From positions 1 through 64,000 of the forward strand of contig JAIPDO010000012.1 in the NCBI GenBank assembly GCA_021737645.1: a DNA stretch of 64,000 nucleotides, written 5' to 3'. The translations under genes were made by a program, and so were the position numbers. Shown here piece by piece: positions 1-64,000 of the stretch; the stretch's first letter is position 1; each line of letters begins with the position of its first letter. A model generated the notes under the pieces. It saw only the letters and a program-made list of their open reading frames with translations. It was not told the DNA's origin and ran no database searches. Origin of the DNA: Desulfarculaceae bacterium. GTDB lineage: Bacteria > Desulfobacterota > Desulfarculia > Desulfarculales > Desulfarculaceae.

Positions 1-852
1 TTCCCAGGTGGGGTTGCTGTTGGTGGCACCAGGCACCTCGCCCGCGCCGCCCAAGCGCCCCCAAGGGGTGTAACGGGGGGCCGCCTTCAGCTTGAAGGCG
101 CCGACCTTGCCGTGGATACCGATCTGTCCGGCCGGAGCCAACACGTTGTCGCTAAACTCGCCGGTTTGCTCCACGGTCATGTAAGCGGCCAACACGTAAG
201 GCTGCCAGGCGCCGCCCTTGTTGAAGGTGTACTGGATGAAACCGCCCTCAGGCACCACGTCGCCGTCCCAGATGGCCTTGGAGGTCATGAAGGGCTGGGG
301 CACCTTGCCGAATTCAAACATGAGGCCCTTTTGGGGCACGAAAGAGGGGGTCCACTTGATGTAGGCGCGGTCCAGGCCCCAGGCGCTGTACTCGCCAAAG
401 TAGTTGCCCATGGTCTGGTTGGTGCTGGTGGCGTCGTCGTTGGCGCCGGTGACCATGCGGAAGCCCAATTCCACGTCGTCGTGGATCTGGCTGCGCACGC
501 CGAAGCGCAGGCGCACCCGGAAACGGTCCTTGCCGCTCTTGGATTTGCCGTTGAGGTCGTCGTAGCTGGTGTGCTCATAGCGAAAACGGGTGTCGCCGTA
601 GAAGGTCATGCGCTCCACCCAGGAAGGCAGCTTGCTGGTGGCGGCCACTTGCACCGCCTGCTGCTGCTGAACTTGGGTGGTCTGAACTTGTTTAAGCTGA
701 CCCTTCATCTCGTTCAGGGTCTGCTCCATCATTTTGATCTTGGCCTCCAGCTCAGCCTGAGTGGCTGCATTGGCCGGAGCCACCGACCAAAAACCGATGG
801 CCATCGTAGCCGCCATAAAAATGGCTCCGGCTACCTTGCCAACTCCTCTCAT
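1..852 (-). CDS. Putative outer-membrane porin, C-terminus cut off by window edge
   Basis: The reading frame stays open from an ATG at 852 (GGAG ribosome site 8 bases upstream) to the window edge, giving 284 N-terminal residues. A signal peptide ending in PANA is followed by a short Gln-rich heptad-like segment (about residues 33-65), typical of the periplasmic coiled coil that precedes a porin barrel. After that come alternating aromatic/charged strands, such as MTFYGDTRFRYE and DRFRVRLRFGVRSQ, typical of 16-18-strand beta-barrels. It would form a diffusion channel in the outer membrane. It lies directly downstream of pstS on the same strand, so a phosphate- or anion-uptake role is possible; that is inference from position only. 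A hairpin between the two genes may separate their transcription. The family call is firm as a porin and weak as to substrate. Confidence 0.75.
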   Translation of the reverse strand, partial: MRGVGKVAGAIFMAATMAIGFWSVAPANAATQAELEAKIKMMEQTLNEMKGQLKQVQTTQVQQQQAVQVAATSKLPSWVERMTFYGDTRFRYEHTSYDDLNGKSKSGKDRFRVRLRFGVRSQIHDDVELGFRMVTGANDDATSTNQTMGNYFGEYSAWGLDRAYIKWTPSFVPQKGLMFEFGKVPQPFMTSKAIWDGDVVPEGGFIQYTFNKGGAWQPYVLAAYMTVEQTGEFSDNVLAPAGQIGIHGKVGAFKLKAAPRYTPWGRLGGAGEVPGATNSNPTWE

Positions 853-922
853 TTAGTTTCTCCTTTCAGGTTCGTTTGGGCGTAACCGGCCGTCCCGGCG
901 GACCGCCGGATTTTGGAATAAG

Positions 923-950
923 GCCTACGGCCCCGCCAAGGGCCGTAGGC
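923..950 (-). terminator. Hairpin between pstS and porin gene
   Basis: A perfect 11-bp inverted repeat (GCCTACGGCCC / GGGCCGTAGGC) with a 6-base loop lies between the pstS stop codon and the porin start. The leftward transcript has only a short U-poor tail (TTATTCC). It may therefore be a weak terminator, or a processing hairpin that lowers porin expression relative to pstS. Confidence 0.5.
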
Positions 951-971
951 TATGTCATTAGTTCGGGGAAG

Positions 972-1805
972 TTATTTGACCGGGACGAAACCTTCTTCTT
1001 TAGCTATCTTTTGGCCCTCGTCGCTCATCACGAAAGCGATGAACTTGGCCACTTGGCCCTTGGGCTCGCCATTGGTGAACATGTACAGGCCGCGGGCGAT
1101 GGGGTAGCTCTTGTCCATGGCGGTCTTGGCGCTGGCGGTCACGCCGCCCACGGTAAGGCCCTTGAGCTTGGAGTTCAGGTAGCCGATGCCCACGTAGCCG
1201 ATGGCGTACTTGTTGCCGGCCACGGCCTGGGCCACGGCGCCGTTACTGGCCTGGAGCTGCGCGTCGGGGCGCACGCGGGCCTTCTTGCCCAGAACCCGCT
1301 TGTTCCACACCTCAAAGGTGCCGCTGGAGCTGTCGCGGCTGATCACCACGAGGGTCTTGTCGTTGCCGCCGACATCTTTCCAGTTCTTGATCTTGCCGGT
1401 GTAGATGGCCTTAAGCTGCTCGATGCTCAGATCCTTGACCGGGTTGGCCGGGTTGACCACCGGCACGATGCAGTCCAGGGCCACGGTGAATTTCTTGGGG
1501 CTTACACCTTTTTCCTTGGCCAGCTTGATTTCTTTTTTCTTCATGTCGCGGCTGGCGTCGCCGATGTCGGCGGTGCCGTCGATCACGGACTTGATGCCGT
1601 CGCCGCTGCCGGTGCCGGCCACGCTCATGCGCACGCCGGGGTTTTTCTTCATGTAGACTTCGGCCGCTTTCTGGGCGATGGGCAGCACGGTGGTGGAACC
1701 GGTGATGGTGATGGAGTCGCCAGCCTGAGCGGCGGTGCCGCCCATAAGCATGGCCGCGCCCAGGGCCAGACCCAACAGGCCTTTAGCCAAATTGCCTTTT
1801 TTCAT
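972..1805 (-). CDS. pstS: Phosphate ABC transporter substrate-binding protein PstS
   Basis: This is a periplasmic phosphate-binding protein of 277 residues. The start at 1805 is chosen because a strong GGAGGAAAG site lies 9 bases upstream and the signal peptide (MKKGNLAKG... to AQAGD) begins there; a longer frame reaches 1856. Hallmarks are ITGSTTVLPIAQ near the mature N-terminus, the phosphate-contacting GTGSGDGI loop, DIGDASRDMK, and SRDSSSGTFEVW. No pstC, pstA, pstB, phoU or phoB is seen downstream; instead a porin follows. A Pho-box-like direct repeat sits about 100 bp upstream. The compact length and motifs fit the short PstS subfamily common in anaerobes. Confidence in family is high. 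Its partners must lie outside the window. Confidence 0.93.
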   Translation of the reverse strand: MKKGNLAKGLLGLALGAAMLMGGTAAQAGDSITITGSTTVLPIAQKAAEVYMKKNPGVRMSVAGTGSGDGIKSVIDGTADIGDASRDMKKKEIKLAKEKGVSPKKFTVALDCIVPVVNPANPVKDLSIEQLKAIYTGKIKNWKDVGGNDKTLVVISRDSSSGTFEVWNKRVLGKKARVRPDAQLQASNGAVAQAVAGNKYAIGYVGIGYLNSKLKGLTVGGVTASAKTAMDKSYPIARGLYMFTNGEPKGQVAKFIAFVMSDEGQKIAKEEGFVPVK

Positions 1806-1900
1806 TGCTTGTCTTTCCTCCTTGAGTCCTTGTTTATGCGACCGTGCTCCGTGCACGGCTTTAAACGCTTGCTTCTTGACCAGGATGTTAGTGGTGGCTT

Positions 1901-1918
1901 GTTACGTCTCGGTGACGC
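1901..1918 (-). promoter_or_regulatory. Candidate Pho box upstream of pstS
   Basis: Read on the minus strand, two 7-base units, GCGTCAC and ACGTAAC, are separated by 4 bases. This gives the 11-bp period of PhoB boxes (consensus CTGTCAT-N4-CTGTCAT). A TAACAT hexamer follows about 10 bases downstream, where Pho-class promoters place the -10. The match to consensus is partial, so this is a weak call supported mainly by its place in front of pstS. Confidence 0.35.
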
Positions 1919-2098
1919 ACCGTAGACAATTAGCCGACATCCCCCCGAGGCAGGTGTGCAATAGCCGAGTGATTTGTGGGGATAGACGGGCGTCGGGCGA
2001 AAGCTTTCTTCCCGGCGCGGAACCTGATACGCTTCGCCCACGGGGCGGTAGTCCGGCTGCTATAATGCACAGCGAAGCCCAGGCGACAAGGAGGTAGC

Positions 2099-3130
2099 GT
2101 GAACCCAGAGGAGCTGCACGGCAGGTTGGTGGACGGAGCGCCCAGCGAGGAGGACCAGGCTCTGGAGAGCCTGAGGCCCTCTTCCCTGGACGAATACGTG
2201 GGCCAAGCCGAGGCCAAGGCCAACCTCAAGGTGTTCATCACCGCCGCCCGCCAGCGGGGCGAGGCCCTGGACCATGTGCTGTTGCACGGCCATCCCGGCC
2301 TGGGCAAGACCACCCTGGCCCATATCCTGGCCTCGGAGATGGAGGTGGGCATCACCGCCACCAGCGGCCCGGTTATGGAGCGGGCCGGGGACCTGGCCGC
2401 CATCCTCACCAACCTGGAAGAGCGCGACGTGCTGTTCGTGGACGAGATACACCGCCTCAACCACGTGGTGGAGGAGGTGCTCTATCCGGCCATGGAGGAC
2501 TTCCACCTGGACCTGGTGATCGGCGCGGGGCCCAGCGCCCGCACCGTCAAACTTGACCTGCCCCCCTTCACCCTGGTGGGGGCCACCACCCGCGTGGGCC
2601 TCCTCACCCCGCCGCTGCGCGACCGCTTCGGGGTGCAGCTAAGGGTGGACTTTTACACCGTGGAGGAACTGGCCCAGATCGTCACCCGCTCGGCCCGCAT
2701 CCTGGGCCTGGCCATGGACGCCGCCGGGGCCGCCGAGATAGCCCGGCGCAGCCGCTCCACCCCGCGGGTGGCCAACCGTTTGCTCAAAAGAGTGCGCGAT
2801 TTTGCCCAGGTGGAGGGCGGGGGCAAGGTGGACCAGGAGATGGCCGACTACGCCCTGAACCGTCTTGGGGTGGACACCACCGGCCTGGACCGCCTGGATC
2901 GGGAGCTCTTGCACACCATCGCCGTAAAGTTCGACGGCGGGCCGGTGGGGCTGAACACCCTGGCCGCAGCGGTGGGCGAGGAGGCCCATACTATAGAAGA
3001 GGTCTACGAGCCCTATCTCATCCAGCAGGGCTATATCAAGCGCACCCCCGCCGGGCGGGTGGCGACGCCACGTGCCTACGAGCATCTAGATCTGCGGCCC
3101 AGTAATAGTGCCCAAAAAAGACTATTCTAG
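2099..3130 (+). CDS. ruvB: Holliday junction branch migration helicase RuvB
   Basis: RuvB is the hexameric AAA+ motor that, with RuvA, drives branch migration of Holliday junctions during recombinational repair. At 343 residues the length is normal. Walker [10 protein letters not shown] is at 64-72, Walker [10 protein letters not shown] at 111-119, sensor 1 GATTR at 161-165, and the arginine-finger segment LRDRFG follows. The C-terminal winged helix (about 255-330) contains the usual DRELLHTI and [10 protein letters not shown] motifs. The start is GTG, 5 bases after AAGGAGG; a TATAAT hexamer lies at 2061-2066. ruvA and ruvC are not adjacent, unlike the common ruvCAB order. The next gene, a YprB-type exonuclease, starts 18 bases downstream and is probably cotranscribed. 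Confidence 0.97.
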
Positions 3131-3148
3131 AGAGCGCCGCCTGAGCTG

Positions 3149-3901
3149 ATGCTGACCCGAACCTTCCTCCATATCCCCAGCGTGGGCCCCAAGCGCGAGT
3201 TGTCCTTGTGGAAAGACGGGATTGCCACTTGGCAGGACTTCCTGGAGCGCGGCGAGTCCCTGGCCCCCCGCCAGGTGTACAACCTGGGCCGCCCCATCAT
3301 AGAGCGCAACCTGGCCGCCCTGGAGCGTCCCGGTGGCCTGGCCGAGCTGGCCGCGGCCATTCCTCCGGCCGAGCACTGGCGCTTCTGGCCCCGCTATTCC
3401 CGGGTGGCCTATCTGGACATCGAGACCGGCGGCGACCCCGATGACTTTGGCGGCATCACCGTGGTGGGGGTGTACGACGGCATGGAGGTGACCCAGTACG
3501 TGGCCGGGGTGAACCTGCACGAGGCGGGCCAGGCCCTGGCGGGCTACGAGGTGGTGGTCAGCTTCGCGGGATCGAGCTTCGACGTGCCGGTGCTCAAAGG
3601 CGCTTTCGCCAACTTCATGGTGCCGCCGGTGCACATCGATCTGCGCTGGGTGCTCAGGCGCCTGGGGCACAAGGGCGGGCTCAAGCGCATCGAAAAGCGC
3701 CTGGGCATTTCCCGCCCCGAGGAAGTGGGCGACATGGGCGGCTTAATGGCGGTGATGCTCTGGCAGGACCACCTGGCCGGGGACCCCGACGCCCTGAGGA
3801 CCCTTTTGCAATACAATGCCTGCGACATCGTGAACCTGGAGCCGCTGCTCAATATGGCGGTGGAGGGGCTAAGGGAACAACTTATGGGGCGGTTGGGGTA
3901 G
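3149..3901 (+). CDS. YprB-type RNase H-like exonuclease domain protein
   Basis: This is a 250-residue protein with an RNase H-fold 3'-5' exonuclease domain of the YprB/RNase_H_2 type. Acidic catalytic motifs are visible: YLDIET (Asp90, Glu92), the SFAGSSFDVPVL segment (ExoII-like Asp near 145), and NACDIVNL near the C-terminus (ExoIII-like Asp). The N-terminal 70 residues contain a helical LWKDGIATWQDFLERG segment seen in this family. The role is probably trimming of nucleic acid ends. Closeness to ruvB suggests DNA repair or recombination, but this is inference. It ends shortly before a bidirectional terminator. Confidence 0.8.
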   Translation: MLTRTFLHIPSVGPKRELSLWKDGIATWQDFLERGESLAPRQVYNLGRPIIERNLAALERPGGLAELAAAIPPAEHWRFWPRYSRVAYLDIETGGDPDDFGGITVVGVYDGMEVTQYVAGVNLHEAGQALAGYEVVVSFAGSSFDVPVLKGAFANFMVPPVHIDLRWVLRRLGHKGGLKRIEKRLGISRPEEVGDMGGLMAVMLWQDHLAGDPDALRTLLQYNACDIVNLEPLLNMAVEGLREQLMGRLG

Positions 3902-3950
3902 GGCGGGGAGAAACCCAGCCCCTACACGGCTCATTCAGACAATCGCGTAG

Positions 3951-3977
3951 GTTGGGTAGAGCGAAGCGAAACCCAAC
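3951..3977. repeat. GTTGGGT...ACCCAAC hairpin element
   Basis: A 7-bp inverted repeat (GTTGGGT / ACCCAAC) encloses AGAGCGAAGCGAA and is preceded by GCGTAG. Short elements of this form, with a GCGAAGCG core, recur in intergenic DNA of many unrelated bacteria. Only this one copy was noticed in the window. Confidence 0.5.
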
Positions 3978-3990
3978 AATTCCTCCAAAT

Positions 3991-4026
3991 AAAAAGGCGG
4001 CCGGGCACCAACCCGGCCGCCTTTTA
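3991..4026. terminator. Bidirectional rho-independent terminator
   Basis: A 10-bp GC stem GGCGGCCGGG / CCCGGCCGCC with loop CACCAA is flanked by AAAAA on the left and TTTT on the right. It can end transcription of the rightward ruvB-yprB pair and of the leftward hydrolase gene that stops at 4041. Confidence 0.9.
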
Positions 4027-4040
4027 TTGCCTAGACTTGC

Positions 4041-5129
4041 CTACTTAACCAAACCCGTCACGTCGGTGAAGCGCGGCCCGGAGTTGATGGGTATGCGCTG
4101 CAACTTCTTGGCGTCCAAATCCAGCTTGTTCATGTCCACCACCTTGGGGGTCAGGTTGTCATAGGTGGAGAAGTAGAACTTCAAGTTCTTCAGGTCGCAG
4201 GCGTCCATCCACTCGGTGATGTCGTAGCCCACCTTGCCGTCTTTGTAGGCGCGGGCCATGCCCTTGCTGATGAAAAAGGAGTCCAGCAGGCGCAGGGCGC
4301 TCATCACCGCCTCCTCGCCGTTGGGGGAGGGCAACACCGCCTGGGAGAAGGCCACCGCCCGAATCAGGCGCGAGGGCGGGGTCACGTCGCCGGGCAGGCC
4401 CAGCATGCCCGAGCCCTGGCCGGTGGGATAGATGCTGAAGTTCTTGAGGTCCAGTTGGGGCACGTTGTTGGCCGAGAGGTTCACGTAGTTGCGCAGGTTC
4501 ATCATGTGCCAGTCAAAGGTGGGCGCGTTGGTGATGACTCCCAAGGGGTCATCGTACATGTGCAGCTTGCCGTCCACGTACTCCACCACCATGCTGTTAC
4601 CCTGTTTGTCGGTCACGATGTAGTGTATGCCCAGGGGGCCGGGGCCCATCTGGGCCAGGGAGGCGGGCCACACCTTCACCTTGGGCAGGGCGGCCTTCAC
4701 TTGGGCCACGCTCTCGAAGTTGGTGAGAATCCACACCGAGACCTCCCAGGGAGCCAGGCACTTAGCCTGGTCCGCTGGAGCGGCCTCGGGATACTTGGCG
4801 AAACCGGTGAAGTAGAACATGCCCGCGGCCAGGCCCTTTTCGTTCATGCCGTCGGCCAGGGCGGTGAGGCCGAAGGCGTCCATGCCCATGGCGGCATACT
4901 TGGCCTTCCACTTCAAACCAGGCTTGTTCCCCGGACCGGTGGCGGATATGGCGTAGCCGCGCGGGATGATGAGCACCTGGGACTGTAGATCAATCCCGAA
5001 CTCCATGGTGCGGGCGTGGACCACCGCGCCGTCCTGGGCATGGATGGTGATACCGGTGCAGGCGGCCGCAGGGACCACCGCCAGGATGGCGGCAGCCGCC
5101 ACCCCCAATAGGAAACCTAAGAATTTCAT
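4041..5129 (-). CDS. Secreted choloylglycine hydrolase-family (Ntn) amidase
   Basis: This is a linear amide C-N hydrolase of the choloylglycine hydrolase/penicillin V acylase family (N-terminal nucleophile fold), 362 residues. A signal peptide MKFLGFLLGV...VPAAA precedes Cys24 in the motif CTGITIHAQDG. Cleavage there would expose the catalytic N-terminal cysteine. Further family landmarks are RTMEFGID (Arg near 40), GMNEKGLAAG, and NAPTFDWH. The substrate could be an N-acyl amino acid, a bile-salt-like amide or an acyl-homoserine lactone; it cannot be read from sequence. The export signal places it in the periplasm. It stands alone, with a terminator just downstream. Confidence 0.85.
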   Translation of the reverse strand: MKFLGFLLGVAAAAILAVVPAAACTGITIHAQDGAVVHARTMEFGIDLQSQVLIIPRGYAISATGPGNKPGLKWKAKYAAMGMDAFGLTALADGMNEKGLAAGMFYFTGFAKYPEAAPADQAKCLAPWEVSVWILTNFESVAQVKAALPKVKVWPASLAQMGPGPLGIHYIVTDKQGNSMVVEYVDGKLHMYDDPLGVITNAPTFDWHMMNLRNYVNLSANNVPQLDLKNFSIYPTGQGSGMLGLPGDVTPPSRLIRAVAFSQAVLPSPNGEEAVMSALRLLDSFFISKGMARAYKDGKVGYDITEWMDACDLKNLKFYFSTYDNLTPKVVDMNKLDLDAKKLQRIPINSGPRFTDVTGLVK

Positions 5130-5231
5130 GCGTACCTCTATGATGATTTAGGTGAAAACAAGCGGCGAGGGGGGCGCCGATTACTGACCATTATTCTGAG
5201 CCCATTGGGTCCATCAGGCAAGCAGCCTGTG

Positions 5232-6086
5232 TTAATCCATCCCGTTTTGGTCGCTCACCAGCCATGCATGGTAATGCGCGTCTTTTTTCATGCCCACCCC
5301 CACCCCGCCCTTGTCCAGGTACAGGGCCATGGCCCAGTCATGGTCATAGCCGCTGGTGGTGGCCGACCAGTACTGGGGCTGCAAATCGCGGAAAGGAGCC
5401 TCGGGGTCCAGGGCCAAGAAGGCGCGGCCCGCGTCCACCATAAGCTCCAACTCGGCTATGGTCGGCAGCCGCCAGCCGTGCAGCCCGCCCAGGCCCGCGG
5501 CGTCGGCTTCCTCGGCCAGCTCAACGGCCCGGAACCAGTTCACCGGGCCGGGGGCCAGGTCCGCGCATTTGCTCCAGGTCAGGCCGCCGAGGCGCTCACG
5601 CACCCTTTGGCCCCGCGCCTCCCAGCGCGGCTGGGGCCAGGGGATGCCGCTGGAGGCCTCCGGCCCGCCGGTGACCGGCAGCACATGGCTCTCTCCCCGC
5701 ACCGGCCACACGTAGTAGGAGCGCCCCTTGTCGCCAAAAAACATGCGCCCGCCCTCGGCGTGCACATACCAGGCGTAGGCCGGGTTGGCCGCGTAGGGGG
5801 TGGCGCTCCAATACCAGGCCAGCTCCACCTCGGTGAAGGGGTGGCCTTTGGGCAGTGCGGGGTTGGCCTGGGCGTAGTCCATGAGCGAGAAAAGCTCGCG
5901 GCGGTTGGGAAGGCGCCAGTCGCGGAAGCCCAGATGCTCGCCCTGGTTCAGCCCGGCCACGTAGTCCTGGGCCTCGTCCCAAAACAGGGGCCAGCCCGCC
6001 GGGTTGGCCGAGCGGCTCCATACCAGGCCGGTGGCCTGGTCGCCCACCGTCTCCCCCTGCGAGATAAAGCGTTGCCCACGGGACAT
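5232..6086 (-). CDS. Protein with two DUF1566 (Lcl-like) repeats
   Basis: 284 residues made of two copies of the DUF1566/Lcl C-terminal domain. The first copy (about 17-140) has the WRLPNRRELFSLMD and YWSATPYAANPAYAWYV motifs. The second (about 175-280) has GWRLPTIAELELMVD and YWSATTSGYDHDWAM. This beta-rich fold is related to FGE-sulfatase/C-type-lectin-like modules and is often found in exported or surface proteins. No signal peptide is obvious at this start. Function is unknown. It follows the hydrolase gene on the same strand, with about 100 bases between them. Confidence 0.8.
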   Translation of the reverse strand: MSRGQRFISQGETVGDQATGLVWSRSANPAGWPLFWDEAQDYVAGLNQGEHLGFRDWRLPNRRELFSLMDYAQANPALPKGHPFTEVELAWYWSATPYAANPAYAWYVHAEGGRMFFGDKGRSYYVWPVRGESHVLPVTGGPEASSGIPWPQPRWEARGQRVRERLGGLTWSKCADLAPGPVNWFRAVELAEEADAAGLGGLHGWRLPTIAELELMVDAGRAFLALDPEAPFRDLQPQYWSATTSGYDHDWAMALYLDKGGVGVGMKKDAHYHAWLVSDQNGMD

Positions 6087-6207
6087 GGCCTGGCCGATTT
6101 CCTCCCGGTTAACGCGGGGCTAGGTTCCAGCACCGCAATACGCTACAATGGCGGCTGGGGGTTATGATAACACCCCCGAGCAACCCAGGACCGGAGAGAA
6201 CTTGGCC

Positions 6208-6777
6208 GTGCCTTTGACCGTGCGCGCAATATTCGCCGCTTGCCTGATTTTGGGCTTGGCCTGGGCCGTGGGTATCGGCTGCGGTTCGGAACAAAAGCCG
6301 GTGAGTAAAAAGGCCGCCGAGTTCCGCACCAGGGCCTTGAGCCTGCTGGTCAACGCCAAAAAACGCCTGGGTCCCCTGGCATCCCAAGACAAGCAGGACC
6401 AGTTGCGCCAGGCCATGCGCGATCTGTACAAGGACTCGGTGGCCAACAATCAGGCCCTGCCCTGCGGGGTGGGGATCTTAGGCGACAACGGCAAGGCGCT
6501 CATGGCCGCGTTCCCCGACCCCAAGGCCAAGGGCGGCTTGATGGTGGTTGACGGCGGCAAGGACTACTCCCAGTACGACAAGGTCAAACAAGCGATAAAT
6601 TCTCGGGGCAACGCCCACTTCACCCTTTACACCAGTGACGGTGCGGTTTACATGATATGCTCTCCCCTGAATGAAAACAGGCGCACCGGCGCGATATGCC
6701 TGGCCTTCTTCGAAGTAACCCTGCGCGACGAGTTGGGGGTTAGCGATGAGGACTTCGCGTCTTTGAACTTCAACTGA
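6208..6777 (+). CDS. Hypothetical lipoprotein, possible cache/PAS-like sensor fold
   Basis: 189 residues if read from a GTG at 6208, which has GGAGAG 9 bases upstream. Translation from there gives a short N-region, a hydrophobic stretch (IFAACLILGLAWAV) and a lipobox-like VGIGC. An ATG at 6148 lacks a ribosome site and overlaps a TATGAT promoter-like hexamer (6163-6168), so I prefer the later start. The mature part contains GVGILGDNGKALMAAFPD and TGAICLAFFEVTLRDELG, reminiscent of a single-cache or PAS-like sensory fold; that is a weak inference. It ends 35 bases before the Mla operon and could be cotranscribed with it. Confidence 0.6.
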   Translation: MPLTVRAIFAACLILGLAWAVGIGCGSEQKPVSKKAAEFRTRALSLLVNAKKRLGPLASQDKQDQLRQAMRDLYKDSVANNQALPCGVGILGDNGKALMAAFPDPKAKGGLMVVDGGKDYSQYDKVKQAINSRGNAHFTLYTSDGAVYMICSPLNENRRTGAICLAFFEVTLRDELGVSDEDFASLNFN

Positions 6778-6812
6778 ATCCGCCATAAGTTGCAGCAAAC
6801 TCCGGCGAGGCG

Positions 6813-7955
6813 ATGACCCATAAGAAAGACATGCTCAGTTTTCAGGCCGTTGTGCAAGGGGAGGGCGCGGACAGGACGTTGAACCTCTCCGGTCGCCTGG
6901 ACGTCTACGCCACCGACCTGTTGGTCGACCAGTTCAAGCAGATCGCCGCCACCACCGGCCTCAAGTCCCTCACCGTGGATATGAGCCAAGTGGCCTACCT
7001 GGACACCGGCGGGGTCATGGCCCTGAACGTGTTGCAGCAGCAGGCCGCCGAGGCCAAGGTGCGGGTGACCATGTTGGGCGTGAGCCAGCAGGCGCAGGGG
7101 ATGATGGATATCATCCACTTCGACGAGCTCAAGCCCCTGCCCCCCAAGCCCAAGCGCTCCCCCGGCGGCTTGGCGGGAGCCATAGGCAAGGCCACCTTCG
7201 ACCTGATAGACGATATCGCTGATGTCATCGGTTTCGTGGGCACCTTGTTCATGGCCCTGGGCCGGGTCATTCGGCGACCCCGCTCCCTGCGCTGGGGAGA
7301 TACCGAGCTCTACATGGAGCAGGTGGGGGTGGACGGCCTGCCCATCGTGGGGCTCATCAGTTTTCTTTTGGGGCTGATCATGGCCTTCATGAGCGCCATC
7401 CAGCTCAAGAACTTCGGGGCCAACATCTACGTGGCCGACCTGGTGGCCCTGGCCATGGTGCGTGAGCTGGGGCCCATCATGACCGCCGTGCTGGTGGCCG
7501 GGCGCTCGGGCAGCGCCTTTGCCGCCGAGATAGGCACCATGATCGTTCGCGAGGAGGTGGAGGCCCTGGAGGTGATGGGCTTCGACCCGCCCACCTTCCT
7601 GGCCCTGCCGCGCATCGTGGCCATGATTCTAATGATGCCCCTGCTCATCGTGTTCTCGGACCTCCTGGCCATTTCCGGCGGCCTGGTCATCGGGGTCACC
7701 TACCTGGACCTCAGCGTCTATGGCTACGTGCAGCAGACCATGGGGGCCCTGGCGGTGAGCGATATCCTATTGGGCGCTTTCAAGGGGGTGATCTTCGCCT
7801 TCTTGATCGGCGGCATCGGCTGCCAGCGGGGCTTCACCGCCCAGGGCGGGGCCGAAGCGGTGGGGCGGGTTACCACCTCGGCGGTGGTGGCCGGTATTTT
7901 CTTGATAGTGGTGTGCGACAGCATCTTCGCCGTCGTGCAGTACTACTTCCTCTAG
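6813..7955 (+). CDS. mlaE: MlaE-family ABC permease with N-terminal STAS domain
   Basis: This is the inner-membrane permease of an Mla-type phospholipid transporter, 380 residues. Residues 1-105 form a STAS domain (NLSGRLDVYATD, LTVDMSQVAYLDTGGVMAL). The rest is the MlaE/DUF140 permease with about five membrane segments and the family signature VRELGPIMTAVLVAGRSGSAFAAEIGTM. In E. coli the STAS protein is the separate MlaB; here it is fused, a known variant in Proteobacteria. mlaF follows 10 bases later, then mlaD and a lipoprotein, so the operon encodes a complete inner-membrane complex that keeps outer-membrane lipid asymmetry or moves lipids. Confidence 0.93.
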   Translation: MTHKKDMLSFQAVVQGEGADRTLNLSGRLDVYATDLLVDQFKQIAATTGLKSLTVDMSQVAYLDTGGVMALNVLQQQAAEAKVRVTMLGVSQQAQGMMDIIHFDELKPLPPKPKRSPGGLAGAIGKATFDLIDDIADVIGFVGTLFMALGRVIRRPRSLRWGDTELYMEQVGVDGLPIVGLISFLLGLIMAFMSAIQLKNFGANIYVADLVALAMVRELGPIMTAVLVAGRSGSAFAAEIGTMIVREEVEALEVMGFDPPTFLALPRIVAMILMMPLLIVFSDLLAISGGLVIGVTYLDLSVYGYVQQTMGALAVSDILLGAFKGVIFAFLIGGIGCQRGFTAQGGAEAVGRVTTSAVVAGIFLIVVCDSIFAVVQYYFL

Positions 7956-7965
7956 GAGCCTGGAC

Positions 7966-8748
7966 GTGGAACCGCTTGTCACCACAGAAGCGCCCCCGGC
8001 GGCCAAGCCCATCGTGGTCAAGGATCTGACCCTGGGCTACGGCCGCGAGCCCATCCTCACGGATGTTAACCTGGAGGTGGAGCCCGGCGAGATCGTGGTC
8101 ATCGCCGGGGGCAGCGGCTGCGGAAAATCCACCCTGCTCAAGGGCCTGGTGGGGCTGCTGACTCCCATCAAGGGCCAGGTGTGGCTGGAGGGCCTGGAGG
8201 TGACCAGCGCCGACGAAAAGGTTCTCAGTCAGGTGCGCCGCAAGATCGGGGTGGCCTTCCAGGGCGGGGCCCTGTTCGGCTCCATGACCCTGGCCGAAAA
8301 CGTGGACCTGGCCCTGGCCGACACCGCCCGATTGAGCAAGGATGTCCGCCAGGTGCTGGTGCGGCTCAAGCTGGCGGTGGTGGATTTGGACGGCTATGAG
8401 GCGTACTACCCCTCGGAGATTTCCGGCGGCATGCAAAAGCGGGCGGGCCTGGCCCGGGCCATGGCCCTGGACCCCACGATTTTGTTTTTTGACGAGCCCA
8501 GCGCCGGTCTGGACCCCATCACCAGCGCCGAGCTGGACCAGACCATACTCAAGATCAACCACGCCTTGGGCACCACCATGGTGGTGGTGACCCATGAGCT
8601 CAATTCCATTTACACCATCGCCCACCGGGTTATTATGCTGGATAAGAGCGATAAGGGGATCATTGCGGTAGGGCCACCCACGGATTTGCGCGACAAGTCC
8701 AGCGACCCCAGGGTGAGCGACTTTTTTCACCGCAGACCCCGGAACTGA
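7966..8748 (+). CDS. mlaF: Mla-type ABC transporter ATP-binding protein
   Basis: 260-residue ATPase of the MlaF family. Walker A GGSGCGKST is at 48-56, Q-loop FQGGALFGSMT near 98-108, signature ISGGMQKR at 152-159, Walker B ILFFDEP at 172-178, D-loop SAGLDP and switch histidine TH near 207. The FQGGALF and AGLDPI strings are typical of MlaF/Ttg2A. It powers the MlaE permease encoded just upstream. The GTG start at 7966 is preceded by TAGGAG, which overlaps the mlaE stop, so translation is probably coupled. Confidence 0.95.
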   Translation: MEPLVTTEAPPAAKPIVVKDLTLGYGREPILTDVNLEVEPGEIVVIAGGSGCGKSTLLKGLVGLLTPIKGQVWLEGLEVTSADEKVLSQVRRKIGVAFQGGALFGSMTLAENVDLALADTARLSKDVRQVLVRLKLAVVDLDGYEAYYPSEISGGMQKRAGLARAMALDPTILFFDEPSAGLDPITSAELDQTILKINHALGTTMVVVTHELNSIYTIAHRVIMLDKSDKGIIAVGPPTDLRDKSSDPRVSDFFHRRPRN

Positions 8749-8756
8749 GAGGAGCC

Positions 8757-9722
8757 ATGTCCACCCACGCTTCCAATTTCAAGGTGGGTTTGTTTGTCAT
8801 CCTGGGCCTTGCCCTGGGAATAGGCGCCATCGCCTGGCTGGGGGCCTCCCAGTATCTCAAGGGGGCCGAAAAATACGTCACCTTCTTCAACGAGTCCGTT
8901 CAGGGGCTGCAAAACGACAGCACCGTGCGCTACCGGGGAGTGGACGTGGGCCGGGTCAAAGCCATTCGGGTGGCCCCGGATACGCGCCTGATCGAGGTGA
9001 TCATGGAGATCCAGTTCCAGGGCGATCTGTCCAAGGAACTGGTGGCTCAGCTTTCCACCGCGGGCATCACCGGCATCACCTTTATTGAGCTGGACCGCAA
9101 AAAGCCCGGCGAAAAGGACCTTTCGCCCAAGATAGATTTCGTGGCCGAATACCCCATCATCCCCTCGCGGCCCTCGGAGTTGCAGCGCATCGTGTCCACC
9201 CTGGACAACGTGATGCAGCAGGTGCAGACCATCAATTTCAAGCAGATGGGCCAGCGCTTGGACAAGACCCTGCAAGGGGTGGAGAAGCTTTTCACCGACA
9301 AACGCCTGCAGGTGACCCTGGAACGGGTGGCCGACGCTTCGGTGAAGGTGGATGAATTGGTGGGGCGGGTCGACCGCACGCTCAACGAAAAAGCCCTCAA
9401 AGGCCTAGTGGGAGACAGCCGCCAGGTGCTGGCCGAGGCCAAGGCGGCGGTGGTTTCAGCCAAGGGCATGGTGGACCAGTTGGCCGCCGACATCAAGAAA
9501 ATGGACTTGGGCAACACCGGCAAGCGGGCCGGGCGGCTCTTCGAGGGCCTGGAGCAGCGCAGCTACCAATTGGCCCTGGAGGCCCAACTCACCATGCAAA
9601 ACCTCCGCGAGGCCTCGGAAAACATGAAGGATTTGCTGCGAAACCTGGAGCGCGACCCCAGCACCCTCATTTTCTCCAGGCCGCAACCCACCGCGCCGCA
9701 CCAGGAAGGGAGACAGCCATGA
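8757..9722 (+). CDS. mlaD: MCE-domain lipid-binding protein (MlaD family)
   Basis: 321 residues with one N-terminal membrane anchor (about 9-29, VGLFVILGLALGIGAIAWLG). An MCE/MlaD domain follows (about 38-120) with the motif VQGLQNDSTVRYRGVDVGRV. A long helical C-terminal region (about 135-305) resembles the MlaD-like proteins that form periplasmic hexameric rings or needles. It is longer than E. coli MlaD (about 180 residues), closer to PqiB/LetB-like or Mce proteins with coiled tails. It should link the inner-membrane MlaFE to periplasmic or outer-membrane partners. AGAGGAGCC precedes the ATG, 8 bases after the mlaF stop. The 3' end overlaps the next gene by 4 bases. Confidence 0.92.
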   Translation: MSTHASNFKVGLFVILGLALGIGAIAWLGASQYLKGAEKYVTFFNESVQGLQNDSTVRYRGVDVGRVKAIRVAPDTRLIEVIMEIQFQGDLSKELVAQLSTAGITGITFIELDRKKPGEKDLSPKIDFVAEYPIIPSRPSELQRIVSTLDNVMQQVQTINFKQMGQRLDKTLQGVEKLFTDKRLQVTLERVADASVKVDELVGRVDRTLNEKALKGLVGDSRQVLAEAKAAVVSAKGMVDQLAADIKKMDLGNTGKRAGRLFEGLEQRSYQLALEAQLTMQNLREASENMKDLLRNLERDPSTLIFSRPQPTAPHQEGRQP

Positions 9723-10405
9723 ACCGCCGGCCTAGTCACATCGTCCCCCCGGCGTTAGCCGCCGCTCTGCTGCTCCTGGCCGCTATGGCCCTGCTGAGCG
9801 CTTGCGGCGGTTCGCCGCCGGTGTATGTGCAGCAATATGTGTTCGCCTATGCCCCGCCGTCCCCGGCCGGGGTCAAACCCCTGGCCGCGGCGGTCAAGGT
9901 GCAGCGTTTCGGAGCCCTGCCCCAGTTCTCCAGCCAGCGCATGTTCTACATGCCCGGCAGCTACCAGATGAATTCCTATGCCAACCACCGTTGGCAGGGA
10001 TATCCCTCGGACATGGTGGCCGGGCTTTTGGCCCGGGATATGGCCGACTCGGGCCGCTTTGCCGCCGTGTTCGGCCCCTCCTCGCCCCAGACGCCCCGTT
10101 TTGTGCTGGAGGGCGGGCTGGTCAAGTGCTGGGAGGACGACCGCGCCGGCGGGCCCACGGCCCAGTTGGAAGTGGACATTACTTTGCTGGACATTCAGCA
10201 GGGCGAAACGGTAAAAAGAGTGATGTTCCAGAAGAAATACGGGGCCACCCGGGATATGGCCGCCAAGAAGGCTCAAAGCTTGGCTCAGGCCATGAGCCAA
10301 GCCATGGCTCAGATCTCGCCCCAGGTGGCCCAGGACGTTTATCAGGCAGTGGCTCTGCGCCTGGACAAAGGCGCGCCGCCCCTCGAAAAGCCCATTCTGA
10401 AATAA
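9719..10405 (+). CDS. ABC-type transport auxiliary lipoprotein (PqiC-like)
   Basis: 228 residues with a lipoprotein signal peptide ending in the lipobox LLSAC, then an ABC_trans_aux (DUF330/PqiC-like) domain: YVFAYAPPSP, VKVQRFGALPQFSSQRMFYM, and YPSDMVAGLLARDMADSGRFAAVF. Family members are periplasmic lipoproteins that dock MCE rings to the outer membrane. The ATGA overlap with the MCE gene shows translational coupling and marks this as the last gene of the lipid-transport operon. An MlaC-like soluble carrier and MlaA are not present nearby. Confidence 0.87.
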   Translation: MNRRPSHIVPPALAAALLLLAAMALLSACGGSPPVYVQQYVFAYAPPSPAGVKPLAAAVKVQRFGALPQFSSQRMFYMPGSYQMNSYANHRWQGYPSDMVAGLLARDMADSGRFAAVFGPSSPQTPRFVLEGGLVKCWEDDRAGGPTAQLEVDITLLDIQQGETVKRVMFQKKYGATRDMAAKKAQSLAQAMSQAMAQISPQVAQDVYQAVALRLDKGAPPLEKPILK

Positions 10406-10423
10406 GTCGCCGCCGCTTGGGCG

Positions 10424-10452
10424 TTGACTTGGGGGGCCGATTCGGCTAGCTT
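10424..10452 (+). promoter_or_regulatory. Candidate sigma70 promoter for usp gene
   Basis: TTGACT at 10424-10429 is separated by exactly 17 bases from TAGCTT at 10447-10452. A 10-bp palindrome, CCAAGCTTGG (10456-10465), lies at the expected start point and could be an operator. The -10 match is only 3 of 6. Confidence 0.45.
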
Positions 10453-10493
10453 GGCCCAAGCTTGGCAATAAGGAAGAGGACACGGAGGTTTCA

Positions 10494-10946
10494 ATGGCCC
10501 AGATTACCAATATCCTGTATCCGGTGGACTTCACCGAGCATCACGCCAAAGTCCTGCCCATGGTCAAAGAGATGGTGGAAAAGCTCGGCGCCAACCTGCA
10601 CACCCTGCACGTGGTGGAAGACCTAGGTCACTACGCCAACTTCTTCGTGCCCCACCCCTCCCTGGACAAGATGGAGAGCGACCTCAAATCCGGCGCCCAG
10701 CGCAAGATGGAGGAGTTCGTCACCAAGCACTTCGCCGACTTCCCCGGCGTGACCGCCGATGTGGTGGGCGGCGACCCGGCCAGCGAGGTGATCAAATACG
10801 CCCAGGAGAAGAACATCGACCTGATCATCACCGCCACTCACGGCCGCAAGGGCCTGGAGCACGCCATCTTCGGCAGCGTGGCCGAGAACGTGGTGCGCAA
10901 CTCCCCGGTGCCGGTTTTGACCATCAACCCCTACAAGCTCAAGTAA
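10494..10946 (+). CDS. Universal stress protein UspA family
   Basis: 150-residue single-domain UspA-type protein, cytoplasmic, with an adenine-nucleotide-binding Rossmann-like fold. N-terminal ILYPVDFTEHH carries the conserved Asp. The C-terminal nucleotide loop is HGRKGLEHAIFGSV (G-x2-G-x9-G-S), followed by ENVVRNSPVPVLTI. The loop predicts ATP binding. ACGGAGG lies 5 bases before the ATG. It has its own promoter candidate and terminator, so it is monocistronic. Confidence 0.93.
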   Translation: MAQITNILYPVDFTEHHAKVLPMVKEMVEKLGANLHTLHVVEDLGHYANFFVPHPSLDKMESDLKSGAQRKMEEFVTKHFADFPGVTADVVGGDPASEVIKYAQEKNIDLIITATHGRKGLEHAIFGSVAENVVRNSPVPVLTINPYKLK

Positions 10947-10971
10947 ACTCCGCCGATCGGCGGTAGATAGG

Positions 10972-11002
10972 GCCCCCGTCCACTGTGGGCGGGGGCTTTT
11001 TT
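10972..11002 (+). terminator. Rho-independent terminator after usp gene
   Basis: GCCCCCG...CGGGGGC stem with an internal G-U pair and loop, followed by six T residues. It lies 26 bases after the stop codon. Confidence 0.93.
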
Positions 11003-11012
11003 GCGCGGTGTC

Positions 11013-11086
11013 CGGCTGCGCCAGACGCCGCAGGGCTGCGTTGTCGGCGTCACTCGGTCCTCAGCGTAGTCTTGGCTATGCCTCCG
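11013..11086. repeat. Dispersed intergenic repeat, copy 1
   Basis: Begins with CGGCTGCGCCAGACG and continues with GGGCTGCGTTG, GGCGTCACTCGGTCCTC and GCGTAGTCTTGGCTATGCCTCC. This is the order also found in copies at 16863 and 19663. The right half appears cut off at the 3' end of the histidine kinase gene, whose stop codon is at 11087-11089. Confidence 0.6.
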
Positions 11087-12358
11087 CTAAGAGTCGGTTG
11101 GGCTAATAGGTAAATCGCTCGACAGGGAAAAGCAGAAGCAGGCCCCTTGGGGCTGGGAGGTTTCCAGCCAGGCCTGGCCCTGGTGGCGCCGGGCAATCTC
11201 GCGGACTATGGCCAGCCCCAGGCCGGTGCCTTCGGTGCCCTGGGAGGTGTCGGCCCGCTTGAACAGGGTGAAGCACTTCTCGGCCAGCTCGGGGGGCACC
11301 CCCACCCCGTCGTCGCTCACCTTGAGCACGTGCTGGGGCCCGTCTTCCAAATGGAGCACCTGGATGCGGCTCAAGTCGGGGCCGCCGTATTTGAGCGCGT
11401 TGTCCACCAGGTTGGTGATGGCCCGGGCCAGGGCGCCGGCGTCGGCGGCCAGCACCACTTCCTCCTGGGGAAGCTCCAGGGCGACCCCCCTGGTTTCCAG
11501 GCGTTCGGCCATCTCGCCGGCCACCGAGGCCAGCACTTCCTTTAGGCTCACCTGCGCCACCTTGAGCGGGGCTTCCTTGGCCCGGATGTAGGCGTTTACC
11601 TCTTGGGCCAGGTCTTCGATGCGCTGGGAGGCCTTTTCGATCTGTCCGATGATGGCCCGGCCCTTTTCGTCCAGGTTGTGCCCGGCCCGTTGGGCCAGCA
11701 TGCGGGCCAGGCCGTGCACTCCGGTGGCCGGGCTTTTCATGTCGTGGCAGGCGGTGTAGGCGAAAAACTGCACCGCCTCCTTTTGCTCGGCCAAAAGCCG
11801 CGTTTGCTCGCTGAGCTCCTGGGCCTGGATCACGCTTTCGGCGGTGGTGGCCACCAGATTGCCCATGACCATCACCAGGTCGATGGTGGCCATCTCCAGA
11901 GGGATCAGCTCCTCGGAGGCCAGGTTTATCACCCCGATCACCTGGTCGCGGGTGATCAGCGGCAGGCAGATGACCCCCTTGAATCCCTTGGAGGCCAAAA
12001 GGATCACCCGCTCGGCATCTTCCAGATCCTCCACGCGCATGGCCAAAAAGCTGCGGGTGCGGGCGGCCTTGCCGGTGAAGCCCACCCCGGCGGGCACCGT
12101 CTCAAGGCCCTCGGGGCTGACCCCCCGGAAGGCCATCAGGCGGAAGCAATCCTCCTCGGGCGCGGCCAAATAAAGCCGCCCGGCGTCCACCCCGAGCTGC
12201 TCCATGACCAGCTCCAGGGCGCCGCCCAAAAGGTCTTCCAGCTTGGTGCGGGTGCTGAGGTAGTTGCTGAGTTGCAAGAGCACAGACAGGGCGCGGTTAC
12301 GCTCCTGCAACTGGGCTTGGTCCAAGGGGACGGTTATCAGGCGCTGGTTGCGCAGCAC
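11087..12358 (-). CDS. Soluble GAF-domain sensor histidine kinase
   Basis: 423 residues with no membrane segment. A GAF domain spans about 40-180 (VGFTGKAARTRSF, CLPLITRDQVIGVINLAS). A dimerisation/phosphoacceptor domain follows with His205 in ACHDMKSPATG. The ATPase domain shows N box LVDNALKYGG, G1 DDGVGVP and G2 GTEGTGLGLAIV. It is a cytoplasmic sensor kinase, perhaps for redox or a small ligand through GAF. No response regulator is adjacent, so it is an orphan kinase. The start is GTG at 12358. The gene end abuts a palindromic repeat element. Confidence 0.88.
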   Translation of the reverse strand: MLRNQRLITVPLDQAQLQERNRALSVLLQLSNYLSTRTKLEDLLGGALELVMEQLGVDAGRLYLAAPEEDCFRLMAFRGVSPEGLETVPAGVGFTGKAARTRSFLAMRVEDLEDAERVILLASKGFKGVICLPLITRDQVIGVINLASEELIPLEMATIDLVMVMGNLVATTAESVIQAQELSEQTRLLAEQKEAVQFFAYTACHDMKSPATGVHGLARMLAQRAGHNLDEKGRAIIGQIEKASQRIEDLAQEVNAYIRAKEAPLKVAQVSLKEVLASVAGEMAERLETRGVALELPQEEVVLAADAGALARAITNLVDNALKYGGPDLSRIQVLHLEDGPQHVLKVSDDGVGVPPELAEKCFTLFKRADTSQGTEGTGLGLAIVREIARRHQGQAWLETSQPQGACFCFSLSSDLPISPTDS

Positions 12359-12381
12359 GCTTCGTCTCCTGGGTGGGCATG

Positions 12382-12411
12382 AAAAAAGCCCCGGGGAGAC
12401 CCCGGGGCAAA
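12382..12411 (-). terminator. Rho-independent terminator
   Basis: On the minus strand GCCCCGGGG-TCT-CCCCGGGGC is followed by six T residues. It ends transcription of the 82-residue gene and isolates the histidine kinase start just below. Confidence 0.93.
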
Positions 12412-12438
12412 ATACCGATCACCTCGGGCGCTATGTGC

Positions 12439-12687
12439 CTAGGCGTAGTACTCGAAGTTCTTTACGAATTGTCCGATCTGCACCCCCAGGTACACGCACT
12501 GGGTGCCCTCGATACAGGCCGTGGCGTCCTTCTGGTCCAACAGGGTGTGCATGAGGTGATCGCCCTTGGAGAGCTTTACCACCCAGTAGTCCTTGTCCGC
12601 CTTGAACTCTAGATCCAGGGTCAGGTTGTGCTCGGTGATCTCCGGGTACATTTCCTTGAGTTTGGCGGCCAGATCGTCTTTGTTCAT
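12439..12687 (-). CDS. Small conserved-looking protein of unknown function
   Basis: 82 residues, acidic and mixed alpha/beta: MNKDDLAAKLKEMYPEI, then strands LTLDLEFKADKDYWVVKLSKG and a C-terminal CVYLGVQIGQFVKNFEYY. Two cysteines (TACIEGTQC) are four residues apart. I recognise no domain. It has a clear ribosome site (GGGAGG, 8 bases before ATG), a TAAAAT -10-like element upstream and a strong terminator, so it is a real monocistronic gene. It is probably cytoplasmic. Confidence 0.75.
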   Translation of the reverse strand: MNKDDLAAKLKEMYPEITEHNLTLDLEFKADKDYWVVKLSKGDHLMHTLLDQKDATACIEGTQCVYLGVQIGQFVKNFEYYA

Positions 12688-12763
12688 CGGGTTCCTCCCA
12701 AGCTAGGGCTAGGATTTAATTTTAGTGTGTTCACCATGCTAAAAGCATCCCGCCGGGGTGTCA

Positions 12764-12794
12764 ATGACTAAGCATAGGGTCTTGAGGCTATAAT
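12764..12794 (+). promoter_or_regulatory. Candidate promoter for lipoprotein/hydrolase operon
   Basis: A perfect TATAAT at 12789-12794 with ATGACT at 12764-12769 as a weak -35 (19-base spacer). It lies 34 bases before the ATG at 12828. Confidence 0.4.
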
Positions 12795-12827
12795 GGAAGC
12801 ATCAACCTTCACGGCCGGAGGAGGCGC

Positions 12828-13349
12828 ATGGCCGGTGTAGCGCGAAATTGCCTGGGCGCGGTCCTGGCGCTGTTGTTGCTGGCCGCCGGGTGCGGCGGGT
12901 TTTACGCCCCCCTGGGGGAGCACCCGGCCCGCCTGGAGCTGGCGGTGCAGGGGCGCATAGACCAAAAGCAGATCAACCAGGCGGTGTTCGAGCAGGTGGG
13001 CCCTTTGCAGGATCAGCCCACCTTGTGGCATTGGCTGGGGCTGCCCACCTGGCAGGTGGAGGCCTACATGCTGGGCGACGCGGCGGCCATCTGGCCGCTC
13101 AAGCCCCTGGGCGGCCTGGCCAAACCCCAGGTGGGCATGGAGGCCCAGGGCGTGGCCTCCTTTGCGGTGCCCTCGGGGGCCAACCGCTACCGCCTCACCT
13201 GGACCTGCGTGGTCACCCACTATTGGGACGAGGGCGGCACCTGGCAGGAACCGGTGTACGTGTATCTGCGCCAAAAGGAAATGACCCTGAACCCGGCGCC
13301 CGGGCAGGTGCTTAAAATATCGCCTTTCGATTCAGAGAAGGGCAAGTGA
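12828..13349 (+). CDS. Hypothetical lipoprotein
   Basis: 173 residues beginning with a lipoprotein signal peptide (VLALLLLAAGCGGFY; lipobox LAAGC). The mature part has no domain I recognise. It contains a Trp/aromatic-rich stretch TLWHWLGLPTWQVEAYMLGD and a C-terminal beta-like region YRLTWTCVVTHYWDEGG. GGAGGAGGCGC precedes the ATG. The stop overlaps the GTG start of the following alpha/beta hydrolase by 4 bases, so the two exported proteins are coupled and may act together at the envelope. Confidence 0.72.
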   Translation: MAGVARNCLGAVLALLLLAAGCGGFYAPLGEHPARLELAVQGRIDQKQINQAVFEQVGPLQDQPTLWHWLGLPTWQVEAYMLGDAAAIWPLKPLGGLAKPQVGMEAQGVASFAVPSGANRYRLTWTCVVTHYWDEGGTWQEPVYVYLRQKEMTLNPAPGQVLKISPFDSEKGK

Positions 13350-14152
13350 AGGCGGCCCTGGGGCTGCTGATGATGGGATTAAGTTTGCTGGGTTGCGACG
13401 GCTTCATAGATCGGCAGATATTTTTCCCCGAAAAAGACTATTACGCCCAGCCCGGGGATTTCGGCCTCAGCGCCCAGGACGTCTGGCTCGATGCCGGCGA
13501 CGGGGTTCGCCTGCACGGCTGGTATATTCCCGCGCCGGGCGCGGCAGATGTGGTGCTGTTTTGCCACGGCAACGCGGGCAATATTTCCCACCGCCTGGAA
13601 AACCTGGCCCTCATGCACCGGGCGGGCATGGCGGTGTTCATTTTTGACTACCGGGGCTACGGCCAGAGCCAGGGCAAGCCCAGCGAACAGGGCATGTACC
13701 TGGACGCCGAGGCCGCTTGGCGCTGGGCCCAGGGGCAGGCCCAAAGCCAGGGCGGGCAGGTGGTGATTTTCGGGCGCTCCCTGGGCGGGGTGGCCGCGAC
13801 CTATCTGGCCTCGCGGCAGCGCCCCGCCGGGCTGATATTGGAGTCCACCTTCACCAACCTGGGGGCCATGGCCAAAAGCTTCTTCCCCCTGCCCGGCCTG
13901 GAGGGCTGGCTAAAGGGCCGTTTCAACAGCCTGGGGCGGGCGCCCCGGGTGTCCTGCCCGGTGCTTATGCTGCACGGCGACGCCGACGATATCGTGCCCT
14001 ACCGCCTGGGCCGGGAGTTGTTCGAGGCCCTGCCCCAGCCCAAGCGTTTCATTACTTTGCGGGGGGCCGGGCACAACGATACTTACGTCGTTGGCGGGAC
14101 GGCCTACTTCTCGCGGCTCGAAAAGTTTGTGAATAATCCTCTTGAGTCTTAA
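13346..14152 (+). CDS. Alpha/beta hydrolase (BEM46/YfhR-like), lipoprotein
   Basis: 268 residues. The N-terminus MKAALGLLMMGLSLLGC is a lipoprotein signal with lipobox, so the enzyme is probably membrane-anchored outside the cytoplasm. The fold signature is complete: oxyanion HGNAGNISHR, nucleophile elbow GRSLGGVAA (Ser), acid in HGDADDIVPY and catalytic His in GAGHND. This matches the BEM46/ABHD13-like serine hydrolase family. The natural ester or thioester substrate is not evident. The GTG start overlaps the preceding lipoprotein stop codon. Confidence 0.87.
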   Translation: MKAALGLLMMGLSLLGCDGFIDRQIFFPEKDYYAQPGDFGLSAQDVWLDAGDGVRLHGWYIPAPGAADVVLFCHGNAGNISHRLENLALMHRAGMAVFIFDYRGYGQSQGKPSEQGMYLDAEAAWRWAQGQAQSQGGQVVIFGRSLGGVAATYLASRQRPAGLILESTFTNLGAMAKSFFPLPGLEGWLKGRFNSLGRAPRVSCPVLMLHGDADDIVPYRLGRELFEALPQPKRFITLRGAGHNDTYVVGGTAYFSRLEKFVNNPLES

Positions 14153-14166
14153 CCGGCACAGCCAGC
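14147..14166. repeat. Direct repeat flanking isochorismatase gene, left copy
   Basis: TCTTAAC + CGGCACAGCCAGC at 14147-14166 recurs with one extra C at 14790-14810, on either side of the isochorismatase-like gene. The CGGCACAGCCAG part equals a terminus of the dispersed repeat family. Confidence 0.6.
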
Positions 14167-14191
14167 GCACAACCTCCAAACTATGTGCGGG

Positions 14192-14764
14192 CTACGGAGT
14201 CTCTTTCACAAGCGGCAGGACGGCGCGGAACTCCTCGGTTCCCGCCTCGCCCAGCACCTCGTACATGAACATCTCGGTGGAGCTGATCACCGCCCCGGCT
14301 TGCTCCAAACGGCGCAGGGCCACCGCCCGGTTGGGCTCGTAACGCGAGGACACCGCGTCGGCGATGATATGCACCTCGTGGCCCACCAGGGCGCTCAGCG
14401 CGGTCTGGGCCACGCAGATGTGGCTCTCGATGCCCGCGAAGACCAGTACCGGTTTCTGGTGCTCCCAGAGCTTTTCCTGGAAGGGTCCGCAGCCAAAGCA
14501 GTCGAAGCTTATCTTCTCCACCGGGTCCGCCGAGTGGGGCAGCACCGAGGCGATCTCTTCGATGGTGGGGCCCAGCTTGCTCTGCTCGGTGACCACCACC
14601 GGCATGTTCACGATGCGCGCAAAGCGGACCAGGCGCGACACGTTGGCGATCAAGCGCTGTTTGTCGGCCATGAGCGGCACCAGCTTTTGCTGCATGTCGA
14701 TGATCACCAGCAGGCATTGATCCCGGTTCACCAGAGCCGGCGGTTTTCTCAAATCATGTTCCAT
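14192..14764 (-). CDS. Isochorismatase-family cysteine hydrolase
   Basis: 190 residues from the ATG at 14764, chosen over an ATG at 14773 because AAAGGA then has an 8-base spacing. The family triad is present: Asp23 in VIIDMQQKL, Lys in VVTEQSKLG, and the nucleophilic Cys in GIESHICVAQTALSAL. The family includes nicotinamidase, N-carbamoylsarcosine amidase and YcaC-like hydrolases; no neighbour points to a substrate. It is cytoplasmic. It shares its strand with glutamate dehydrogenase but is separated from it by a repeat remnant, so it may or may not be cotranscribed. Confidence 0.88.
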   Translation of the reverse strand: MEHDLRKPPALVNRDQCLLVIIDMQQKLVPLMADKQRLIANVSRLVRFARIVNMPVVVTEQSKLGPTIEEIASVLPHSADPVEKISFDCFGCGPFQEKLWEHQKPVLVFAGIESHICVAQTALSALVGHEVHIIADAVSSRYEPNRAVALRRLEQAGAVISSTEMFMYEVLGEAGTEEFRAVLPLVKETP

Positions 14765-14789
14765 GGATTCCATCCTTTAGTTGCCCGCA

Positions 14790-14810
14790 TCTTAACCCGG
14801 CACAGCCAGC
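14790..14810. repeat. Direct repeat flanking isochorismatase gene, right copy
   Basis: TCTTAACC + CGGCACAGCCAGC, the partner of the copy at 14147-14166. It lies between the isochorismatase start and the glutamate dehydrogenase stop. Confidence 0.6.
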
Positions 14811-14818
14811 CGGTAATG

Positions 14819-16084
14819 CTAGGGATAAATGCCCCTGAGCCTGGTGGCCTGGGCCACCCGGCCCACCCCCAGGATCATGGCCGCGGTGCGCAGGCTGACC
14901 TTCTTTTCCTTGGCGATGGCCAGCACCTCGTCCATGGCCCGGCCCATTATTTCCTCCAGGCGCTGGCCGATCTGCTCCTCGCTCCACAAGAGGTTTTGCA
15001 GGTTCTGCACCCACTCGAAGTAGCTTACCGTCACTCCCCCGGCGTTGGCCAGGATGTCGGGCACCACCAGCACCCCCTTGTCTCCAAGTATGGCGTCCGC
15101 CTCCGGGGTGGTGGGGCCGTTGGCTCCCTCCACCACCAGGCGGGCCTTCACCTTGTCGGCGTTGTCCTGGGTGAGCACCCCTTCCAGGGCGCAGGGGGCC
15201 AGCAGATCAACCTCCAACTCCAACAGCTCCTGGTTGCTGATATCCTCGGCGGCGACCTTGTGCCCCAACAGGCAGGAATACTGATCCTTGCAGGCCAGGA
15301 CGTTTTCGCTGCGCACGCCCTGGGGGTTGTAGACCCCGCCCTGGGAGTCGCTCATGGCCACCACCGTGGCCCCGGCCTTTTCAAAATAGCGGGCCGCCAC
15401 CCCGCCCACGTTGCCCGAGCCCTGTATGGCCACCTTCATGCCCCCCAGCTCCAGGCCCAGGTGGCGGGCCGCCCGCTCGGCGGCGATTACCACGCCGCGC
15501 CCGGTGGCCTCGAAGCGCCCCAGGCTGCCTCCCAGCTCCAGGGGCTTGCCGGTGACCACGCCGGGGGTGGTTTGGCCCATGAGCATGGAGTAAGTGTCCA
15601 TGATCCAGGCCATTTCCTGGGGCCCGGTGTACACGTCCGGGGCCGGGATGTCGCGCTCGGGCCCGATGATGGAGGCGATGCCCCAGGTGAAGCGACGGGT
15701 GAGTTTTTCCACCTCGGCCCGGGACATCTTCTTGGGGTCGCACTGCACCCCGCCCTTGGCCCCGCCATAGGGGATGTTGACCACCGCCGCCTTCCAGGTC
15801 ATCCACATGGCCAGGGCGCGCACCTCGCCCAGGTCGGTGTCCGGGTGATAGCGCAGGCCGCCCTTGAAGGGGCCGCGCACGTCGTTGTGTTGCACCCGGT
15901 AGCCGGTGAACATTTTCAACGATCCATCGTCCATCTTCACCGGGAAGTTGACCGTCACCTCTCGCTCGGTGAATCTCAGGCGTTCCAGCAGTCCGGGATC
16001 GATGTCGATATGGGCGGCGGCATCGTCCAGTTGTCGGCAGGACATGGCATAGGGATCGAGACGTGTTGCTTGCGACCGGCTCAT
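14819..16084 (-). CDS. gdhA: Glutamate dehydrogenase (Glu/Leu/Phe/Val dehydrogenase family)
   Basis: 421 residues, the length of hexameric class I NAD(P)-glutamate dehydrogenases. Substrate domain motifs are HNDVRGPFKGGLRYHP (67-81) and PYGGAKGGV with catalytic Lys110. The nucleotide domain shows GSGNVGG near 215. It interconverts glutamate and 2-oxoglutarate plus ammonia in the cytoplasm. A leucine- or phenylalanine-preferring relative is not excluded, but the length and the GLRYHP and PYGGAKGG strings favour glutamate. GGAGAAC precedes the ATG. Confidence 0.93.
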   Translation of the reverse strand: MSRSQATRLDPYAMSCRQLDDAAAHIDIDPGLLERLRFTEREVTVNFPVKMDDGSLKMFTGYRVQHNDVRGPFKGGLRYHPDTDLGEVRALAMWMTWKAAVVNIPYGGAKGGVQCDPKKMSRAEVEKLTRRFTWGIASIIGPERDIPAPDVYTGPQEMAWIMDTYSMLMGQTTPGVVTGKPLELGGSLGRFEATGRGVVIAAERAARHLGLELGGMKVAIQGSGNVGGVAARYFEKAGATVVAMSDSQGGVYNPQGVRSENVLACKDQYSCLLGHKVAAEDISNQELLELEVDLLAPCALEGVLTQDNADKVKARLVVEGANGPTTPEADAILGDKGVLVVPDILANAGGVTVSYFEWVQNLQNLLWSEEQIGQRLEEIMGRAMDEVLAIAKEKKVSLRTAAMILGVGRVAQATRLRGIYP

Positions 16085-16219
16085 GATGTTCTCCCTGGGT
16101 TAAGGAAGTGTTTGTTTCAGGCCGATCTTATTTTAGCAGATGCGGGCCGGGCCCATTGCTACCGGTGATTTTCTGCTCTAATCTGGAACTGCGGGCAACT
16201 TTTTCAGCAGGGAGAGGCG

Positions 16220-16861
16220 ATGCGGGCGGTGAACCTCAAGGCCAAACGGCAGGGCTGGATCGCCCTGGGAGCCATGACCGCCCTGGCCGCCCTGCTGTTC
16301 TATTTCGCCTTCGGCTTCTCCGGGGGCAATTTCTGGCTAAAGATCGCGGCCACCGCCCTTATCCTCACCGTAGCCTCCCTGTCCCTCAGGCCCCCGGTGC
16401 CCGGCGGCCTGGCCTTTCGGCCCTCGGACCTCGCGTGGGGCCTGGCCTCGGCGGCGGTGCTGTGGCTTGTCTTTTGGCTGGGCAAGGCGGTGAGCACCCA
16501 GATCTTCCCCTCTTTGGCCGGCCAGGTGGGGGCCATCTACGCCAAGGGCCAGGGCACGTCCCAATGGCTTATCGCACCGCTTTTGTTCTTTATAATCGGG
16601 CCTTGCGAGGAGCTTTTCTGGCGGCGCTACATGCAGGCCGGGCTCATGGAGCGCCTGGGCCCGCTAAAGGGCTGGCTGTGCGCCACCGGGCTCTACACCC
16701 TGGTGCACTTGCCGTCGCTCAATATCATGCTCATGGGAGCGGCCGCCGTGGCCGGGGCCTTCTGGGGGCTGCTCTACTGGCGGTTGGGGCGCATACCGCC
16801 GGTGATCATCTCCCACGCCGTGTGGACTACCACGGCGTTCGTACTGCTACCGATTCCATAG
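16220..16861 (+). CDS. CPBP-family intramembrane metalloprotease
   Basis: 213 residues with about six hydrophobic segments. The CPBP/Abi signature is visible: motif 1 CEELFWRRY (Glu130-Glu131, Arg135), motif 2 His163 in LVHLPS, and a later His in VIISHAVWT. These are the metal- and catalytic residues of the family (CAAX protease and bacteriocin-processing enzymes). The substrate is unknown. A GGGAGAGGCG site precedes the ATG. The stop codon is followed immediately by a 108-bp palindromic repeat. Confidence 0.87.
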   Translation: MRAVNLKAKRQGWIALGAMTALAALLFYFAFGFSGGNFWLKIAATALILTVASLSLRPPVPGGLAFRPSDLAWGLASAAVLWLVFWLGKAVSTQIFPSLAGQVGAIYAKGQGTSQWLIAPLLFFIIGPCEELFWRRYMQAGLMERLGPLKGWLCATGLYTLVHLPSLNIMLMGAAAVAGAFWGLLYWRLGRIPPVIISHAVWTTTAFVLLPIP

Positions 16862-16862
16862 A

Positions 16863-16970
16863 GTCGGCATAGCCAGACGCCCTATAGCTGCGCCCACGGC
16901 GTCACTAGGTCCTCGACGTAGCTTTACTACGCCTCCGGCCTGCGCTCGCCGGCCGCCTGGCTATGCCGAC
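16863..16970. repeat. Dispersed intergenic repeat, copy 2 (best preserved)
   Basis: A 108-bp element bounded by inverted termini: GTCGGCATAGCCAG at 16863-16876 and its exact complement CTGGCTATGCCGAC at 16957-16970. Inside are GCTGCG, GGCGTCACTAGGTCCTC, the small hairpin GACGTAGCTTTACTACGCC, and GCCTGCGCTCGCCGG. It lies between two genes with no open frame and has the form of a MITE- or REP-like element. Confidence 0.75.
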
Positions 16971-17057
16971 AAGATTATGCATAGCGGCAGGATATGCCGG
17001 TGACAAGCTGAAGAAGGGAACAAGCTTGGGCGTGGGCCTCGAACTTTATGCCGGGAT

Positions 17058-17309
17058 CTAGTCGATGCCGGGCAGGGTGATGGTGCCGCAGTTGCCCGCG
17101 TTGGCGCAGGAGCGGTTCTCCACCGTGGGGCTGGCATGGGACGGGGCGTTCTTGGAGCCGTTTACCACCGAGGCGCAGGTGCTCATAACCCGGCTGAGTT
17201 CGTGGCCGCCGCATTCGGGGCACTTCATCTCCACCAGCTCGCCGGAGGTCATGGCCAGGTGCTCGAACACGCTCTGGCAGGATTCGCAACGGAATTCGTA
17301 AATGGGCAT
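17058..17309 (-). CDS. FmdB-type zinc ribbon protein
   Basis: 83 residues from an ATG at 17309 (GAAGGACC upstream), beginning MPIYEFRCESCQSVFE. This is the FmdB/CxxC_CxxC_SSSS zinc ribbon, with Cys8/Cys11 and CPEC (about 30-33) forming one zinc site. The C-terminal tail has further cysteines (NRSCANAGNCG) that may bind a second metal. FmdB proteins are proposed regulators of amidase/formamidase genes, but most are uncharacterised. An in-frame extension to 17378 lacks a ribosome site. Confidence 0.87.
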   Translation of the reverse strand: MPIYEFRCESCQSVFEHLAMTSGELVEMKCPECGGHELSRVMSTCASVVNGSKNAPSHASPTVENRSCANAGNCGTITLPGID

Positions 17310-17432
17310 GGTCCTTCTCTCCGGGCCTGGTTTCATCATTGGAACCACTAGTCTATACCGGCCGCCGGAGCCTGGCAAGGCGCGGCGGCCGTGCTATGAT
17401 GAGCCAACACCCACAGCAAGGAGAAACGCCAC

Positions 17433-18206
17433 ATGGCCTGGAGCTTGGCCACCTTCAACGTCAACGGAGTGCGGGCCCGTTTGCCCCTTTTGCTGGACTG
17501 GCTAAAAAAGGCCGCGCCGGACGTGGCTTGCCTGCAAGAGACCAAGGTCATGGACGAGGACTTCCCTGCCACCGCTTTTGAGGATTTGGGCTACCACACC
17601 TATTTTCACGGGCAGAAATCCTTCAACGGGGTGGCCATCCTGAGCAAGAGCGAAGCCGCCGAGGTGGCCCAGGGTCTGGAGCCAGGCGACGGCGGCCAGG
17701 CCCGGGTCTTGGCCGCGCGGTTTAAAACCGGCTGGGTGGTGAACCTCTACGTGCCCCAGGGACGGGAGGTGGGCCACGAGGCCTGGCACTACAAGCTGGA
17801 GTTTCTGGACCAGGTGGCCCAGATGCTGCCCCGGCGCTTTGACCCCCAGGAGCCCTTGATCGTCACCGGGGACATGAACGTGGCCCCCAGCGACCTGGAC
17901 GTGTACGACCCCAAGCGAATGGCCGGCAAGGTGAGCTGTCACCCTGACGAGCGGGCCGCCCTGGAGCGCATCGAGGCCTGGGGCCTCGCCGACCTGTTTA
18001 GGTGCCACCATCCCGAGGACAAGCAGTTCACCTTTTGGGACTACCGCCTGCCCCAGTCCTTCAAGCGCGACCTGGGCTGGCGCATCGATCTGATCCTGGC
18101 CACCGCGCCCTTGGTCAAAGCCTGCAACGAGTGCCTGGTGGACACCGAGCCCCGGGGCTTGGCCAAGCCCAGCGACCATACCCCGGTGGTGGCCCGGTTC
18201 GAATAG
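17433..18206 (+). CDS. xthA: Exodeoxyribonuclease III
   Basis: 257 residues of the ExoIII/AP-endonuclease family. It cuts 5' to abasic sites and degrades 3' ends in base-excision repair. Conserved residues: Asn9-Asn11 (FNVNG), Glu36 in CLQETKV, Asp147/Asn149 in GDMNVAPSDLDVYDP, the WRIDLIL segment and the C-terminal SDHTPVV with the catalytic His. AAGGAG lies 12 bases before the ATG. It is monocistronic or in tandem with a tiny membrane protein gene. Confidence 0.95.
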   Translation: MAWSLATFNVNGVRARLPLLLDWLKKAAPDVACLQETKVMDEDFPATAFEDLGYHTYFHGQKSFNGVAILSKSEAAEVAQGLEPGDGGQARVLAARFKTGWVVNLYVPQGREVGHEAWHYKLEFLDQVAQMLPRRFDPQEPLIVTGDMNVAPSDLDVYDPKRMAGKVSCHPDERAALERIEAWGLADLFRCHHPEDKQFTFWDYRLPQSFKRDLGWRIDLILATAPLVKACNECLVDTEPRGLAKPSDHTPVVARFE

Positions 18207-18294
18207 GGAAATTGCCACAATCCTTGCTCCCATAGCCGCGCCGGTGTTATGGTGAGGTGTCTGGTAAAAGCAAGCGCCCAGGGAGGATGCGGCC

Positions 18295-18408
18295 ATGAAC
18301 TGGCAATTTTATGTGATCGTTGGGGGTTCAATCGCCTTGGCCCTTTTAATCACCTGGCTGGGCCGTCGCCAAGACCAAAAGGACCAGGCAGCCTCTTCCG
18401 AAGGCTAG
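18295..18408 (+). CDS. 37-residue single-pass membrane protein
   Basis: A short open frame starting MNWQFYVIVGGSIALA and continuing LLITWLGRRQDQK to a polar tail. It has one clear transmembrane helix (about 5-24) followed by a positive RR stop-transfer. GGGAGG sits 7 bases before the ATG. Small proteins of this shape often modulate membrane enzymes or transporters, but no function can be read. The start signal plus the hydrophobic-then-basic layout make it likely real. Confidence 0.6.
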   Translation: MNWQFYVIVGGSIALALLITWLGRRQDQKDQAASSEG

Positions 18409-18508
18409 CCACCGGAGACCGGCTTGCCCGCCATGGGTCTTGACACTTTCCGAGCCCTTAAATAAGTTGAAATTGGCAAGTTCGCCGGTATCTACCGGAG
18501 GGGACGCG

Positions 18509-19660
18509 GTGCGTCTGAAAAAAATTATCGCCATGCCTGGATTGGCCCTTGTCGCCGCCCTGGCAGCGGTGTTGTTGCTATGCCAGGGGTCTACCCTGGC
18601 CGCCGGAAAGGCCGGGCCGGTCAAGATCGGGGTGGTCTTTCCCCTAAGCGGGACGGAAGCGGCCTATGGCGACTGCGGGCTCAAGGGCCTTAAAATGGCC
18701 AACAAACGCCGTCCGTCGGTGCTGGGCCGCCCGGTGGATCTCATCCTTGCCGACAACCTAAGCAACAAGGTGGGCTCCTGCCGGGAGACCTCCCGCCTTG
18801 TCCGCGAGGACAAGGTGCGGGCCATCATCGGTTGCCTGACCTCGGGCAACACCCTGGCCGCCGCGTCGGTGGCCGAAAAGGCCCAGGTGCCGCTGGTGGC
18901 TCCCTGGGCCACCAACTCCAAGGTAACCAGGGGGCGCAAGTACATATTTAGGGTGTGCTTCGTGGACCCCTTTCAGGGGCAGGTGGCGGCCAAGTTTGCC
19001 CGCGAGGGCCTGAAGGCCAAGACCGCGGCGGTGTTCACCGATCTTAGCCAAGAATATTGCGTGGGCATCGCCCGCTGCTTTAGGCAGGCGTTCAAGCAAA
19101 TGGGCGGCAAGGTGGTGCTCAAGGCTTTTTACAACAGCGGGGACCGGGACTTCGCGCCCCAGTTGGCGGCGGCAAAAAAGGCGGCTCCGGACATCATCTA
19201 CCTGCCAGGCCATTTCCGCGAGGACGCCCTCATCGCCCTCCAGGCCCGGGCCATGGGCCTTAACCAGCCCATACTCAGCGGCGACGCAGCCCAGACCGAC
19301 GAGTTGCTCTACCTGGGCAAGGACGCGGTGGAGGGGCTGTGCCTGACCACCCACTTTCACCCCCAGGGGGTGGAGACTCCGGCGGGCAAGCGCTTTGTGG
19401 CCGCTTTTAAAAAGAACTACCGCTATGCCCCGGAGTCAATAAGCGCGCTCACCTACGACGCCTACAACGTCCTGCTGGACGCCATCACCCGGGCCGGGTC
19501 CACCGACCCGCCGGCCGTCGCCAAGGCCTTGGATGAGACCAAGGATTTCCCCGGCGCCACGGGCATGCTAACCCTGCTGCGCCACGACGCCATCAAGCCG
19601 GTGGTTATTCTTCAAGTAAAAGACGGCAAGTTTAGGTATCTCACCACGGTCAGGCCTTGA
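18509..19660 (+). CDS. Periplasmic binding protein, branched-chain amino acid type
   Basis: 383 residues from a GTG at 18509, which has GGAGGGG 5 bases upstream and begins a signal peptide (RLKKIIAMPGLALVAALAAVLLL to LAAGK). The mature domain is Peripla_BP_6 (LivJ-like): VKIGVVFPLSGTEAAYG, IIGCLTSGNTLAAASVAE, YRYAPESISALTYDAYNVLLDAI. It would capture an amino acid or other small ligand for an ABC importer, but no livHMGF genes are nearby. A TTGACA at 18440-18445 lies upstream and is probably its -35 element. Followed by a repeat element. Confidence 0.87.
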   Translation: MRLKKIIAMPGLALVAALAAVLLLCQGSTLAAGKAGPVKIGVVFPLSGTEAAYGDCGLKGLKMANKRRPSVLGRPVDLILADNLSNKVGSCRETSRLVREDKVRAIIGCLTSGNTLAAASVAEKAQVPLVAPWATNSKVTRGRKYIFRVCFVDPFQGQVAAKFAREGLKAKTAAVFTDLSQEYCVGIARCFRQAFKQMGGKVVLKAFYNSGDRDFAPQLAAAKKAAPDIIYLPGHFREDALIALQARAMGLNQPILSGDAAQTDELLYLGKDAVEGLCLTTHFHPQGVETPAGKRFVAAFKKNYRYAPESISALTYDAYNVLLDAITRAGSTDPPAVAKALDETKDFPGATGMLTLLRHDAIKPVVILQVKDGKFRYLTTVRP

Positions 19661-19662
19661 TT

Positions 19663-19787
19663 CGGCGGCTTCGCCAGACGACCGATAGCTGCGTTGCCGG
19701 CATCGCTTAGGCCCTCAGCGTGACTCTGCCACGCTGAGGCCTGCGCTCGCCGCACGCCTTGCTCTGCGGTGCCTGGCTGTGCCGCGA
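19663..19787. repeat. Dispersed intergenic repeat, copy 3
   Basis: About 125 bp, starting CGGCGGCTTCGCCAGACG and ending GGTGCCTGGCTGTGCCGCG, so the ends are imperfect inverted repeats. The centre is a perfect 10-bp hairpin CCTCAGCGTG (19713-19722) / CACGCTGAGG (19730-19739). CCTGCGCTCGCCG is shared with copy 2. It follows the binding-protein stop codon directly. Confidence 0.7.
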
Positions 19788-19896
19788 ATGTTTTCGCGCG
19801 TTCGTCTTCGGAAAAACAATTTCTACAAAATTCAAGATGGGTCCGGTTGCAAGAAGCTATTGGACAGCCTGATTTCAGGACTTAGGAGATCAGGTT

Positions 19897-20370
19897 CTAC
19901 TGCCAGGTGTAATCGAACTTGCAGACCTCGTCGCCCTGGCCGATAAAGACGGGGCGCTCCAGATGCAGCCGGGGGGAATAGCCCCGGGCGAAGGCGAAGT
20001 CCCGGCAACAGGAAAGCACCGGCAACAGCTCCTCGGGCAGGCCCATTTCCCGGTACAGCTTCAGATAGCCGCAGCCGGTCACGGTGAGGCTCATGCGGCC
20101 CTCTTCCAACTCATAGCCCTCGGTCTCCAGGGAGCCGGGAACGGCCATCAGCCGGTCCCAGATGGTGGCGAAGTGCTCCAGGCTGGGCCCGGCCTTGGCC
20201 TCGGCGGCAAAGGCCTTGCCCGCCTCCTCGGCGGTCTGCTCCACCATCTGGGTCATCACCGCCAGGGCCTCTTCTTGGCCCAGGCGCTGGCGCAGCACTC
20301 CATAAACCTGGGCCAACACCGTGGCCTCTATCTCCCGGCGCACCAAAAGGGGAACTTGGTTGACGTTCAT
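19897..20370 (-). CDS. L-2-amino-thiazoline-4-carboxylic acid hydrolase-family protein
   Basis: 157 residues resembling the ATC hydrolase family (PF14196): N-terminal RREIEATVLAQVYGVL, central TVTGCGYLKLYREMGLPEEL, CRDFAFARGYSPRLHLERP and the C-terminal GDEVCKFDYTW. Conserved cysteines (CGY, SCCRDF, VCKF) fit the family, whose name comes from a Pseudomonas enzyme of cysteine synthesis. Most members are anaerobe proteins of unknown role. The actual substrate here is unproven. Confidence 0.68.
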   Translation of the reverse strand: MNVNQVPLLVRREIEATVLAQVYGVLRQRLGQEEALAVMTQMVEQTAEEAGKAFAAEAKAGPSLEHFATIWDRLMAVPGSLETEGYELEEGRMSLTVTGCGYLKLYREMGLPEELLPVLSCCRDFAFARGYSPRLHLERPVFIGQGDEVCKFDYTWQ

Positions 20371-20447
20371 GGCGGTCCTCCCGACATCAGATGGTGTTTG
20401 TCAGATAGGCCCAGCTTGCCTCATGGGCCTTCGCGGCGCAACAAAGA

Positions 20448-20481
20448 GATTCGCCGCCCGGCCGGGGCCGGACGGCGAATC
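20448..20481 (-). terminator. Terminator hairpin after thiolase operon
   Basis: GATTCGCCG / CGGCGAATC outer stem with an inner CCGGCC / GGCCGG pair; on the minus strand it is followed by TCTCTTTGTT. It lies about 40 bases beyond the thiolase stop codon and marks the end of the leftward catabolic operon. Confidence 0.7.
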
Positions 20482-20522
20482 ATCATGCAAGGGTACGGGG
20501 ATCGGAGCAGGCTGGTTATTGG

Positions 20523-21716
20523 TCAGGAAACCTTGAACACCACCGCGGCGGCGGTGTCGCCCGCGGCGCAGCCCGCGAACAGGCCGTAGCCGCCGCCCTT
20601 TAGCACCAACTCTTCGATCATCTCCACCATGCAGCGCGCCCCGGTGGGCCCCTGGGGATGGCCGAAGATCATGGAAGAGCCGTAGTTGTTGAAGATGTCG
20701 TCCGGGATGTTCATGAGGCGGCCCATGATGATGTCGTTGATGGTGAAGGGGTTGTGGGTCTTCACCGCGGCCAGGTCCTTGACCTCCAGGCCGGCGTTTT
20801 TTAGAGCCATCTGGGCCGCCGGGGTCACCGCCGCGGCCATGCGGGCCTTGGCCGCCCGGCCGTAGCCGTAGGAGAGGATCTGGATGGTCACGCTCTTGTC
20901 GGAAGAGAGTTCCTTGGCCTTGTCCTGGGTGGTGACGATGAGCCCGGCGTTGCCGTCGGCCGGGTGGGTCTGGGCCCCGAAGGTCAGCGCGCCGTCGGGC
21001 AGGATGGGCCTCAAGGAGGCCAGGCCCTCGGCGGTGGTGGGCGTGATGCCCTCGTCGGCCTCCACGGTGACGGTCTTTTTCTTGCTGAGCTTTATGTCCA
21101 CCGGGATCATGTAGCCCTTTTGGAAGGCCCGGTCATCGGCCAGGGCCATCTGGTACTGCTCGTAGCGCCGAAGCGCCAGGGCGTCGGATTCTTCCTTGGT
21201 GACCCCGCCGTTGTCCTTGCCCACCAGCTCGGCGGTCATGAACATGGCCTCGCCGCCATAGGGGTCCTTGTTGAAGTTGTCCATCATCCAGTTTTCGCTG
21301 ATCACCTCGGCGCCGGGCCCCTTGGGGTTGGGCCACACGGTGTGGGGGCCGTTGGAGCAGCGGTCGGTGGTGGCCACCAGGTTGCACTCGTGGGCTCCGC
21401 ACTCCAGCCCGGAGGCGGCGGCATAGAGCGCGGTGGCGCTGGTGGCGCAGGCCTGGCTCACGGTTGGGCCTGAGATGCGGTCGTTGCCCATTAGGGCGCA
21501 GTACCAGGGGTTGGCGTAGAACCAGGACGGCATGCCGATGGTCATGCCGAAGGTGCAGCCGTCGAAAACTTTGGGGTCGATGCCCCTGAGCTCCAGGAAC
21601 TTTTTGGTGGTGGCCGCGGCCAGTTTTACCGGGTGCTCGTTTTGAAACGATCCCTGCCAACGGGAAAAAGGCGAGGACCAGTACCCCTTGTGGGGGACAA
21701 AGGCTTTGCTGAACAT
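20523..21716 (-). CDS. Thiolase-family acyl-CoA acyltransferase
   Basis: 397 residues of the thiolase superfamily, the usual subunit length. The nucleophile is Cys90 in SQACATSATAL, the catalytic His lies in FGHPQGPTGAR (about 355), and a second Cys is in FAGCAAGDTAAAVVF near the C-terminus. The sequence around these residues differs from standard acetyl-CoA acetyltransferases (for example NPFTINDIIMG in place of NEAFA), so a nonstandard substrate is likely. It is the last gene of the leftward operon with acyl-CoA ligase, dehydratase activase and dehydratase subunit, which suggests thiolytic cleavage of a 3-oxoacyl-CoA made by that pathway. Confidence 0.82.
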   Translation of the reverse strand: MFSKAFVPHKGYWSSPFSRWQGSFQNEHPVKLAAATTKKFLELRGIDPKVFDGCTFGMTIGMPSWFYANPWYCALMGNDRISGPTVSQACATSATALYAAASGLECGAHECNLVATTDRCSNGPHTVWPNPKGPGAEVISENWMMDNFNKDPYGGEAMFMTAELVGKDNGGVTKEESDALALRRYEQYQMALADDRAFQKGYMIPVDIKLSKKKTVTVEADEGITPTTAEGLASLRPILPDGALTFGAQTHPADGNAGLIVTTQDKAKELSSDKSVTIQILSYGYGRAAKARMAAAVTPAAQMALKNAGLEVKDLAAVKTHNPFTINDIIMGRLMNIPDDIFNNYGSSMIFGHPQGPTGARCMVEMIEELVLKGGGYGLFAGCAAGDTAAAVVFKVS

Positions 21717-21789
21717 GGTCTGCTCCGTATCGGTTAAACGGTGGTAGCCATAATGGCAGCCTGTAAATTGCTGCTGGTCTTATTAGTCC

Positions 21790-23367
21790 TTATTTGTCGG
21801 ACCAATGGCCGTAGCGGTCCCGAAGCACCCGGTGCAAAATCTTGCCGGTGCCGGTGCGGGGCATCTCGTCCTCGGGCACGAAGTGGATATTCTTGGGCCG
21901 CTTGAATCCGGCTATCTTGCCCTTGGTGAACTCGCTGAGCTCCTTGGCCAGCTCCGGGCCGTGCTCGTAGCCCTGGTGGGTGATGACCACGGCGGTGACG
22001 CTCTCGCCCCACTTGTCGTCGGGCACCCCGATCACCGCCACGTCCTTGACCGCCGAGTGACCGCCCAGGCAGTCCTCCACCTCGCTGGGGTAGACGTTTT
22101 CCCCGCCGGTGATGATCATGTTTTTCTTGCGGTCGACCAGGTAGTAGTAGCCCTCCTCGTCCATGTAGGCCATGTCGCCGGCGCTGAAGAAATCGCCCAC
22201 AAAGGAGTCTTTGGTCACCTCGGGCAATTTCCAGTACTCGCTGAACATGGCCGGGCCCCGGGAGTAGAGCTCGCCCACCTCGCCCACGGGCACCTCGTTA
22301 TGGTCTTCGTCCAACAGCTTGATAAGGTCGGTGCCGGGAATCTCGCGGCCGATGGAGCCCAGCTTGTCGAACTGCTCCGAGGGCAGCAGCAGGGTGACCA
22401 GACCGGCCTCGGTGGAGCCGTAGGCCTCGTAGAGTTGGCTGTTGGTGAAGTATTCCATGATGGACAACTTCAGGTCGCGCCGGGCCGGGGCCGAGGAGAT
22501 GAGGAGCTTCTTGACGCAGTCCACGTTGTACTTGGCTTTAACTTCCTCGGGCAGAGCCAGCATCATGATGTAGTGGGTGGGCACCAGGGATGTGAAGGTG
22601 ATGCCGAACTCGCTGAGGGTCTTGATCATGTGCTCGGCGTCGAAGGACACCGAGTTGTAGACCACGGCGGTGGCCCCCAGGCAGGTGAACACAAAGGAGT
22701 AGAACACGCTGTTGATGTGGCACATGGGCATGACCAAAAGTCCCCGGTCGTCCCGGTCGTAGCCCATTGCCGCGATGTTGGTCCAGTATTTGCCAGCCAG
22801 GGACTCGTGGGTGCGCACCACGCCCTTGGGGCGGCCGGTGGTGCCGGAGGTGTACATGACGATCCAGGTGTCCTCGTCATACACCTTGGTGGCTGGCTCC
22901 TCGGGCGACCCAGCGGCGAACAACTCCTCCATGTGGGTGTAACCCTCCGGGGCCGCTCCCTCGCCAAAGTAGATGTATCCGTTGTCCGATATGGCTTCCA
23001 GGTCCGGCTTGGCGTCCATCACGTCGGCCGCGAAGGGCTTCTCCACGATGATGGCCTTGGTCTCGGAGTTGTTTAAGATGTAGGTGTATTCGGTGGGGGT
23101 CAGGCGGAACATGATGGGTACGGCCACGAAGCCGCCCTTGGCGCAGGCTCCGTAAAACTCCATCCACTCCAGGCAGTTGAAGGCCAACATGGCGATGCGG
23201 TCGCCCTTTTTGAGCCCCCGGTCGGCCAGGGCGTTGGCCAGGCGGCAGCAGCGCTCGTTGAATTGTTTGAAGGTCAAGGAACGCTTTAAATCCGCCACGC
23301 CCTCCTTGTCCGGAAACTTGATGGCGTTCACCCGAAGAATATCGGCCACGGTGAGCCAGCGGTTCAT
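21790..23367 (-). CDS. AMP-forming acyl-CoA synthetase/ligase
   Basis: 525 residues of the ANL superfamily. The P-loop is MYTSGTTGRPKGVVRTH (about 170-186), the adenine motif YEAYGSTEAG, and the C-terminal hinge YYLVDRKKNMIITGGENVYPSEVE with a final catalytic Lys in PRTGTGKILHR. It activates a carboxylic acid to the CoA thioester in the cytoplasm. The substrate is not predictable; operon context suggests the acid entering the dehydratase/thiolase route. It lies 73 bases upstream of the thiolase. Confidence 0.9.
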   Translation of the reverse strand: MNRWLTVADILRVNAIKFPDKEGVADLKRSLTFKQFNERCCRLANALADRGLKKGDRIAMLAFNCLEWMEFYGACAKGGFVAVPIMFRLTPTEYTYILNNSETKAIIVEKPFAADVMDAKPDLEAISDNGYIYFGEGAAPEGYTHMEELFAAGSPEEPATKVYDEDTWIVMYTSGTTGRPKGVVRTHESLAGKYWTNIAAMGYDRDDRGLLVMPMCHINSVFYSFVFTCLGATAVVYNSVSFDAEHMIKTLSEFGITFTSLVPTHYIMMLALPEEVKAKYNVDCVKKLLISSAPARRDLKLSIMEYFTNSQLYEAYGSTEAGLVTLLLPSEQFDKLGSIGREIPGTDLIKLLDEDHNEVPVGEVGELYSRGPAMFSEYWKLPEVTKDSFVGDFFSAGDMAYMDEEGYYYLVDRKKNMIITGGENVYPSEVEDCLGGHSAVKDVAVIGVPDDKWGESVTAVVITHQGYEHGPELAKELSEFTKGKIAGFKRPKNIHFVPEDEMPRTGTGKILHRVLRDRYGHWSDK

Positions 23368-23399
23368 AACTACATCCTCTCCCGTTGGGGTTCAACCCT

Positions 23400-23429
23400 G
23401 GCCGGGGGGTCCCCTCAAACCCCCCGGCC
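23400..23429 (-). other. Intercistronic hairpin in the dehydratase operon
   Basis: A perfect 10-bp inverted repeat GGCCGGGGGG / CCCCCCGGCC with a 10-base loop lies between the activase stop and the ligase start. There is no U-tract on the leftward transcript, so an mRNA stability or partial attenuation element is more likely than a full terminator. Confidence 0.55.
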
Positions 23430-23441
23430 CTTGGGCCTAAG

Positions 23442-24230
23442 TTATTCGCTCGCCAGTTGCCGGGCTCTAAAGTCCCGGGCCAGGATCGCCGCTCCCCAGG
23501 CGCCGTTTAGCTGAGGGCGGGGCGGCAGGAGCACTTGGCGTCCCAGCTCCAGGCTCAGCATCTCGGCCAGATAGGGGTTGTGGGCGGCGACTCCGCCGGT
23601 CATGACTACCGCGCCTTCAAAGATGTCCATTTCCATGACCCGCTTGACCACCGAGCGGAACAGGCCCTTGACCAGGGCCTGCACCTTTACGCCGTCGCGT
23701 ATCTTGGACAGCACTTCGGTGGCGGTGAATACGGTGCAATATGCTCCCAGGGTGGCTTCTTCGGTGGCCTCTTGGGCCAAGCCGTTCAGGCTTTCCAGAG
23801 GCAGATCCAGCCTCAGGGCCATCTCTTCCAAAAAGGCACCGGTGCCCGCCGCGCACTTGCGGTTCATCTTGAAAGAAGTGCGCAGCCCCTGGGCGTTGAG
23901 TTTGATGATTTTATTGTCCTGGCCTCCGATGTCCACCACGGTCAGCGCCTGGGGGAAGTGATAGTAGGCCCCGGCGGCGTGGCAGGCGATCTCGGTGCGG
24001 GTCTCCTGGGCCATGGCCGCGTTCTTGCGGCCGTAACCACAGGCGAAGATTCCCTCCACTTGCCCGGCGTCCAGACCGGCCTGGGCCAAAGCCTGGTCCA
24101 TGCCCTGCGCCGCGCTGGCGGTGAAGTCCACTCCCGAGCGCAACACAGCGCTGCCCAGGAGCTTGCCGGAGTCGTCTACGAGCGCCGCCTTGGTGGCGCT
24201 GGCCCCAATGTCTATGCCGCCGAAGACCAT
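23442..24230 (-). CDS. 2-hydroxyacyl-CoA dehydratase activase (HgdC/BadF family)
   Basis: 262 residues of the BadF/BadG/BcrA/BcrD ATPase family, the archerase that injects an electron into 2-hydroxyacyl-CoA dehydratases at the cost of ATP. Seen: phosphate-1 loop GGIDIGASATKAAL, DIGGQDNKI (99-108), NRKCAAGTGAFLE with cluster ligand Cys126, a second ligand Cys165 (AYCTVF), and MTGGVAAHNPYL. Two such subunits share one [4Fe-4S] cluster. The start codon overlaps the stop of the dehydratase subunit gene (TGATG), so the two are translationally coupled. Confidence 0.92.
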   Translation of the reverse strand: MVFGGIDIGASATKAALVDDSGKLLGSAVLRSGVDFTASAAQGMDQALAQAGLDAGQVEGIFACGYGRKNAAMAQETRTEIACHAAGAYYHFPQALTVVDIGGQDNKIIKLNAQGLRTSFKMNRKCAAGTGAFLEEMALRLDLPLESLNGLAQEATEEATLGAYCTVFTATEVLSKIRDGVKVQALVKGLFRSVVKRVMEMDIFEGAVVMTGGVAAHNPYLAEMLSLELGRQVLLPPRPQLNGAWGAAILARDFRARQLASE

Positions 24231-25465
24231 CAGGCGGCCGCTTCCTCGATCTGCTCCACAAAGGCCTCAAGGTTGGTCTTGGCCTGCTCGTCGCTGAAGC
24301 AGCGCAGGTCGTTGAGGTCGCCGTTGATGACCAAGGAGGGCACCCCGTGCACCTCGGCGAAACGCTGCGGCAGGCCATAGCGGCTGTTGGAGTTGTTGGG
24401 GCAGGTCTTGGCGTCGTGGAAGATGACGCCCTGGCAGCCGTAGCGCTCGATGTGCTCTTTCATGTAGGCCTCTTTGTAGGCCTCGTCGCGCACGATGAAC
24501 AGCTCGGTATAGGCCCGGGCCATGGACTCGAAGGGATCGTTGGCGTCAAAAGCGCCGAATATCCAGGAGTTGCAGTAGGTGGAGCAAACGATGGCCGCCT
24601 TGAGTTCGGTCATCAGCTCGCTGAGCATGCGCAGACGCCCCCACACCGGCATGCCGTCCCAATACAGGCGCATGCGCTCGCCGGGCACCGCGGAATAGCC
24701 CATCTTCTCGCGCTCCACCAACTCGGCCAGCAGGGTGTCGTAATACTCGATGGCCTCGGGGCGGCCCCGGAGCACCACCGCCGGGGCCATGTGGATGGTG
24801 TGGTCGAAGAAGTTAAGCTGGGCGGGCACCCGCGCGCCGTACTCCAGCACGCCGCGCCACTGCTCGGTGCACTGCTTGGATAGCCCCACCACCTCACGCA
24901 GGCGGTCGATATCGAACTTGTTGCCGCTGACCTTTTCCAGGGTGGGAATAAGGTCCTGTATTTGCTGGGCCACGTCGGCCACCATGTAATCACGAACCTC
25001 GCCCACGCCCCGGTGGGTGCGCACCCCGATGGCCGGTACATCGAAGTGGCGGCCATACCACTCGAACCAGTCCTGCACGTCGCGGCACTGGTTGGTGTTG
25101 AACACCAGCACGTCTGGTTTGGGTACGCCCTTGATGCCGTAGGCTCTGGTCAAGGGAGTGATTCCTTTGAGAAAAGCACCAACATCGGCGGTGAGGTAGG
25201 AGCATATTTCCGGGCTATATCCGAGGGCGTTGGCCACCGGTATGGTGTCGGTGGCCATACGGGAAGCGCCCAACATGGCCCCGTGGTTCTCAGGGTAGTA
25301 GACTTCGAAACCCATGGCTATAAGCAGCTCGGCCGGGCCTACGCTGGTGCACCAGGCCACCTTGGGGCTGCCCTCGGCGGCGGCGCGGTCCAGGGCCAAA
25401 AAGTGGTCGGCCATGAGCTTTTTCATCATTTTGGTCGCTTGAATCGGTGGTGTTTTTTCAGACAT
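24230..25465 (-). CDS. 2-hydroxyacyl-CoA dehydratase subunit (HgdB/FldC-like)
   Basis: 411 residues of the 2-hydroxyglutaryl-CoA dehydratase D-component family (also benzoyl-CoA reductase BcrB/C-like). Cysteines likely to bind a [4Fe-4S] cluster include Cys39 (AWCTSVGPAELL), Cys88 (SPEICSYLTADVG) and the later Cys in FHDAKTCPNNS. Known enzymes are heterodimers; only one such subunit is encoded here, next to its activase. The missing partner may lie elsewhere, or this may work as a homodimer. It is the promoter-proximal gene of the operon, under a strong promoter with an operator-like palindrome. Confidence 0.87.
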   Translation of the reverse strand: MSEKTPPIQATKMMKKLMADHFLALDRAAAEGSPKVAWCTSVGPAELLIAMGFEVYYPENHGAMLGASRMATDTIPVANALGYSPEICSYLTADVGAFLKGITPLTRAYGIKGVPKPDVLVFNTNQCRDVQDWFEWYGRHFDVPAIGVRTHRGVGEVRDYMVADVAQQIQDLIPTLEKVSGNKFDIDRLREVVGLSKQCTEQWRGVLEYGARVPAQLNFFDHTIHMAPAVVLRGRPEAIEYYDTLLAELVEREKMGYSAVPGERMRLYWDGMPVWGRLRMLSELMTELKAAIVCSTYCNSWIFGAFDANDPFESMARAYTELFIVRDEAYKEAYMKEHIERYGCQGVIFHDAKTCPNNSNSRYGLPQRFAEVHGVPSLVINGDLNDLRCFSDEQAKTNLEAFVEQIEEAAA

Positions 25466-25553
25466 GACTTAGCCTCCGGCCTATGCGACACTTTGCCGCC
25501 GTGCAAGGCCGGAAACACGGCAAAGCGGGCCAAAAATGGTAGACACGTGGTTA

Positions 25554-25580
25554 CAAGTTAGCTACAATCTAGCTAACTTG
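25554..25580. promoter_or_regulatory. Perfect palindromic operator between divergent operons
   Basis: CAAGTTAGCT (25554-25563) and AGCTAACTTG (25571-25580) are exact inverted repeats separated by ACAATCT. The 27-bp site begins one base downstream of the leftward -10 hexamer and covers the expected transcription start. A TetR- or GntR-type repressor bound here would block the dehydratase operon. No regulator gene is adjacent. Confidence 0.8.
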
Positions 25581-25581
25581 C

Positions 25582-25610
25582 ACTATAGGCAGGCCCGTCT
25601 GGCTTGTCAA
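25582..25610 (-). promoter_or_regulatory. Strong sigma70 promoter of the dehydratase operon
   Basis: On the minus strand TTGACA (25610-25605), a 17-base spacer and TATAGT (25587-25582): six of six and five of six consensus matches. The palindromic operator follows immediately. Confidence 0.82.
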
Positions 25611-25632
25611 GCGCTAATTTTCGGAGCTTAAT
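25604..25632 (+). promoter_or_regulatory. Candidate promoter of the rightward hdr operon
   Basis: TTGTCA (25604-25609), a 17-base spacer, then CTTAAT (25627-25632). The -35 shares bases with the opposing TTGACA, so the two promoters overlap back to back and should influence each other. Confidence 0.5.
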
Positions 25633-25716
25633 CCGGCGCTTAGGGCCGTTCACTCCCCCTTGCGGGAGCGGTTTCTCGGGCCGGCATTTAAAGCTCTTAT
25701 AACAGTCGAGGATGCT

Positions 25717-26790
25717 TTGACCAACGCCCAATTGGACACGCCGGTCTTGATCCTTGGTGGCGGAGTGGCCGGGTTGGCCGCGGCGGTGGACCTGGCCCGC
25801 CGTGGTGTGGCCGCCACCCTGATAGAGCGGGAGCCCCGCCTGGGGGGGAGGGCTTCCCAGTTCTGTTGCAAGGCCACCGAAGCCTGCGCCCGCTGCGGGG
25901 CCTGCCGTTTGGGCGAGTTGCTCGCCCAGGCCGCCCAACTGCCGCAAATCACCATTTATACCGCGGCCTTGGCCGTGGCGGCCCAGCCCCAAAACGACGG
26001 CTGGCAGGTGGATCTGGCTCCCCAACCCGGCGGCGAGATCGGCCCCGGTGCGGGCCGTCCCCTGCGCGAGCGCACCACTTTGAACACCCAGGCGGTGATC
26101 CTGGCGGTGGGCGGCGGGGCCTTCAATCCGGCGGGCAAGACCCGTTTTGGCCACGGCCGGGTCCAGGGGGTGTTCAGCGCCCTGGAACTGGAGGCCATGC
26201 TGTCCCAAGGGGCCTTGGGACCGGATGGCCTGGCTCCGGCCAAGGTGGCTTTCATCCAGTGCGTGGGCAGCCGCGACGCCTCGTTGGGCCGCTTATGGTG
26301 CTCCAGGGTCTGTTGCGGCTACGCCTTGCGCATGGGCCGGGTCATCCGCAAGCTGTTGCCCGATAGCGAGGTCACCTTCTTCCATATGGATGTCCAGGAC
26401 TACGGACGGGCCTGGGAGGACGAGTTGCCCCTGATGCGCCATCAGATGCGCTTCGTCAGGGCCATGCCCGGCGAGGTGACCGCCGGGGACGGCGGGCCCC
26501 AGGTGACCTACGCCCTGGCCGGAGAGCAGGCCCAAAAAGAGGGCTTCGACCTGGTGGTGCTTTCGGTGGGCCTGGGGCCGCCCAACGGGGCCTCGGCCCT
26601 GGGCGAGCTTTTCGGCGCGGCCAAGGACGATGACGGATTTTTGACCGCCGATGGTGGCCCCGCCGGGGTGTTCGTGGCTGGGGCGGCGGCTGGTCCCCGG
26701 TCCCTGAACGAGTCCATAGTGCACGCGGGGCTGGCCGCTTCGGCGGCGGCGGTGCGGGTGGCCTCTCTCACGGAGGCGCGCCATGGCTAA
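25717..26790 (+). CDS. HdrA/QmoA-like FAD flavoprotein
   Basis: 357 residues from a TTG at 25717 preceded by CGAGG; an earlier TTG at 25660 has no ribosome site. The FAD fold VLILGGGVAGLAAAVDLARRG (10-30) is followed by a cysteine cluster CC-x5-C-x2-C-x2-C (Cys50, 51, 57, 60, 63), as in HdrA/QmoA, and then the HdrA hallmark IQCVGSRD...CSRVCCGYA. Ferredoxin domains are absent, as in QmoA. HdrA-type proteins pass electrons between flavin and iron-sulfur clusters and can bifurcate them. It overlaps the next gene by 8 bases. The local set QmoA-like, QmoB-like, HdrC, HdrB resembles versions of Qmo in which HdrCB replaces the membrane subunit QmoC. Confidence 0.85.
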   Translation: MTNAQLDTPVLILGGGVAGLAAAVDLARRGVAATLIEREPRLGGRASQFCCKATEACARCGACRLGELLAQAAQLPQITIYTAALAVAAQPQNDGWQVDLAPQPGGEIGPGAGRPLRERTTLNTQAVILAVGGGAFNPAGKTRFGHGRVQGVFSALELEAMLSQGALGPDGLAPAKVAFIQCVGSRDASLGRLWCSRVCCGYALRMGRVIRKLLPDSEVTFFHMDVQDYGRAWEDELPLMRHQMRFVRAMPGEVTAGDGGPQVTYALAGEQAQKEGFDLVVLSVGLGPPNGASALGELFGAAKDDDGFLTADGGPAGVFVAGAAAGPRSLNESIVHAGLAASAAAVRVASLTEARHG

Positions 26791-28639
26791 GCTCAGCTTG
26801 CTTTGGGTGGACACGCCTGGCCTGGAAGACCTGGACCCGGCGCTGGTGGCCAAGGCCGCCGGAATGGCCCTGGACCAGGGCGGCCTGCTGGAAGCGGCGG
26901 TGGTGACCACCTCCCAGGAGCAGGCCCCTGCTGCGGTGCGTCAGCGTTTGATGGGACTGCCGGTGGCTTGGCTGGAACTGGCCGCCGAGGTGGGCGGCGG
27001 ACCTGAGGCCCATCGCCTGGCCAGGGCGGCGGTGGCGGTGTCGCGCGCCGCCGGGCGGGCGGCCAAGGGCACCCTGCCTCCGGTGTATGCCCCCCAGCCC
27101 GCCCAGAGCGTGCTGGTGGCCGGGGCTGGCTACAGCGCCCTGGCCGCGGCCTGGGAAGCGGCGGCCATGGGCCATCCGGTCACCCTGGCCACGCCTTTTG
27201 ACTCGGTTGACCAGGCCGGGGCCGACGACGACCCCGAGGCGGTGAGCCTGTTGGCCGCCCAGCTACCCGCCCAGGTGGACCTGGCCCCCAATAGCGAACT
27301 GACCCGCCTCACCGGCGCGGCGGGCGGTTTCAACGCCTGGCTTTCCACCAACGGCGACGCGCCCCAGACCTACGGCGCGGTGTTCCTGGCCCCGTCCGGC
27401 GAACTGGTCGTGGGCTGCGAGGTGGACGGCCTGGACCCGGCGCTGTGCCGGCCGGTAAGTGGGCTCAACCCCGAGGACTTTGCCGGGCCTGAGGACGGCT
27501 GGCTGCATGTGGCGGTTTTGGCCGGCACCGCCGAGGCCGTTCCATCCTATAGCTTCAGCGCCGCCATGCAGGCGGCCCTGGCCCTGGCCGAGAGGCCCAA
27601 GGTGCAGGTGAGCCTGCTGTTCTCCGAGGCGCGAGTGGCCGCGCCCGGCGGGGAGAAGCTCTTCCGCGATTGCCGCGAGGCCGGGGTTCTGGCCGTGCGG
27701 GTGGGGCCGGGCAAGCTGGAGGTGCGCCAGGGCGGCCGCGAACTGGCCTGGGCCGACCCCCTGCTGGGCGAGGAGCTGGAGTTGGCCCCGGCGGCCATTG
27801 TCTTGGCCGAGCAGGCCACGGCTGCCAGGCCCGCCTGGCTGGACAATGACCTGCTAGTCAAACCCTGGGACGAGCTGGTTCCCGACAACCCCCGCCTGGC
27901 CGGGGGGCGCACCAGCCGCACCGGGCTGTTCATCACCGGCGCCCTCAGGGGCACCTCCCCAGGCGAAGCCCGCCGGGACGAGGCCGCTTCCGCCGCCGCG
28001 GCCATGCACCAGGCGCTCACCGGCAAGGTGGTGCCCATGCCCGCGGTGCGCGACAACTTTTGCGCCAGCTGCCTTACCTGCGTACGCACCTGCCCCCACG
28101 GGGTGCCCCGTTACACAGTGGACCACATCCAGTGCGCCCCGGCCGGTTGCGTGGCCTGCGGGGCCTGCGCGGCGGAGTGCCCGGCCGAGGCCATAGCCCC
28201 GCCTAGCTGGGGCAACCCGGAGATGTTCTCCAGCCTGGAGTGGGGCCTGGCCCTGGCCCCGGAGCCCAAGATGGTGCTTTTCGCCTGCGCCGCCTCGGGC
28301 ATGCCCGCCGTGACTTCTCTCTCGGCCCAGGGCCACCAGTGGCCCGCCGGTCTGGTGATCTACCCCCTGGTATGCGCCGCGCGCATGAGCCAGCTACTTT
28401 TGCTGCGTGCCCTGGAAATGGGAGCCCAGCGGGTGCTGGTGGCGGGCTGCCATCCCGGCAACTGCCGCTCGATCACCGGCAACCACAAGGCCATGGCCAA
28501 GATCGCCTCCTTGAGCGGCGAATTGGCCGCTTTGGGCCTGCCAACCGACGCCCTGGAGTTTCTGCCTCTGGCCAGCAACCAGACCAGGGAGCTGGCCTCG
28601 GCGGTGCGGGCCATGGCCCAAAAGGCGGGGGAGGAATAA
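26783..28639 (+). CDS. HdrA-FlpD/MvhD fusion (QmoB-like)
   Basis: 618 residues. Residues 1-100 look like an HdrA N-terminal domain that has lost its cysteines. A second Rossmann segment QSVLVAGAGYSALAAA (about 110-125) is degenerate for FAD. Two [4Fe-4S] ferredoxin motifs follow at about 428-470 (CASCLTCVRTCP and CVACGACAAECP). The C-terminal 120 residues are an MvhD/FlpD domain (VLFACAASG, CAARM, VLVAGCHPGNC). This order matches QmoB and HdrA-MvhD fusions, which connect an electron donor to HdrA. The fusion implies direct docking of a donor without a separate MvhD. It overlaps the previous gene, and HdrC follows 2 bases after the stop. Confidence 0.85.
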   Translation: MAKLSLLWVDTPGLEDLDPALVAKAAGMALDQGGLLEAAVVTTSQEQAPAAVRQRLMGLPVAWLELAAEVGGGPEAHRLARAAVAVSRAAGRAAKGTLPPVYAPQPAQSVLVAGAGYSALAAAWEAAAMGHPVTLATPFDSVDQAGADDDPEAVSLLAAQLPAQVDLAPNSELTRLTGAAGGFNAWLSTNGDAPQTYGAVFLAPSGELVVGCEVDGLDPALCRPVSGLNPEDFAGPEDGWLHVAVLAGTAEAVPSYSFSAAMQAALALAERPKVQVSLLFSEARVAAPGGEKLFRDCREAGVLAVRVGPGKLEVRQGGRELAWADPLLGEELELAPAAIVLAEQATAARPAWLDNDLLVKPWDELVPDNPRLAGGRTSRTGLFITGALRGTSPGEARRDEAASAAAAMHQALTGKVVPMPAVRDNFCASCLTCVRTCPHGVPRYTVDHIQCAPAGCVACGACAAECPAEAIAPPSWGNPEMFSSLEWGLALAPEPKMVLFACAASGMPAVTSLSAQGHQWPAGLVIYPLVCAARMSQLLLLRALEMGAQRVLVAGCHPGNCRSITGNHKAMAKIASLSGELAALGLPTDALEFLPLASNQTRELASAVRAMAQKAGEE

Positions 28640-28641
28640 CC

Positions 28642-29139
28642 ATGCGGCTCAACGACTGCGATCCCGGCTTCAAGCATGAAGTGGCCGCCGAGCCCGGCGG
28701 GGCGGGCATCCGCGCCTGCTTCGCCTGCGCCGCGTGCAGCGCCCGCTGTCCGGTGGGGGCCAACCGCCCGGCCTACGACCCCCGCCGCATCATCCGCCTG
28801 ACCCTTTTGGGCAGGCGCGAGGAGGTCTTGGCCTCGCCGCTGATCTGGTTGTGCTCCTCCTGCTACTCCTGCGGCGAGGTGTGCCCCCAGCAGGTGCGCT
28901 TCACCGAGGTGCTCACCGCCATCAAGAACATCGCCGCCCGTGAAGGCCACGCCCCGCCCTCGGCCAAGATAACCGCCGAGCTTTTGGCCAAGCAGGGCCG
29001 TTTGCTGGAGGTCACCGATTTCGAGAACGACAAGCGCTCCGGCCTGGGGCTGCCCCCGGTACAGCAGCGCCCCGAAGACTTCCAGGCCATCCTGGGCCTG
29101 AAGCCCAGTGAGGGCGAGGCCGGGGAGGAGCCGCGATGA
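28642..29139 (+). CDS. hdrC: HdrC-like iron-sulfur protein
   Basis: 165 residues with two [4Fe-4S] motifs: Cys26/29/32/36 (CFACAACSARCPV) and Cys71/74/77/81 (CSSCYSCGEVCPQQ). This is the HdrC layout, a soluble electron relay between HdrA and HdrB. The start at 28642 has GGGGGAGGAATAACC just before it; the same frame is open much further left but that part overlaps the HdrA-FlpD gene. The end overlaps the hdrB start by 4 bases. Confidence 0.92.
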   Translation: MRLNDCDPGFKHEVAAEPGGAGIRACFACAACSARCPVGANRPAYDPRRIIRLTLLGRREEVLASPLIWLCSSCYSCGEVCPQQVRFTEVLTAIKNIAAREGHAPPSAKITAELLAKQGRLLEVTDFENDKRSGLGLPPVQQRPEDFQAILGLKPSEGEAGEEPR

Positions 29140-30011
29140 AGGCGTTGTTGTTTTTGGGCTGCACCGTGCCGGTGCGCAATCTCAACTACGAGCTCAGCGC
29201 CCGCAAGGTGTGCGAAGTCCTGGGCGTGGAGCTGGTGGACGACCAGTCCCTGGCCTGCTGCGGTTACCCCCTCAAGGGCACCGACCAGGCCCACGCCCTG
29301 ACCATCGCCGCCAGGGCCCTGGCCCAGGCTAGGGCCCACGGCCTGCCCCTGGTGGCTTTGTGCTCGGCCTGCGCCGGCACCCTGGCCGAGGCGGAGCATC
29401 ACCTGGCCCACCACCCCGAGGCGGCCAAGCGGGTCAACGCCGAGCTGGCCCCCCTGGGCCTGGAATACGCGCCCGGCGTGCGGGTGACCCATCTGGTGCG
29501 CTATCTCTTGGAAGATGTGGGACTGGAGGCCATCCGGGCCAAGATGACCCGCGACCTCAGCGAGTTCACCTTCGCCCCCCACTATGGCTGTCACTACCTG
29601 AAGCCCGCCGAAATCATCGGCGGCCCGGACGACCCCGAGGCCCCCACCAGCATGGGCGAGCTTATCGAGGCCACCGGGGCCAAGGTGGATAACTACCCCC
29701 GGCTCAAGGACTGCTGCGGGGGCGGGGTGCTGGGGGCGGATGAAGACCTGGCCGGGTCCCTGGCCGGGGCCAAGCTGGCCGAGCTTAACGCCCGGGAAGT
29801 GACCGCCATGGTCTTGGTGTGCCCCTTCTGCAACGTGATGTACGAGGGCCAGCAAAAGGCCATCGCCAAGCGCATGGAAACCAAATTCAAGGTGCCGGTG
29901 GTGTACCTGACTCAGGTGCTGGGCCTGGGCCTGGGTCTCACACCCGACGAGTTGGGCTTCAAGCTGAACCGGGCCAAACCCAAGGCTCTGTTGGCCGCTT
30001 TTAAGAGCTAG
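29136..30011 (+). CDS. hdrB: HdrB-like heterodisulfide reductase catalytic subunit
   Basis: 291 residues with two CCG (DUF224) domains. The first: LACCGYPLKG and LCSACAGTL. The second: HYGCHYLKP, KDCCGGGVLG and CPFCNVMYEG. These cysteines assemble the noncubane [4Fe-4S] clusters that reduce CoM-S-S-CoB in methanogens. In a bacterium the disulfide must be another one, for example DsrC or a lipoyl protein. The sequence starts MKALLFLGCTVPVRNLNYEL, typical of HdrB. Both CCG motifs are intact, so it should be catalytically competent. It is the last gene of the tight hdr block. Confidence 0.92.
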   Translation: MKALLFLGCTVPVRNLNYELSARKVCEVLGVELVDDQSLACCGYPLKGTDQAHALTIAARALAQARAHGLPLVALCSACAGTLAEAEHHLAHHPEAAKRVNAELAPLGLEYAPGVRVTHLVRYLLEDVGLEAIRAKMTRDLSEFTFAPHYGCHYLKPAEIIGGPDDPEAPTSMGELIEATGAKVDNYPRLKDCCGGGVLGADEDLAGSLAGAKLAELNAREVTAMVLVCPFCNVMYEGQQKAIAKRMETKFKVPVVYLTQVLGLGLGLTPDELGFKLNRAKPKALLAAFKS

Positions 30012-30119
30012 GCGGGTGGCGCGGCCGGGGCTATTCTATAAGAAAAAACTTTTGCCGAATACGGGCTGTTAAACGACTTAATGACACCCCTACGGGGGTT
30101 GGCGAGGAGGATGGCGTCC

Positions 30120-30548
30120 ATGGAAATAGGCGGCTATAATTTTCCCGACGATCTCTACTACGACCAAAACCATTACTGGGCCAAGGTGGAGGACGGCGTG
30201 GTGATCATGGGCACCACCGACCTCACCCAAAAGCTGGCCGGGGAAATCACCTTTGTGGACGTGCCCGAAGAGGACGACGAGGTGACCCAGGGCAAGCCCT
30301 TCGGCTCCATCGAGAGCGGCAAGTGGGTGGGCCGGGTATACGCCGTGGTCTCCGGCGAGGTGGCCGAGGGCAACGAGGAGTTGGAGGACGAGCCGGAGCT
30401 GATCAACTCCGACTGCTACGGCCAGGGCTGGATCTGCAAGATCACCCCCAGCGACCTGACCGGCGACCTGTCCAAGCTGATGCAGGGCGAAGCCTACAAA
30501 CAGTGGGTGAGCGCCGAGATCGAGAAGGCGGAAAAGGACCAGGCTTAG
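30120..30548 (+). CDS. GcvH-like lipoyl-carrier protein
   Basis: 142 residues from an ATG at 30120; GAGGAGG lies 9 bases upstream, while an ATG at 30111 touches it. The fold is that of the glycine cleavage H protein, with the lipoyl-lysine motif SIESGKWVGRVYAVVSGEV (Lys68). The C-terminal part (GWICKITPSDL, GEAYKQWV) also fits GcvH. No gcvT, gcvP or lipoate ligase is in the window. Next to hdr genes it recalls lipoate-binding proteins (LbpA) that work with sulfur-oxidising Hdr-like complexes. A role as dithiol carrier to HdrB is inference; a normal glycine-cleavage H protein is the alternative. Confidence 0.85.
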   Translation: MEIGGYNFPDDLYYDQNHYWAKVEDGVVIMGTTDLTQKLAGEITFVDVPEEDDEVTQGKPFGSIESGKWVGRVYAVVSGEVAEGNEELEDEPELINSDCYGQGWICKITPSDLTGDLSKLMQGEAYKQWVSAEIEKAEKDQA

Positions 30549-30650
30549 GGGCTAAGAGTGCACGCCTCTTGGCCATATCGATATTGTTTCGCAGCCATGG
30601 GGAGCCGGGGCCTTTGGCCCCGCACCTATGGCCCGGATAGGTTCGCCAAA

Positions 30651-30687
30651 GGCGGGGAGGGCGTTTGCGCCCTCCCCGCCGGTTTTT
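30651..30687 (+). terminator. Strong hairpin/terminator between lipoyl protein and GlcDF genes
   Basis: A perfect 13-bp stem GGCGGGGAGGGCG / CGCCCTCCCCGCC with a 4-base loop is followed by GGTTTTT. It ends only 29 bases before the ATG of the next gene, so it may act as an attenuator as well as a terminator. A smaller hairpin GGGGCC-TTT-GGCCCC lies at 30607-30621. Confidence 0.8.
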
Positions 30688-30715
30688 GGCGCGGGCTGGG
30701 ATAGGAGGAAGAATC

Positions 30716-33304
30716 ATGGATATCAACCAAAGACTTGCCGAGATCGTGGGACAGGAGAACCTAATCACCAACCAGGCCGACTGTCAGGCCTACAGCCGGG
30801 ACATGTCGGTGCACATGGCCCCGCCCCAGGTGATGGTATTCGCCGAGACCACCGAGCAGGTAAGCGAGATTCTGGCCGCCTGTCACCAGGCCGAGGTGCC
30901 GGTGATCGCCCGCGGCGGCGGCACCAGCGTAACCGGCGCGGCCCTGGCTCCCAAGGGCGGGGTGCTGCTGAACCTCATCCGCATGAATAAAATCCTGGAG
31001 ATCAACCTGCCCGACCACTACGCCAGGGTGCAGTGCGGGGTGGTCTGCGGGGCGCTAAACGCGGCGGTGGCCGAAAAAGGCTTCTTCTTCCCGCCGGATC
31101 CGGGCAGCGCGGGCATCGCCACCATCGGCGGCATGATCAGCACCAACGCCAGCGGCATCCGGGCGGTGAAGTACGGCACCACCAAGGACTACGTAATGGC
31201 GCTGAAGGTGGTCTTGGCCGACGGCCGCATCCTGGACACCGGTTCCAAGGCCCCCAAGACCTCCAGCGGCTACAACCTGTCCCAGCTTTTCTGCGCTTCG
31301 GAGGGCACCCTGGGGGTGGTCACCGAAGCCACCATGAAGATTCTGCCCGCCCCGGCCTACGCCATCAGCGCCCGTCTGGAGTTTCCGGACATTCAGAGCG
31401 CCGGTGACGCGGTCACCGAGATGCTCACCACCGGCGTGCCCATCGCCACCTGCGAGATTCTGGACAACATCTCCATCGCGGTGCTGGCCAAGGCCATCGA
31501 CCTGAAGGTGGACGAGGGCGTGGGCTGCATGATCATGCTGGAGTTGGACGGTCACAAAACGGCGGTTCAGGACTACGTGAAGCAGGTGGACGCCATCGCG
31601 GCCAAGCACGGCATCTTAAACGCCAAGTGGACCGACGACCCGGTGGAAAAGGCTCCCCTGTGGGAGGCCCGCCACCGCCTGGTCCCGGCCATGAGCCGCC
31701 TCAAGCCCGGCTATCGCCTGGTGCCCCTGATGGAAGACTTCGGGGTGCCCATGACCAAGATCCCCGAGACCATCCGCCAAATTCAGGCCATCGGCGAAAA
31801 ACACGGCTTCCCCATCGCCACCTTCGGCCACATCGGCGACGGCAACTTGCACGCCACCTTTATCATGGATGTGAAAAAGGCCGACGAGTGGGACGCGGTG
31901 AAAAAGATCGTGCTGGAGTTCGTGGAACTGACTGCCTCCATGGAAGGCACCATGAGCGCCGAGCACGGCCTGGGCATGGCCAAGTCGCCGGTGATAATGG
32001 CCGAGCTGGGGGCCACCGGCATGGAGGTGATGCAGACCATCAAGGACGCCCTGGACCCCAAGGACATCCTGAACCCCGGCAAGATGGGCCTCCGGGATTC
32101 CATCGATGACGTGTACGACACCAGCGGCTTCGAGCCGTTGCGCACCGGCTCCCTGGACGTGGCCAGCTTCGGCGAGGTGGACAACGAGATAGTGGCCTGC
32201 ATCCAGTGCGGCTTCTGCCGCCTGGGCTGCCCCACCTACGCCCAGACCGACCTGGAGTCCATGAACGCCAAGGGCCGCATCACCCTGGCCTTCAGCCTTT
32301 TGTCCGGGCAGATGGAGCCCTCGGCGGACATGGCCGAGCGCCTGTACAAGTGCATGCTTTGCCTCAACTGCAAGTACACCTGCCCGGCCCAGATCAACGT
32401 GGCCTCCGTGGTACAGGCCGCCCGCCAACGCCTGGTGGAAAAGGGCTTCCTGCCCGAGATATTCGTCAAGCTCATGAGCGACATGGTCGAGGCGGGCAAC
32501 CCCTTCAGCATGCCCCGGGACACCCGCACCGACTCCTATCCCGTGGGCTACGAGGCCAAGCCGGGGGCGGACACCATGCTGCACCTGGGCTGCGTGGCCT
32601 CCTACCAGGACGTGAAGATCATCCCCGCGGTTATGAAGATTCTGGACGCGGCGGGCATCGACTTCACCACCCTGGGCAAGGATGAGAACTGCTGCGGCTA
32701 CCTGGCCTATCTGGTGGGGGACATGGACACCTTCCACACCGTGGCCGCGGCCAACGACAAGATTTTCAAGGAACAGGGCGTGGGCACCCTGCTCACCACC
32801 TGCGCGGGCTGCTACAAAACCTTTGAGGACGTCTATCCCCACCAGGGGCACGGTGACGGCTACAAGCCCGAGCATGTGGTATTCCTCTTGGAGCGGCTCA
32901 TCAACGAGGGCAAGCTGAACTTCAAGGACGACGGCAAGCCCATGAAGGCCATCTACCACGATCCCTGCGACCTGGGCCGTCACCTGGGGGTGTACGAGCC
33001 GCCGCGAGAAGTGATCAAGGCCCTACCCGGGGTGGATCTCTTGGAATTCCCCCAGAACCGCACCCTGGCCAAGTGCTGCGGCGGCGGCGGCGGGGTAAAG
33101 GCCTTTGCCAACGAGCTGGGCGGGGACATCGCCTTTGAGCGCATCAAGGCGGCCATCGCCCAGGGGGCGGACACCGTGGTCAGCGCCTGCCCCTCCTGCA
33201 AGAACTCCCTGAACCAGGCCGCGGCCCGGGCCCGCAAAGAGAAGCTGGGCAAGGTCAAGGTCCTGGACATCACCGAGCTGGTGGCCTCGCGCCTGGCCAA
33301 ATAG
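30716..33304 (+). CDS. FAD-linked 2-hydroxyacid dehydrogenase fused to iron-sulfur subunit (GlcD-GlcF type)
   Basis: 862 residues. N-terminal FAD_binding_4 domain (about 35-210: ARGGGTSVTGAAL, DPGSAGIATIGGMISTNASG), FAD-oxidase C domain (about 220-455: FGHIGDGNLH), two [4Fe-4S] motifs at about 508-565 (CIQCGFCRLGCP, CMLCLNCKYTCP), and two CCG domains at the end (ENCCGYLAY, CAGCYKTF, KCCGGGGGV, CPSCKNSL). The parts equal GlcD plus GlcF, so it should oxidise D-lactate, glycolate or another 2-hydroxyacid. Its C-terminal CCG domains resemble HdrD/HdrB and suggest electron transfer to thiol/disulfide or Hdr partners. The ATG follows GAGGAAG. Confidence 0.92.
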   Translation: MDINQRLAEIVGQENLITNQADCQAYSRDMSVHMAPPQVMVFAETTEQVSEILAACHQAEVPVIARGGGTSVTGAALAPKGGVLLNLIRMNKILEINLPDHYARVQCGVVCGALNAAVAEKGFFFPPDPGSAGIATIGGMISTNASGIRAVKYGTTKDYVMALKVVLADGRILDTGSKAPKTSSGYNLSQLFCASEGTLGVVTEATMKILPAPAYAISARLEFPDIQSAGDAVTEMLTTGVPIATCEILDNISIAVLAKAIDLKVDEGVGCMIMLELDGHKTAVQDYVKQVDAIAAKHGILNAKWTDDPVEKAPLWEARHRLVPAMSRLKPGYRLVPLMEDFGVPMTKIPETIRQIQAIGEKHGFPIATFGHIGDGNLHATFIMDVKKADEWDAVKKIVLEFVELTASMEGTMSAEHGLGMAKSPVIMAELGATGMEVMQTIKDALDPKDILNPGKMGLRDSIDDVYDTSGFEPLRTGSLDVASFGEVDNEIVACIQCGFCRLGCPTYAQTDLESMNAKGRITLAFSLLSGQMEPSADMAERLYKCMLCLNCKYTCPAQINVASVVQAARQRLVEKGFLPEIFVKLMSDMVEAGNPFSMPRDTRTDSYPVGYEAKPGADTMLHLGCVASYQDVKIIPAVMKILDAAGIDFTTLGKDENCCGYLAYLVGDMDTFHTVAAANDKIFKEQGVGTLLTTCAGCYKTFEDVYPHQGHGDGYKPEHVVFLLERLINEGKLNFKDDGKPMKAIYHDPCDLGRHLGVYEPPREVIKALPGVDLLEFPQNRTLAKCCGGGGGVKAFANELGGDIAFERIKAAIAQGADTVVSACPSCKNSLNQAAARARKEKLGKVKVLDITELVASRLAK

Positions 33305-33326
33305 CCTAATAAACCGCCCTTGCCTG

Positions 33327-33367
33327 GGGGCCGTCCGGCGTTTGTCGCCGGTCGGCCCCTTTTTTTT
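33327..33367 (+). terminator. Rho-independent terminator after GlcDF fusion gene
   Basis: GGGGCCG-T-CCGGCG / CGCCGG-T-CGGCCCC stem with loop TTTGT, followed by eight T residues, 22 bases beyond the stop codon. Confidence 0.95.
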
Positions 33368-33525
33368 GCTACGGTATCTAGCCAACGCCTTTCGGTAGGT
33401 TTGGGGGGGCATGTTCGGTCCGGGGGGATCAAGCCTCTGAATTGAATGAATATTTTAGTCGGCACCATCCGGCGTCGCTTTTGCACGGTTGTGGCCTGCC
33501 CACGTTGGGGGCAGGGGGGACATTG

Positions 33526-33933
33526 GTGCGGCAAGTGGTTGTGGTTTGGTTTTTACTGGCGGGTTTGGTGCTGACGCCCGCCTGCCTGGGCAAGGTGGCT
33601 TCCCGGCCGCCGGGTCAGGGGCCTTTTTTGGCCTCCGGCCCCTGTCTGTCTTACCAGGGGAGCCAGGGGTGGTTGTGGGGCCTGGCCGGAGGGTTGGTCC
33701 TGGGGCTGGCATTGGCCCTGGGCATGCGCTGGTGGCGGGTGTCTCGTGCCAGGCGGGCCGGTGCGGGCGGCTTGGTCCTGGGCAACCTGGAGTCCCTGCA
33801 AGGGGCCCTGGCCCTGGTGGAGCAGGTGTTCACCGGCTACCAGCGAAGCATGAAGGTGGTGGATTTCGAGCAATGGGTGGCCAAACGCAAAAAGAAAAAA
33901 CCGGACAAGCGAAACGAGTCGCCGGAATTTTAG
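33526..33933 (+). CDS. Hypothetical small membrane protein
   Basis: 135 residues from a GTG at 33526 (GGGGGGA upstream); the frame can be extended to a TTG at 33442. There is an N-terminal signal or membrane segment (VVVVWFLLAGLVLTPAC) and a second hydrophobic helix (WLWGLAGGLVLGLALALGM), then a cytoplasmic or soluble tail ending in a strongly basic KRKKKKPDKR stretch. No domain is recognised. Confidence 0.5.
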   Translation: MRQVVVVWFLLAGLVLTPACLGKVASRPPGQGPFLASGPCLSYQGSQGWLWGLAGGLVLGLALALGMRWWRVSRARRAGAGGLVLGNLESLQGALALVEQVFTGYQRSMKVVDFEQWVAKRKKKKPDKRNESPEF

Positions 33934-34030
33934 CCTCGAAGCATTTCCCAAGCCGGACGACTTGCTAAATTCTAGTTCTGGCGATGTGCCTTGAATATCC
34001 TTTTTCGCAGGCCATCATCCGAGCCCGATA

Positions 34031-34153
34031 GCGGCACAGCCAGGCGGCGGCGGGCAAGGCATTCAGCGAGTGAAAGCCGCAGGCGTAGCCTTAGCTACGT
34101 CGAGGCTTGAGCGATGCTGATAACGCAGCCCCTCGTTGTCTGGCGCAGCCGCC
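34031..34153. repeat. Dispersed intergenic repeat, copy 4
   Basis: About 123 bp, starting GCGGCACAGCCAGGCGG and ending TGTCTGGCGCAGCCGCC, imperfect inverted ends matching the family. An internal GCGTAGCCTTAGCTACGTC hairpin matches the GACGTAG...CTACGCC core of copy 2. It touches the stop codon of the MFS gene. Confidence 0.7.
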
Positions 34154-35530
34154 TTATTCCTTGGGTAATTCCCCCCGGCAGAGCGAGGCGAAGATCCCGG
34201 CCACGCATAGCAGGCAGCAGATGAGGAAGGTGGCTTTCAGGCTGTCCAGCAGGGCGGGGTAGGTGGCCGGGATTATCAGCGCTTGGCCCACGAAGATGGC
34301 CAGCATGGAGGCGGCCACGCCCATGGAGACCATCTGGCCCATCATGCGCATGGCGGCTACGGTGCCCGAGGCGATGCCATAGTAGCGCGGGGCCACCGAG
34401 GACATGATGGCGTTCATGTTGGGCGAGGAGAACACCCCGAAGCCGATGCCGTTGAGCATCAAACAGGCGATGATGTAGGGCGTCGAGGTATCCATGTCCA
34501 GCAGGGCCAGCCCGGCCAGGGCCAGGGCGGTGAGCCCCATGCCCAACGAGGCCACCAGGCGCGGCTGCACCCGGTCGGAGATGCGCCCGGCCAACGGCGA
34601 GAGCACCGCCTGCATCACCGGCTGGGCCACCAGGATCAGCCCGGCGGCCGAGGCGCTGAAGCCCTTGACCCGCTGCAAATACAGGCTGAGCAAGAAAGTC
34701 ACCGCGAAGATGGCCGCGTAGTTGATCAGGGCGGCCAGACTGGAAAAGGCGAAGGGCCGGTTGGTCCTGATCAGGTGCACCGGGAACACCGGGGCCTGGC
34801 TTTTGCCTTCCCACCACCCGAAGAGCCACAAGAACGCCAGGCCCGCCAGGGCCAGGCCCCCGCCCGCCCAGGTGGGCATGTGGGTAAGGCCCAGGATAAG
34901 GCCCACCAGGGCCAGGGCGTAGAAAAGCGAACCCATCAGGTCGAAGTGCTCGCCCTTGGCCTCGGCCCACTCGGCGTCAAGCCGATAGATGGCCACCCAC
35001 ACCGCCAGGGCGCTGGGTGGCACCACCAGGGCGAATACGCCGCGCCAGGTGAGGTAGGTGGTGATCACGCCGCCCAGCAGGGGGCCCAGAGACAGGCCGA
35101 CGTACACCGCGGCCACGTTGATGCCCAGGGCCCGGCCCCGCTGGCCGGGAGGGTAGGCCTCCGATAGGATGGCCATGCCCGTGGCGAAGACCATGGCGCT
35201 GCCTACGCCCTGGGTCACCCGGGCCATGAGCACCACCAGGATGGAAGGGGCCAGACAGGCCAGCAGTGAGGCCAGGCCGAAGGTGGACATGCCCCAAATG
35301 AATATGCGTTTGCGGCCCAGGATATCGCCCAGGCGCCCGGCGGGCACCACGCACACCGCCGTGGACAGAATGTAGGAGGTCTGCACCCAGGAGAGGGTCA
35401 CCGCGTCCAGGGCGAAGCGCAGGCCCATGTCCGGCAGGGCCAGGTTCACCGCCGAGGCCATCACCGGGGTTACGAAGGAGCTGATCACCGCCAGGGTGAG
35501 AGCGGCGCGTTGCAGGGGAGTGTCGGTCAT
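34154..35530 (-). CDS. MFS drug-exporter-type transporter (DHA family)
   Basis: 458 residues with about 14 predicted membrane segments. Motif A is GRLGDILGRKR (about 66-76), and ARVTQGVGSAMVFATGMAIL matches motif B. The first helix region (AVISSFVTPVMASAVNLALPDM) is typical of the EmrB/QacA (DHA2) group. It would export small molecules by proton antiport across the inner membrane. No MarR/TetR regulator is adjacent. The substrate is unknown. Confidence 0.88.
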   Translation of the reverse strand: MTDTPLQRAALTLAVISSFVTPVMASAVNLALPDMGLRFALDAVTLSWVQTSYILSTAVCVVPAGRLGDILGRKRIFIWGMSTFGLASLLACLAPSILVVLMARVTQGVGSAMVFATGMAILSEAYPPGQRGRALGINVAAVYVGLSLGPLLGGVITTYLTWRGVFALVVPPSALAVWVAIYRLDAEWAEAKGEHFDLMGSLFYALALVGLILGLTHMPTWAGGGLALAGLAFLWLFGWWEGKSQAPVFPVHLIRTNRPFAFSSLAALINYAAIFAVTFLLSLYLQRVKGFSASAAGLILVAQPVMQAVLSPLAGRISDRVQPRLVASLGMGLTALALAGLALLDMDTSTPYIIACLMLNGIGFGVFSSPNMNAIMSSVAPRYYGIASGTVAAMRMMGQMVSMGVAASMLAIFVGQALIIPATYPALLDSLKATFLICCLLCVAGIFASLCRGELPKE

Positions 35531-35606
35531 GGGTTGCGCCAGTGAGCCTTGTTAAAAAGTTAGCCTAAACATCTACTGACCACAAAATTTACAACTCACA
35601 AGGGAA

Positions 35607-36743
35607 CTAGGCAAACAGCTCCGCCGCCGCGTCGGCCATGTCCAGGCCCGCCTCGGTGGGGATCAGGCGGCCTTTGGCTAGGTGGCCCCAGCCCCGGCGG
35701 CGCAGCTCGGCCAGGGGCCCGGCGTAGACCCTGCGGGGATCGGCTCCCCGGAGCACCGCCAAGGAGGCCAGCTCCACTCCCCGCACGGTGCGCAGTCCCA
35801 GGAGGATCAACTCCAGGGCCCGTTGCTCGGCACTCAACTCCTCGCGCATGGCCAGGGGCTCCTGCCCCTGGTCCACCATGCGGCAATACTCGCTGGGATC
35901 GGCCACGTAGGCCCAACGCACCCCGGCCAGATGGCCGTGGGCCCCCGGCCCCAGGGACAGGTAGTCGCCTCCCTGCCAGGTGGCCTGGTTGTGGCGGCAC
36001 TCCAAGCCGGGCCGGGCGTAGTTGCTCACCTCGTAGCGCATCAGGCCGCCATCTTCCAGAAGCGCCTTGGCGCTGTGCTCCATTTCCACTATCTGGCCGT
36101 CAGAGGGCAGGGGCGGCTCTCCGGGGCGGTAGCGGCGGCCAAAGGGGGTCTCCGGCGACAGGGTGAGCTCGTACAAGGACAGGTGCTCGGGAGACAGTTC
36201 CAGGGCGGCCATGAGGTCGGCGGTGGCCATGGCCGCGCTCTGGCCGGGCAGGCCGTAGATGAGATCCAGGTTCAGGTTGGTAAAGCCCGCCCGCCGGGCG
36301 GCCTCCACCGCCCGCACCGTGGCCCGGGGGGTGTGGCGGCGGCCCAGGGCGCGGAGCAGCTCGGAGCTGAAGCTCTGGGCCCCCAGGGACAGGCGGTTGA
36401 AACCGGCTTTTCTGAGCGCGGCCAGCTTGAGCGGGGACAAAGCGCCGGGATTGGCCTCCAGGGAGACCTCGGCCCCTGGCTCCAGGCCGATCAGGCGGGC
36501 AATTTGCTCCAAAAGCGAGGCCAGGGCCGCAGCGGGCAGCATGGCCGGAGTGCCGCCGCCCACGTAGAGCGTGGCCAAGCGGCGGCACTGGGCCCTGGGG
36601 GCGATACGCCTCAAATGAACGGCGAGGCCCGCCAGAAGGCGGCGGGCCTCGCCGTGGTCGTAGGTCTTGGCGTTAAAATCGCAATAAGGGCATCGGGCCG
36701 GGCAAAAGGGCAGATGCAGATAGAGCCCCAGCCCGGCAGCCAT
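35607..36743 (-). CDS. hemW: HemW-like radical SAM protein
   Basis: 378 residues. The radical SAM motif is LPFCPARCPYCDFN (Cys14, Cys18, Cys21, with the HemW-type CDF). Then come YVGGGTPAML, EANPG, RLSLGAQSF, GLPGQ, and the C-terminal HemW domain (NYARPGLECRHNQATWQGGDYLSLGPGAHG). HemW is a heme chaperone, formerly annotated as oxygen-independent coproporphyrinogen oxidase. The ATG overlaps the stop of the upstream acyl-CoA ligase (TAATG), an unusual partner; the coupling may be only positional. An in-frame extension to 36872 runs inside the ligase gene and was rejected. Confidence 0.92.
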   Translation of the reverse strand: MAAGLGLYLHLPFCPARCPYCDFNAKTYDHGEARRLLAGLAVHLRRIAPRAQCRRLATLYVGGGTPAMLPAAALASLLEQIARLIGLEPGAEVSLEANPGALSPLKLAALRKAGFNRLSLGAQSFSSELLRALGRRHTPRATVRAVEAARRAGFTNLNLDLIYGLPGQSAAMATADLMAALELSPEHLSLYELTLSPETPFGRRYRPGEPPLPSDGQIVEMEHSAKALLEDGGLMRYEVSNYARPGLECRHNQATWQGGDYLSLGPGAHGHLAGVRWAYVADPSEYCRMVDQGQEPLAMREELSAEQRALELILLGLRTVRGVELASLAVLRGADPRRVYAGPLAELRRRGWGHLAKGRLIPTEAGLDMADAAAELFA

Positions 36744-38461
36744 TATGCGCCCTTGGCGGCCTCTTCTTCCTTGAGCACCCGCCGGAGCACCTTGCCCACC
36801 ATGGTCTTGGGCAGCTCTTGGCGGAACTCCACGATGGAGGGAACCTTGTAATGGGTCATGTTGTCCTTGCACCAGGCGATGATGTCGTCCTCGTTCACCT
36901 GGCCCTCGCTTTCCGGCTGGAGCACCACGAAGGCCTTGAGTATCTCACCCACCTTGGGATGGGGCAAACCGATGACCGCCACCTCCAGGATGTCGGGGTG
37001 GCTGAACATGTAGTCCTCCACCTCCTTGGGGAATACGCTGTAGCCCTTGAACTTCACCAGATCCTTGGCCCGGTCCATGATGAAGATGTAGCCATGCTCA
37101 TCCATGTAGGCGATATCGCCGGTGTAGAGCCAGCCGTCGCGCAGGGTGCGGGCGGTCTCCTCGGGCCGGTTGAGGTAGCCCTTCATCACCTGGGGGCCCT
37201 TTACGCACAGCTCGCCCACTTGTTCCGGGCCGTAGCCCAGCTGGGTTTCGCCGGTCTCCAGGTCCATGATCTTGCAGTCGGTGTTGGGGAAGGGCAGGCC
37301 GATGGAGCCCATGACCCTCTCTTTGCCCTCGGGGATGACAAAGGGGTTGGCCGTGACCACCGGGGATGACTCGCTGAGGCCGTAGCCCTCCACCACCTTG
37401 GCCCCGATTTTTTCCTCGAACGTCATCTGCACGTCCCGAGGCAGGGGGCCCGCCCCGGAGAGGCAGGCGGTCAGGGGGCTGAGGTCGTAGGCCTCCAGCC
37501 CCTTGGTGTTGTTGATCTTGTTGAACAGCACCGCCACTCCGGCCATGCACAGCTGGGTGCCCTTGCCCCACTTCTGGATCTCATCGGCCCACTCCAGCAT
37601 GGAATCGGGCGGCTTGGGGAACAGCAGCATGAAGCCGCCGGAGGCGATGGCCGAGTTCATGCAACAGGTCATGGCGAAGACGTGGAACAGGGGCAAAACC
37701 CCCACCCAGCCCGCGTCCCTGGGGAAGTTGCTGCCGATCCAGGCCTTGCCGCTCAGGGCGTTGCTCACCAGGTTGTAAGAGGTGAGCATGGCCCCCTTGG
37801 GGGTGCCGGTGGTGCCGCCGGTGTACTGCAACGCCGCGATATCGTTTACCGGGTCGATCTCCACCGAGGGCGGATTGGGCGGAGTATTGAGTAGCTCCTT
37901 GAAGCTCAGGGTCCCGGCGGGCAACTGGCCGGTGGGAATCTTGCCCAGCTTTTTGCCCAGCCATTTTTTGAGCCCGCTGATCTTGAGCAGATCGGCGACG
38001 TTGGTGCCGATCAGGTGCTTCACCTGGGTCTGGTCCAGGATGCGCCCGGCCTCGGCGAATACCGAGTCCAACACCACCAGGGCCTTGGCTCCGGCGTCGT
38101 TGAGCTGGTGCTTTATCTCCAGGGCCTTGTAGGTGGGGTTGATGGCCGTGGCCCCCATGCCCAGGCGCTGACAGGCGTAGAAGGCTATGACGAACTGGAA
38201 GGAGTTGGGCAGCATTATGGCCAGCACGTCACCCTTGGCCAAGCCCAGGTTACTGAGCGCGGTGGCCATGCGGTCCACCGCGTCGTCCAACTCCCGGTAG
38301 GTCATCACCGAGTCCAAGAACACGATGGCCTTGTCGTCCGGGTAGGCGGCGGCGGATTCCCGCAGCAGGTCGCTAAGGCTTATTTCTGGGAAGTCTATGC
38401 TTTTGGGAACGCCTTCCGGCCAGTCGCCGTACCAGGGGCGGTCGCCAAGGTCCTGGGCCAT
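36743..38461 (-). CDS. Long-chain-type acyl-CoA ligase (FadD-like)
   Basis: 572 residues of the AMP-forming ligase family. P-loop YTGGTTGTPKGAMLT (about 215), VEGYGLSESSPVV, DGWLYTGDIAYMDEHGYIFIMDRAKDLVKFKGYSVFPKEVE and the C-terminal Lys in PKTMVGKVLRR. It activates fatty or related acids to CoA thioesters. The start at 38461 has AGGAGGAGAACC in front; a longer frame to 38515 has no signal. It is clearly a different subtype from the ligase at 21790. It is coupled to hemW downstream. Confidence 0.92.
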   Translation of the reverse strand: MAQDLGDRPWYGDWPEGVPKSIDFPEISLSDLLRESAAAYPDDKAIVFLDSVMTYRELDDAVDRMATALSNLGLAKGDVLAIMLPNSFQFVIAFYACQRLGMGATAINPTYKALEIKHQLNDAGAKALVVLDSVFAEAGRILDQTQVKHLIGTNVADLLKISGLKKWLGKKLGKIPTGQLPAGTLSFKELLNTPPNPPSVEIDPVNDIAALQYTGGTTGTPKGAMLTSYNLVSNALSGKAWIGSNFPRDAGWVGVLPLFHVFAMTCCMNSAIASGGFMLLFPKPPDSMLEWADEIQKWGKGTQLCMAGVAVLFNKINNTKGLEAYDLSPLTACLSGAGPLPRDVQMTFEEKIGAKVVEGYGLSESSPVVTANPFVIPEGKERVMGSIGLPFPNTDCKIMDLETGETQLGYGPEQVGELCVKGPQVMKGYLNRPEETARTLRDGWLYTGDIAYMDEHGYIFIMDRAKDLVKFKGYSVFPKEVEDYMFSHPDILEVAVIGLPHPKVGEILKAFVVLQPESEGQVNEDDIIAWCKDNMTHYKVPSIVEFRQELPKTMVGKVLRRVLKEEEAAKGA

Positions 38462-38588
38462 GGTTCTCCTCCTGGGGCCCAAAGGCCCCACCTGATTGTG
38501 CGGTGGCGGGCGCAAAAGCCAAGGTACCCCACGCGGCGCGGAGCTGTCAATGATTTGCCGAGCTTCCCCGCCTTTGGTCCCAAAGTAT

Positions 38589-39026
38589 CTAGGCCGTAGG
38601 GTCCATGCGCCGCCAAATGAACACCAGGGGCAGGCCCATGGCCACCAACAGGGCCAGGTTCAACAAGACGTTTATCCAGACTCCGCAGTAGATCGAGTAA
38701 AAGGTGTCCACCACGAACCACAAGGCCAGGGACAAGGCCCAGGCGTTGCGGGCCCATCGCTCGCCCCGGCCCAGGGGCACCCAGGCGATGAAGGCCATCA
38801 TCAGGCCCCAACCGGCCACCGTGGCCCCCCAGGCGCCGTAGACCCAGCGTTGGAAGGCGGCCGCGCCGGGGGGCGGGCCGGTCTGGCCCCAGAAAACCGG
38901 GTTAATGCGTTGGGTGAAAAACTCAAAAGGGCCGCTGGTCCCGGCCAGAGCCAGGGCCAGGCCAAAGGCGCAAACCGCCAATGACACCAGGACCAGCCAC
39001 CAACGCCAAAGGGTGAGACCTTGCAT
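38589..39026 (-). CDS. Hypothetical four-helix membrane protein
   Basis: 145 residues from an ATG at 39026 (GGGGGA four bases upstream); an alternative ATG is at 39056. Four hydrophobic helices are seen (WWLVLVSLAVCAFGLALALAG; VYGAWGATVAGWGLMMAFIAWV; AWALSLALWFVVDTFYSIYCGV; VLLNLALLVAMGLPLVFIW). Trp- and Gly-rich loops and a short C-terminal tail follow the pattern of small DUF-type membrane proteins. No function assigned. Confidence 0.65.
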   Translation of the reverse strand: MQGLTLWRWWLVLVSLAVCAFGLALALAGTSGPFEFFTQRINPVFWGQTGPPPGAAAFQRWVYGAWGATVAGWGLMMAFIAWVPLGRGERWARNAWALSLALWFVVDTFYSIYCGVWINVLLNLALLVAMGLPLVFIWRRMDPTA

Positions 39027-39137
39027 GGATTCCCCCGTTCGCTTGCTTGTAAACATCTTCGTTCATTGTAATACAGCAGAGGCTTCGGGAAAAAGCCCTT
39101 GACCTGTGGGGGTGGCAGTAGGTAGCTTTTCTACCCC

Positions 39138-40256
39138 ATGGAAGGGCAAACACGAGCCCAGGGCTCCCAGGAGCTGCTGGATTGGCTGGGGCTGAAGCTC
39201 ATCCCCGGCGTTGGCAGCGTCACCTTCGCCCGTCTGCTGGCCGCCTTCGGCAGCCCTGGCGCGGTTCTGGGCGCTCCCCTGGGCGCCCTTCAGGCCATAC
39301 CCCGCCTCAGGCCCCAGGTGGCCCGGGCGGTGCACCGCCGGGCCTGGGAGACCGACCCCCAAGATCAGCTCAAAAGCCTGGAGGCCATGGGCGGCAGCTT
39401 GCTCACCCTGACCGACCCCGCCTATCCGCCGTTTTTGGCGGGCATCTACGCCCCACCCCCGGTGCTGTTCGTTTTGGGCGACATGTCCCCCTGCATCGAT
39501 GGCGGGGTGGCCGTGGTGGGCAGCCGGGCCATGAGCCCCTATGGCCGCCGCCTGGCCGGCGAACTGGGCCGGGACTTGGCCCGCCAGGGAGTCAGCCTGG
39601 TCTCCGGCTTGGCCAGGGGGGTGGACGCCGCGGCCCATCACGGGGCCCTGGAGGCGGGCGGGCATTCAGTGGGTGTCTTGGGCTGCGGCCTGGATGTGGC
39701 CTACCCCAGGGAGCATAAGGATTTAATCGCCCGCATGGCCGCCCAGGGCGCGGTGATCAGCGAATTTCCCCTGGGCACCAAGCCCGCTCCGGCCCATTTT
39801 CCGGTGCGAAACCGGGTGATCAGCGGGCTGAGCCGGGCGGTGGTGGTGGTGGAGGCGGGCCTTAAAAGCGGCTCGCTGATAACCGCCCGCCACGCCCTGG
39901 AACAGGGCCGGGAAGTGTTCGCGGTGCCGGGGCCGGTGGGGTCGGCCACTAGCGCGGGCAGCAATCAACTGATAAAGGAAGGGGCCCGTCTGCTCACTTC
40001 CAGCCGGGATCTTTTCGAGCCCGGAGCCCTGCCGCCGGGGCCCGGACCGGGCGCCCCGAGGCCCGACGAGCCCGGCGAGCTTAGCCCGGCCGAGGCCGAA
40101 CTGCTCAAGCTGGTGGGCCCGGAGCCGCAGCACATAGACCAGATAGGCCGGGCCAGCGGCCTGGCCCCCGGCGATTTGGCCACTCTTTTGCTCAACCTGG
40201 TTTTGGCCGAAAGAGTTGTGGAGTTGCCTGGCAAACATTATGTGCTTAACCTGTAG
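39138..40256 (+). CDS. dprA: DNA-processing protein DprA
   Basis: 372 residues. An N-terminal helix-hairpin-helix/SAM-like region (about 10-75) is followed by the Rossmann-like DNA_processg_A domain: VAVVGSRAMSPYGRRLAGEL, SGLARGVDAAAHHGAL, GCGLDVAYPREHK, NRVISGLSRAVVVVEA. A C-terminal winged helix follows (about 315-372). DprA loads RecA on incoming single-stranded DNA during transformation and is widespread in bacteria not known to be competent. It lies 35 bases before topA, the common dprA-topA order. Confidence 0.95.
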   Translation: MEGQTRAQGSQELLDWLGLKLIPGVGSVTFARLLAAFGSPGAVLGAPLGALQAIPRLRPQVARAVHRRAWETDPQDQLKSLEAMGGSLLTLTDPAYPPFLAGIYAPPPVLFVLGDMSPCIDGGVAVVGSRAMSPYGRRLAGELGRDLARQGVSLVSGLARGVDAAAHHGALEAGGHSVGVLGCGLDVAYPREHKDLIARMAAQGAVISEFPLGTKPAPAHFPVRNRVISGLSRAVVVVEAGLKSGSLITARHALEQGREVFAVPGPVGSATSAGSNQLIKEGARLLTSSRDLFEPGALPPGPGPGAPRPDEPGELSPAEAELLKLVGPEPQHIDQIGRASGLAPGDLATLLLNLVLAERVVELPGKHYVLNL

Positions 40257-40291
40257 ATACACTCCAACGGAGATAAAGCCTCTTTACCGTT

Positions 40292-42664
40292 ATGGCTAAG
40301 AACCTTCTTATAGTCGAATCGCCGGCCAAGGCCCGCACCATCAAGAAGTACCTGGGGGGGGACTTCTCGGTTAAGGCCTCGGTGGGACACGTGGTGGACC
40401 TGCCCAAGAAACGCCTGGGAGTGGACCTGGACGAAGGCTTTACGCCCGAGTACCAGGTGATCCAGGGCAAGGAAAAGGTGGTCCGCGAACTTAAAAAAGC
40501 CGCGCAGAACGCCCAGGAGGTCTACCTGGCCCCTGACCCGGATCGCGAGGGCGAGGCCATAGCCTGGCATATCGCCCACCAACTGGGGCGGCCCCTGGAC
40601 AGCTACCACCGGGTGCTGTTCCACGAGCTTACCAAGGACGCCATCAAAAAGGCGGTGGCCGAGCCGGTCAAGCTGGACCCCCACCGCTACGACAGCCAAC
40701 AGGCCCGGCGCATCCTGGACCGCTTGGTGGGTTATCAGATTTCGCCCTTGCTGTGGGAAAAGGTGCGCGGCGGCCTGTCGGCCGGGCGGGTGCAGTCGGT
40801 GGCCCTTCGCCTCATCGTGGAGCGCGAACGGGCCATCCAGGCCTTTGACGCCCGGGAGTACTGGAGCGTAACCGCCGCCCTGGCCGGGGACGCCCCGCCC
40901 AAGTTCAGCGCCAAGCTGGTGGAGGTGGGCGGCAAGAAGTTCGAGCCCGCCGACGAGGCCCAGGCCATGGCCGGAGTGGCGGCCATCGAGGGTGGCCCCT
41001 TCACGGTCACCAAGATCAACAAGCGCCAGGTGAAGCGCCGCCCGGCCCCGCCGTTTATCACCAGCACCTTGCAGCAGGAGGCCTACCGCAAGCTGGGCTT
41101 CACCACCAAAAAGACCATGACCCTGGCCCAGAAGCTCTACGAGGGCAAGGAGACCGCCGAGGGCGCGGTTGGTCTGATCACCTACATGCGTACCGACTCC
41201 ACCCGCCTGGCCCAACCGGCGATGGCCGAGGCCCGCGACATAATCGCCGGGCGCTACGGGGCGGACTATGTGCCCCCCAAGCCCAACGTGTACAAGTCCC
41301 GCTCCGGGGCCCAGGACGCCCACGAGGCCATACGCCCCACCAGCGGGGCGCGCACCCCCGAGGACATGGCCCAGTACCTGAGCGGTGACGAACTCAAGCT
41401 CTACCGCCTCATCTGGCAGCGCTTTCTGGCCAGCCAGATGGCCCCGGCCCTGTTCGACCGCACCCAGGCCGACATAGCCTCGGGTAAGGGCCTGCTCAGG
41501 GCCAACGGCCAGATCAAGACCTTCCCCGGCTTCACCGCGGTCTACGAAGAAGGCAAGGACAACGGCGAAGAGGCCGAGCAGGAGGGCCTGCTGCCACCCC
41601 TGGCCAAGGACCAGGTGCTCAAGCTGGAAGGCATCGAGCCCAAGCAGCACTTCACCCAGCCCCCGCCGCGCTTTTCCGAGGCCAGCCTGGTCAAGGAGCT
41701 GGAGGAGAAGGGCATCGGCCGCCCCTCCACCTACTCGGCCATCCTGAGCACCCTGGTGGACCGCAAGTACGTGAAAAAGCTCAAGCGCCAACTGGCCCCC
41801 ACCGAGATGGGCCTGGTGGTCAACGATCTTTTGGTGGAGAGCTTTCCCCAGATATTGGAGGTGGACTTTACCGCCCAACTGGAGCAAAGCCTGGACCAGG
41901 TGGAGGAGGGCAAGCGCGACTGGCGCAAGCTCCTGGCCGAGTTCTATGGCCCCTTTTCCAAGGCCCTGGATGAGGCCAAGACCACCATGCGCCAGGTCAA
42001 GGGCAAAGGACTGGCCACCGATGTGGACTGCCCCCAGTGCGGCAAGAAGATGGCCATCCGCTTGGGCAAAAACGGCGAGTTCCTGGCTTGCAGCGGCTAC
42101 CCTGAATGCAAGACCACCTTTGACTTCAGCCGGGACGAAAAGGGCAACATCATTCCCGACGAGCCCCCCGAAGACCCAGGGATCGCCTGCGAAAAGTGCG
42201 GCTCGCCCATGGCCGTCAAAAAGGGCCGCTACGGGCCGTTTTTGGCCTGCACCGCCTATCCCAAGTGCAGCCATATCCTGCCCTTGGACGAAAACGGCCA
42301 GGCCATGGAAAAACCGGTGGCCGAGCCCCTGGGCGAAGACTGCCCCAAGTGCGGCGGGCCCTTGGTGATAAAGCCCACCCGCAGTGGCGGGCGCTTCATC
42401 TCCTGCTCCAACTACCCCAAGTGCCGCTACAGCCGGGGACTGCCCGTGGGGGTGGACTGCCCTCAGTGCGGCGGGGCCATCGTGGAAAAACGCTCCCGCC
42501 GGGGCAAGAACTTCTACGGCTGCGACAACTATCCCAAGTGCGACTACGCCACCTGGAGCAAACCGGTGCCCACCCCCTGCCCCGCCTGCGACCATCCCTT
42601 TGTGGTGGAGAAGAAGAAGGGGAGCGGGACTGTGTGCCCCGAGTGCAAAGCCGAACAGGACTAG
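40292..42664 (+). CDS. topA: DNA topoisomerase I
   Basis: 790 residues, type IA. TOPRIM domain with LLIVESPAKARTIKKYLG (5-22) and APDPDREGEAIAWH (80-93). The active-site Tyr298 lies in GLITYMRTDSTRLA. The C-terminus has five C4 zinc-ribbon repeats from about residue 575 (CPQCGKKM, CEKCGSPM, CPKCGGPL, CPQCGGAI, CPACDHPF), more than the three of E. coli. It relaxes negative supercoils in the nucleoid. It is cotranscribed with dprA and followed by two repeat elements. Confidence 0.97.
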   Translation: MAKNLLIVESPAKARTIKKYLGGDFSVKASVGHVVDLPKKRLGVDLDEGFTPEYQVIQGKEKVVRELKKAAQNAQEVYLAPDPDREGEAIAWHIAHQLGRPLDSYHRVLFHELTKDAIKKAVAEPVKLDPHRYDSQQARRILDRLVGYQISPLLWEKVRGGLSAGRVQSVALRLIVERERAIQAFDAREYWSVTAALAGDAPPKFSAKLVEVGGKKFEPADEAQAMAGVAAIEGGPFTVTKINKRQVKRRPAPPFITSTLQQEAYRKLGFTTKKTMTLAQKLYEGKETAEGAVGLITYMRTDSTRLAQPAMAEARDIIAGRYGADYVPPKPNVYKSRSGAQDAHEAIRPTSGARTPEDMAQYLSGDELKLYRLIWQRFLASQMAPALFDRTQADIASGKGLLRANGQIKTFPGFTAVYEEGKDNGEEAEQEGLLPPLAKDQVLKLEGIEPKQHFTQPPPRFSEASLVKELEEKGIGRPSTYSAILSTLVDRKYVKKLKRQLAPTEMGLVVNDLLVESFPQILEVDFTAQLEQSLDQVEEGKRDWRKLLAEFYGPFSKALDEAKTTMRQVKGKGLATDVDCPQCGKKMAIRLGKNGEFLACSGYPECKTTFDFSRDEKGNIIPDEPPEDPGIACEKCGSPMAVKKGRYGPFLACTAYPKCSHILPLDENGQAMEKPVAEPLGEDCPKCGGPLVIKPTRSGGRFISCSNYPKCRYSRGLPVGVDCPQCGGAIVEKRSRRGKNFYGCDNYPKCDYATWSKPVPTPCPACDHPFVVEKKKGSGTVCPECKAEQD

Positions 42665-42665
42665 C

Positions 42666-42794
42666 GGGGCGGCTTCGCCAGGCGTCCGGGGGCTGCGTTG
42701 GCCTCCTAGCGTGAGCCTCGCAGTAGGTTTTCCTACAGCTTCGGCACCCGGCTAGTCGGCCGCCTTGCCCGCGAACCCCTGGCTGTGCCGCCCC
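42666..42794. repeat. Dispersed intergenic repeat, copy 5
   Basis: About 129 bp: starts GGGGCGGCTTCGCCAGGCG and ends CCCTGGCTGTGCCGCCCC, imperfect inverted ends. The inner hairpin GTAGGTTTTCCTAC corresponds to the GTAG...CTAC core of other copies. It begins directly after the topA stop. Confidence 0.7.
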
Positions 42795-42920
42795 TGGCGC
42801 TGGCGGGGCGTGGATGTAGGGCGGTGCTGTAACGAGGGTTTGGGATCCACGATAGGTCTACTACCCCTGCGTCCCTCGCTCGTTTCCGCCTTGCCCTGCG
42901 GCGCCTGGCTGTGCCGCGGG
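42795..42920. repeat. Dispersed repeat, right-end remnant joined to copy 5
   Basis: Ends with GCGGCGCCTGGCTGTGCCGCGG, the same right terminus as copy 3. Its interior has ACGAGGG (42832-42838) facing CCCTCGCTCGT further right. The left terminus is not recognisable, so it is probably a degraded or rearranged copy. The rest of the 339-bp gap holds a terminator and no gene. Confidence 0.45.
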
Positions 42921-42951
42921 TGACGCTCTGGAATTAAGGTAGAAACCAGAT

Positions 42952-42983
42952 AAAAAAGCCCCGCCCATTTGGGCGGGGCTTTT
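42952..42983. terminator. Bidirectional rho-independent terminator
   Basis: Stem GCCCCGCCC / GGGCGGGGC with loop ATTT, six A residues on the left and four T on the right. It serves mainly the leftward binding-protein gene, whose stop codon is at 43004. Confidence 0.93.
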
Positions 42984-43003
42984 GCGTTATGCGTATCGCG
43001 AGG

Positions 43004-43810
43004 CTATTGGGGCAGCTTTTTGATCCAGCCGGACTGCTTGAACCAGCGCTTTTTCAGCTCGACCATACCGCCGCCGCCTTCCAGGGTACCCAGGAAGTTG
43101 TCCACCATGTTTTGCAGCAAGGGGTCGTTGGCCGGCACGGCCACGCCCAGGGGCTCGAAGGTGAAGGGCTTCTGCAGGGCGGCCAGGTTGTCGGCCTTGT
43201 AGCGGAAGCTGGCCAGCACGCAGAAGGGGAAGTCGGTTATCATGGCCTGGGCCTTGCCGTCCAGCACTGCCTGGAGGGCGGCGTCCATGTCCTTGGCCAC
43301 CAGCAACTTGGCCTTGGGCAAGACTTGCTTGGTGGTGATCTCGCCGGTGGTGCCCTTGGCCACGGCGATGGTGTATTCGGAGTGGTTGAAGTCCGTGAGG
43401 TCGCGGATCTTCTGCATCATCTCGCCCTTCATCAGGGCTCCCTGGCCGGTGATGAAGTAGGGCCCCGCGAAAAACACCTTGGCGTTGCGCACCGGGGTCA
43501 TGGTTATACCCGAAATCGCCACGTCAACCTTGCCCGCGTTCAGGGCGTCCAGCAGTTTGGGGAAGGGGATGACCTCGATCTTCAGCTTCACGTTGATGGC
43601 CTTGGCCATAATCGTGGCCAGGTCGATGTCCAGGCCCATGATGGTGCCGTCGGCGGCCTTGAAGTTGAAGGGGGGGTAGTCGGCGGCGGTGCCCACTACC
43701 AACTCACCTTTTTTCAGTATCCTGTCCAACACCGGGCCGGCCAGGGCGGCCGAGGCCAGGGCCAGGGTCATGAAAGCCACTAAGGCAATAACGATTCCTC
43801 TTTTACGCAT
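43004..43810 (-). CDS. Amino-acid-type periplasmic binding protein (SBP_bac_3), copy A
   Basis: 268 residues with a signal peptide ending SAALAG, then an SBP_bac_3 domain: RILKKGELVVGTAADYPPFNFK, MGLDIDLATIMAKAI, LNAGKVDVAISGITMTPVRNAKVFF, VPANDPLLQNMVDNFL. It would bind an amino acid or organic anion in the periplasm. No ABC permease or ATPase gene is adjacent. It is similar along its length to the neighbouring copy B and likely arose from the same duplication. AAGGAGAGC lies 4 bases before the ATG. Confidence 0.9.
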   Translation of the reverse strand: MRKRGIVIALVAFMTLALASAALAGPVLDRILKKGELVVGTAADYPPFNFKAADGTIMGLDIDLATIMAKAINVKLKIEVIPFPKLLDALNAGKVDVAISGITMTPVRNAKVFFAGPYFITGQGALMKGEMMQKIRDLTDFNHSEYTIAVAKGTTGEITTKQVLPKAKLLVAKDMDAALQAVLDGKAQAMITDFPFCVLASFRYKADNLAALQKPFTFEPLGVAVPANDPLLQNMVDNFLGTLEGGGGMVELKKRWFKQSGWIKKLPQ

Positions 43811-43912
43811 TAAGCTCTCCTTGCAGATTATAATCGCTTTAATATCTTCCCATCATGGCCTCTGGCAGGCCCTGATGACAAGTTTAATCCGTCCGTGTCA
43901 GCCGATGGCGCG

Positions 43913-43939
43913 AAAAAAGCCGGGGCGCATGGCCCCGGC
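43913..43939 (-). terminator. Terminator between the two binding-protein genes
   Basis: GCCGGGGC-GCATG-GCCCCGGC; the minus-strand transcript ends in six U residues (AAAAAA at 43913-43918). It ends the M20 hydrolase/binding protein B operon, so copy A has its own transcript. Confidence 0.92.
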
Positions 43940-43975
43940 TTTGCTGACGATATTGCTTACTGCTTACGATACTGC

Positions 43976-44779
43976 CTACTGAGGCAGCAGGCGCATCCAG
44001 GCGGGGCTTTTGAACCAGCGGTTCTTGAGGAAGTTCAGCCTGCCGCCGCCCTCCATGTTGAACAGGAAATTGGTCACCAGGTTGTCCCACTGGGGATCAT
44101 CGGGGGGCAGGGCGATGCCCAGGGGTTCAAAGGTGAAGGGTTTCTGCAGGGTGCCCAGCTTGGCCTCGGGGTTGCGGAACACCGCCACCGCGCAGTAGGG
44201 GTAGTCGGCCACCATGGCTTTTACCTCGCCGCTCAAGACCATCTCCAAAGCCTGGTCCATGGTGTCGGTGGTGATTATCTTGGCCCGGCGCATGATTTGG
44301 CGGGTGGCCTGCTCGCTGGTGGTTTCCTTGGCCACGGCGATGGTGAACTCCGGCTGATTCACATCGTCCAGCCCCTTGATGCCCTCGCCCACCTTGGCAG
44401 TGGCCAGCAGGGTCTGGCCGGAGACGAAGTAGGGCCCGGCGAAATAGACCTTGGCGTTGCGCCGGGGGGTTACGCTGATGCCTCCGATGGCCAGGTCCAC
44501 CTCGCCGCTGGCCGCGGCGGAGACCAGACGCTCAAAGGGCATCTGCCGGATTTTCAGGCGCACCCCCAAAGCCTGGGCCAGGGCCTTGACTATGTCCATG
44601 TCCAGGCCGATAAACTTCCCCTCCTTGGTCTTGGCGGTCAGGGGAGGGTAGGCGCCGCTGGTGGCCACCACCATTTCCTTTTGCTTGAGGATGCGATCGA
44701 TCACCGCTCCGGCCTGGGCCTGGGGCGCGGCTATAACCAGGGCTGCGAGCAGGGCCAGTGCCCAGTAAAACTTTTTCAC
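43976..44779 (-). CDS. Amino-acid-type periplasmic binding protein (SBP_bac_3), copy B
   Basis: 267 residues from a GTG at 44779 (GGGGGAGGACGAAAC upstream), with signal peptide KKFYWALALLAALVIAAPQAQAG. The domain shows RILKQKEMVVATSGAYPPLTAK, GLDMDIVKALAQALG and VDLAIGGISVTPRRNAKVYFAGPYF, closely parallel to copy A. It starts 19 bases after the M20 hydrolase stop, so the two genes form an operon: a binding protein and a cytoplasmic or periplasmic amidohydrolase that may act on the same N-acyl amino acid or peptide. Transport subunits are not in the window. Confidence 0.88.
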   Translation of the reverse strand: MKKFYWALALLAALVIAAPQAQAGAVIDRILKQKEMVVATSGAYPPLTAKTKEGKFIGLDMDIVKALAQALGVRLKIRQMPFERLVSAAASGEVDLAIGGISVTPRRNAKVYFAGPYFVSGQTLLATAKVGEGIKGLDDVNQPEFTIAVAKETTSEQATRQIMRRAKIITTDTMDQALEMVLSGEVKAMVADYPYCAVAVFRNPEAKLGTLQKPFTFEPLGIALPPDDPQWDNLVTNFLFNMEGGGRLNFLKNRWFKSPAWMRLLPQ

Positions 44780-44798
44780 GTTTCGTCCTCCCCCTAGC

Positions 44799-46028
44799 TC
44801 AGGCCTGTCCGGCATAGATAAGGGCCAACACCTTGGCATCGGCTATCATCGAAGAAACTCTGGCGAACTCGTCGGGCTGGTGCACCGACTGCTCGCAGGA
44901 ATACCACACCGCCACCGGCAGGTTCAGCCGGCGGAAAAAGGAGGCCACCGTGCCGCCGCCCACCCCGCCCACCGTGGGCTCCAGGCCGCGCGCCCGCTGG
45001 ATGGCCCGCACCAGGGCTTGCACCACCGGGGCCTTGGGGTCGGTGGCCTCGGGGGCCTGCACGCGGTTGATCACCTCCAGCTCCACCTGAGCCCCCTCCT
45101 CGGCGGCGATGGCCCCGAAGCGCTGTTCAAAGGCGCTCATTACTTGGTCCAGGTCCAGCCCCGGCAGGATGCGGCAGTCGATATAGAACACGTCGCGGCC
45201 AGGCACGGTGTTGATGTTGGACACCCCTGCCTCTTTGCGGGTGGGTTCGCAGGTGCTCACCATGGGGTCGAACAGGGGATCGGCGGCCCCGAAACCCTGG
45301 GCCAGTTCACGGGCGGCGATCATCATGCGGGCGGCGGTGTACAGGGCGTTGACCCCCTTGTGGGGGGTGGAGCCGTGCACCTGCTTGCCGCGCACCGTCA
45401 CCTTGAGCCAGAGCATGGACTTTTCGGCCACTTCGATGAAGCTGCCGTCCGGCTCGCCCACATCGGGCACCAAGATCAGATCCTGGGGCGAAAACATCTC
45501 CGGCCGCGTTTTAAGCAGATACTCCAGGCCGTATGCCGAGCCGGTCTCTTCGTCGGCCACGGCGATCAGCCCCACGTCCCCGGCCGGGGCCATGCCTTCT
45601 TCCTTAAGGGCCTTCAGGGCGAAAAAGCCCGAGACCAGGGCGGCGTGATCGTCCATCACTCCCCGGCCGTAGATGAGGTCGCCCTCCACCCGGAGCTTCC
45701 AGGGATCGCTGGACCACAGGGATCGGTCGCCCTCGGGCACCACGTCCAGATGGCCCAGCACCCACACCGTGGGGCCGTCTCCACCGGGCATAACCCCCCA
45801 AAGATTGGGACGGACGCCGTCCGGCACCCGATCGTCCGGGCAGTCTTCGTGCAGCACGGTGAGGCCCAGATCCTCCAGCCAGCGCTGCACCACCAGGGCC
45901 TTTTTCATCTCGCCCTCGCCCCCGCTGGTGGGCCCCAGTGCGGGAATGGCCACCAACTCGCGCTGGGCCTGAATCATCTGCTCGCCGTAAGTGTCTATGC
46001 GTTTGAGCAACTTCTGAACCTGATCCAT
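44799..46028 (-). CDS. M20-family metallohydrolase (ArgE/DapE/carboxypeptidase-like)
   Basis: 409 residues of the M20 zinc peptidase family. Metal and catalytic residues: His93 and Asp95 (GHLDVVPEG), bridging Asp126 (GRGVMDDHAAL), Glu160-Glu161 (ADEETGS), a later Asp in VPDVGEPDG and a C-terminal His (QSVHQPDEF). No signal peptide, so it acts in the cytoplasm. Candidates are acetylornithine deacetylase, succinyl-diaminopimelate desuccinylase or a dipeptidase; the sequence does not decide. The downstream binding protein suggests an imported amide substrate. Confidence 0.88.
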   Translation of the reverse strand: MDQVQKLLKRIDTYGEQMIQAQRELVAIPALGPTSGGEGEMKKALVVQRWLEDLGLTVLHEDCPDDRVPDGVRPNLWGVMPGGDGPTVWVLGHLDVVPEGDRSLWSSDPWKLRVEGDLIYGRGVMDDHAALVSGFFALKALKEEGMAPAGDVGLIAVADEETGSAYGLEYLLKTRPEMFSPQDLILVPDVGEPDGSFIEVAEKSMLWLKVTVRGKQVHGSTPHKGVNALYTAARMMIAARELAQGFGAADPLFDPMVSTCEPTRKEAGVSNINTVPGRDVFYIDCRILPGLDLDQVMSAFEQRFGAIAAEEGAQVELEVINRVQAPEATDPKAPVVQALVRAIQRARGLEPTVGGVGGGTVASFFRRLNLPVAVWYSCEQSVHQPDEFARVSSMIADAKVLALIYAGQA

Positions 46029-46109
46029 GTGAACTCCCTGTTGAATGCAAATTCAGCCGCCTGGGCCTGTGTGTAGGCTAGCTCGCCCGCCGCCGGGGGT
46101 CAAGGCGCG

Positions 46110-46138
46110 TTGACACTTGCAATTCAAGGGGTTAACAT
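46110..46138 (+). promoter_or_regulatory. Strong sigma70 promoter of the 1539-residue gene
   Basis: TTGACA (46110-46115), a 17-base spacer, then TAACAT (46133-46138): perfect -35 and spacing with a four-of-six -10, 72 bases before the GTG start. Confidence 0.75.
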
Positions 46139-46210
46139 TCCTGACACCTTGCTGGTCCGCCCGGGAGTTGGTGGCACTGCCACCTGAGAACCCCGGGCTA
46201 AAGGAGCGCC

Positions 46211-49200
46211 GTGCCCGACTCCGTCGCCAAGGCGGCCCTGCCCCCGGAAGTCAGAAGATTTTCGGGGCTATACCGCTTTATTGATCCAGAGCGCTTTGCC
46301 GAGCTGGGCATTGATCCGGAGGACGTGCCCCTGGGCACCTACCCCGCCGAGGATCATCCGCCCTTTTTGCCGGATCGCCTGGGGGGCAACGCCTATGGCC
46401 TGGGTCTATTTGAGCAAGCCACCCTGCCTCCGGAACAGGCGCGGCTGGTGGAGGGCCTGGATCTGGCCGACTCCGAGGCGGTGGCCGCCAACTACCGCCA
46501 ACTCAACGACATCTTCAAGCGCCTGGGGCTGCTGATCCGCTACACCCACCACGGGAGCCCATTTTTCCTCATCCCCCGGCAATACGTGGCTCATTTCCTG
46601 GTGGAGGTGCGGGCCCGGGCCGACGAGATAATCGCTTTTTTGAGCGGGCTCATGGTGCGCCGCCTGCGCGAGACCATGCGGGTGGGCCTGCTTTCGGCCG
46701 AGAGCGAGCTGCTGTTGCCCGAGCTCACCAGCCGCATGCCCCACCTGGATTTCGTGGTGCTGGAAAGCCTGGAGCAACTGGCCGCCAACCGGGCCCCCCT
46801 GGAGGCGGTGGTTTTGGTGGAGGAGCCCTGGGAGTTTTTTGCCGAACGCCTGCGCCGGGCGGGCTGGGACACTCCCCAGGACCGCCGTGGGCGCGAAGAC
46901 CTGGGATACTTCGCGGCCGGCCGGCTTTACGACCTTTTGGCCGAGGGCGGGGAACTGCTTATCCTGGCCGACCGCCCCCTGTCCAGCACCAACGAAACCA
47001 TGCAGGTGCAGTTCAAGAACCAGCTTGAGTTCAAGCGCTTCTTGATGTTCAGCCACATCTACCGCACCAGGCGGCGCTACCAGAGCGGGGCGGGCATGGC
47101 CATGGAGGTCAACCGCTTCGACTTCTACTCCTTCCTTTCCGGCCTGGGGGTGTACCACGAGACGGTGGAGGGGCTTTTGGAGGGCCGCAGCCTGGGTTAC
47201 CTGGAGCCCCAGGAGATAGACGGCTTGGCCTACCAGGGCCCGCCCCTTCCCAGGGGCAGCGACGAGCGCCTCCTCAACTCCTGGAGCCGCTGGTTCGGGG
47301 CCTTTTTCAGCCAGCAGCACCTGGGGGTGTCCCTGCCCGAGACCCAGGAGCGGGCCTGGGCCTCCCAGTACGACATCGAGGGCAACTTCCCGGACACCCT
47401 GTGCCAGTTCCACGGGGCCCGCCGCCAACCGCCGGAGGCCAGCGCGGCCATCGCCAGCCGGGTGCGGCGCAAGCGCATCGCCGGGTGCGACCGGGAGCTT
47501 CTGGCCGCCTACAAGGACTCCTTCGACTACGTGCTCCGGGTGTTGGACATTCTGGAGCAAGTGCGCCAGGGCACCTACACCGAGTTGCCCGGCCTGGAAC
47601 TCAGCCGCCTGCGCAAGCCCTTTGAGACCATCGTGCACCAGAGCCAGCTCAAGGACGTGCGCCGCCTCATGGAGCTGGCCCCCCGCCTGGCCCGCCTGGA
47701 GCAGCGTCTGAATCCCGGCAAACTGTTGGGGCCGCGCACCCCGGTGCTGGACAACCTGGAAAAGCTCTCCCTCATGGGGGTGGAGCCCGCCTCCTTGCTC
47801 CAGCTCTACCTCATGGTCCTGGGGCACAGCACCATGACCCGGGTCACCTTCGGCAAGCTGCCGGAAAGCTCCCTGGAGCCGCTGACCGACCTGAACAGTT
47901 ACCAGGACCTGGAAGAGGCGGTGGCGGTGGTGCGCCTGTACCGCCTGCTTTCGGTGGCCGAGGCCGCGGCGGCCAGCCGCGAGGGCCTTAGCCGGGGACA
48001 GGCCTGGGAAATGTTCACCCTCTACGACAAATGTATCCGGGTGCTCACCGAACCCGAGCTCACCTGGATGGATATTCTGGACGAGCAAATCAGCCAGGTG
48101 GGCGGGGTGCAGGCCAAGGCCACCCGCAAGCTTTTAAAGCTGTTCAACCTGTTCGAGCACCTGGGCGACTGGCAGCGCCTGGAGTTGGCCGGCCGGCGCG
48201 AAAAGGAGGCCCTGGCCGGTTTTGATCCGGCCAAGCTGGAGCGCATAGCCCAGGTCATTGAGCTGGTGCAGCAGGTGCGCCGCTTCGTGGAGCATTTCTA
48301 CGCCGGGGATTCCTCGGTGCGGCCCTATTTCTTCCGAGCCTTGCTCACCTGCGAACTGCACGGCAGCGGGCGGCTGCTGCCCAGCATGGGCACGGCGGCC
48401 AGCTTCACCCTGCTGTGGATCTGCGTGCATCTGAGCGAAAAGCACCTGATCAACTTCAACCCCTTGCTGGCCAACGGCGACGAGGACGAGCTGGGCGTGC
48501 GCCTGGCCAAGCTGCGCCGGGCCCTTTTGGCCTTTTCGCCCCAAGAGCTTCCTCCGGGCCAGCTGGGCCGCCTGCGCCGCAGCCTGGCCGCCGGAGGCGA
48601 GGCCTATCTGGGCGACTCGGGCATCTACCTTACCCTGGACCCGGCCACCGGGTCCCTGGTGCCTCACTTCATGGACCCCCATCAGGAGCTGGCCCGGCTG
48701 GGCCAGCTGGTGAGCCACACCCAGAGCCAGCCCCTGGCCGAGGTGCCCGCCCGCCGCCTGGAGGAGATGGACCGCTGCTGCTACGAGCTGGAGCGCTTTT
48801 TGGCCGCCCAGCCCCAGCCCCATCCCGGCGAGTTGGCGGACATGTCCGAGGGCCTGGAGGGGCTCAGGGCCCGTCTGGAGCGCTATTTGCTGGACGAGCT
48901 CCTGGTGCTGCCGCGCTTCGCCCTAAACCTGGGCCGCCTGCTTCGGCGCTGTCCCCGGCTCATGGAGCGCCTGCTGCCCCAGGGGGCGGGGCACCCCATG
49001 ACTCGCCGCCGCCTGGCCGCCGCGGGCAAACTCAGCGCCATGGACCTGCGCCGCCTGGAGGGCTTCCAGGACATGCAGCTCAGCCACGAGATGGCCCGCC
49101 AGGAGTTCGGGGCCGCGGCGGCGGGCATCGTGGGGGCCACCCCCTTGCAGTTCCAGCGCCTCACCGCCAGCCTGGCCCAGCTGTTGGACGTGCAGCCCTA

Positions 49201-50830
49201 TTTGGGGCGCTTGATGATGCTTTCGGCCCTGCTCTACGAAGAGGATGAGCCGCCTGTGCCCGAAGCCCTGGAGGCCTCGCCCATGCTGGCCCACCTGGGC
49301 CTGAGCACCAGCCAGCGCCAGGACCTGATCTTTTTGCTGGAGCACCAGGGCTTGTTCCGCCAGGTCATCTTCGGCGAGGCCTGCCTGGTGGGCCTGCAAC
49401 CCTTGCTGGAGAGCAACGATCCTCCCATGGTGGAGTTGTTGTTCCTGTTGGCCGTGGTCTGCGGCGGTGCGCGGCGCGAGGGCTACCTCACCGAGGATAT
49501 TCTGGAGCGCTATTTCTCGCTGCTGGATCTGGTGCGCCGCCTGGGCAACAAACGCATCCCCGCCCGCCAGGCCCAGGACGATCTGGTGGCCGACAACGCG
49601 CGGCGGCGTTTGGCCTTGGAGCGCTATCTGGAAGTGCAGCCCGGGGGCTCCCCGGCGGCCAGCCTGCGGCACTTGATGGAAAACACCCGCTTGCCCCAAG
49701 AGGGGCGCGAAACCTGGCTGATTCAGGGGCGGGTGCTCACCGGCATCAACCGCCTGTTGCAGCTTCGGGGCCTGGTGCTGGTGGATTCGCAAGATTTGTT
49801 CATGCTCGACAACGAGGTGCCGCTCAAATACATCTACCGCCTCAAGGCCCTGCGCTCGGTGGGGGTCACCCATTTCGAGCGCGACCTCTATGAGGGCCGC
49901 CGGGTGCTCAGGGGGCTGGAGCAGCTAAGGCCGGAGGTGCAGGAGTTTTTGTTGCAGGCGCTCAGCGACAGCGGCCAGGCGGTGCGCTTGGCCTTTTTCG
50001 CTCCGGCGGCCGAGCGCCTCACCTATCCCAACCAGATAAAGCTGTTGGTGCTGGGCCTGGCCGCCTCGGGCCTAGTCTCCCAGGAGCATGGCTGCCCGGT
50101 TACCGTGAGCTTCGCTCCCCTGGCCAGGGTCATGGACCGCAAGTTCGAGATGATCAACGAACTGGTCAGCTCCCTGGACGCCAAGGCTCTGGTGGACAAC
50201 CCCAAGGACCTCAGGCGCTTGGTGGGAGCCAAGGAGGGCTTGGCGCTGACCCTGGCCCCACAGGGCGGCAAGGTCAGCTTGGCCGCCGCCGATCCCATGC
50301 GCCTGGACCGCAAGATAGAGGCGGTGCGCCGGGCGTCGAGCCCAGGCAAGCTCAAGCGCCTGTATCACCAGGAGCTAAAGAAGCTAAGCCTCACCGCCCA
50401 ACGCAACGCCGACTACCAGCAGCGATTGGAAGAAGCCTTCCAGGCCAGCCTGGAGCGTTTGGGCGGCCAGATGCTGGAGCGGGTGGGCAGCTCCATGGCC
50501 GCGGTGGAGGACCTGGCCCGTTTGGAGGAGATGTTCAAGGCCGCCTGGGACGAGGGCCAGGAACTCCCCCTGGGCCCGGACCGCCAGGGTAGCCTGCGCG
50601 ACTTGTTCGAGATGAACGCCGAGCGCCTGCGCTCCCAGGTGCTGGCCCGCCTCACCTCCCGTTTAGATCGGGTGAACAGCTTCACCGAGTTGGACGAGCT
50701 TTGGCAGCGGGCCAAAAAACAGCTCAAGGAGCAGAGCCGCTACCTGGGCCAGTCCTTCCATCTGGAAGTGGCCAGGCGCTTTGACCGGAGAGCGCAGGAA
50801 CTACGAGGCAGGGCTAGAGCCACTCTTTAG
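46211..50830 (+). CDS. Giant protein of unknown function (1539 residues)
   Basis: 1539 residues, start GTG with AAGGAG 4 bases before it. No signal peptide or membrane helix is seen. The composition is helical, rich in Leu, Arg and Glu, with no known domain that I can name. Residues about 155-270 look like an alpha/beta (Rossmann-like) segment ending GGELLILADRPLSSTNETM. A region near 1040-1110 (HLGLSTSQRQDLIFLLEHQGLF, ELLFLLAVVCGGARREGYLTED) resembles the helical half of an HD-type domain such as that of GlnD, but without the metal-binding His-Asp pair. Residues about 1385-1539 are long charged helices, possibly coiled coil. It is monocistronic, with a strong promoter upstream. A cytoplasmic regulatory or scaffold role is a guess. 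Confidence 0.85.
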   Translation: MPDSVAKAALPPEVRRFSGLYRFIDPERFAELGIDPEDVPLGTYPAEDHPPFLPDRLGGNAYGLGLFEQATLPPEQARLVEGLDLADSEAVAANYRQLNDIFKRLGLLIRYTHHGSPFFLIPRQYVAHFLVEVRARADEIIAFLSGLMVRRLRETMRVGLLSAESELLLPELTSRMPHLDFVVLESLEQLAANRAPLEAVVLVEEPWEFFAERLRRAGWDTPQDRRGREDLGYFAAGRLYDLLAEGGELLILADRPLSSTNETMQVQFKNQLEFKRFLMFSHIYRTRRRYQSGAGMAMEVNRFDFYSFLSGLGVYHETVEGLLEGRSLGYLEPQEIDGLAYQGPPLPRGSDERLLNSWSRWFGAFFSQQHLGVSLPETQERAWASQYDIEGNFPDTLCQFHGARRQPPEASAAIASRVRRKRIAGCDRELLAAYKDSFDYVLRVLDILEQVRQGTYTELPGLELSRLRKPFETIVHQSQLKDVRRLMELAPRLARLEQRLNPGKLLGPRTPVLDNLEKLSLMGVEPASLLQLYLMVLGHSTMTRVTFGKLPESSLEPLTDLNSYQDLEEAVAVVRLYRLLSVAEAAAASREGLSRGQAWEMFTLYDKCIRVLTEPELTWMDILDEQISQVGGVQAKATRKLLKLFNLFEHLGDWQRLELAGRREKEALAGFDPAKLERIAQVIELVQQVRRFVEHFYAGDSSVRPYFFRALLTCELHGSGRLLPSMGTAASFTLLWICVHLSEKHLINFNPLLANGDEDELGVRLAKLRRALLAFSPQELPPGQLGRLRRSLAAGGEAYLGDSGIYLTLDPATGSLVPHFMDPHQELARLGQLVSHTQSQPLAEVPARRLEEMDRCCYELERFLAAQPQPHPGELADMSEGLEGLRARLERYLLDELLVLPRFALNLGRLLRRCPRLMERLLPQGAGHPMTRRRLAAAGKLSAMDLRRLEGFQDMQLSHEMARQEFGAAAAGIVGATPLQFQRLTASLAQLLDVQPYLGRLMMLSALLYEEDEPPVPEALEASPMLAHLGLSTSQRQDLIFLLEHQGLFRQVIFGEACLVGLQPLLESNDPPMVELLFLLAVVCGGARREGYLTEDILERYFSLLDLVRRLGNKRIPARQAQDDLVADNARRRLALERYLEVQPGGSPAASLRHLMENTRLPQEGRETWLIQGRVLTGINRLLQLRGLVLVDSQDLFMLDNEVPLKYIYRLKALRSVGVTHFERDLYEGRRVLRGLEQLRPEVQEFLLQALSDSGQAVRLAFFAPAAERLTYPNQIKLLVLGLAASGLVSQEHGCPVTVSFAPLARVMDRKFEMINELVSSLDAKALVDNPKDLRRLVGAKEGLALTLAPQGGKVSLAAADPMRLDRKIEAVRRASSPGKLKRLYHQELKKLSLTAQRNADYQQRLEEAFQASLERLGGQMLERVGSSMAAVEDLARLEEMFKAAWDEGQELPLGPDRQGSLRDLFEMNAERLRSQVLARLTSRLDRVNSFTELDELWQRAKKQLKEQSRYLGQSFHLEVARRFDRRAQELRGRARATL

Positions 50831-50888
50831 GCGGCTTCGCCAGACGGCGGATGCCGGCAACAAAGCCCCAGGCCGTCTGGCGCAGCCG
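50831..50888. repeat. Dispersed intergenic repeat, short copy 6
   Basis: 58 bp: GCGGCTTCGCCAGACGGC...GCCGTCTGGCGCAGCCGG, with a perfect 10-bp inner stem GCCAGACGGC / GCCGTCTGGC. The middle present in the longer copies is missing, so this looks like an internal-deletion form. It fills the gap between two convergent genes and could serve as a terminator. Confidence 0.7.
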
Positions 50889-50892
50889 GTGG

Positions 50893-52635
50893 TTATAACA
50901 CCCACCAGGACAGGGCCAATACCCCAGCCAGCCAGAAATTGAAATCCACCAACGCCTCGCTGAGCGCGCCGGGCAGCATGTCTCCCCGGCTGAGCACCCG
51001 CTGCATCAGGGCCAGCCCGGCGATGGGCGCCAGAAGCAGCAGGCACAGCGCCGTGGGCGGCCCGGCCAGGGGCGCCAGGAGCATCAGCCCGGCCAGCCCG
51101 GCCAACAGCCAGGTGACCAGGCGCAGGGTGCCCGCCTCGCCCAGCATGATGGGTATGGTCTCCTTGCCCACCACCAAGTCGCCCTGTACGTCCAGCACGT
51201 CGAATACCGCGCAGCGGCAAAACACCAGCACCGCGGTGTAGACAAAGGCCAGGGCCAGGGCCGCGGGCTGCCAAACACCAAAACCCACCGCGGGCAGAAC
51301 CGCAACCACCACCGCCCAGGCTCCGGCCGCGCTCACCGTCTTGGAGCCGGGGATGTCTTTGAGGCTGGCGAACTTCAGGCGCTTTTGCCAGGCCGGAGGC
51401 ACCACGGGCACCGAATAGAGGATGCCCAGCAGGCTGATCAAGCTGACGATGACCAAGGGCCACGGGCCTATCAAGAGACACAGGAACAAGGCGGCGGCGG
51501 CGCTGAAGATGCCCGCGCCGATGAGGAACACCCGGTGCTTGGCCAAAAACTGGGCCCGGTCTGGGTCGTTGTATTGGCCTGCTTCCTTGTCCAGGAAGTG
51601 GTTGAGGATGTGCATGGCGTAGATGTAGAAAAAGGCAATGGCCGCCAGGGCGGGGTGGGGGATCAGCCCTTGCAACAGGCTGGCCGCGCAGGTTATGCCC
51701 GCCGCGCCCAGGGCCACCAAAAGCTGGCTGCGCACGAAAAAGCGGAACACCCGGCGCAGGATGTAGGAGCCGCCGCCCTCGCGTTCGCTGCGGATAGCGC
51801 CCAGTTCCCGGAGCACCCGCTTGATGAGCCAGTTGGGAGTGGAGGCCCCGGCGGTGACTCCCACCGTTTCCAAATGGGCCAGATCCCCGCTGGGCAGTTC
51901 CTCCTCGGTCTCCACCGCGAACACCGGTTTGCCCGACAAGGTGGCCACCTGGGCCAGGCGCTGGGTGTTGCCGCTGTTGCGCCCGCCCACCACCACCACT
52001 CCGTCCACCTCCTGGGCTAGGCTCTTGACCTCGTCCTGGCGGCGGTGGGTGGCCTCGCAGATGGTCTCGTGCACCTCCACCGGGCCAAAGCGGCGGCTCA
52101 GCTGTTTGACGATGGCCGCGAAGTTCTCGCTGGTCTGGGTGGTCTGGGCCACCACCACCACATCGACCATCTCGGGCAGGCCGTCCACCTCTTGGGGGCG
52201 GGAGACCACCAGGCCCCGCCCCTGGGCGTGGCCCAGCAGCCCCACCACCTCCGGGTGGCTGGCATCGCCCACGATGATCACATCGGCTCCGCGCTTGGCC
52301 GCCCTGGCGATGATGGCCTGCACCCTTATCACCCTAGGGCAGGTGCCTTCCACGATCTGGCTGAACCCCGCCTGCTTTAGGCGGGCCTTGTCCTGGGGCG
52401 GCACCCCGTGGGCCCGGATGATCACCGTGCCGCCGGTTACGCTGCCCGGCGGGGGTATCTCCTTCAGGGCCCGGATGCCCTTGCTCTCCAGCAGCTCCAG
52501 CACCTGGGGGTTGTGGATCAAGGGGCCGTAGGTGAACACCGGGCCTTCGGCGTGATGGGCCTGGGCCAGGGCCAGCTCCATGGCCCGGCGCACCCCCATG
52601 CAGAAACCAGCATGGCGGGCCAAGCGCACCCTCAT
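50893..52635 (-). CDS. ispH: IspH fused to a UbiA-type prenyltransferase
   Basis: 580 residues. Residues 1-280 are a complete IspH (HMBPP reductase, last step of the MEP pathway). Cluster ligands are Cys12 (GFCMGVRRA), Cys99 (EGTCPRV) and Cys193 (TICEATHRRQ). Substrate residues His41, His76 and His127, SGN (221-223) and the late Ser are present. After a short linker (about 281-300) comes a membrane domain with about eight helices and UbiA-like Asp motifs: NHFLDKEAGQYND and DVLDVQGDLVVGKET. The enzyme making isoprenyl units is thus tethered to one that transfers prenyl chains, perhaps for menaquinone or another prenyl lipid. The ATG at 52635 overlaps the dusB stop (ATGA). In-frame codons to 52815 lie in dusB. 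Confidence 0.9.
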   Translation of the reverse strand: MRVRLARHAGFCMGVRRAMELALAQAHHAEGPVFTYGPLIHNPQVLELLESKGIRALKEIPPPGSVTGGTVIIRAHGVPPQDKARLKQAGFSQIVEGTCPRVIRVQAIIARAAKRGADVIIVGDASHPEVVGLLGHAQGRGLVVSRPQEVDGLPEMVDVVVVAQTTQTSENFAAIVKQLSRRFGPVEVHETICEATHRRQDEVKSLAQEVDGVVVVGGRNSGNTQRLAQVATLSGKPVFAVETEEELPSGDLAHLETVGVTAGASTPNWLIKRVLRELGAIRSEREGGGSYILRRVFRFFVRSQLLVALGAAGITCAASLLQGLIPHPALAAIAFFYIYAMHILNHFLDKEAGQYNDPDRAQFLAKHRVFLIGAGIFSAAAALFLCLLIGPWPLVIVSLISLLGILYSVPVVPPAWQKRLKFASLKDIPGSKTVSAAGAWAVVVAVLPAVGFGVWQPAALALAFVYTAVLVFCRCAVFDVLDVQGDLVVGKETIPIMLGEAGTLRLVTWLLAGLAGLMLLAPLAGPPTALCLLLLAPIAGLALMQRVLSRGDMLPGALSEALVDFNFWLAGVLALSWWVL

Positions 52636-53621
52636 GCCGCCTGCCCCGGTTGCTCCGGCTCCAACTGTTCCGGCTCCACGAAAAATTGGTCGCACAGGGC
52701 CCACAAGGGCTCCAACTCGCGGCAGGCTCCGGCCTGGCGGCGAAACAGGGAGGCTCCGGGCAGGCCACGGGAATACCACATCATGAATTGGCGGATGAAA
52801 TGGATGGCGTGGCACTCGCCGCCCAGGCCGCGGGCCAACTCCAAATGCTCGGCCAGGGCCTCACGCTTCATGGTCGGAGTGACCGGCTGGGGTTCCTGGC
52901 CGGCCAGGCGGGCGACGGCCCGCGAAAAAATCCAGGGATCGCCCATGGCCCCCCGCCCTATCATCACCGCCGCGCATCCGGTCTCGGTGAGCATGCGCAC
53001 CGCGTCGCGGCCGCTGGTCACGTCGCCGTTGCCGATCACCGGCACCGGGCACCAGGAGGCCAGGCGCGTGATGGCTCCCCAGTCGGCCCGGCCGGAAAAG
53101 CCCTGATGGGTGGTGCGGGCGTGCAGGGTGATGGCCTGGGCCCCGGCCTTTACCAGGCGGGGCACCAACTCCTCGGTGATGTCGCTTTTAGGCCCCAGGC
53201 GGATTTTGGCGCTCACCGGCAGGCTGGAGGCCTCGGCCACCGCGGACATGATCTCCACTGCCCGCACCGGGTCTTCCAGCAGAGCGCTGCCCGCGCCGGG
53301 GCGGCGCACCTTTTTGGCCGGGCAGCCCATGTTCACGTCCAGGGCGTCCACCCCCAAGCCGCAGGCGATGGCCGCGGCCTCGCCCATCTGCCGGGGGGAG
53401 GCCCCAAAAATCTGCAAGACCAGGGGCCGCTCGCCGGGTAGGCTCCTGGTGAGGCGCAGGGTTTGGGGCTGGTGACGCAACAGGCCGGGCGCGCTGACCA
53501 TTTCACTGTAAACCATGGATGCGCCGGCCCGGCGGGCCATGAGGCGAAAAGCAGGATTGGTCACCCCGGCCATGGGCGCGGCCACGAATGGTGATTGCAG
53601 TGTAAGCCCCAGTAGTTGCAT
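52632..53621 (-). CDS. dusB: tRNA-dihydrouridine synthase
   Basis: 329 residues of the FMN-dependent Dus family, DusB-like. N-terminal VAAPMAGVTNPAFR, catalytic Cys in DVNMGCPAKKV, then KIRLG, TLHARTTHQGFSGRADW, PVIGNGDVTSG, and GCAAVMIGRGAMGDPWIF. It reduces uridines in the tRNA D-loop. It is coupled to the downstream ispH-ubiA fusion by a 4-base overlap, although the functions are unrelated. Confidence 0.95.
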   Translation of the reverse strand: MQLLGLTLQSPFVAAPMAGVTNPAFRLMARRAGASMVYSEMVSAPGLLRHQPQTLRLTRSLPGERPLVLQIFGASPRQMGEAAAIACGLGVDALDVNMGCPAKKVRRPGAGSALLEDPVRAVEIMSAVAEASSLPVSAKIRLGPKSDITEELVPRLVKAGAQAITLHARTTHQGFSGRADWGAITRLASWCPVPVIGNGDVTSGRDAVRMLTETGCAAVMIGRGAMGDPWIFSRAVARLAGQEPQPVTPTMKREALAEHLELARGLGGECHAIHFIRQFMMWYSRGLPGASLFRRQAGACRELEPLWALCDQFFVEPEQLEPEQPGQAA

Positions 53622-53678
53622 GGGTTTGAGTCTACCTTAGGCCCCGTGACCTGTAAACTGGCTACTAAAGGAGTAGGC

Positions 53679-53708
53679 TTGACATGGAGGCGGCCAAGGA
53701 CGAACATT
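53679..53708 (+). promoter_or_regulatory. Candidate promoter for radical SAM gene
   Basis: TTGACA at 53679-53684, an 18-base spacer and AACATT at 53703-53708 (three of six), 40 bases before the GTG start. The -35 is perfect and the -10 weak. Confidence 0.4.
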
Positions 53709-53747
53709 TAAACGATTCTCAATCTTGGAAGGCGGGAGGATGTCAAA

Positions 53748-54686
53748 GTGAGTGGCTCCAGCGGCCAACAGGCCGTATTCGGGCCGGTGCCCAGCCGCAG
53801 GCTGGGCCTGAGCCTGGGGGTGGATTTGGTCTATCCCAAAACCTGCCCCCTGGATTGCATTTACTGCGAGCTGGGGCGCACCACGGTGCACACCGCCCAG
53901 CGGGGCCGGTTCCGCGATGCCGACGAGGTGCTGGCCCAGGTGGAAAAGCGCCTGGCCGAGATGGAGACCCCGCCTGACTTCGTGACCCTGGCCGGCAGCG
54001 GCGAGCCCACCCTGCATCTGGAGTTGGGCCGGGTCATCACCGAGCTAAAGCGTCTGAGCCCCTGTAGGGTGGCGGTGCTCACCAACGGGGTGCTGCTACC
54101 CGATCCCCAGGTGCGCCGCGACCTGGCCAACGCCGATGTGGTGATACCCAGCCTGGACGCGGTGGATCAAAAGATATTTGAAATCATCAATCGGCCCGCG
54201 CCTGGGCTTATAATAGGCGAGATCATAGAGGGCCTGAAGGCCTTTGCCCGTGAGTTCGCCGGACGCCTGTGGCTGGAGATTCTTTTGGCCTCGGGCATAA
54301 ACGATTCCCCGGAGCACCTGGCCGCTTTGGCCGCCACGGCGCGGGAGATCGGCCCGGAGCTGGTGCAGCTCAACACGGTGATCCGCCCTCCGGCGGTGCC
54401 CGGCGTGGGAGCCCTTTCCCTGGAGCGTTTGGAGGAGATAGCGGCGGGCTTCGGCCTGCCCTGCACGGTGACCGCCCCGCCACGGGCGCTGTCCACCGGC
54501 GACCGGGGGGATTTGGAGCGCCAGGTGCGGGAGATGACCCGGCGCAGGCCCTGCACCGTCTCCGACGTGGCGGCCATGTCCGGGGTTCAGCCGGAGCTGG
54601 CCGAGCGGCTTTTGCACGAGCTGGCCCGCCAGGGCAAGGTGCGGGCGGAAGATTTCGGGGGCGAGGTTTTTTATCGCGGTTTGTAG
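53748..54686 (+). CDS. Radical SAM protein with C-terminal winged helix
   Basis: 312 residues. The radical SAM cluster motif CPLDCIYC (Cys33, Cys37, Cys40) follows FGPVPSRRLGLSLGVD, a motif of the COG0731-type radical SAM family. GSGEPTLH matches the SAM-binding glycine motif. From about residue 245 the tail looks like a winged helix (RRRPCTVSDVAAMSGVQPELAERLLHELARQGKV). The reaction is unknown. The start is GTG with GGAGGATG 5 bases upstream. It ends 21 bases before the giant activase gene and is probably cotranscribed with it. Confidence 0.88.
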   Translation: MSGSSGQQAVFGPVPSRRLGLSLGVDLVYPKTCPLDCIYCELGRTTVHTAQRGRFRDADEVLAQVEKRLAEMETPPDFVTLAGSGEPTLHLELGRVITELKRLSPCRVAVLTNGVLLPDPQVRRDLANADVVIPSLDAVDQKIFEIINRPAPGLIIGEIIEGLKAFAREFAGRLWLEILLASGINDSPEHLAALAATAREIGPELVQLNTVIRPPAVPGVGALSLERLEEIAAGFGLPCTVTAPPRALSTGDRGDLERQVREMTRRRPCTVSDVAAMSGVQPELAERLLHELARQGKVRAEDFGGEVFYRGL

Positions 54687-54707
54687 GTTCATCAAGAAAG
54701 GTGCGGC

Positions 54708-57700
54708 ATGAGCGAATCCTCCGTTGGCTCTCAAGTGGTGGACAAGAGCAAACTTTACCTGGGTCTGGACGTGGGCTCGGTGAGCCTGGACACGGTGGTG
54801 CTGGACAGCGAGGGCCAAATACTGCTGGCCCAATACACCCGCACCAAGGGACGGCCCCTGGCCGTGGCCACCCAAGTGTTGACAGAGGTGCTGGAACGCT
54901 TTGGCCGTGAATCCTTCGCCGCGGTGGCGGTCACCGGCAGCGGAGCCCCCACCCTGGCCCCCCTGTTGGGTGGAGAGGTGGTCAACGAGATCATCGCCGC
55001 CGCCAGGGGAGTGCAGCGGCTGTGCCCCCAGGCCCACACCATCATCGACATGGGCGGCGAGGACGCCAAGATGGTTTTGGTGAGCCCCGGCCCGGACGGC
55101 GGCCTGCGCATCGAAGACTTCGCCATGAACACCATGTGCGCGGCGGGCACCGGCTCGTTTTTGGATCAGCAGTCCCACCGGCTGCAACTGACCATCGAAC
55201 AGTTCTCCGAGATCGCCATGAACAGCGCCAATCCACCGCGCCTGGCCGGGCGTTGCTCTGTGTTCGCCAAGAGCGACATGATCCACTTGCAGCAGGAAGC
55301 CACCCCGGACTACGACATCGTGGCCGGGCTGTGTTTTGCCATGGCCCGCAATCTCAAGTCCAACATCGCCAAGGGCAAGAAGGTGGTGCCGCCGGTGGCC
55401 TTCATCGGCGGGGTGGCGGCCAACCAGGGGGTGCACCGGGCCCTCAAGGAGATACTGGATCTGGAAGACGGCGAGCTTTTGGTGCCTCCTGACTTCGGCT
55501 GCGTGGGGGCTCTGGGCGCGGCCCTGTTCGCCCAGGACAAGGGCCTGGTGGCCCCCCTGAGCGGCCTGGAGGACTTGCAGCGCCGGGCGGCGGAGGCGGC
55601 GGGCGAGACCAAGCGCCTGCCCCGGCTCCAGCTGGGCGACCATCACCGGAAGGACCTGCAAAAAATCCAGGTGCCCGAGGGCCAACTCGTCGGCTACCTG
55701 GGGGTGGACGTGGGCTCCATCTCCACCAACGTGGTGGTCATCGACGAACAGGGCAACGTTCTCTCCAAGCAATACCTGCTCACGGCGGGGCGTCCCCTGG
55801 AGGCGGTCAAGGAGGGCCTGCGCCTGGCCGGGGCCGAGATCGGCGACCGGGTGACGATCCTGGGCGCGGGCACCACCGGCTCGGGCCGCTACCTTACCGC
55901 CGATTTCATCGGGGCGGACATCGTGCGCAACGAGATCACCGCCCAGGCCACCGCCGCCGCCCACATCGACCCCGAGGTGGACACCATCTTCGAGATCGGC
56001 GGCCAGGACTCCAAGTACATCTCCCTGGAGAACGGGGCCATCGTCGACTTCATGATGAACAAGGTCTGCGCGGCGGGCACCGGCAGCTTCCTGGAGGAGC
56101 AGGCCGAGAAGCTGGGCATCCAAATCAAGGGCGAGTTCGGGTCCAAGGCCCTGGAGGCGCCCAACCCGGTGCGCATGGGCGAGCGCTGCACCGTGTTCAT
56201 GGAGTCGGACCTGGTGTCCCACCAAGCCTCCGGGGCCGAGATAGACGACCTGGTGGCGGGGCTGAGCTACTCCATCGTGCACAACTATTTGAACAAGGTG
56301 GTGGAAGACCGCAAAATAGGAAAACGTATCTTCTACCAGGGGGCCACGGCGGCCAACCACGGCATCGTGGCCGCCTTCGAGGCGGTGACCGGCCGTCCCA
56401 TCATCGTGCCGCCCCACCACGATGTGACCGGGGCCATCGGCGCGGCTCTGTTGTCCATGCGCGAGCGCACCTGGAAACAAAGCTCATTCAAGGGCTTCGC
56501 GGTGAGCGAAACCGGCTACGAGATCACCACCTTCGAGTGCTCCGGCTGCCCCAACACCTGCTCCATCCGCAAGGTGAAGGTGGAGGGCCTGGCCAAGCCC
56601 CTGTTCTACGGCTCGCGCTGTGAAAAATACGACGTGGACCGCGACAGCCAGGTGCGCGAGGACATCCCCGACCTGTTCGCCGAGCGCGAGGAGCTTTTGC
56701 TCTCCTACGCGGGTCCGGTGGACCCCCAGCGCAAAAAGGGCCTGATCGGCATTCCCCGCACCATGTTCTTTAGGGAGTGGCTACCCTTTTTCAGCGCTTT
56801 CCTGAACCGCCTGGGCTTTGAGGTGCAGGTTTCCGGCCCCAGCACCAAACGCCTGATCCACAAGGGCGTGGAGGCGGTGGTCAACGAGCCCTGCTTCCCG
56901 GTTAAGGTGGCCCACGGCCATTTGGCCGAGCTTATCGAGTCCGGGGTGGAGAAGATTCTCCTGCCCTCGTTGATCAACCTGCCCGCTCCGGGCAACGAGC
57001 TGACCTACGGCCAGGTGTGCCCCTACGCCCAGACCCTGTGCTACACCGCCCCGGCGGCACTGGACTTCGGGGGGAGCGAGCTGATCGACACCCCGCTTCG
57101 TTTCGGCTACGACGCGGGCACCATGCGCTCCGACCTCAAGGCCCTGGCCAAGCGCCTGGGCGCGGGGACCAGGGGGCTCAGCCAGGCCATCGCCGCCGGC
57201 TGGGAGGCCCAGCACGACTTCAACCGCCGTTTGGTGGCCCGCGGCAAGGAGGTCTTGGCCTCCATGAAACCCGGTGACCGGGCCATGGTGGTGATCAGCC
57301 GCCCCTATAACGGGGCCGACCCGGGGCTGAACCTGGGCATCCCCCAGAAGATGCGCCATCTGGGGGTCTTTTCCATTCCCATGGACTTCCTGGACCTGGA
57401 CCAGCACATGGGCCACCCCGAGCTGGCCGAAATGTACTGGCGCTACGGTCAGAAAATTTTGGCCTCGGCCCTTCAGGTGCGCTCCGACCCCCGATTGCAC
57501 GCGGTGTACATCACCAACTTCGGCTGCGGGCCCGACAGCTTCATCGGCCATTTCTTTAGGCGCATCATGGAGGGCAAGCCCTTCCTGGAGATAGAGATCG
57601 ACGAGCACTCGGCCGATGTGGGGGCCATCACCCGTTTGGAGGCCTTCCTGGACTCCCTGGGCAACGTGATCACCACCCCGCCCCAGGCCAAGCCCGCCCG

Positions 57701-58916
57701 CCGCCGGGACATAAAGCCGGGCAAGCGCACCATCTACATCCCCCCCATGACCGACCACTCGGTGGCCGTGGCCGCGGCCTTCGCCGCCTGCGGAGGCCAC
57801 GCCGAGGTCTTGCCCGAGAGCGACCAGCGCACCCTGGAGCTGGGCCGCCGCTACACCTCGGGCAAGGAGTGCTACCCCTGCGCCCTGACCACCGGCGACC
57901 TCTTGAAGCTGCTGATGGACGAGAAGGTGCCGGCCAAGGATGTGGCTTTCTTCATGCCCGGCGGCACCGGCCCCTGCCGCTTCGGCCAGTATCACCGCTA
58001 CCATCGCTTGATTCTCGACGAATTGGGCTTCGAGGAGGCCCGCATCTACTCGCCGGACCAGTCCGAGGTGTTCTACAAGGAACTGGGCATGGTGGGAGGC
58101 AGCGATTTCACCCGCCTGGCCTGGCAGGGCGTGGTGGCTGTGGACCTGCTCATGAAGGCCCTGCACGAAACCAGGCCCTATGAGGCGGTCCCCGGCGACA
58201 GCGACGAGGTCTATCGCCACTGCTTGGCCAGGGTGGCCGAGGTGATGGGCCGCAAGGGCGACCTCAAGGCGGTGATGGCCGAGGCCAGGGGCGAGTTCGC
58301 GGCGGTTCGGCGCTCCGGGGACAACCACCGGCCCTTGGTGGGAGTGGTGGGCGAGATCTACACCCGGGCCAACCGTTTCGCCAACGAGGATATCGTGCGC
58401 ACCGTGGAGGCCCTGGGCGGCGAGGCCTGGACCCCCACCATCGGCGAGTGGGTGCTATACACCAACTTCACCTCCGCGGTGCGGGCCAAGATGCTCAAAA
58501 GACGCCAGGCCCTGGTGGGCACCCTGCTGGAAAACTACTTCCAGCACAAGGACGAGCGCAACCTGGCCAAACCATGGTCCGGTTCGCTCAAGACCCTGCA
58601 CGAGCCGGAGGTCAAAGAGGTGCTCAAGATGGCCCACCCCTACCTGGAGCCCAGCTTCGAGGGCGAAGCCATCCTCTCCCTGGGCAAGAGCCGGGACATG
58701 CTCAGCCGGGGGGCTTCGGGGGTAATCAACGTGATTCCCTTTACCTGCATGCCCGGCACCATTGTAAACGCCCTGATGAAGCGTTTCCGGGAAGACCACG
58801 GCAACCTGCCGTTTTTGCCCATGGCCATGGACGGCCAGGAGCAGAGCGGCAGCCGCATCCGCCTGGAGGCCTTCATGCACCAGGTGCGACAGTTCCAACA
58901 GGCTCACGAGAACTGA
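54708..58916 (+). CDS. Fused acyl-CoA dehydratase activase/dehydratase-related protein
   Basis: 1402 residues with four modules. First, a BadF-type ATPase (about 15-310): LGLDVGSVSLDTVVLD, DMGGEDAK, Cys144 in NTMCAAGTGSF. Second, another BadF-type ATPase (about 325-590): LGVDVGSISTNVVVID, EIGGQDSK, Cys near 454 in VCAAGTGSF. Third, a DUF2229 domain (about 670-900): GIPRTMFFREWLPFF, VNEPCFPVKVAHGHL. Fourth, an HgdB-related domain (about 1000-1300): IYIPPMTDHSVAVAAAF, SGKECYPCALTTGDL. Since activases work as dimers sharing one cluster, the internal pair could form a built-in activase joined to its reductase. The substrate is unknown. The upstream partner is a radical SAM enzyme. Confidence 0.9.
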   Translation: MSESSVGSQVVDKSKLYLGLDVGSVSLDTVVLDSEGQILLAQYTRTKGRPLAVATQVLTEVLERFGRESFAAVAVTGSGAPTLAPLLGGEVVNEIIAAARGVQRLCPQAHTIIDMGGEDAKMVLVSPGPDGGLRIEDFAMNTMCAAGTGSFLDQQSHRLQLTIEQFSEIAMNSANPPRLAGRCSVFAKSDMIHLQQEATPDYDIVAGLCFAMARNLKSNIAKGKKVVPPVAFIGGVAANQGVHRALKEILDLEDGELLVPPDFGCVGALGAALFAQDKGLVAPLSGLEDLQRRAAEAAGETKRLPRLQLGDHHRKDLQKIQVPEGQLVGYLGVDVGSISTNVVVIDEQGNVLSKQYLLTAGRPLEAVKEGLRLAGAEIGDRVTILGAGTTGSGRYLTADFIGADIVRNEITAQATAAAHIDPEVDTIFEIGGQDSKYISLENGAIVDFMMNKVCAAGTGSFLEEQAEKLGIQIKGEFGSKALEAPNPVRMGERCTVFMESDLVSHQASGAEIDDLVAGLSYSIVHNYLNKVVEDRKIGKRIFYQGATAANHGIVAAFEAVTGRPIIVPPHHDVTGAIGAALLSMRERTWKQSSFKGFAVSETGYEITTFECSGCPNTCSIRKVKVEGLAKPLFYGSRCEKYDVDRDSQVREDIPDLFAEREELLLSYAGPVDPQRKKGLIGIPRTMFFREWLPFFSAFLNRLGFEVQVSGPSTKRLIHKGVEAVVNEPCFPVKVAHGHLAELIESGVEKILLPSLINLPAPGNELTYGQVCPYAQTLCYTAPAALDFGGSELIDTPLRFGYDAGTMRSDLKALAKRLGAGTRGLSQAIAAGWEAQHDFNRRLVARGKEVLASMKPGDRAMVVISRPYNGADPGLNLGIPQKMRHLGVFSIPMDFLDLDQHMGHPELAEMYWRYGQKILASALQVRSDPRLHAVYITNFGCGPDSFIGHFFRRIMEGKPFLEIEIDEHSADVGAITRLEAFLDSLGNVITTPPQAKPARRRDIKPGKRTIYIPPMTDHSVAVAAAFAACGGHAEVLPESDQRTLELGRRYTSGKECYPCALTTGDLLKLLMDEKVPAKDVAFFMPGGTGPCRFGQYHRYHRLILDELGFEEARIYSPDQSEVFYKELGMVGGSDFTRLAWQGVVAVDLLMKALHETRPYEAVPGDSDEVYRHCLARVAEVMGRKGDLKAVMAEARGEFAAVRRSGDNHRPLVGVVGEIYTRANRFANEDIVRTVEALGGEAWTPTIGEWVLYTNFTSAVRAKMLKRRQALVGTLLENYFQHKDERNLAKPWSGSLKTLHEPEVKEVLKMAHPYLEPSFEGEAILSLGKSRDMLSRGASGVINVIPFTCMPGTIVNALMKRFREDHGNLPFLPMAMDGQEQSGSRIRLEAFMHQVRQFQQAHEN

Positions 58917-59047
58917 TTTTCACCACAAAACAGGTGGCCCGGACCCGGTATTGCCGGGCCCGGGCCCCTTGCGCCCGGCTGGTTCATATAAAAAACTTTG
59001 TCACGACTGCATAGCAAAAATTCAAGCATTCGGGTAAGCTGGCCTAC

Positions 59048-60985
59048 ATGTCACGCAAGATGCTCATAAACGCCACCGGGGTTGAGGAACTCAGGGTGGC
59101 GGTGGTCGAGGAGGGCCGTTTGGAGGCCTTTTATGTGGAGACCGCCGCCCAGGCCCAGACCAGGGGCAACATCTACAAGGGTGTGGTTGCCAATGTGGAG
59201 CCCAGCCTCCAGGCCGCCTTTATAGATTACGGACGGCCCAAGCACGGATTCCTCCAGATAGCCGACCTGCGCAACGACCTCTGGGGCGATCACCAGGCCC
59301 CGGCCAAGGGATTGCCGCCATTGCAGGAGGTGCTCAAGAAGGGCCGCCAGCTTTTGGTGCAGGTGGTCAAGGAAGAGACCGGCAACAAGGGCGCGGCCCT
59401 GACCACTCATCTGTCCATACCCGGCCAGTACCTGGTGCTCACCCCTGGGCACTCCCATGTGGGGGTGTCCCGCCAGATCGCCGATGAAAAGGAACGCAGC
59501 CGGATCAAGGAAGTGCTTACGTCCCTGGAGCGCTCCGGGGACCTGGGGGTCATCGCCCGCACCGCCGCCGAGGGGCGCAGCAAGCGAGACCTGACCACCA
59601 ACCTCAAACAGCTCCAGCGACTGTGGGAAGACATCGATAAACGGGGCCATGACGCCAAGCCCCGCACCCTGATCCACAAGGAGGAGGAGCTGGCGGTGCG
59701 CACGGTGCGCGACCTGTTCACCTCGGACCTCAGCGAGATTTTGGTGGACGATCCCGAGGTGTTCGAGCGGGTAAGCACCTTCGTGGGCACCGTGAATCCC
59801 CGGCGCAAGAAAATCGTCAAGCTGTACCGGCAGGAGCGCCCCATCTTCGCCAAGTATACCCTGGAAGAGCAGATTTCCAGCGTATACCAACCGGCGGTGC
59901 GCCTGCCCTCCGGGGGCAGCATTGTCATCAGCCCCACCGAAGCCTTGGTGGCGGTGGATGTGAACTCCGGCAAGACCGCCGGGGGCAGGCAGCTGGAGGA
60001 CACCGCCCTGGCGGTGAACCTGGAGGCTGCCGCCGAGATAGCCCGCCAGCTCCGTCTGCGCGACCTGGGCGGGCTCATAGTCATCGATTTCATAGATATG
60101 CGCGACCGGGCCAACCAGCGCAAGGTGCGCAAGGCTCTGGGCGACGCCCTGAAGGGCGACAAGGCCAAGACCACGGTGGGCCACATCAGCCGCTTCGGCC
60201 TGCTGGAGATGAGCCGCCAACGCATCCGTCCGGCCATAGATTTCGGCTCCACCCGCACCTGTCCGGTGTGTCAGGGGCGGGGGCTTTTGCTCACCAGTGA
60301 GGCCCTGGGGCGCCGGGTGCTCCGGGACCTGGAGCTAAAGCTAAGGGGATACGGCGGCAAGGGGCTCAAGGTGCGCCTGGCCCCGGAGACCGCCCACCAC
60401 CTGATGAACGTCAAACGCATGGAACTGGCCCGCCTGGAGAGCAGCAGCGGGGTTTGTCTGGAATTGGTGGCCGACCACGAGGTGGCACTGGACGATTGCA
60501 AGACCGAGGCCTGCGGCGAGCCCTGGGCCTTGTGCGCTCCGCCTCAGGCCCATGAGCCGGTGGCTCCCCCGGCGTCCGCCCCCGCTCCCCCGGCCAAACC
60601 CAGGGCGCCGGAGCCGGCCCAAGCAGAAGCCGCGCCGCCCAAACCCGCCTCCAGCGGGCGCAAGCGCCGCCGCAGCCGCAAAAAGCCCGCCCCCGCTCCC
60701 GCCCCCGAGGCCAAGGCGGGCGGAGGCGACAAGCCCCAGCCGGAGGCCCCACCGGCCCCGCCCCAGGACTCGTCCGGCAAGCAGGTTGACAAGCCCAAGG
60801 GCCAGGCGCAAAACGGCCAGGCCCCGCCCCAGGAAGCCGCGGCTCCGGCCGCGCCCAAGAGGCGCCGCCGCCGCCGTCCCTCCGGGGCCCAGCGCCGGGC
60901 CAAGGCCAAGGCCAAGGCCAAGAACGAGGCCCAGGGCGAGGGCGAAACCAAGCCCGAGGCGCCGGCTGCCCCGGCCAAAGGCTAA
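59048..60985 (+). CDS. rng: Ribonuclease E/G family endoribonuclease
   Basis: 645 residues. An N-terminal S1 domain region (about 35-125: NIYKGVVANVEPSLQAAFIDYG) leads to the RNase H-like catalytic part with the metal motif VAVDVNSGK (about 304-312), DLGGLIVIDFIDM, and the zinc-link CPVCQGRG (about 408). Its length up to about 490 equals RNase G; beyond it is a 150-residue Pro/Ala/Lys-rich disordered tail with basic clusters (KRRRSRKK, KRRRRRRP) that may bind RNA or partner proteins, as in RNase E. It processes rRNA and mRNA in the cytoplasm. The ribosome site is weak. Confidence 0.95.
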   Translation: MSRKMLINATGVEELRVAVVEEGRLEAFYVETAAQAQTRGNIYKGVVANVEPSLQAAFIDYGRPKHGFLQIADLRNDLWGDHQAPAKGLPPLQEVLKKGRQLLVQVVKEETGNKGAALTTHLSIPGQYLVLTPGHSHVGVSRQIADEKERSRIKEVLTSLERSGDLGVIARTAAEGRSKRDLTTNLKQLQRLWEDIDKRGHDAKPRTLIHKEEELAVRTVRDLFTSDLSEILVDDPEVFERVSTFVGTVNPRRKKIVKLYRQERPIFAKYTLEEQISSVYQPAVRLPSGGSIVISPTEALVAVDVNSGKTAGGRQLEDTALAVNLEAAAEIARQLRLRDLGGLIVIDFIDMRDRANQRKVRKALGDALKGDKAKTTVGHISRFGLLEMSRQRIRPAIDFGSTRTCPVCQGRGLLLTSEALGRRVLRDLELKLRGYGGKGLKVRLAPETAHHLMNVKRMELARLESSSGVCLELVADHEVALDDCKTEACGEPWALCAPPQAHEPVAPPASAPAPPAKPRAPEPAQAEAAPPKPASSGRKRRRSRKKPAPAPAPEAKAGGGDKPQPEAPPAPPQDSSGKQVDKPKGQAQNGQAPPQEAAAPAAPKRRRRRRPSGAQRRAKAKAKAKNEAQGEGETKPEAPAAPAKG

Positions 60986-62142
60986 GCCAGCCCCACCACT
61001 CCCCGCTCGGCCATATCCTCTATTTCAGTTTGGCTGAGTCCCAGTCCGGTCAAGACCTCGGCGGTGTCCTGGCCCAGGGCCGGGGGGGGCTCGGTTGGGG
61101 CCAAGGGTGAGGCGGACATCTTCAGGGGGCAGGCCAACTGGACCCCCTGGGGATCCTGCTCCACCATGCCCCGTTCCCGGACCAGGGACGAGGCCACCGC
61201 CTCGGGCATCGAGAGCACCGGCTCACAGCAGGCGTCGTAACCCGCCCAAAAGTCAGTCCATTCATCACGGGTGCGCCCGGCGAAGATGGCCGCCACCTCC
61301 TCGATGACTTCCTGCCCGGCGAACTGCTTGCTCAGCAGGTCCGGACGCTCAAGCGCCTCGCAGAATATTTGCCAGAACTTGGGCTCCAAGGCCCCCAGGG
61401 AAAACCAGCCGCCGCCCTTGGTGCGGTAGAGGTTGTAGCAGGGCCGGGCTCCGTTGAGGGTCATGCCCGCCGGACGGGGGGCGTCAAGCCCCGCCTGCAC
61501 TCCGGCCCAGACCATGGTGGCCATGGAAACCGAGCCGTCGAACATGGCCGTGTCCACGTGCTGGCCCTTGCCGGTGCGCTCCCGCTGGTACAGGGCCGCC
61601 AAAACTCCGGACAGGCCCAGCAGCGAACCGCCGGCCAAGTCGGCAATCTGCACTCCGGGTATGGCCAGGCCGCCTTCCCGGCTGCCGGTGGTGTCCAGGA
61701 CTCCGGCCAGGGCCAGGTAGTTGATGTCGTGGCCCGCCCGCCCGGCCAGGGAGCCCTGTTGGCCGTAGCCGGAGATGGACAAGTGGATCAGGCGGGGTTG
61801 GACTCGGCTGAGCACGGAATGCTCCAGGCCCAGGCGGGCCATGACCCCTGGGCGGAAGCCTTCCAGCAAAACGTCGTAGTCCTTCAGCAGCCGCAGCAGG
61901 ATGTCGCGCCCCGCCGGGTCTTTCAGGTTCAAGGCCAGGCTTTTTTTGCCCCGGTTCAGCGCCGGGAAGTAGGGAGACTCCTCATCCCCCTGACTGGTGA
62001 TGCCGCGGCTGTAGTCGCCGCCCACCGGGTTTTCGACCTTTAAGACTTGAGCCCCCATGCAGGCCATGAGCCAGGCCAGGTACAGGCCGGGCAGGTTCAG
62101 GGAAAGGTCCAGCACCTTGACTCCGCTGAGGGCGTGCTCCAT
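60982..62142 (-). CDS. CaiB/BaiF family CoA-transferase
   Basis: 386 residues of class III CoA-transferases (also alpha-methylacyl-CoA racemase). Motifs: GVKVLDLSLNLPGLYLAWLMACMGAQVLKVE, NRGKKSLALNLKDPAG, catalytic Asp in GRAGHDINYLALAGVL, and TGKGQHVDTAMFDGS. The start at 62142 has GAGAGG 5 bases before; a GTG six bases earlier is less likely. It moves CoA between acids or racemises 2-methylacyl-CoA. It starts 9 bases after the ferredoxin-like gene on the same strand, so the two form an operon. It overlaps the 3' end of the RNase E/G gene by 4 bases. Confidence 0.92.
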   Translation of the reverse strand: MEHALSGVKVLDLSLNLPGLYLAWLMACMGAQVLKVENPVGGDYSRGITSQGDEESPYFPALNRGKKSLALNLKDPAGRDILLRLLKDYDVLLEGFRPGVMARLGLEHSVLSRVQPRLIHLSISGYGQQGSLAGRAGHDINYLALAGVLDTTGSREGGLAIPGVQIADLAGGSLLGLSGVLAALYQRERTGKGQHVDTAMFDGSVSMATMVWAGVQAGLDAPRPAGMTLNGARPCYNLYRTKGGGWFSLGALEPKFWQIFCEALERPDLLSKQFAGQEVIEEVAAIFAGRTRDEWTDFWAGYDACCEPVLSMPEAVASSLVRERGMVEQDPQGVQLACPLKMSASPLAPTEPPPALGQDTAEVLTGLGLSQTEIEDMAERGVVGLA

Positions 62143-62151
62143 GCCCACCTC

Positions 62152-63156
62152 TCACGCCGCCCCTGGTATGAAGCTTGGCCGGCGGGCCTCCTCCAGGCTC
62201 AGGGCCTCGCCTGGGCAGGTTATCAGGCACAGGCCGCAGCCCATGCAGCGCTGTGGGTCCACCATCGCCGTGGCGCCCTCCTGTTCGCCCAGGGAGATGG
62301 CTGAAAAGTAGCAGCGTTCCAGGCAGGTTCCACAGGCGGTGCACTCCTCGGCCTCCACCACGGCCACGAATCGGCTGGGGTCCACCACCCGAATGCCTCC
62401 CTCGATCAACACCGGCATGGTCTGGCAACAGCAGGGGCAGCAGTTGCATATGAAGTTGTTGCCTTCATGCCGGTTGATGGTCACATGAACCAGGCCCGCT
62501 TCCTCGGCTTCTCTGAGGATGTCCATGGCCTCTTGGACGCTGATCGCCCGGCCGGTGCCCCGGGCCAGGTTGTAGTCGGCCGCGCCGTCCACCTGCAGGC
62601 ACACCTCCAGGGGTCGGTCGCAGTTGTGCATGCTCAGGCGGCAGGTGCATTTGGTCACCGCCAGGCTCCTGGCCTTTTCGATCATCTTGGCCACGGAGTC
62701 GAAGTCCAGGATGGAGGTGCGGGCCTCGATGGCCACCCCCACCGGGATGATCCTGGTGAAAGGTTTGGTCACATCGGCGCTCATGGTCTTGGCGATGGCG
62801 TACCATTCCTGATCCATGAACTCGCGCCACAGGTCCAGGAACTCCTGAGGGGCCTGGGGCCAGAGAATGGTGGCGTCGTGAAACTGCACCAGGTTGCGGC
62901 TCATGCGCCAAGTGGGGGGATCGGTTTTTTTGGATGGAAACACCAGGCCCTTGATGAACAAATCGTCCATCATCCGCTGCACCGCCTCCGGCTCGCGCCC
63001 CAGCTTCCCAGCCGCGGCGGGCACATCCGCCGGTAAGGCCAGCAAGAGGTCGGCCTGTGCGGAGTCGGCCAGCATTTCAAACAAACGGGCGATGCGTACA
63101 GATTGCCCCAGGCCGATCCGGGCGGCCATCTCAAGGTAGCGCGGGTCCGGGTCCAT
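62152..63156 (-). CDS. Cysteine-rich 4Fe-4S ferredoxin-type protein with N-terminal helical domain
   Basis: 334 residues from an ATG at 63156 (GGGAGA upstream). The first 90 residues are helical and winged-helix-like (ADVPAAAGKLGREPEAVQRMMDDLFIKGLV). The middle has CTCRLSMHNCDRPLEVC and a rare run CNCCPCCC (about 269-276). The C-terminus has two ferredoxin motifs: CTACGTCLERCYFSA and CMGCGLCLITCPGEA. It belongs to a 4Fe-4S protein family of anaerobes with unknown partner. It lies head-to-head with aprB across a long intergenic region and is coupled to a CoA-transferase gene. Codons upstream to 63552 have no ribosome site and unlike composition. Confidence 0.83.
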   Translation of the reverse strand: MDPDPRYLEMAARIGLGQSVRIARLFEMLADSAQADLLLALPADVPAAAGKLGREPEAVQRMMDDLFIKGLVFPSKKTDPPTWRMSRNLVQFHDATILWPQAPQEFLDLWREFMDQEWYAIAKTMSADVTKPFTRIIPVGVAIEARTSILDFDSVAKMIEKARSLAVTKCTCRLSMHNCDRPLEVCLQVDGAADYNLARGTGRAISVQEAMDILREAEEAGLVHVTINRHEGNNFICNCCPCCCQTMPVLIEGGIRVVDPSRFVAVVEAEECTACGTCLERCYFSAISLGEQEGATAMVDPQRCMGCGLCLITCPGEALSLEEARRPSFIPGAA

Positions 63157-63536
63157 ATTTTTCTCCCTATGGTTTAACGGCGGCGTTTCGCCCCCCTCCG
63201 AGGCGAATTCCCACCGCAACCCTAAATAACATAATTCAACTGGAGATTGTTCTGATTGAGCCGCAAAAAATTTTAAGAGGCGGCCCGGCCCCACGGACGC
63301 GCGCCTGCCCGCTGCGGCTCGGATGAGGTGGATTTTCCCTCGGGCCGGGCCCTCCCCGGTGGGGGACCGGCCAAAGCGGCGATAGGCTGCCCGGCGCAGG
63401 TTCTGGCGGCACCCCGGGACGCTTCGCCGCCTCGCCAGGCGCGGTTTGCCTAACAGATGGAATTCATATCTTAAAGGGAGCCCGGCGTAAGGTATCTGGG
63501 CGCCGGGGGGTGGTTCTGGTTTGGCCCGGAGGGACT
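63157..63536. other. Gene-free, GC-rich part of the apr upstream region
   Basis: No supported gene is found. There are several GC hairpins, for example CCTCCCC-GGT-GGGGGACC (63347-63364) and CCCGGCG...CGCCGGG (63481-63507). It may hold the leader or promoter of the leftward ferredoxin gene. No riboswitch that I know is recognisable. Confidence 0.4.
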
Positions 63537-63554
63537 TTGTGACTATTAACACAT
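63537..63554. promoter_or_regulatory. Candidate Rex-type redox operator
   Basis: TTGTGA-CTATTA-ACACAT resembles the Rex consensus TTGTGA-N6-TCACAA: first half exact, second half four of six. It ends 5 bases before the first TTGACA in front of aprB. Rex control of sulfate-reduction genes is known in Desulfovibrio. The site itself is unproven. Confidence 0.35.
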
Positions 63555-63559
63555 TTTTC

Positions 63560-63589
63560 TTGACATCAAAGTTAACTCTACGTTAGAAC
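63560..63589 (+). promoter_or_regulatory. Candidate aprB promoter P1
   Basis: TTGACA (63560-63565), an 18-base spacer, TAGAAC (63584-63589; four of six). Confidence 0.5.
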
Positions 63590-63675
63590 AGGCCGACCCC
63601 ATGGAAAAAGTAGGCCGTATCTTTTGTGGCGCAGGGTCGCCCGGACCAAGGGCCGCAGGGGGATGGCGAAATAGC

Positions 63676-63705
63676 TTGACACGCGGGGTGTAATTGCGGG
63701 ATAGT
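63676..63705 (+). promoter_or_regulatory. Candidate aprB promoter P2
   Basis: TTGACA (63676-63681), an 18-base spacer, GATAGT (63700-63705; four of six). Transcripts from here would carry a leader of about 215 bases. Confidence 0.5.
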
Positions 63706-63843
63706 TTGTTCCAATGCGCACAATCGATGGTTTCGTTTCCGGGCCCAGGCCTTGGGGCGGACTGCTCGAAATAACAGTTAGGCAGAAACCAAGCTCGGGT
63801 AATGGTACTCGAAGGAGGTGTAGGGAAATTAGGGACGTGAACT

Positions 63844-63867
63844 AGCCCCACCTAGGGAGGTAGGGCT
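63844..63867 (+). promoter_or_regulatory. Hairpin in the aprB leader
   Basis: AGCCC-C-ACCT / AGGT-A-GGGCT with a 4-base loop, 61 bases before the ATG. No T-run follows, so stabilisation of the mRNA 5' end is more likely than termination. Confidence 0.5.
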
Positions 63868-63928
63868 CATTTGGTAGTCGTTTAGGCTGGTTGCAAAAGG
63901 TCAACCCGTCAACACTACGGAGGAATAA

Positions 63929-64000
63929 ATGCCAAGTTTTGTCATTGTTGAAAAGTGCGATGGCTGCAAGGGTCAGGATAAGACCGCTTGTATGTACATC
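63929..64000 (+). CDS. aprB: Adenylylsulfate reductase beta subunit, N-terminal fragment
   Basis: Only 24 codons are inside the window: MPSFVIVEKCDGCKGQDKTA then CMYI. This is the conserved start of AprB, the ferredoxin-like subunit that passes electrons to the AprA flavin during reduction of APS to sulfite and AMP. Cys10, Cys13 and Cys21 are the first ligands of a [4Fe-4S] cluster. GGAGG lies 5 bases before the ATG. The gene continues beyond the edge, and aprA should follow in the usual aprBA order. It identifies the cell as one with dissimilatory sulfur metabolism; the direction (reduction or oxidation) is inferred from the other genes. Confidence 0.93.
   Translation, partial: MPSFVIVEKCDGCKGQDKTACMYI

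Follow-up and report, generated by a model that had tools for sequence, protein, structure and literature searches.

A lipoyl protein gene between Hdr-type and lactate-like-acid enzymes suggests a non-textbook function of lipoic acid in electron transfer

To our knowledge, few natural disulfide partners have been identified for the Hdr-like CCG proteins of bacteria that lack CoM and CoB; DsrC and LbpA are partners that can be named. Related ideas are already published, and we draw on parts of the papers concerned. LbpA of the sHdr sulfur oxidation system, which has two conserved cysteines near its N and C termini, represents one case of a disulfide partner for Hdr-like CCG proteins (PMC6067878). 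For the Ehe cluster of Culexarchaeia, a GcvH lipoyl disulfide has been proposed as the missing partner of HdrB (PMC9723716), and LarG of Pelobacter carbinolicus is a lipoyl carrier (PMC3543383). Desulfotomaculum has QmoAB with HdrBC, and without QmoC, beside aprAB (PMC3569383).

Here we analysed a 64,000-nucleotide stretch of a contig from a sulfate-reducing member of the Desulfarculaceae (the window), in which a gene for a GcvH-like lipoyl protein lies between Hdr-type enzymes and an enzyme for lactate-like acids (Table 1). This placement suggests that the lipoic acid bound to the protein carries electrons, a task distinct from its textbook one. Our main reading, to which we assign a probability of about 0.6, is a soluble (R)-2-hydroxyacid pathway with the lipoylated GcvH-like protein as its mobile dithiol/disulfide electron carrier. 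The coupling of 2-hydroxyacid oxidation to such a carrier, proposed in the first-pass annotation, accounts best for the data, and the carrier is likely to be the lipoyl protein itself.

Table 1 Features of the divergent island (positions in the window)
Feature	Position	Strand	Evidence and remarks
Thiolase	20523..21716	-	Pfam Thiolase_N/C; same place in relatives
Acyl-CoA ligase (AMP-binding)	21790..23367	-	Pfam
Acyl-CoA dehydratase activase (ASKHA ATPase)	23442..24230	-	TIGR00241 202.6 bits (cut-off 125.4)
2-hydroxyacyl-CoA dehydratase, HadB-like, single subunit	24230..25465	-	HGD-D 217 bits
Overlapping divergent promoter-like sites with palindrome	25540..25610		core 25558-25576, TTAGCTACAATCTAGCTAA
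HdrA-like FAD protein, QmoA-sized	25717..26790	+	357 aa
HdrA-FlpD fusion, QmoB-like	26783..28639	+	618 aa
HdrC	28642..29139	+	165 aa; TIGR03290 102.9 bits (cut-off 160)
HdrB	29136..30011	+	291 aa; CCG x2; TIGR03288 206.7 bits (cut-off 345)
GcvH-like lipoyl protein, Lys-Trp lineage	30120..30548	+	IESGKWVG; GCV_H 135 bits
Terminator-like hairpin, then T run	30651..30680	+	13 pairs, 12 G-C; -31.4 kcal/mol
GlcD-GlcF fusion (GlcDF)	30716..33304	+	862 aa; FAD_binding_4, FAD-oxidase_C, Fer4, CCG x2

The six same-direction genes described previously are all open frames on the + strand, but they form only one half of a divergent island of ten genes, which runs on to 20523 on the opposite strand. The earlier report that QmoC, hydrogenase and Flx partners are missing holds for the 19 window proteins scanned for families, a subset of the open frames between about 13 and 38.5 kb; the same proteins include no input module of a bifurcating HdrABC (Mvh, Flx, Fdh) and no lipoate ligase. 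HdrC and HdrB carry Fe-S and CCG domains only (Pfam), and neither is thus a membrane subunit of the QmoC kind. Three + strand frames (14183-16165, 16108-16869 and 19963-20586) gave no family match and are probably not genes. The HdrA-like protein scores 183.5 bits with the HdrA2 model, far under that model's cut-off for full-length HdrA, and matches HdrA structures in the PDB (8rvv, E 7.6e-50; 6tjr, E 1.3e-36). The fusion protein that follows has a FlpD domain (75.3 bits, residues 498-614) and two CxxCxxCxxxC sites, and two complete CCG motifs of the noncubane cluster type are present in all 14 HdrB proteins checked. The start of the lipoyl gene was corrected to 30120, the start shared with relatives.

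GlcDF has the features of a D-2-hydroxyacid dehydrogenase, namely the FAD domains and the HxGDGNxH and EHG motifs of the GlcD/LDHD type. It also has two [4Fe-4S] sites and two CCG motifs, both kept, and none of the 24 motif residues that we examined varies among the 18 aligned sequences. A predicted model, of intermediate confidence overall (pLDDT 75.8) and low confidence near 783-798, matches mLDHD (8jds) with a TM score of 0.92 over the target. The best 50 of 822 Foldseek matches cover roughly the GlcD portion; the fold of the CCG portion is therefore assigned from sequence.

On the opposite strand, catalytic Cys and His motifs of the thiolase were seen by eye, and no NCBIfam acyl-CoA ligase subfamily exceeded its cut-off for the ligase among the best 25 matches listed. 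The dehydratase, which starts at 25429 or 25465, aligns with PDB 3o3m_A (E 1.1e-47) at C88, C127, C355 and a TSV motif, presumably the cluster ligands and the catalytic serine of HadB-like dehydratases. Only one HGD-D gene, and no second (beta) subunit, was recognised in the island, both in the window and in relatives.

The two halves diverge from a palindromic promoter region that is a candidate for shared control, and they are probably co-regulated. Sigma-70-like pairs occur three times in 9.2 kb on both strands, against 0.9 expected, and the palindrome core is exact in 11 of the 12 readable intergenic regions. A wider palindrome regulon was rejected: the core has a single exact site genome-wide, and with two mismatches allowed a reversed control pattern is about equally frequent (5 versus 4), so the palindrome appears to be local. 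The hairpin between the lipoyl gene and GlcDF, in a gap that also holds GC-rich hairpins in relatives, makes a single transcript for all six genes doubtful.

These hairpins fit an explanation in which the Hdr block has no functional tie to GlcDF, the former being a spare QmoAB-HdrCB copy and the latter a separately transcribed dehydrogenase serving DsrC or quinone, brought together by catabolic clustering only. So does an AprBA-QmoAB-HdrCB-like set that starts about 31 kb downstream on the same contig, with aprA (C96:64448-66274) followed by the QmoAB-HdrCB-like genes; it is a distant relative of the block, with 22-40% identity. In the 18 kb read at this apr-linked set, however, there is no gene for a GcvH-like protein, and the lipoyl lineage is found beside each of the two enzyme types separately. 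The neighbourhood comparison proposed with the original claim found the island order kept in all 14 genomes with the HdrA-FlpD protein (9 complete, 5 cut at contig ends), that is, in the window genome and 13 further genomes across genera, a repetition far beyond chance. The architecture also recurs outside the family: L171 encodes HdrA, HdrA-FlpD, HdrC, HdrB, the lipoyl protein, GlcDF, HGD-D, activase and ligase, with HdrC and HdrB 51% and 58% identical to those of the window. We therefore regard independence of the two parts as improbable.

L171 is one of four such loci in other families (with L169, L172 and L186), in which HdrC and HdrB are 48-58% identical to the window proteins. Their HdrA-FlpD proteins score better against another copy in the window genome (C52) than against that of the window, and thus are no clear orthologues of the latter. 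Confinement of the block to one family (E <= 1e-60; 7 of 395) is therefore partly a threshold effect. A wide spread among phyla found no support: when 297 genomes from the phylum of a Bryobacterales metagenome-assembled genome (MAG) were searched, only that MAG matched, so the few other MAGs may reflect transfers or contamination. L198 and L083 retain HdrC, HdrB and the lipoyl protein without an adjoining HdrA and without HdrA-FlpD, and together with loci that have only HdrCB they indicate that the six genes are no obligate unit. Four further GlcD-GlcF-lipoyl clusters occur in the window genome; three adjoin transporter genes and two have cytochrome b.

The lipoyl protein belongs to a lineage in which Trp directly follows the lipoyl lysine in 81 of 81 rows, compared with 0 of 15 controls; L086 reads ASKW at this site, and the lysine is invariant in the nine rows of alignment A1. 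We retrieved 82 loci of this lineage, irrespective of gene context, with a profile built from CCG-linked members; close relatives and paralogues among them make the counts non-independent. Each locus is entered once, with the duplicates L163 and L198 omitted and the complete blocks L047 and L049 outside the count. The controls comprise 12 loci that came first among the best Pfam GCV_H matches outside the lineage, mostly gcv operons, and three further GcvH-like loci from the window genome. Gene calls were made with a simple script, and neighbours were labelled by their best BLAST match to a reference set drawn from this genome and several relatives.

A CCG protein lies within 2.3 kb of the lipoyl gene in 73 of the 82 loci, and near none of the 15 control genes. 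Glc-type proteins alone account for 45 of the 73, both types for 19 and HdrCB alone for 9, the last having no Glc gene within 7 kb (L088 among these is cut by a contig end). Six of the nine loci that have no CCG neighbour form a sub-lineage, IQSRKW, that adjoins a HisD-like gene (by eye) and a lipoate ligase, with a LipS2-like gene in five of the six. L159 has no CCG match, though its relative L157 has one. Lipoate-protein ligase homologues lie within 7 kb at 33 of 82 loci versus 1 of 15 controls, and were confirmed by Pfam in all seven loci scanned. LipS2-like genes occur in 15 and LipS1-like genes in 9 of the 82, both kinds being present in Desulfocicer; NarI-like cytochrome b homologues lie within 7 kb in 33, and LarA-like genes are near the lipoyl gene in 5.

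The same loci bear on the proposal that the cargo of the lipoyl arm is chemical, either a sulfur species as proposed for LbpA or a (2-hydroxy)acyl thioester that the adjacent ligase would help to form and the dehydratase and thiolase would consume. LbpA is itself GcvH-like and associated with CCG proteins as well as lipoate ligases, according to the part of PMC6067878 used here, and 21 of the 82 loci, the window included, have an acyl-CoA ligase homologue (at least 50% identity) no more than 7 kb from the lipoyl gene. Against a sulfur carrier, the two LbpA cysteines, as given in the published description, are absent; none of 81 rows (BLAST-matched stretches) carries both, on which ground we rejected membership of LbpA, and no TusA, DsrE or rhodanese family was found among the 19 window proteins scanned. 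A plasmid search for LbpA gave, among the best 25 of 157 records, only entries labelled GcvH or unlabelled. Dehydratase homologues lie within 7 kb in only 13 of 82 loci and a thiolase in one (that of the window is further away), and a role as acyl carrier would not explain the remaining loci. We consider a chemical cargo unlikely.

An accessory GcvH function, whether as a reserve H protein for glycine cleavage or as a relay of lipoyl groups to other enzymes, is very unlikely for this protein. It just passes the TIGR00527 gcvH model (116.8 versus a cut-off of 115.85 bits; its C111 paralogue, at 113.3 bits, falls just under) and relay roles of GcvH are known (PMC6067878, in part), but we rejected a glycine-cleavage role on context, motif and tree, with gcvT or gcvP homologues within 7 kb at 0 of 82 loci, gcvPA at 10 of 15 controls, and a position in the tree (101 GcvH rows minus five: duplicates L163 and L198, short L084, L087 and L088) separate from glycine-cleavage GcvH. 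The normal glycine cleavage system that the first-pass annotation had offered as an alternative home for the protein has a full, Pfam-confirmed gcvT-H-PA-PB operon elsewhere in the genome (L025). Lys-Trp may serve as a simple marker separating lineage proteins from true GcvH in automatic annotation.

Under the electron-carrier reading, GlcDF would use its FAD to turn a D-2-hydroxyacid into the matching 2-oxoacid or back, and electrons would pass through its two [4Fe-4S] clusters to the CCG site, which would reduce the lipoyl disulfide of the carrier, or oxidise the carrier in the reverse direction. The carrier's next contact would be the CCG site of HdrB; together with HdrC, HdrA and HdrA-FlpD, HdrB could link the carrier to another pool, ferredoxin or NADH through FlpD. 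The electron bifurcation raised in the first-pass annotation is a possible feature of this scheme. The divergent operon would make a CoA ester, dehydrate it to an enoyl-CoA and end in a thiolase. The window protein is putatively lipoylated; electron exchange between CCG sites and the lipoyl group, and the coupling of both operons in one pathway, are likewise predicted. The potentials of lactate/pyruvate (about -190 mV) and lipoamide (about -290 mV) make transfer from hydroxyacid to lipoamide uphill by about 100 mV, which argues against the carrier reading, and DsrC could be the CCG partner in this organism instead.

More broadly, and at slightly less than even odds, the Lys-Trp lineage may be a general protein-borne dithiol carrier of many Desulfobacterota for GlcF/GlcDF and HdrB, with its own lipoate ligase and LipS1/LipS2, forming a pool that joins D-2-hydroxyacid dehydrogenases, soluble Hdr and membrane cytochrome b, by analogy with the CoM and CoB thiols of methanogens. 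Its CCG linkage makes the lineage a concrete candidate partner for CCG enzymes; if true, lipoate would have another function beyond its classical ones, the second of that kind, in the lactate-like acid metabolism of sulfate reducers. Among the papers listed in our literature searches, none reports the lineage or its link to GlcDF, and two Geobacter genome papers contain nothing relevant on LarG.

Compared with known systems, the block differs from QmoABC in having no QmoC and no link to APS reductase genes. The four-part electron-transfer set is common to Desulfotomaculum (PMC3569383, in part), but in the window it is an additional, divergent copy that adjoins genes for a lipoyl protein and GlcDF, and the apr-linked set is separate. 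With sHdr-LbpA, as described in parts of PMC6067878 and PMC10332631, the locus shares a lipoyl protein of the GcvH type whose gene is linked to those of Hdr-like CCG proteins; the lipoate ligase and LipS1/LipS2 of that system are matched in related loci, with none seen beside the window gene. The window differs from it in lacking the cysteine pair, in having one HdrB and one HdrC, in its tie to D-2-hydroxyacid dehydrogenases and in a genome that encodes AprA and Qmo-like genes, as sulfate reducers do. The Culexarchaeia cluster is that of an archaeal membrane hydrogenase, and the part of PMC9723716 used here names GlcD in a different context only, as a lactate dehydrogenase, and does not describe the Lys-Trp lineage or motif. 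LarG is linked to the Act complex and to dihydrolipoamide dehydrogenase, with no tie to either Hdr or GlcDF in the part of PMC3543383 used here. The dehydratase shares the HadB-like cysteines and serine and the activase with HadBC-HadI, and differs in its one HGD-D gene in the island. GlcDF has the FAD dehydrogenase fold and motifs in common with mLDHD (8jds), LctD of Ldh-EtfAB (7qh2_C) and GlcD; unlike these it is fused to a GlcF/HdrD-like CCG half, and its proposed partner is the lipoyl protein instead of Etf or quinone.

The positions and identities that the first-pass annotation had assigned to the six genes of the block were both borne out. HdrA (357 residues) carries the FAD motif GGGVAG and resembles the solved HdrA 8rvv (E = 7.6e-50) and also 6tjr (E = 1.3e-36), and the HdrA-FlpD fusion combines an FlpD domain with two CxxCxxCxxxC sites. 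HdrB and the GlcD–GlcF fusion (GlcDF) have two complete CCG (noncubane Fe–S) motifs apiece, both of which are kept in 14 of 14 HdrB and 18 of 18 GlcDF proteins examined. The GlcD half retains its HxGDGNxH and EHG residues in all 18, and its predicted structure (pLDDT 75.8) matches mLDHD, a D-lactate dehydrogenase, with a TM of 0.92 over the target. The opposite strand, which the annotation did not cover, encodes a HadB-like 2-hydroxyacyl-CoA dehydratase subunit, its activase, an acyl-CoA ligase and a thiolase. C88, C127 and C355 of the dehydratase and the Ser of its TSV motif align with 3o3m_A; in HadB, these residues are the cluster ligands and the catalytic serine.

The neighbourhood comparison proposed in the first-pass annotation shows that gene order is kept in relatives. 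At E ≤ 1e-60, HdrA-FlpD occurs in 14 of the 63 genomes of the class (7 of 395 in the phylum), all from the same family (14 of its 20 genomes). The surroundings were read in all 13 other genomes; with the window counted, the ten-gene island is complete and in the same order in 9 of 14, and is cut by contig ends in the other 5, the visible parts of which lack no gene.

The intergenic region contains two overlapping sigma-70-like sites in opposite directions (3 such sites in 9.2 kb, compared with 0.9 expected) around the palindrome TTAGCTACAATCTAGCTAA. Of 12 readable intergenic regions, 11 have the palindrome core unchanged (it is altered in one relative, L056; two further genomes are cut), and the palindrome occurs without mismatch only once in the genome; with up to 2 mismatches, 0.02 chance matches are expected in the window. 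This argues for one regulator of both operons. A 13-pair hairpin and T run lie between the lipoyl gene and GlcDF. A GC-rich hairpin is found in the same gap in 12 of 12 cases examined, by a loose criterion, with a T run of at least 5 in its tail only in the window, L050, L051 and L053; GlcDF may therefore be a separate or attenuated transcript.

Coordinates of the features discussed.
Feature	Sequence	Position	Strand	Content
Divergent half of island	window	20523-25465	-	
Six-gene block	window	25717-33304	+	
Open frame	window	46211-50830	+	1539 residues; no Pfam match at E 1e-8
Second acyl-CoA dehydratase/activase-type protein of window	window	54708-58916	+	1402 residues; two BcrAD_BadFG activase stretches and DUF2229
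apr-linked set (L225)	C96 (contig of window)	62000-80000		aprB-aprA-qmoA-qmoB-hdrC-hdrB-like genes (labels by BLAST and order); HdrCB in the place of QmoC
GcvH-like protein	L031	6560-7444		294 residues; no Lys at aligned lipoyl site; very long tree branch
Cytochrome b homologue	L060 (Bryobacterales MAG)	4815-6464		Part of the GlcD-GlcF-lipoyl cluster; further matches to multihaem cytochrome c7-like models
Gene run	L090 (Actinomycetota MAG)	91-10077		Microcompartment-shell-like proteins (by eye), LarA, GlcD, GlcF, lipoyl protein, RACo-like protein

Among its refuting conditions, the first-pass annotation had named separate regulation with the lipoyl protein serving a normal glycine cleavage system encoded elsewhere. 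The genome does have such a system: of its eight GCV_H matches, L025 is part of a true gcvT-H-PA-PB operon. Five others, the window protein included, belong to one lineage, which we followed with a profile from nine of its members. Named genomes yielded 32 loci; in the phylum, 46 of the 297 genomes gave 58 matches, of which 47 were fetched (the other 11 being five from this genome, five blocks already read and one equal to L059); less two duplicates and with the five own copies, 82 loci were compared. None of the 82 is near gcvT or gcvP homologues (gcvPA is present at 10 of 15 controls), which speaks against a role in glycine cleavage. Lys-Trp is found at the lipoyl site in 81 of 81 lineage rows versus 0 of 15 controls. 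In a tree whose alignment has few columns for many rows, a single starred branch (100/99) separates 14 of 15 canonical or control rows from all others; the remaining one, L031, sits on a very long branch that belongs to neither group. The window row falls in a starred set of 34 (97/93), mostly HdrCB and fused-GlcDF types, and the separate GlcD–GlcF types form another starred set of 28 (100/98).

What most of these lipoyl genes share is a CCG protein within 2.3 kb (73 of 82 loci, detected by cysteine pattern, independently of reference sequences), compared with 0 of 12 controls (other GCV_H hits) and 0 of 3 other GcvH-like loci of this genome. Homology within 7 kb shows CCG proteins of the Glc type only at 45 loci, of the HdrCB type only at 9 and of both types at 19; CCG adjacency requires six changes on the tree. 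No CCG neighbour was found at nine loci: L086 and L180, where the lipoyl gene is close to a contig end, L159 and six loci of a sub-lineage with IQSRKW. These six (L183, L184 and L187–L190) have a HisD-like neighbour (by eye; L190 is too short) and a lipoate ligase, and a LipS2-like radical SAM gene is present in five of them. A CCG neighbour does occur for four other rows with IQSRKW; the CCG-less sub-lineage possibly has yet another lipoyl function.

A lipoate-protein ligase homologue lies within 7 kb at 33 of 82 lineage loci versus 1 of 15 controls, and was confirmed by Pfam in all seven candidates scanned (L059, L062, L063, L065, L066, L067 and L081). In Desulfocicer vacuolatum (L062), the order is lipoyl gene, ligase, LipT-like, LipS1-like (207.7 bits; cut-off 230), alkyl-sulfatase-like and LipS2-like (217.2 bits; cut-off 270). 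At one contig end of the window's genome (C27), genes for a CCG protein and a lipoate ligase are found, both of which lie 3′ of the lipoyl gene in relatives. The other four lineage members of this genome adjoin separate GlcD and GlcF genes, near TctA, TauE, 2-oxoacid oxidoreductase and succinyl-CoA-ligase-like genes (L027), TRAP transporter genes with a NarI-like cytochrome b (L028 and L029), or NuoF-like and molybdenum hydroxylase genes (L030). LarA-like lactate racemase genes occur at 5 of 82 loci (L060, L090, L156, L181 and L185; query from L090, identities to it 27–41%). In the phylum to which the Bryobacterales MAG belongs, that MAG was the only one of 297 genomes with the lineage. The 11–12 kb read around the GlcD-like genes on four contigs (C8, C114, C66 and C64) contain no GcvH-like gene, and the lipoyl partner is therefore not universal for GlcD.

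By gene context, the block architecture extends to a second family (f15), in which L171 has HdrA, HdrA-FlpD (FlpD confirmed), HdrC, HdrB, lipoyl gene, GlcDF, dehydratase, activase and ligase, and L172 and L169 have most of this set; L186, from another family, has HdrA through the lipoyl gene. Their HdrC (48–54% identity) and HdrB (54–58%) are of the window's kind, and HdrA is 32–39% identical. Their HdrA-FlpD proteins score higher against another copy in this genome (C52; 192–218 bits) than against that of the window (131–138 bits), and thus need not be its orthologues. L198 keeps both island halves with no space for HdrA and HdrA-FlpD, and L083 has only dehydratase, activase, HdrC, HdrB and lipoyl gene; HdrCB and the lipoyl protein are therefore the core, and the adjoining flavin module is non-obligatory.

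HdrB/HdrD-type CCG proteins reduce or oxidise disulfides, as is established for HdrB. Most lineage contexts pair a CCG protein with a protein bearing a disulfide cofactor, and a ligase gene is often close by. Read most simply, the CCG site has the lipoyl disulfide as its substrate, and this disulfide would link GlcDF to HdrB in the window. Oxidation of a hydroxyacid, the direction proposed in the first-pass annotation, is favoured by the transporters, LarA-like genes and cytochrome b of sister clusters. The reverse, in which a 2-oxoacid is reduced and the product then activated with CoA and dehydrated, would fit the divergent operon equally well, and is the easier direction by redox potentials.

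AprA of this genome starts about 0.4 kb past the window end. The apr-linked set is separate and 22–40% identical to the block over aligned parts, so the block is not the partner of apr but a second QmoAB-HdrCB-like set that has diverged from the first. QmoC-less sets beside aprAB have been reported in Desulfotomaculum (PMC3569383), and it is the apr cluster of this Desulfarculaceae genome that has that layout. GcvH has been proposed as the disulfide partner of HdrB in one cluster of the archaeal Culexarchaeia (PMC9723716), and LarG as a lipoyl electron carrier in Pelobacter (PMC3543383). Sulfur oxidation by the sHdr system depends on LbpA (PMC6067878), and LipS1/LipS2 also occur outside sulfur oxidisers (PMC10332631). 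HdrA and CCG complexes are described for syntrophic sulfate reducers in a source whose retrieved passages do not mention lipoyl proteins (PMC10553843). Among the open-access matches listed (titles, abstract starts and passages), none reports a system of a GcvH-like lipoyl protein with GlcD/GlcF.
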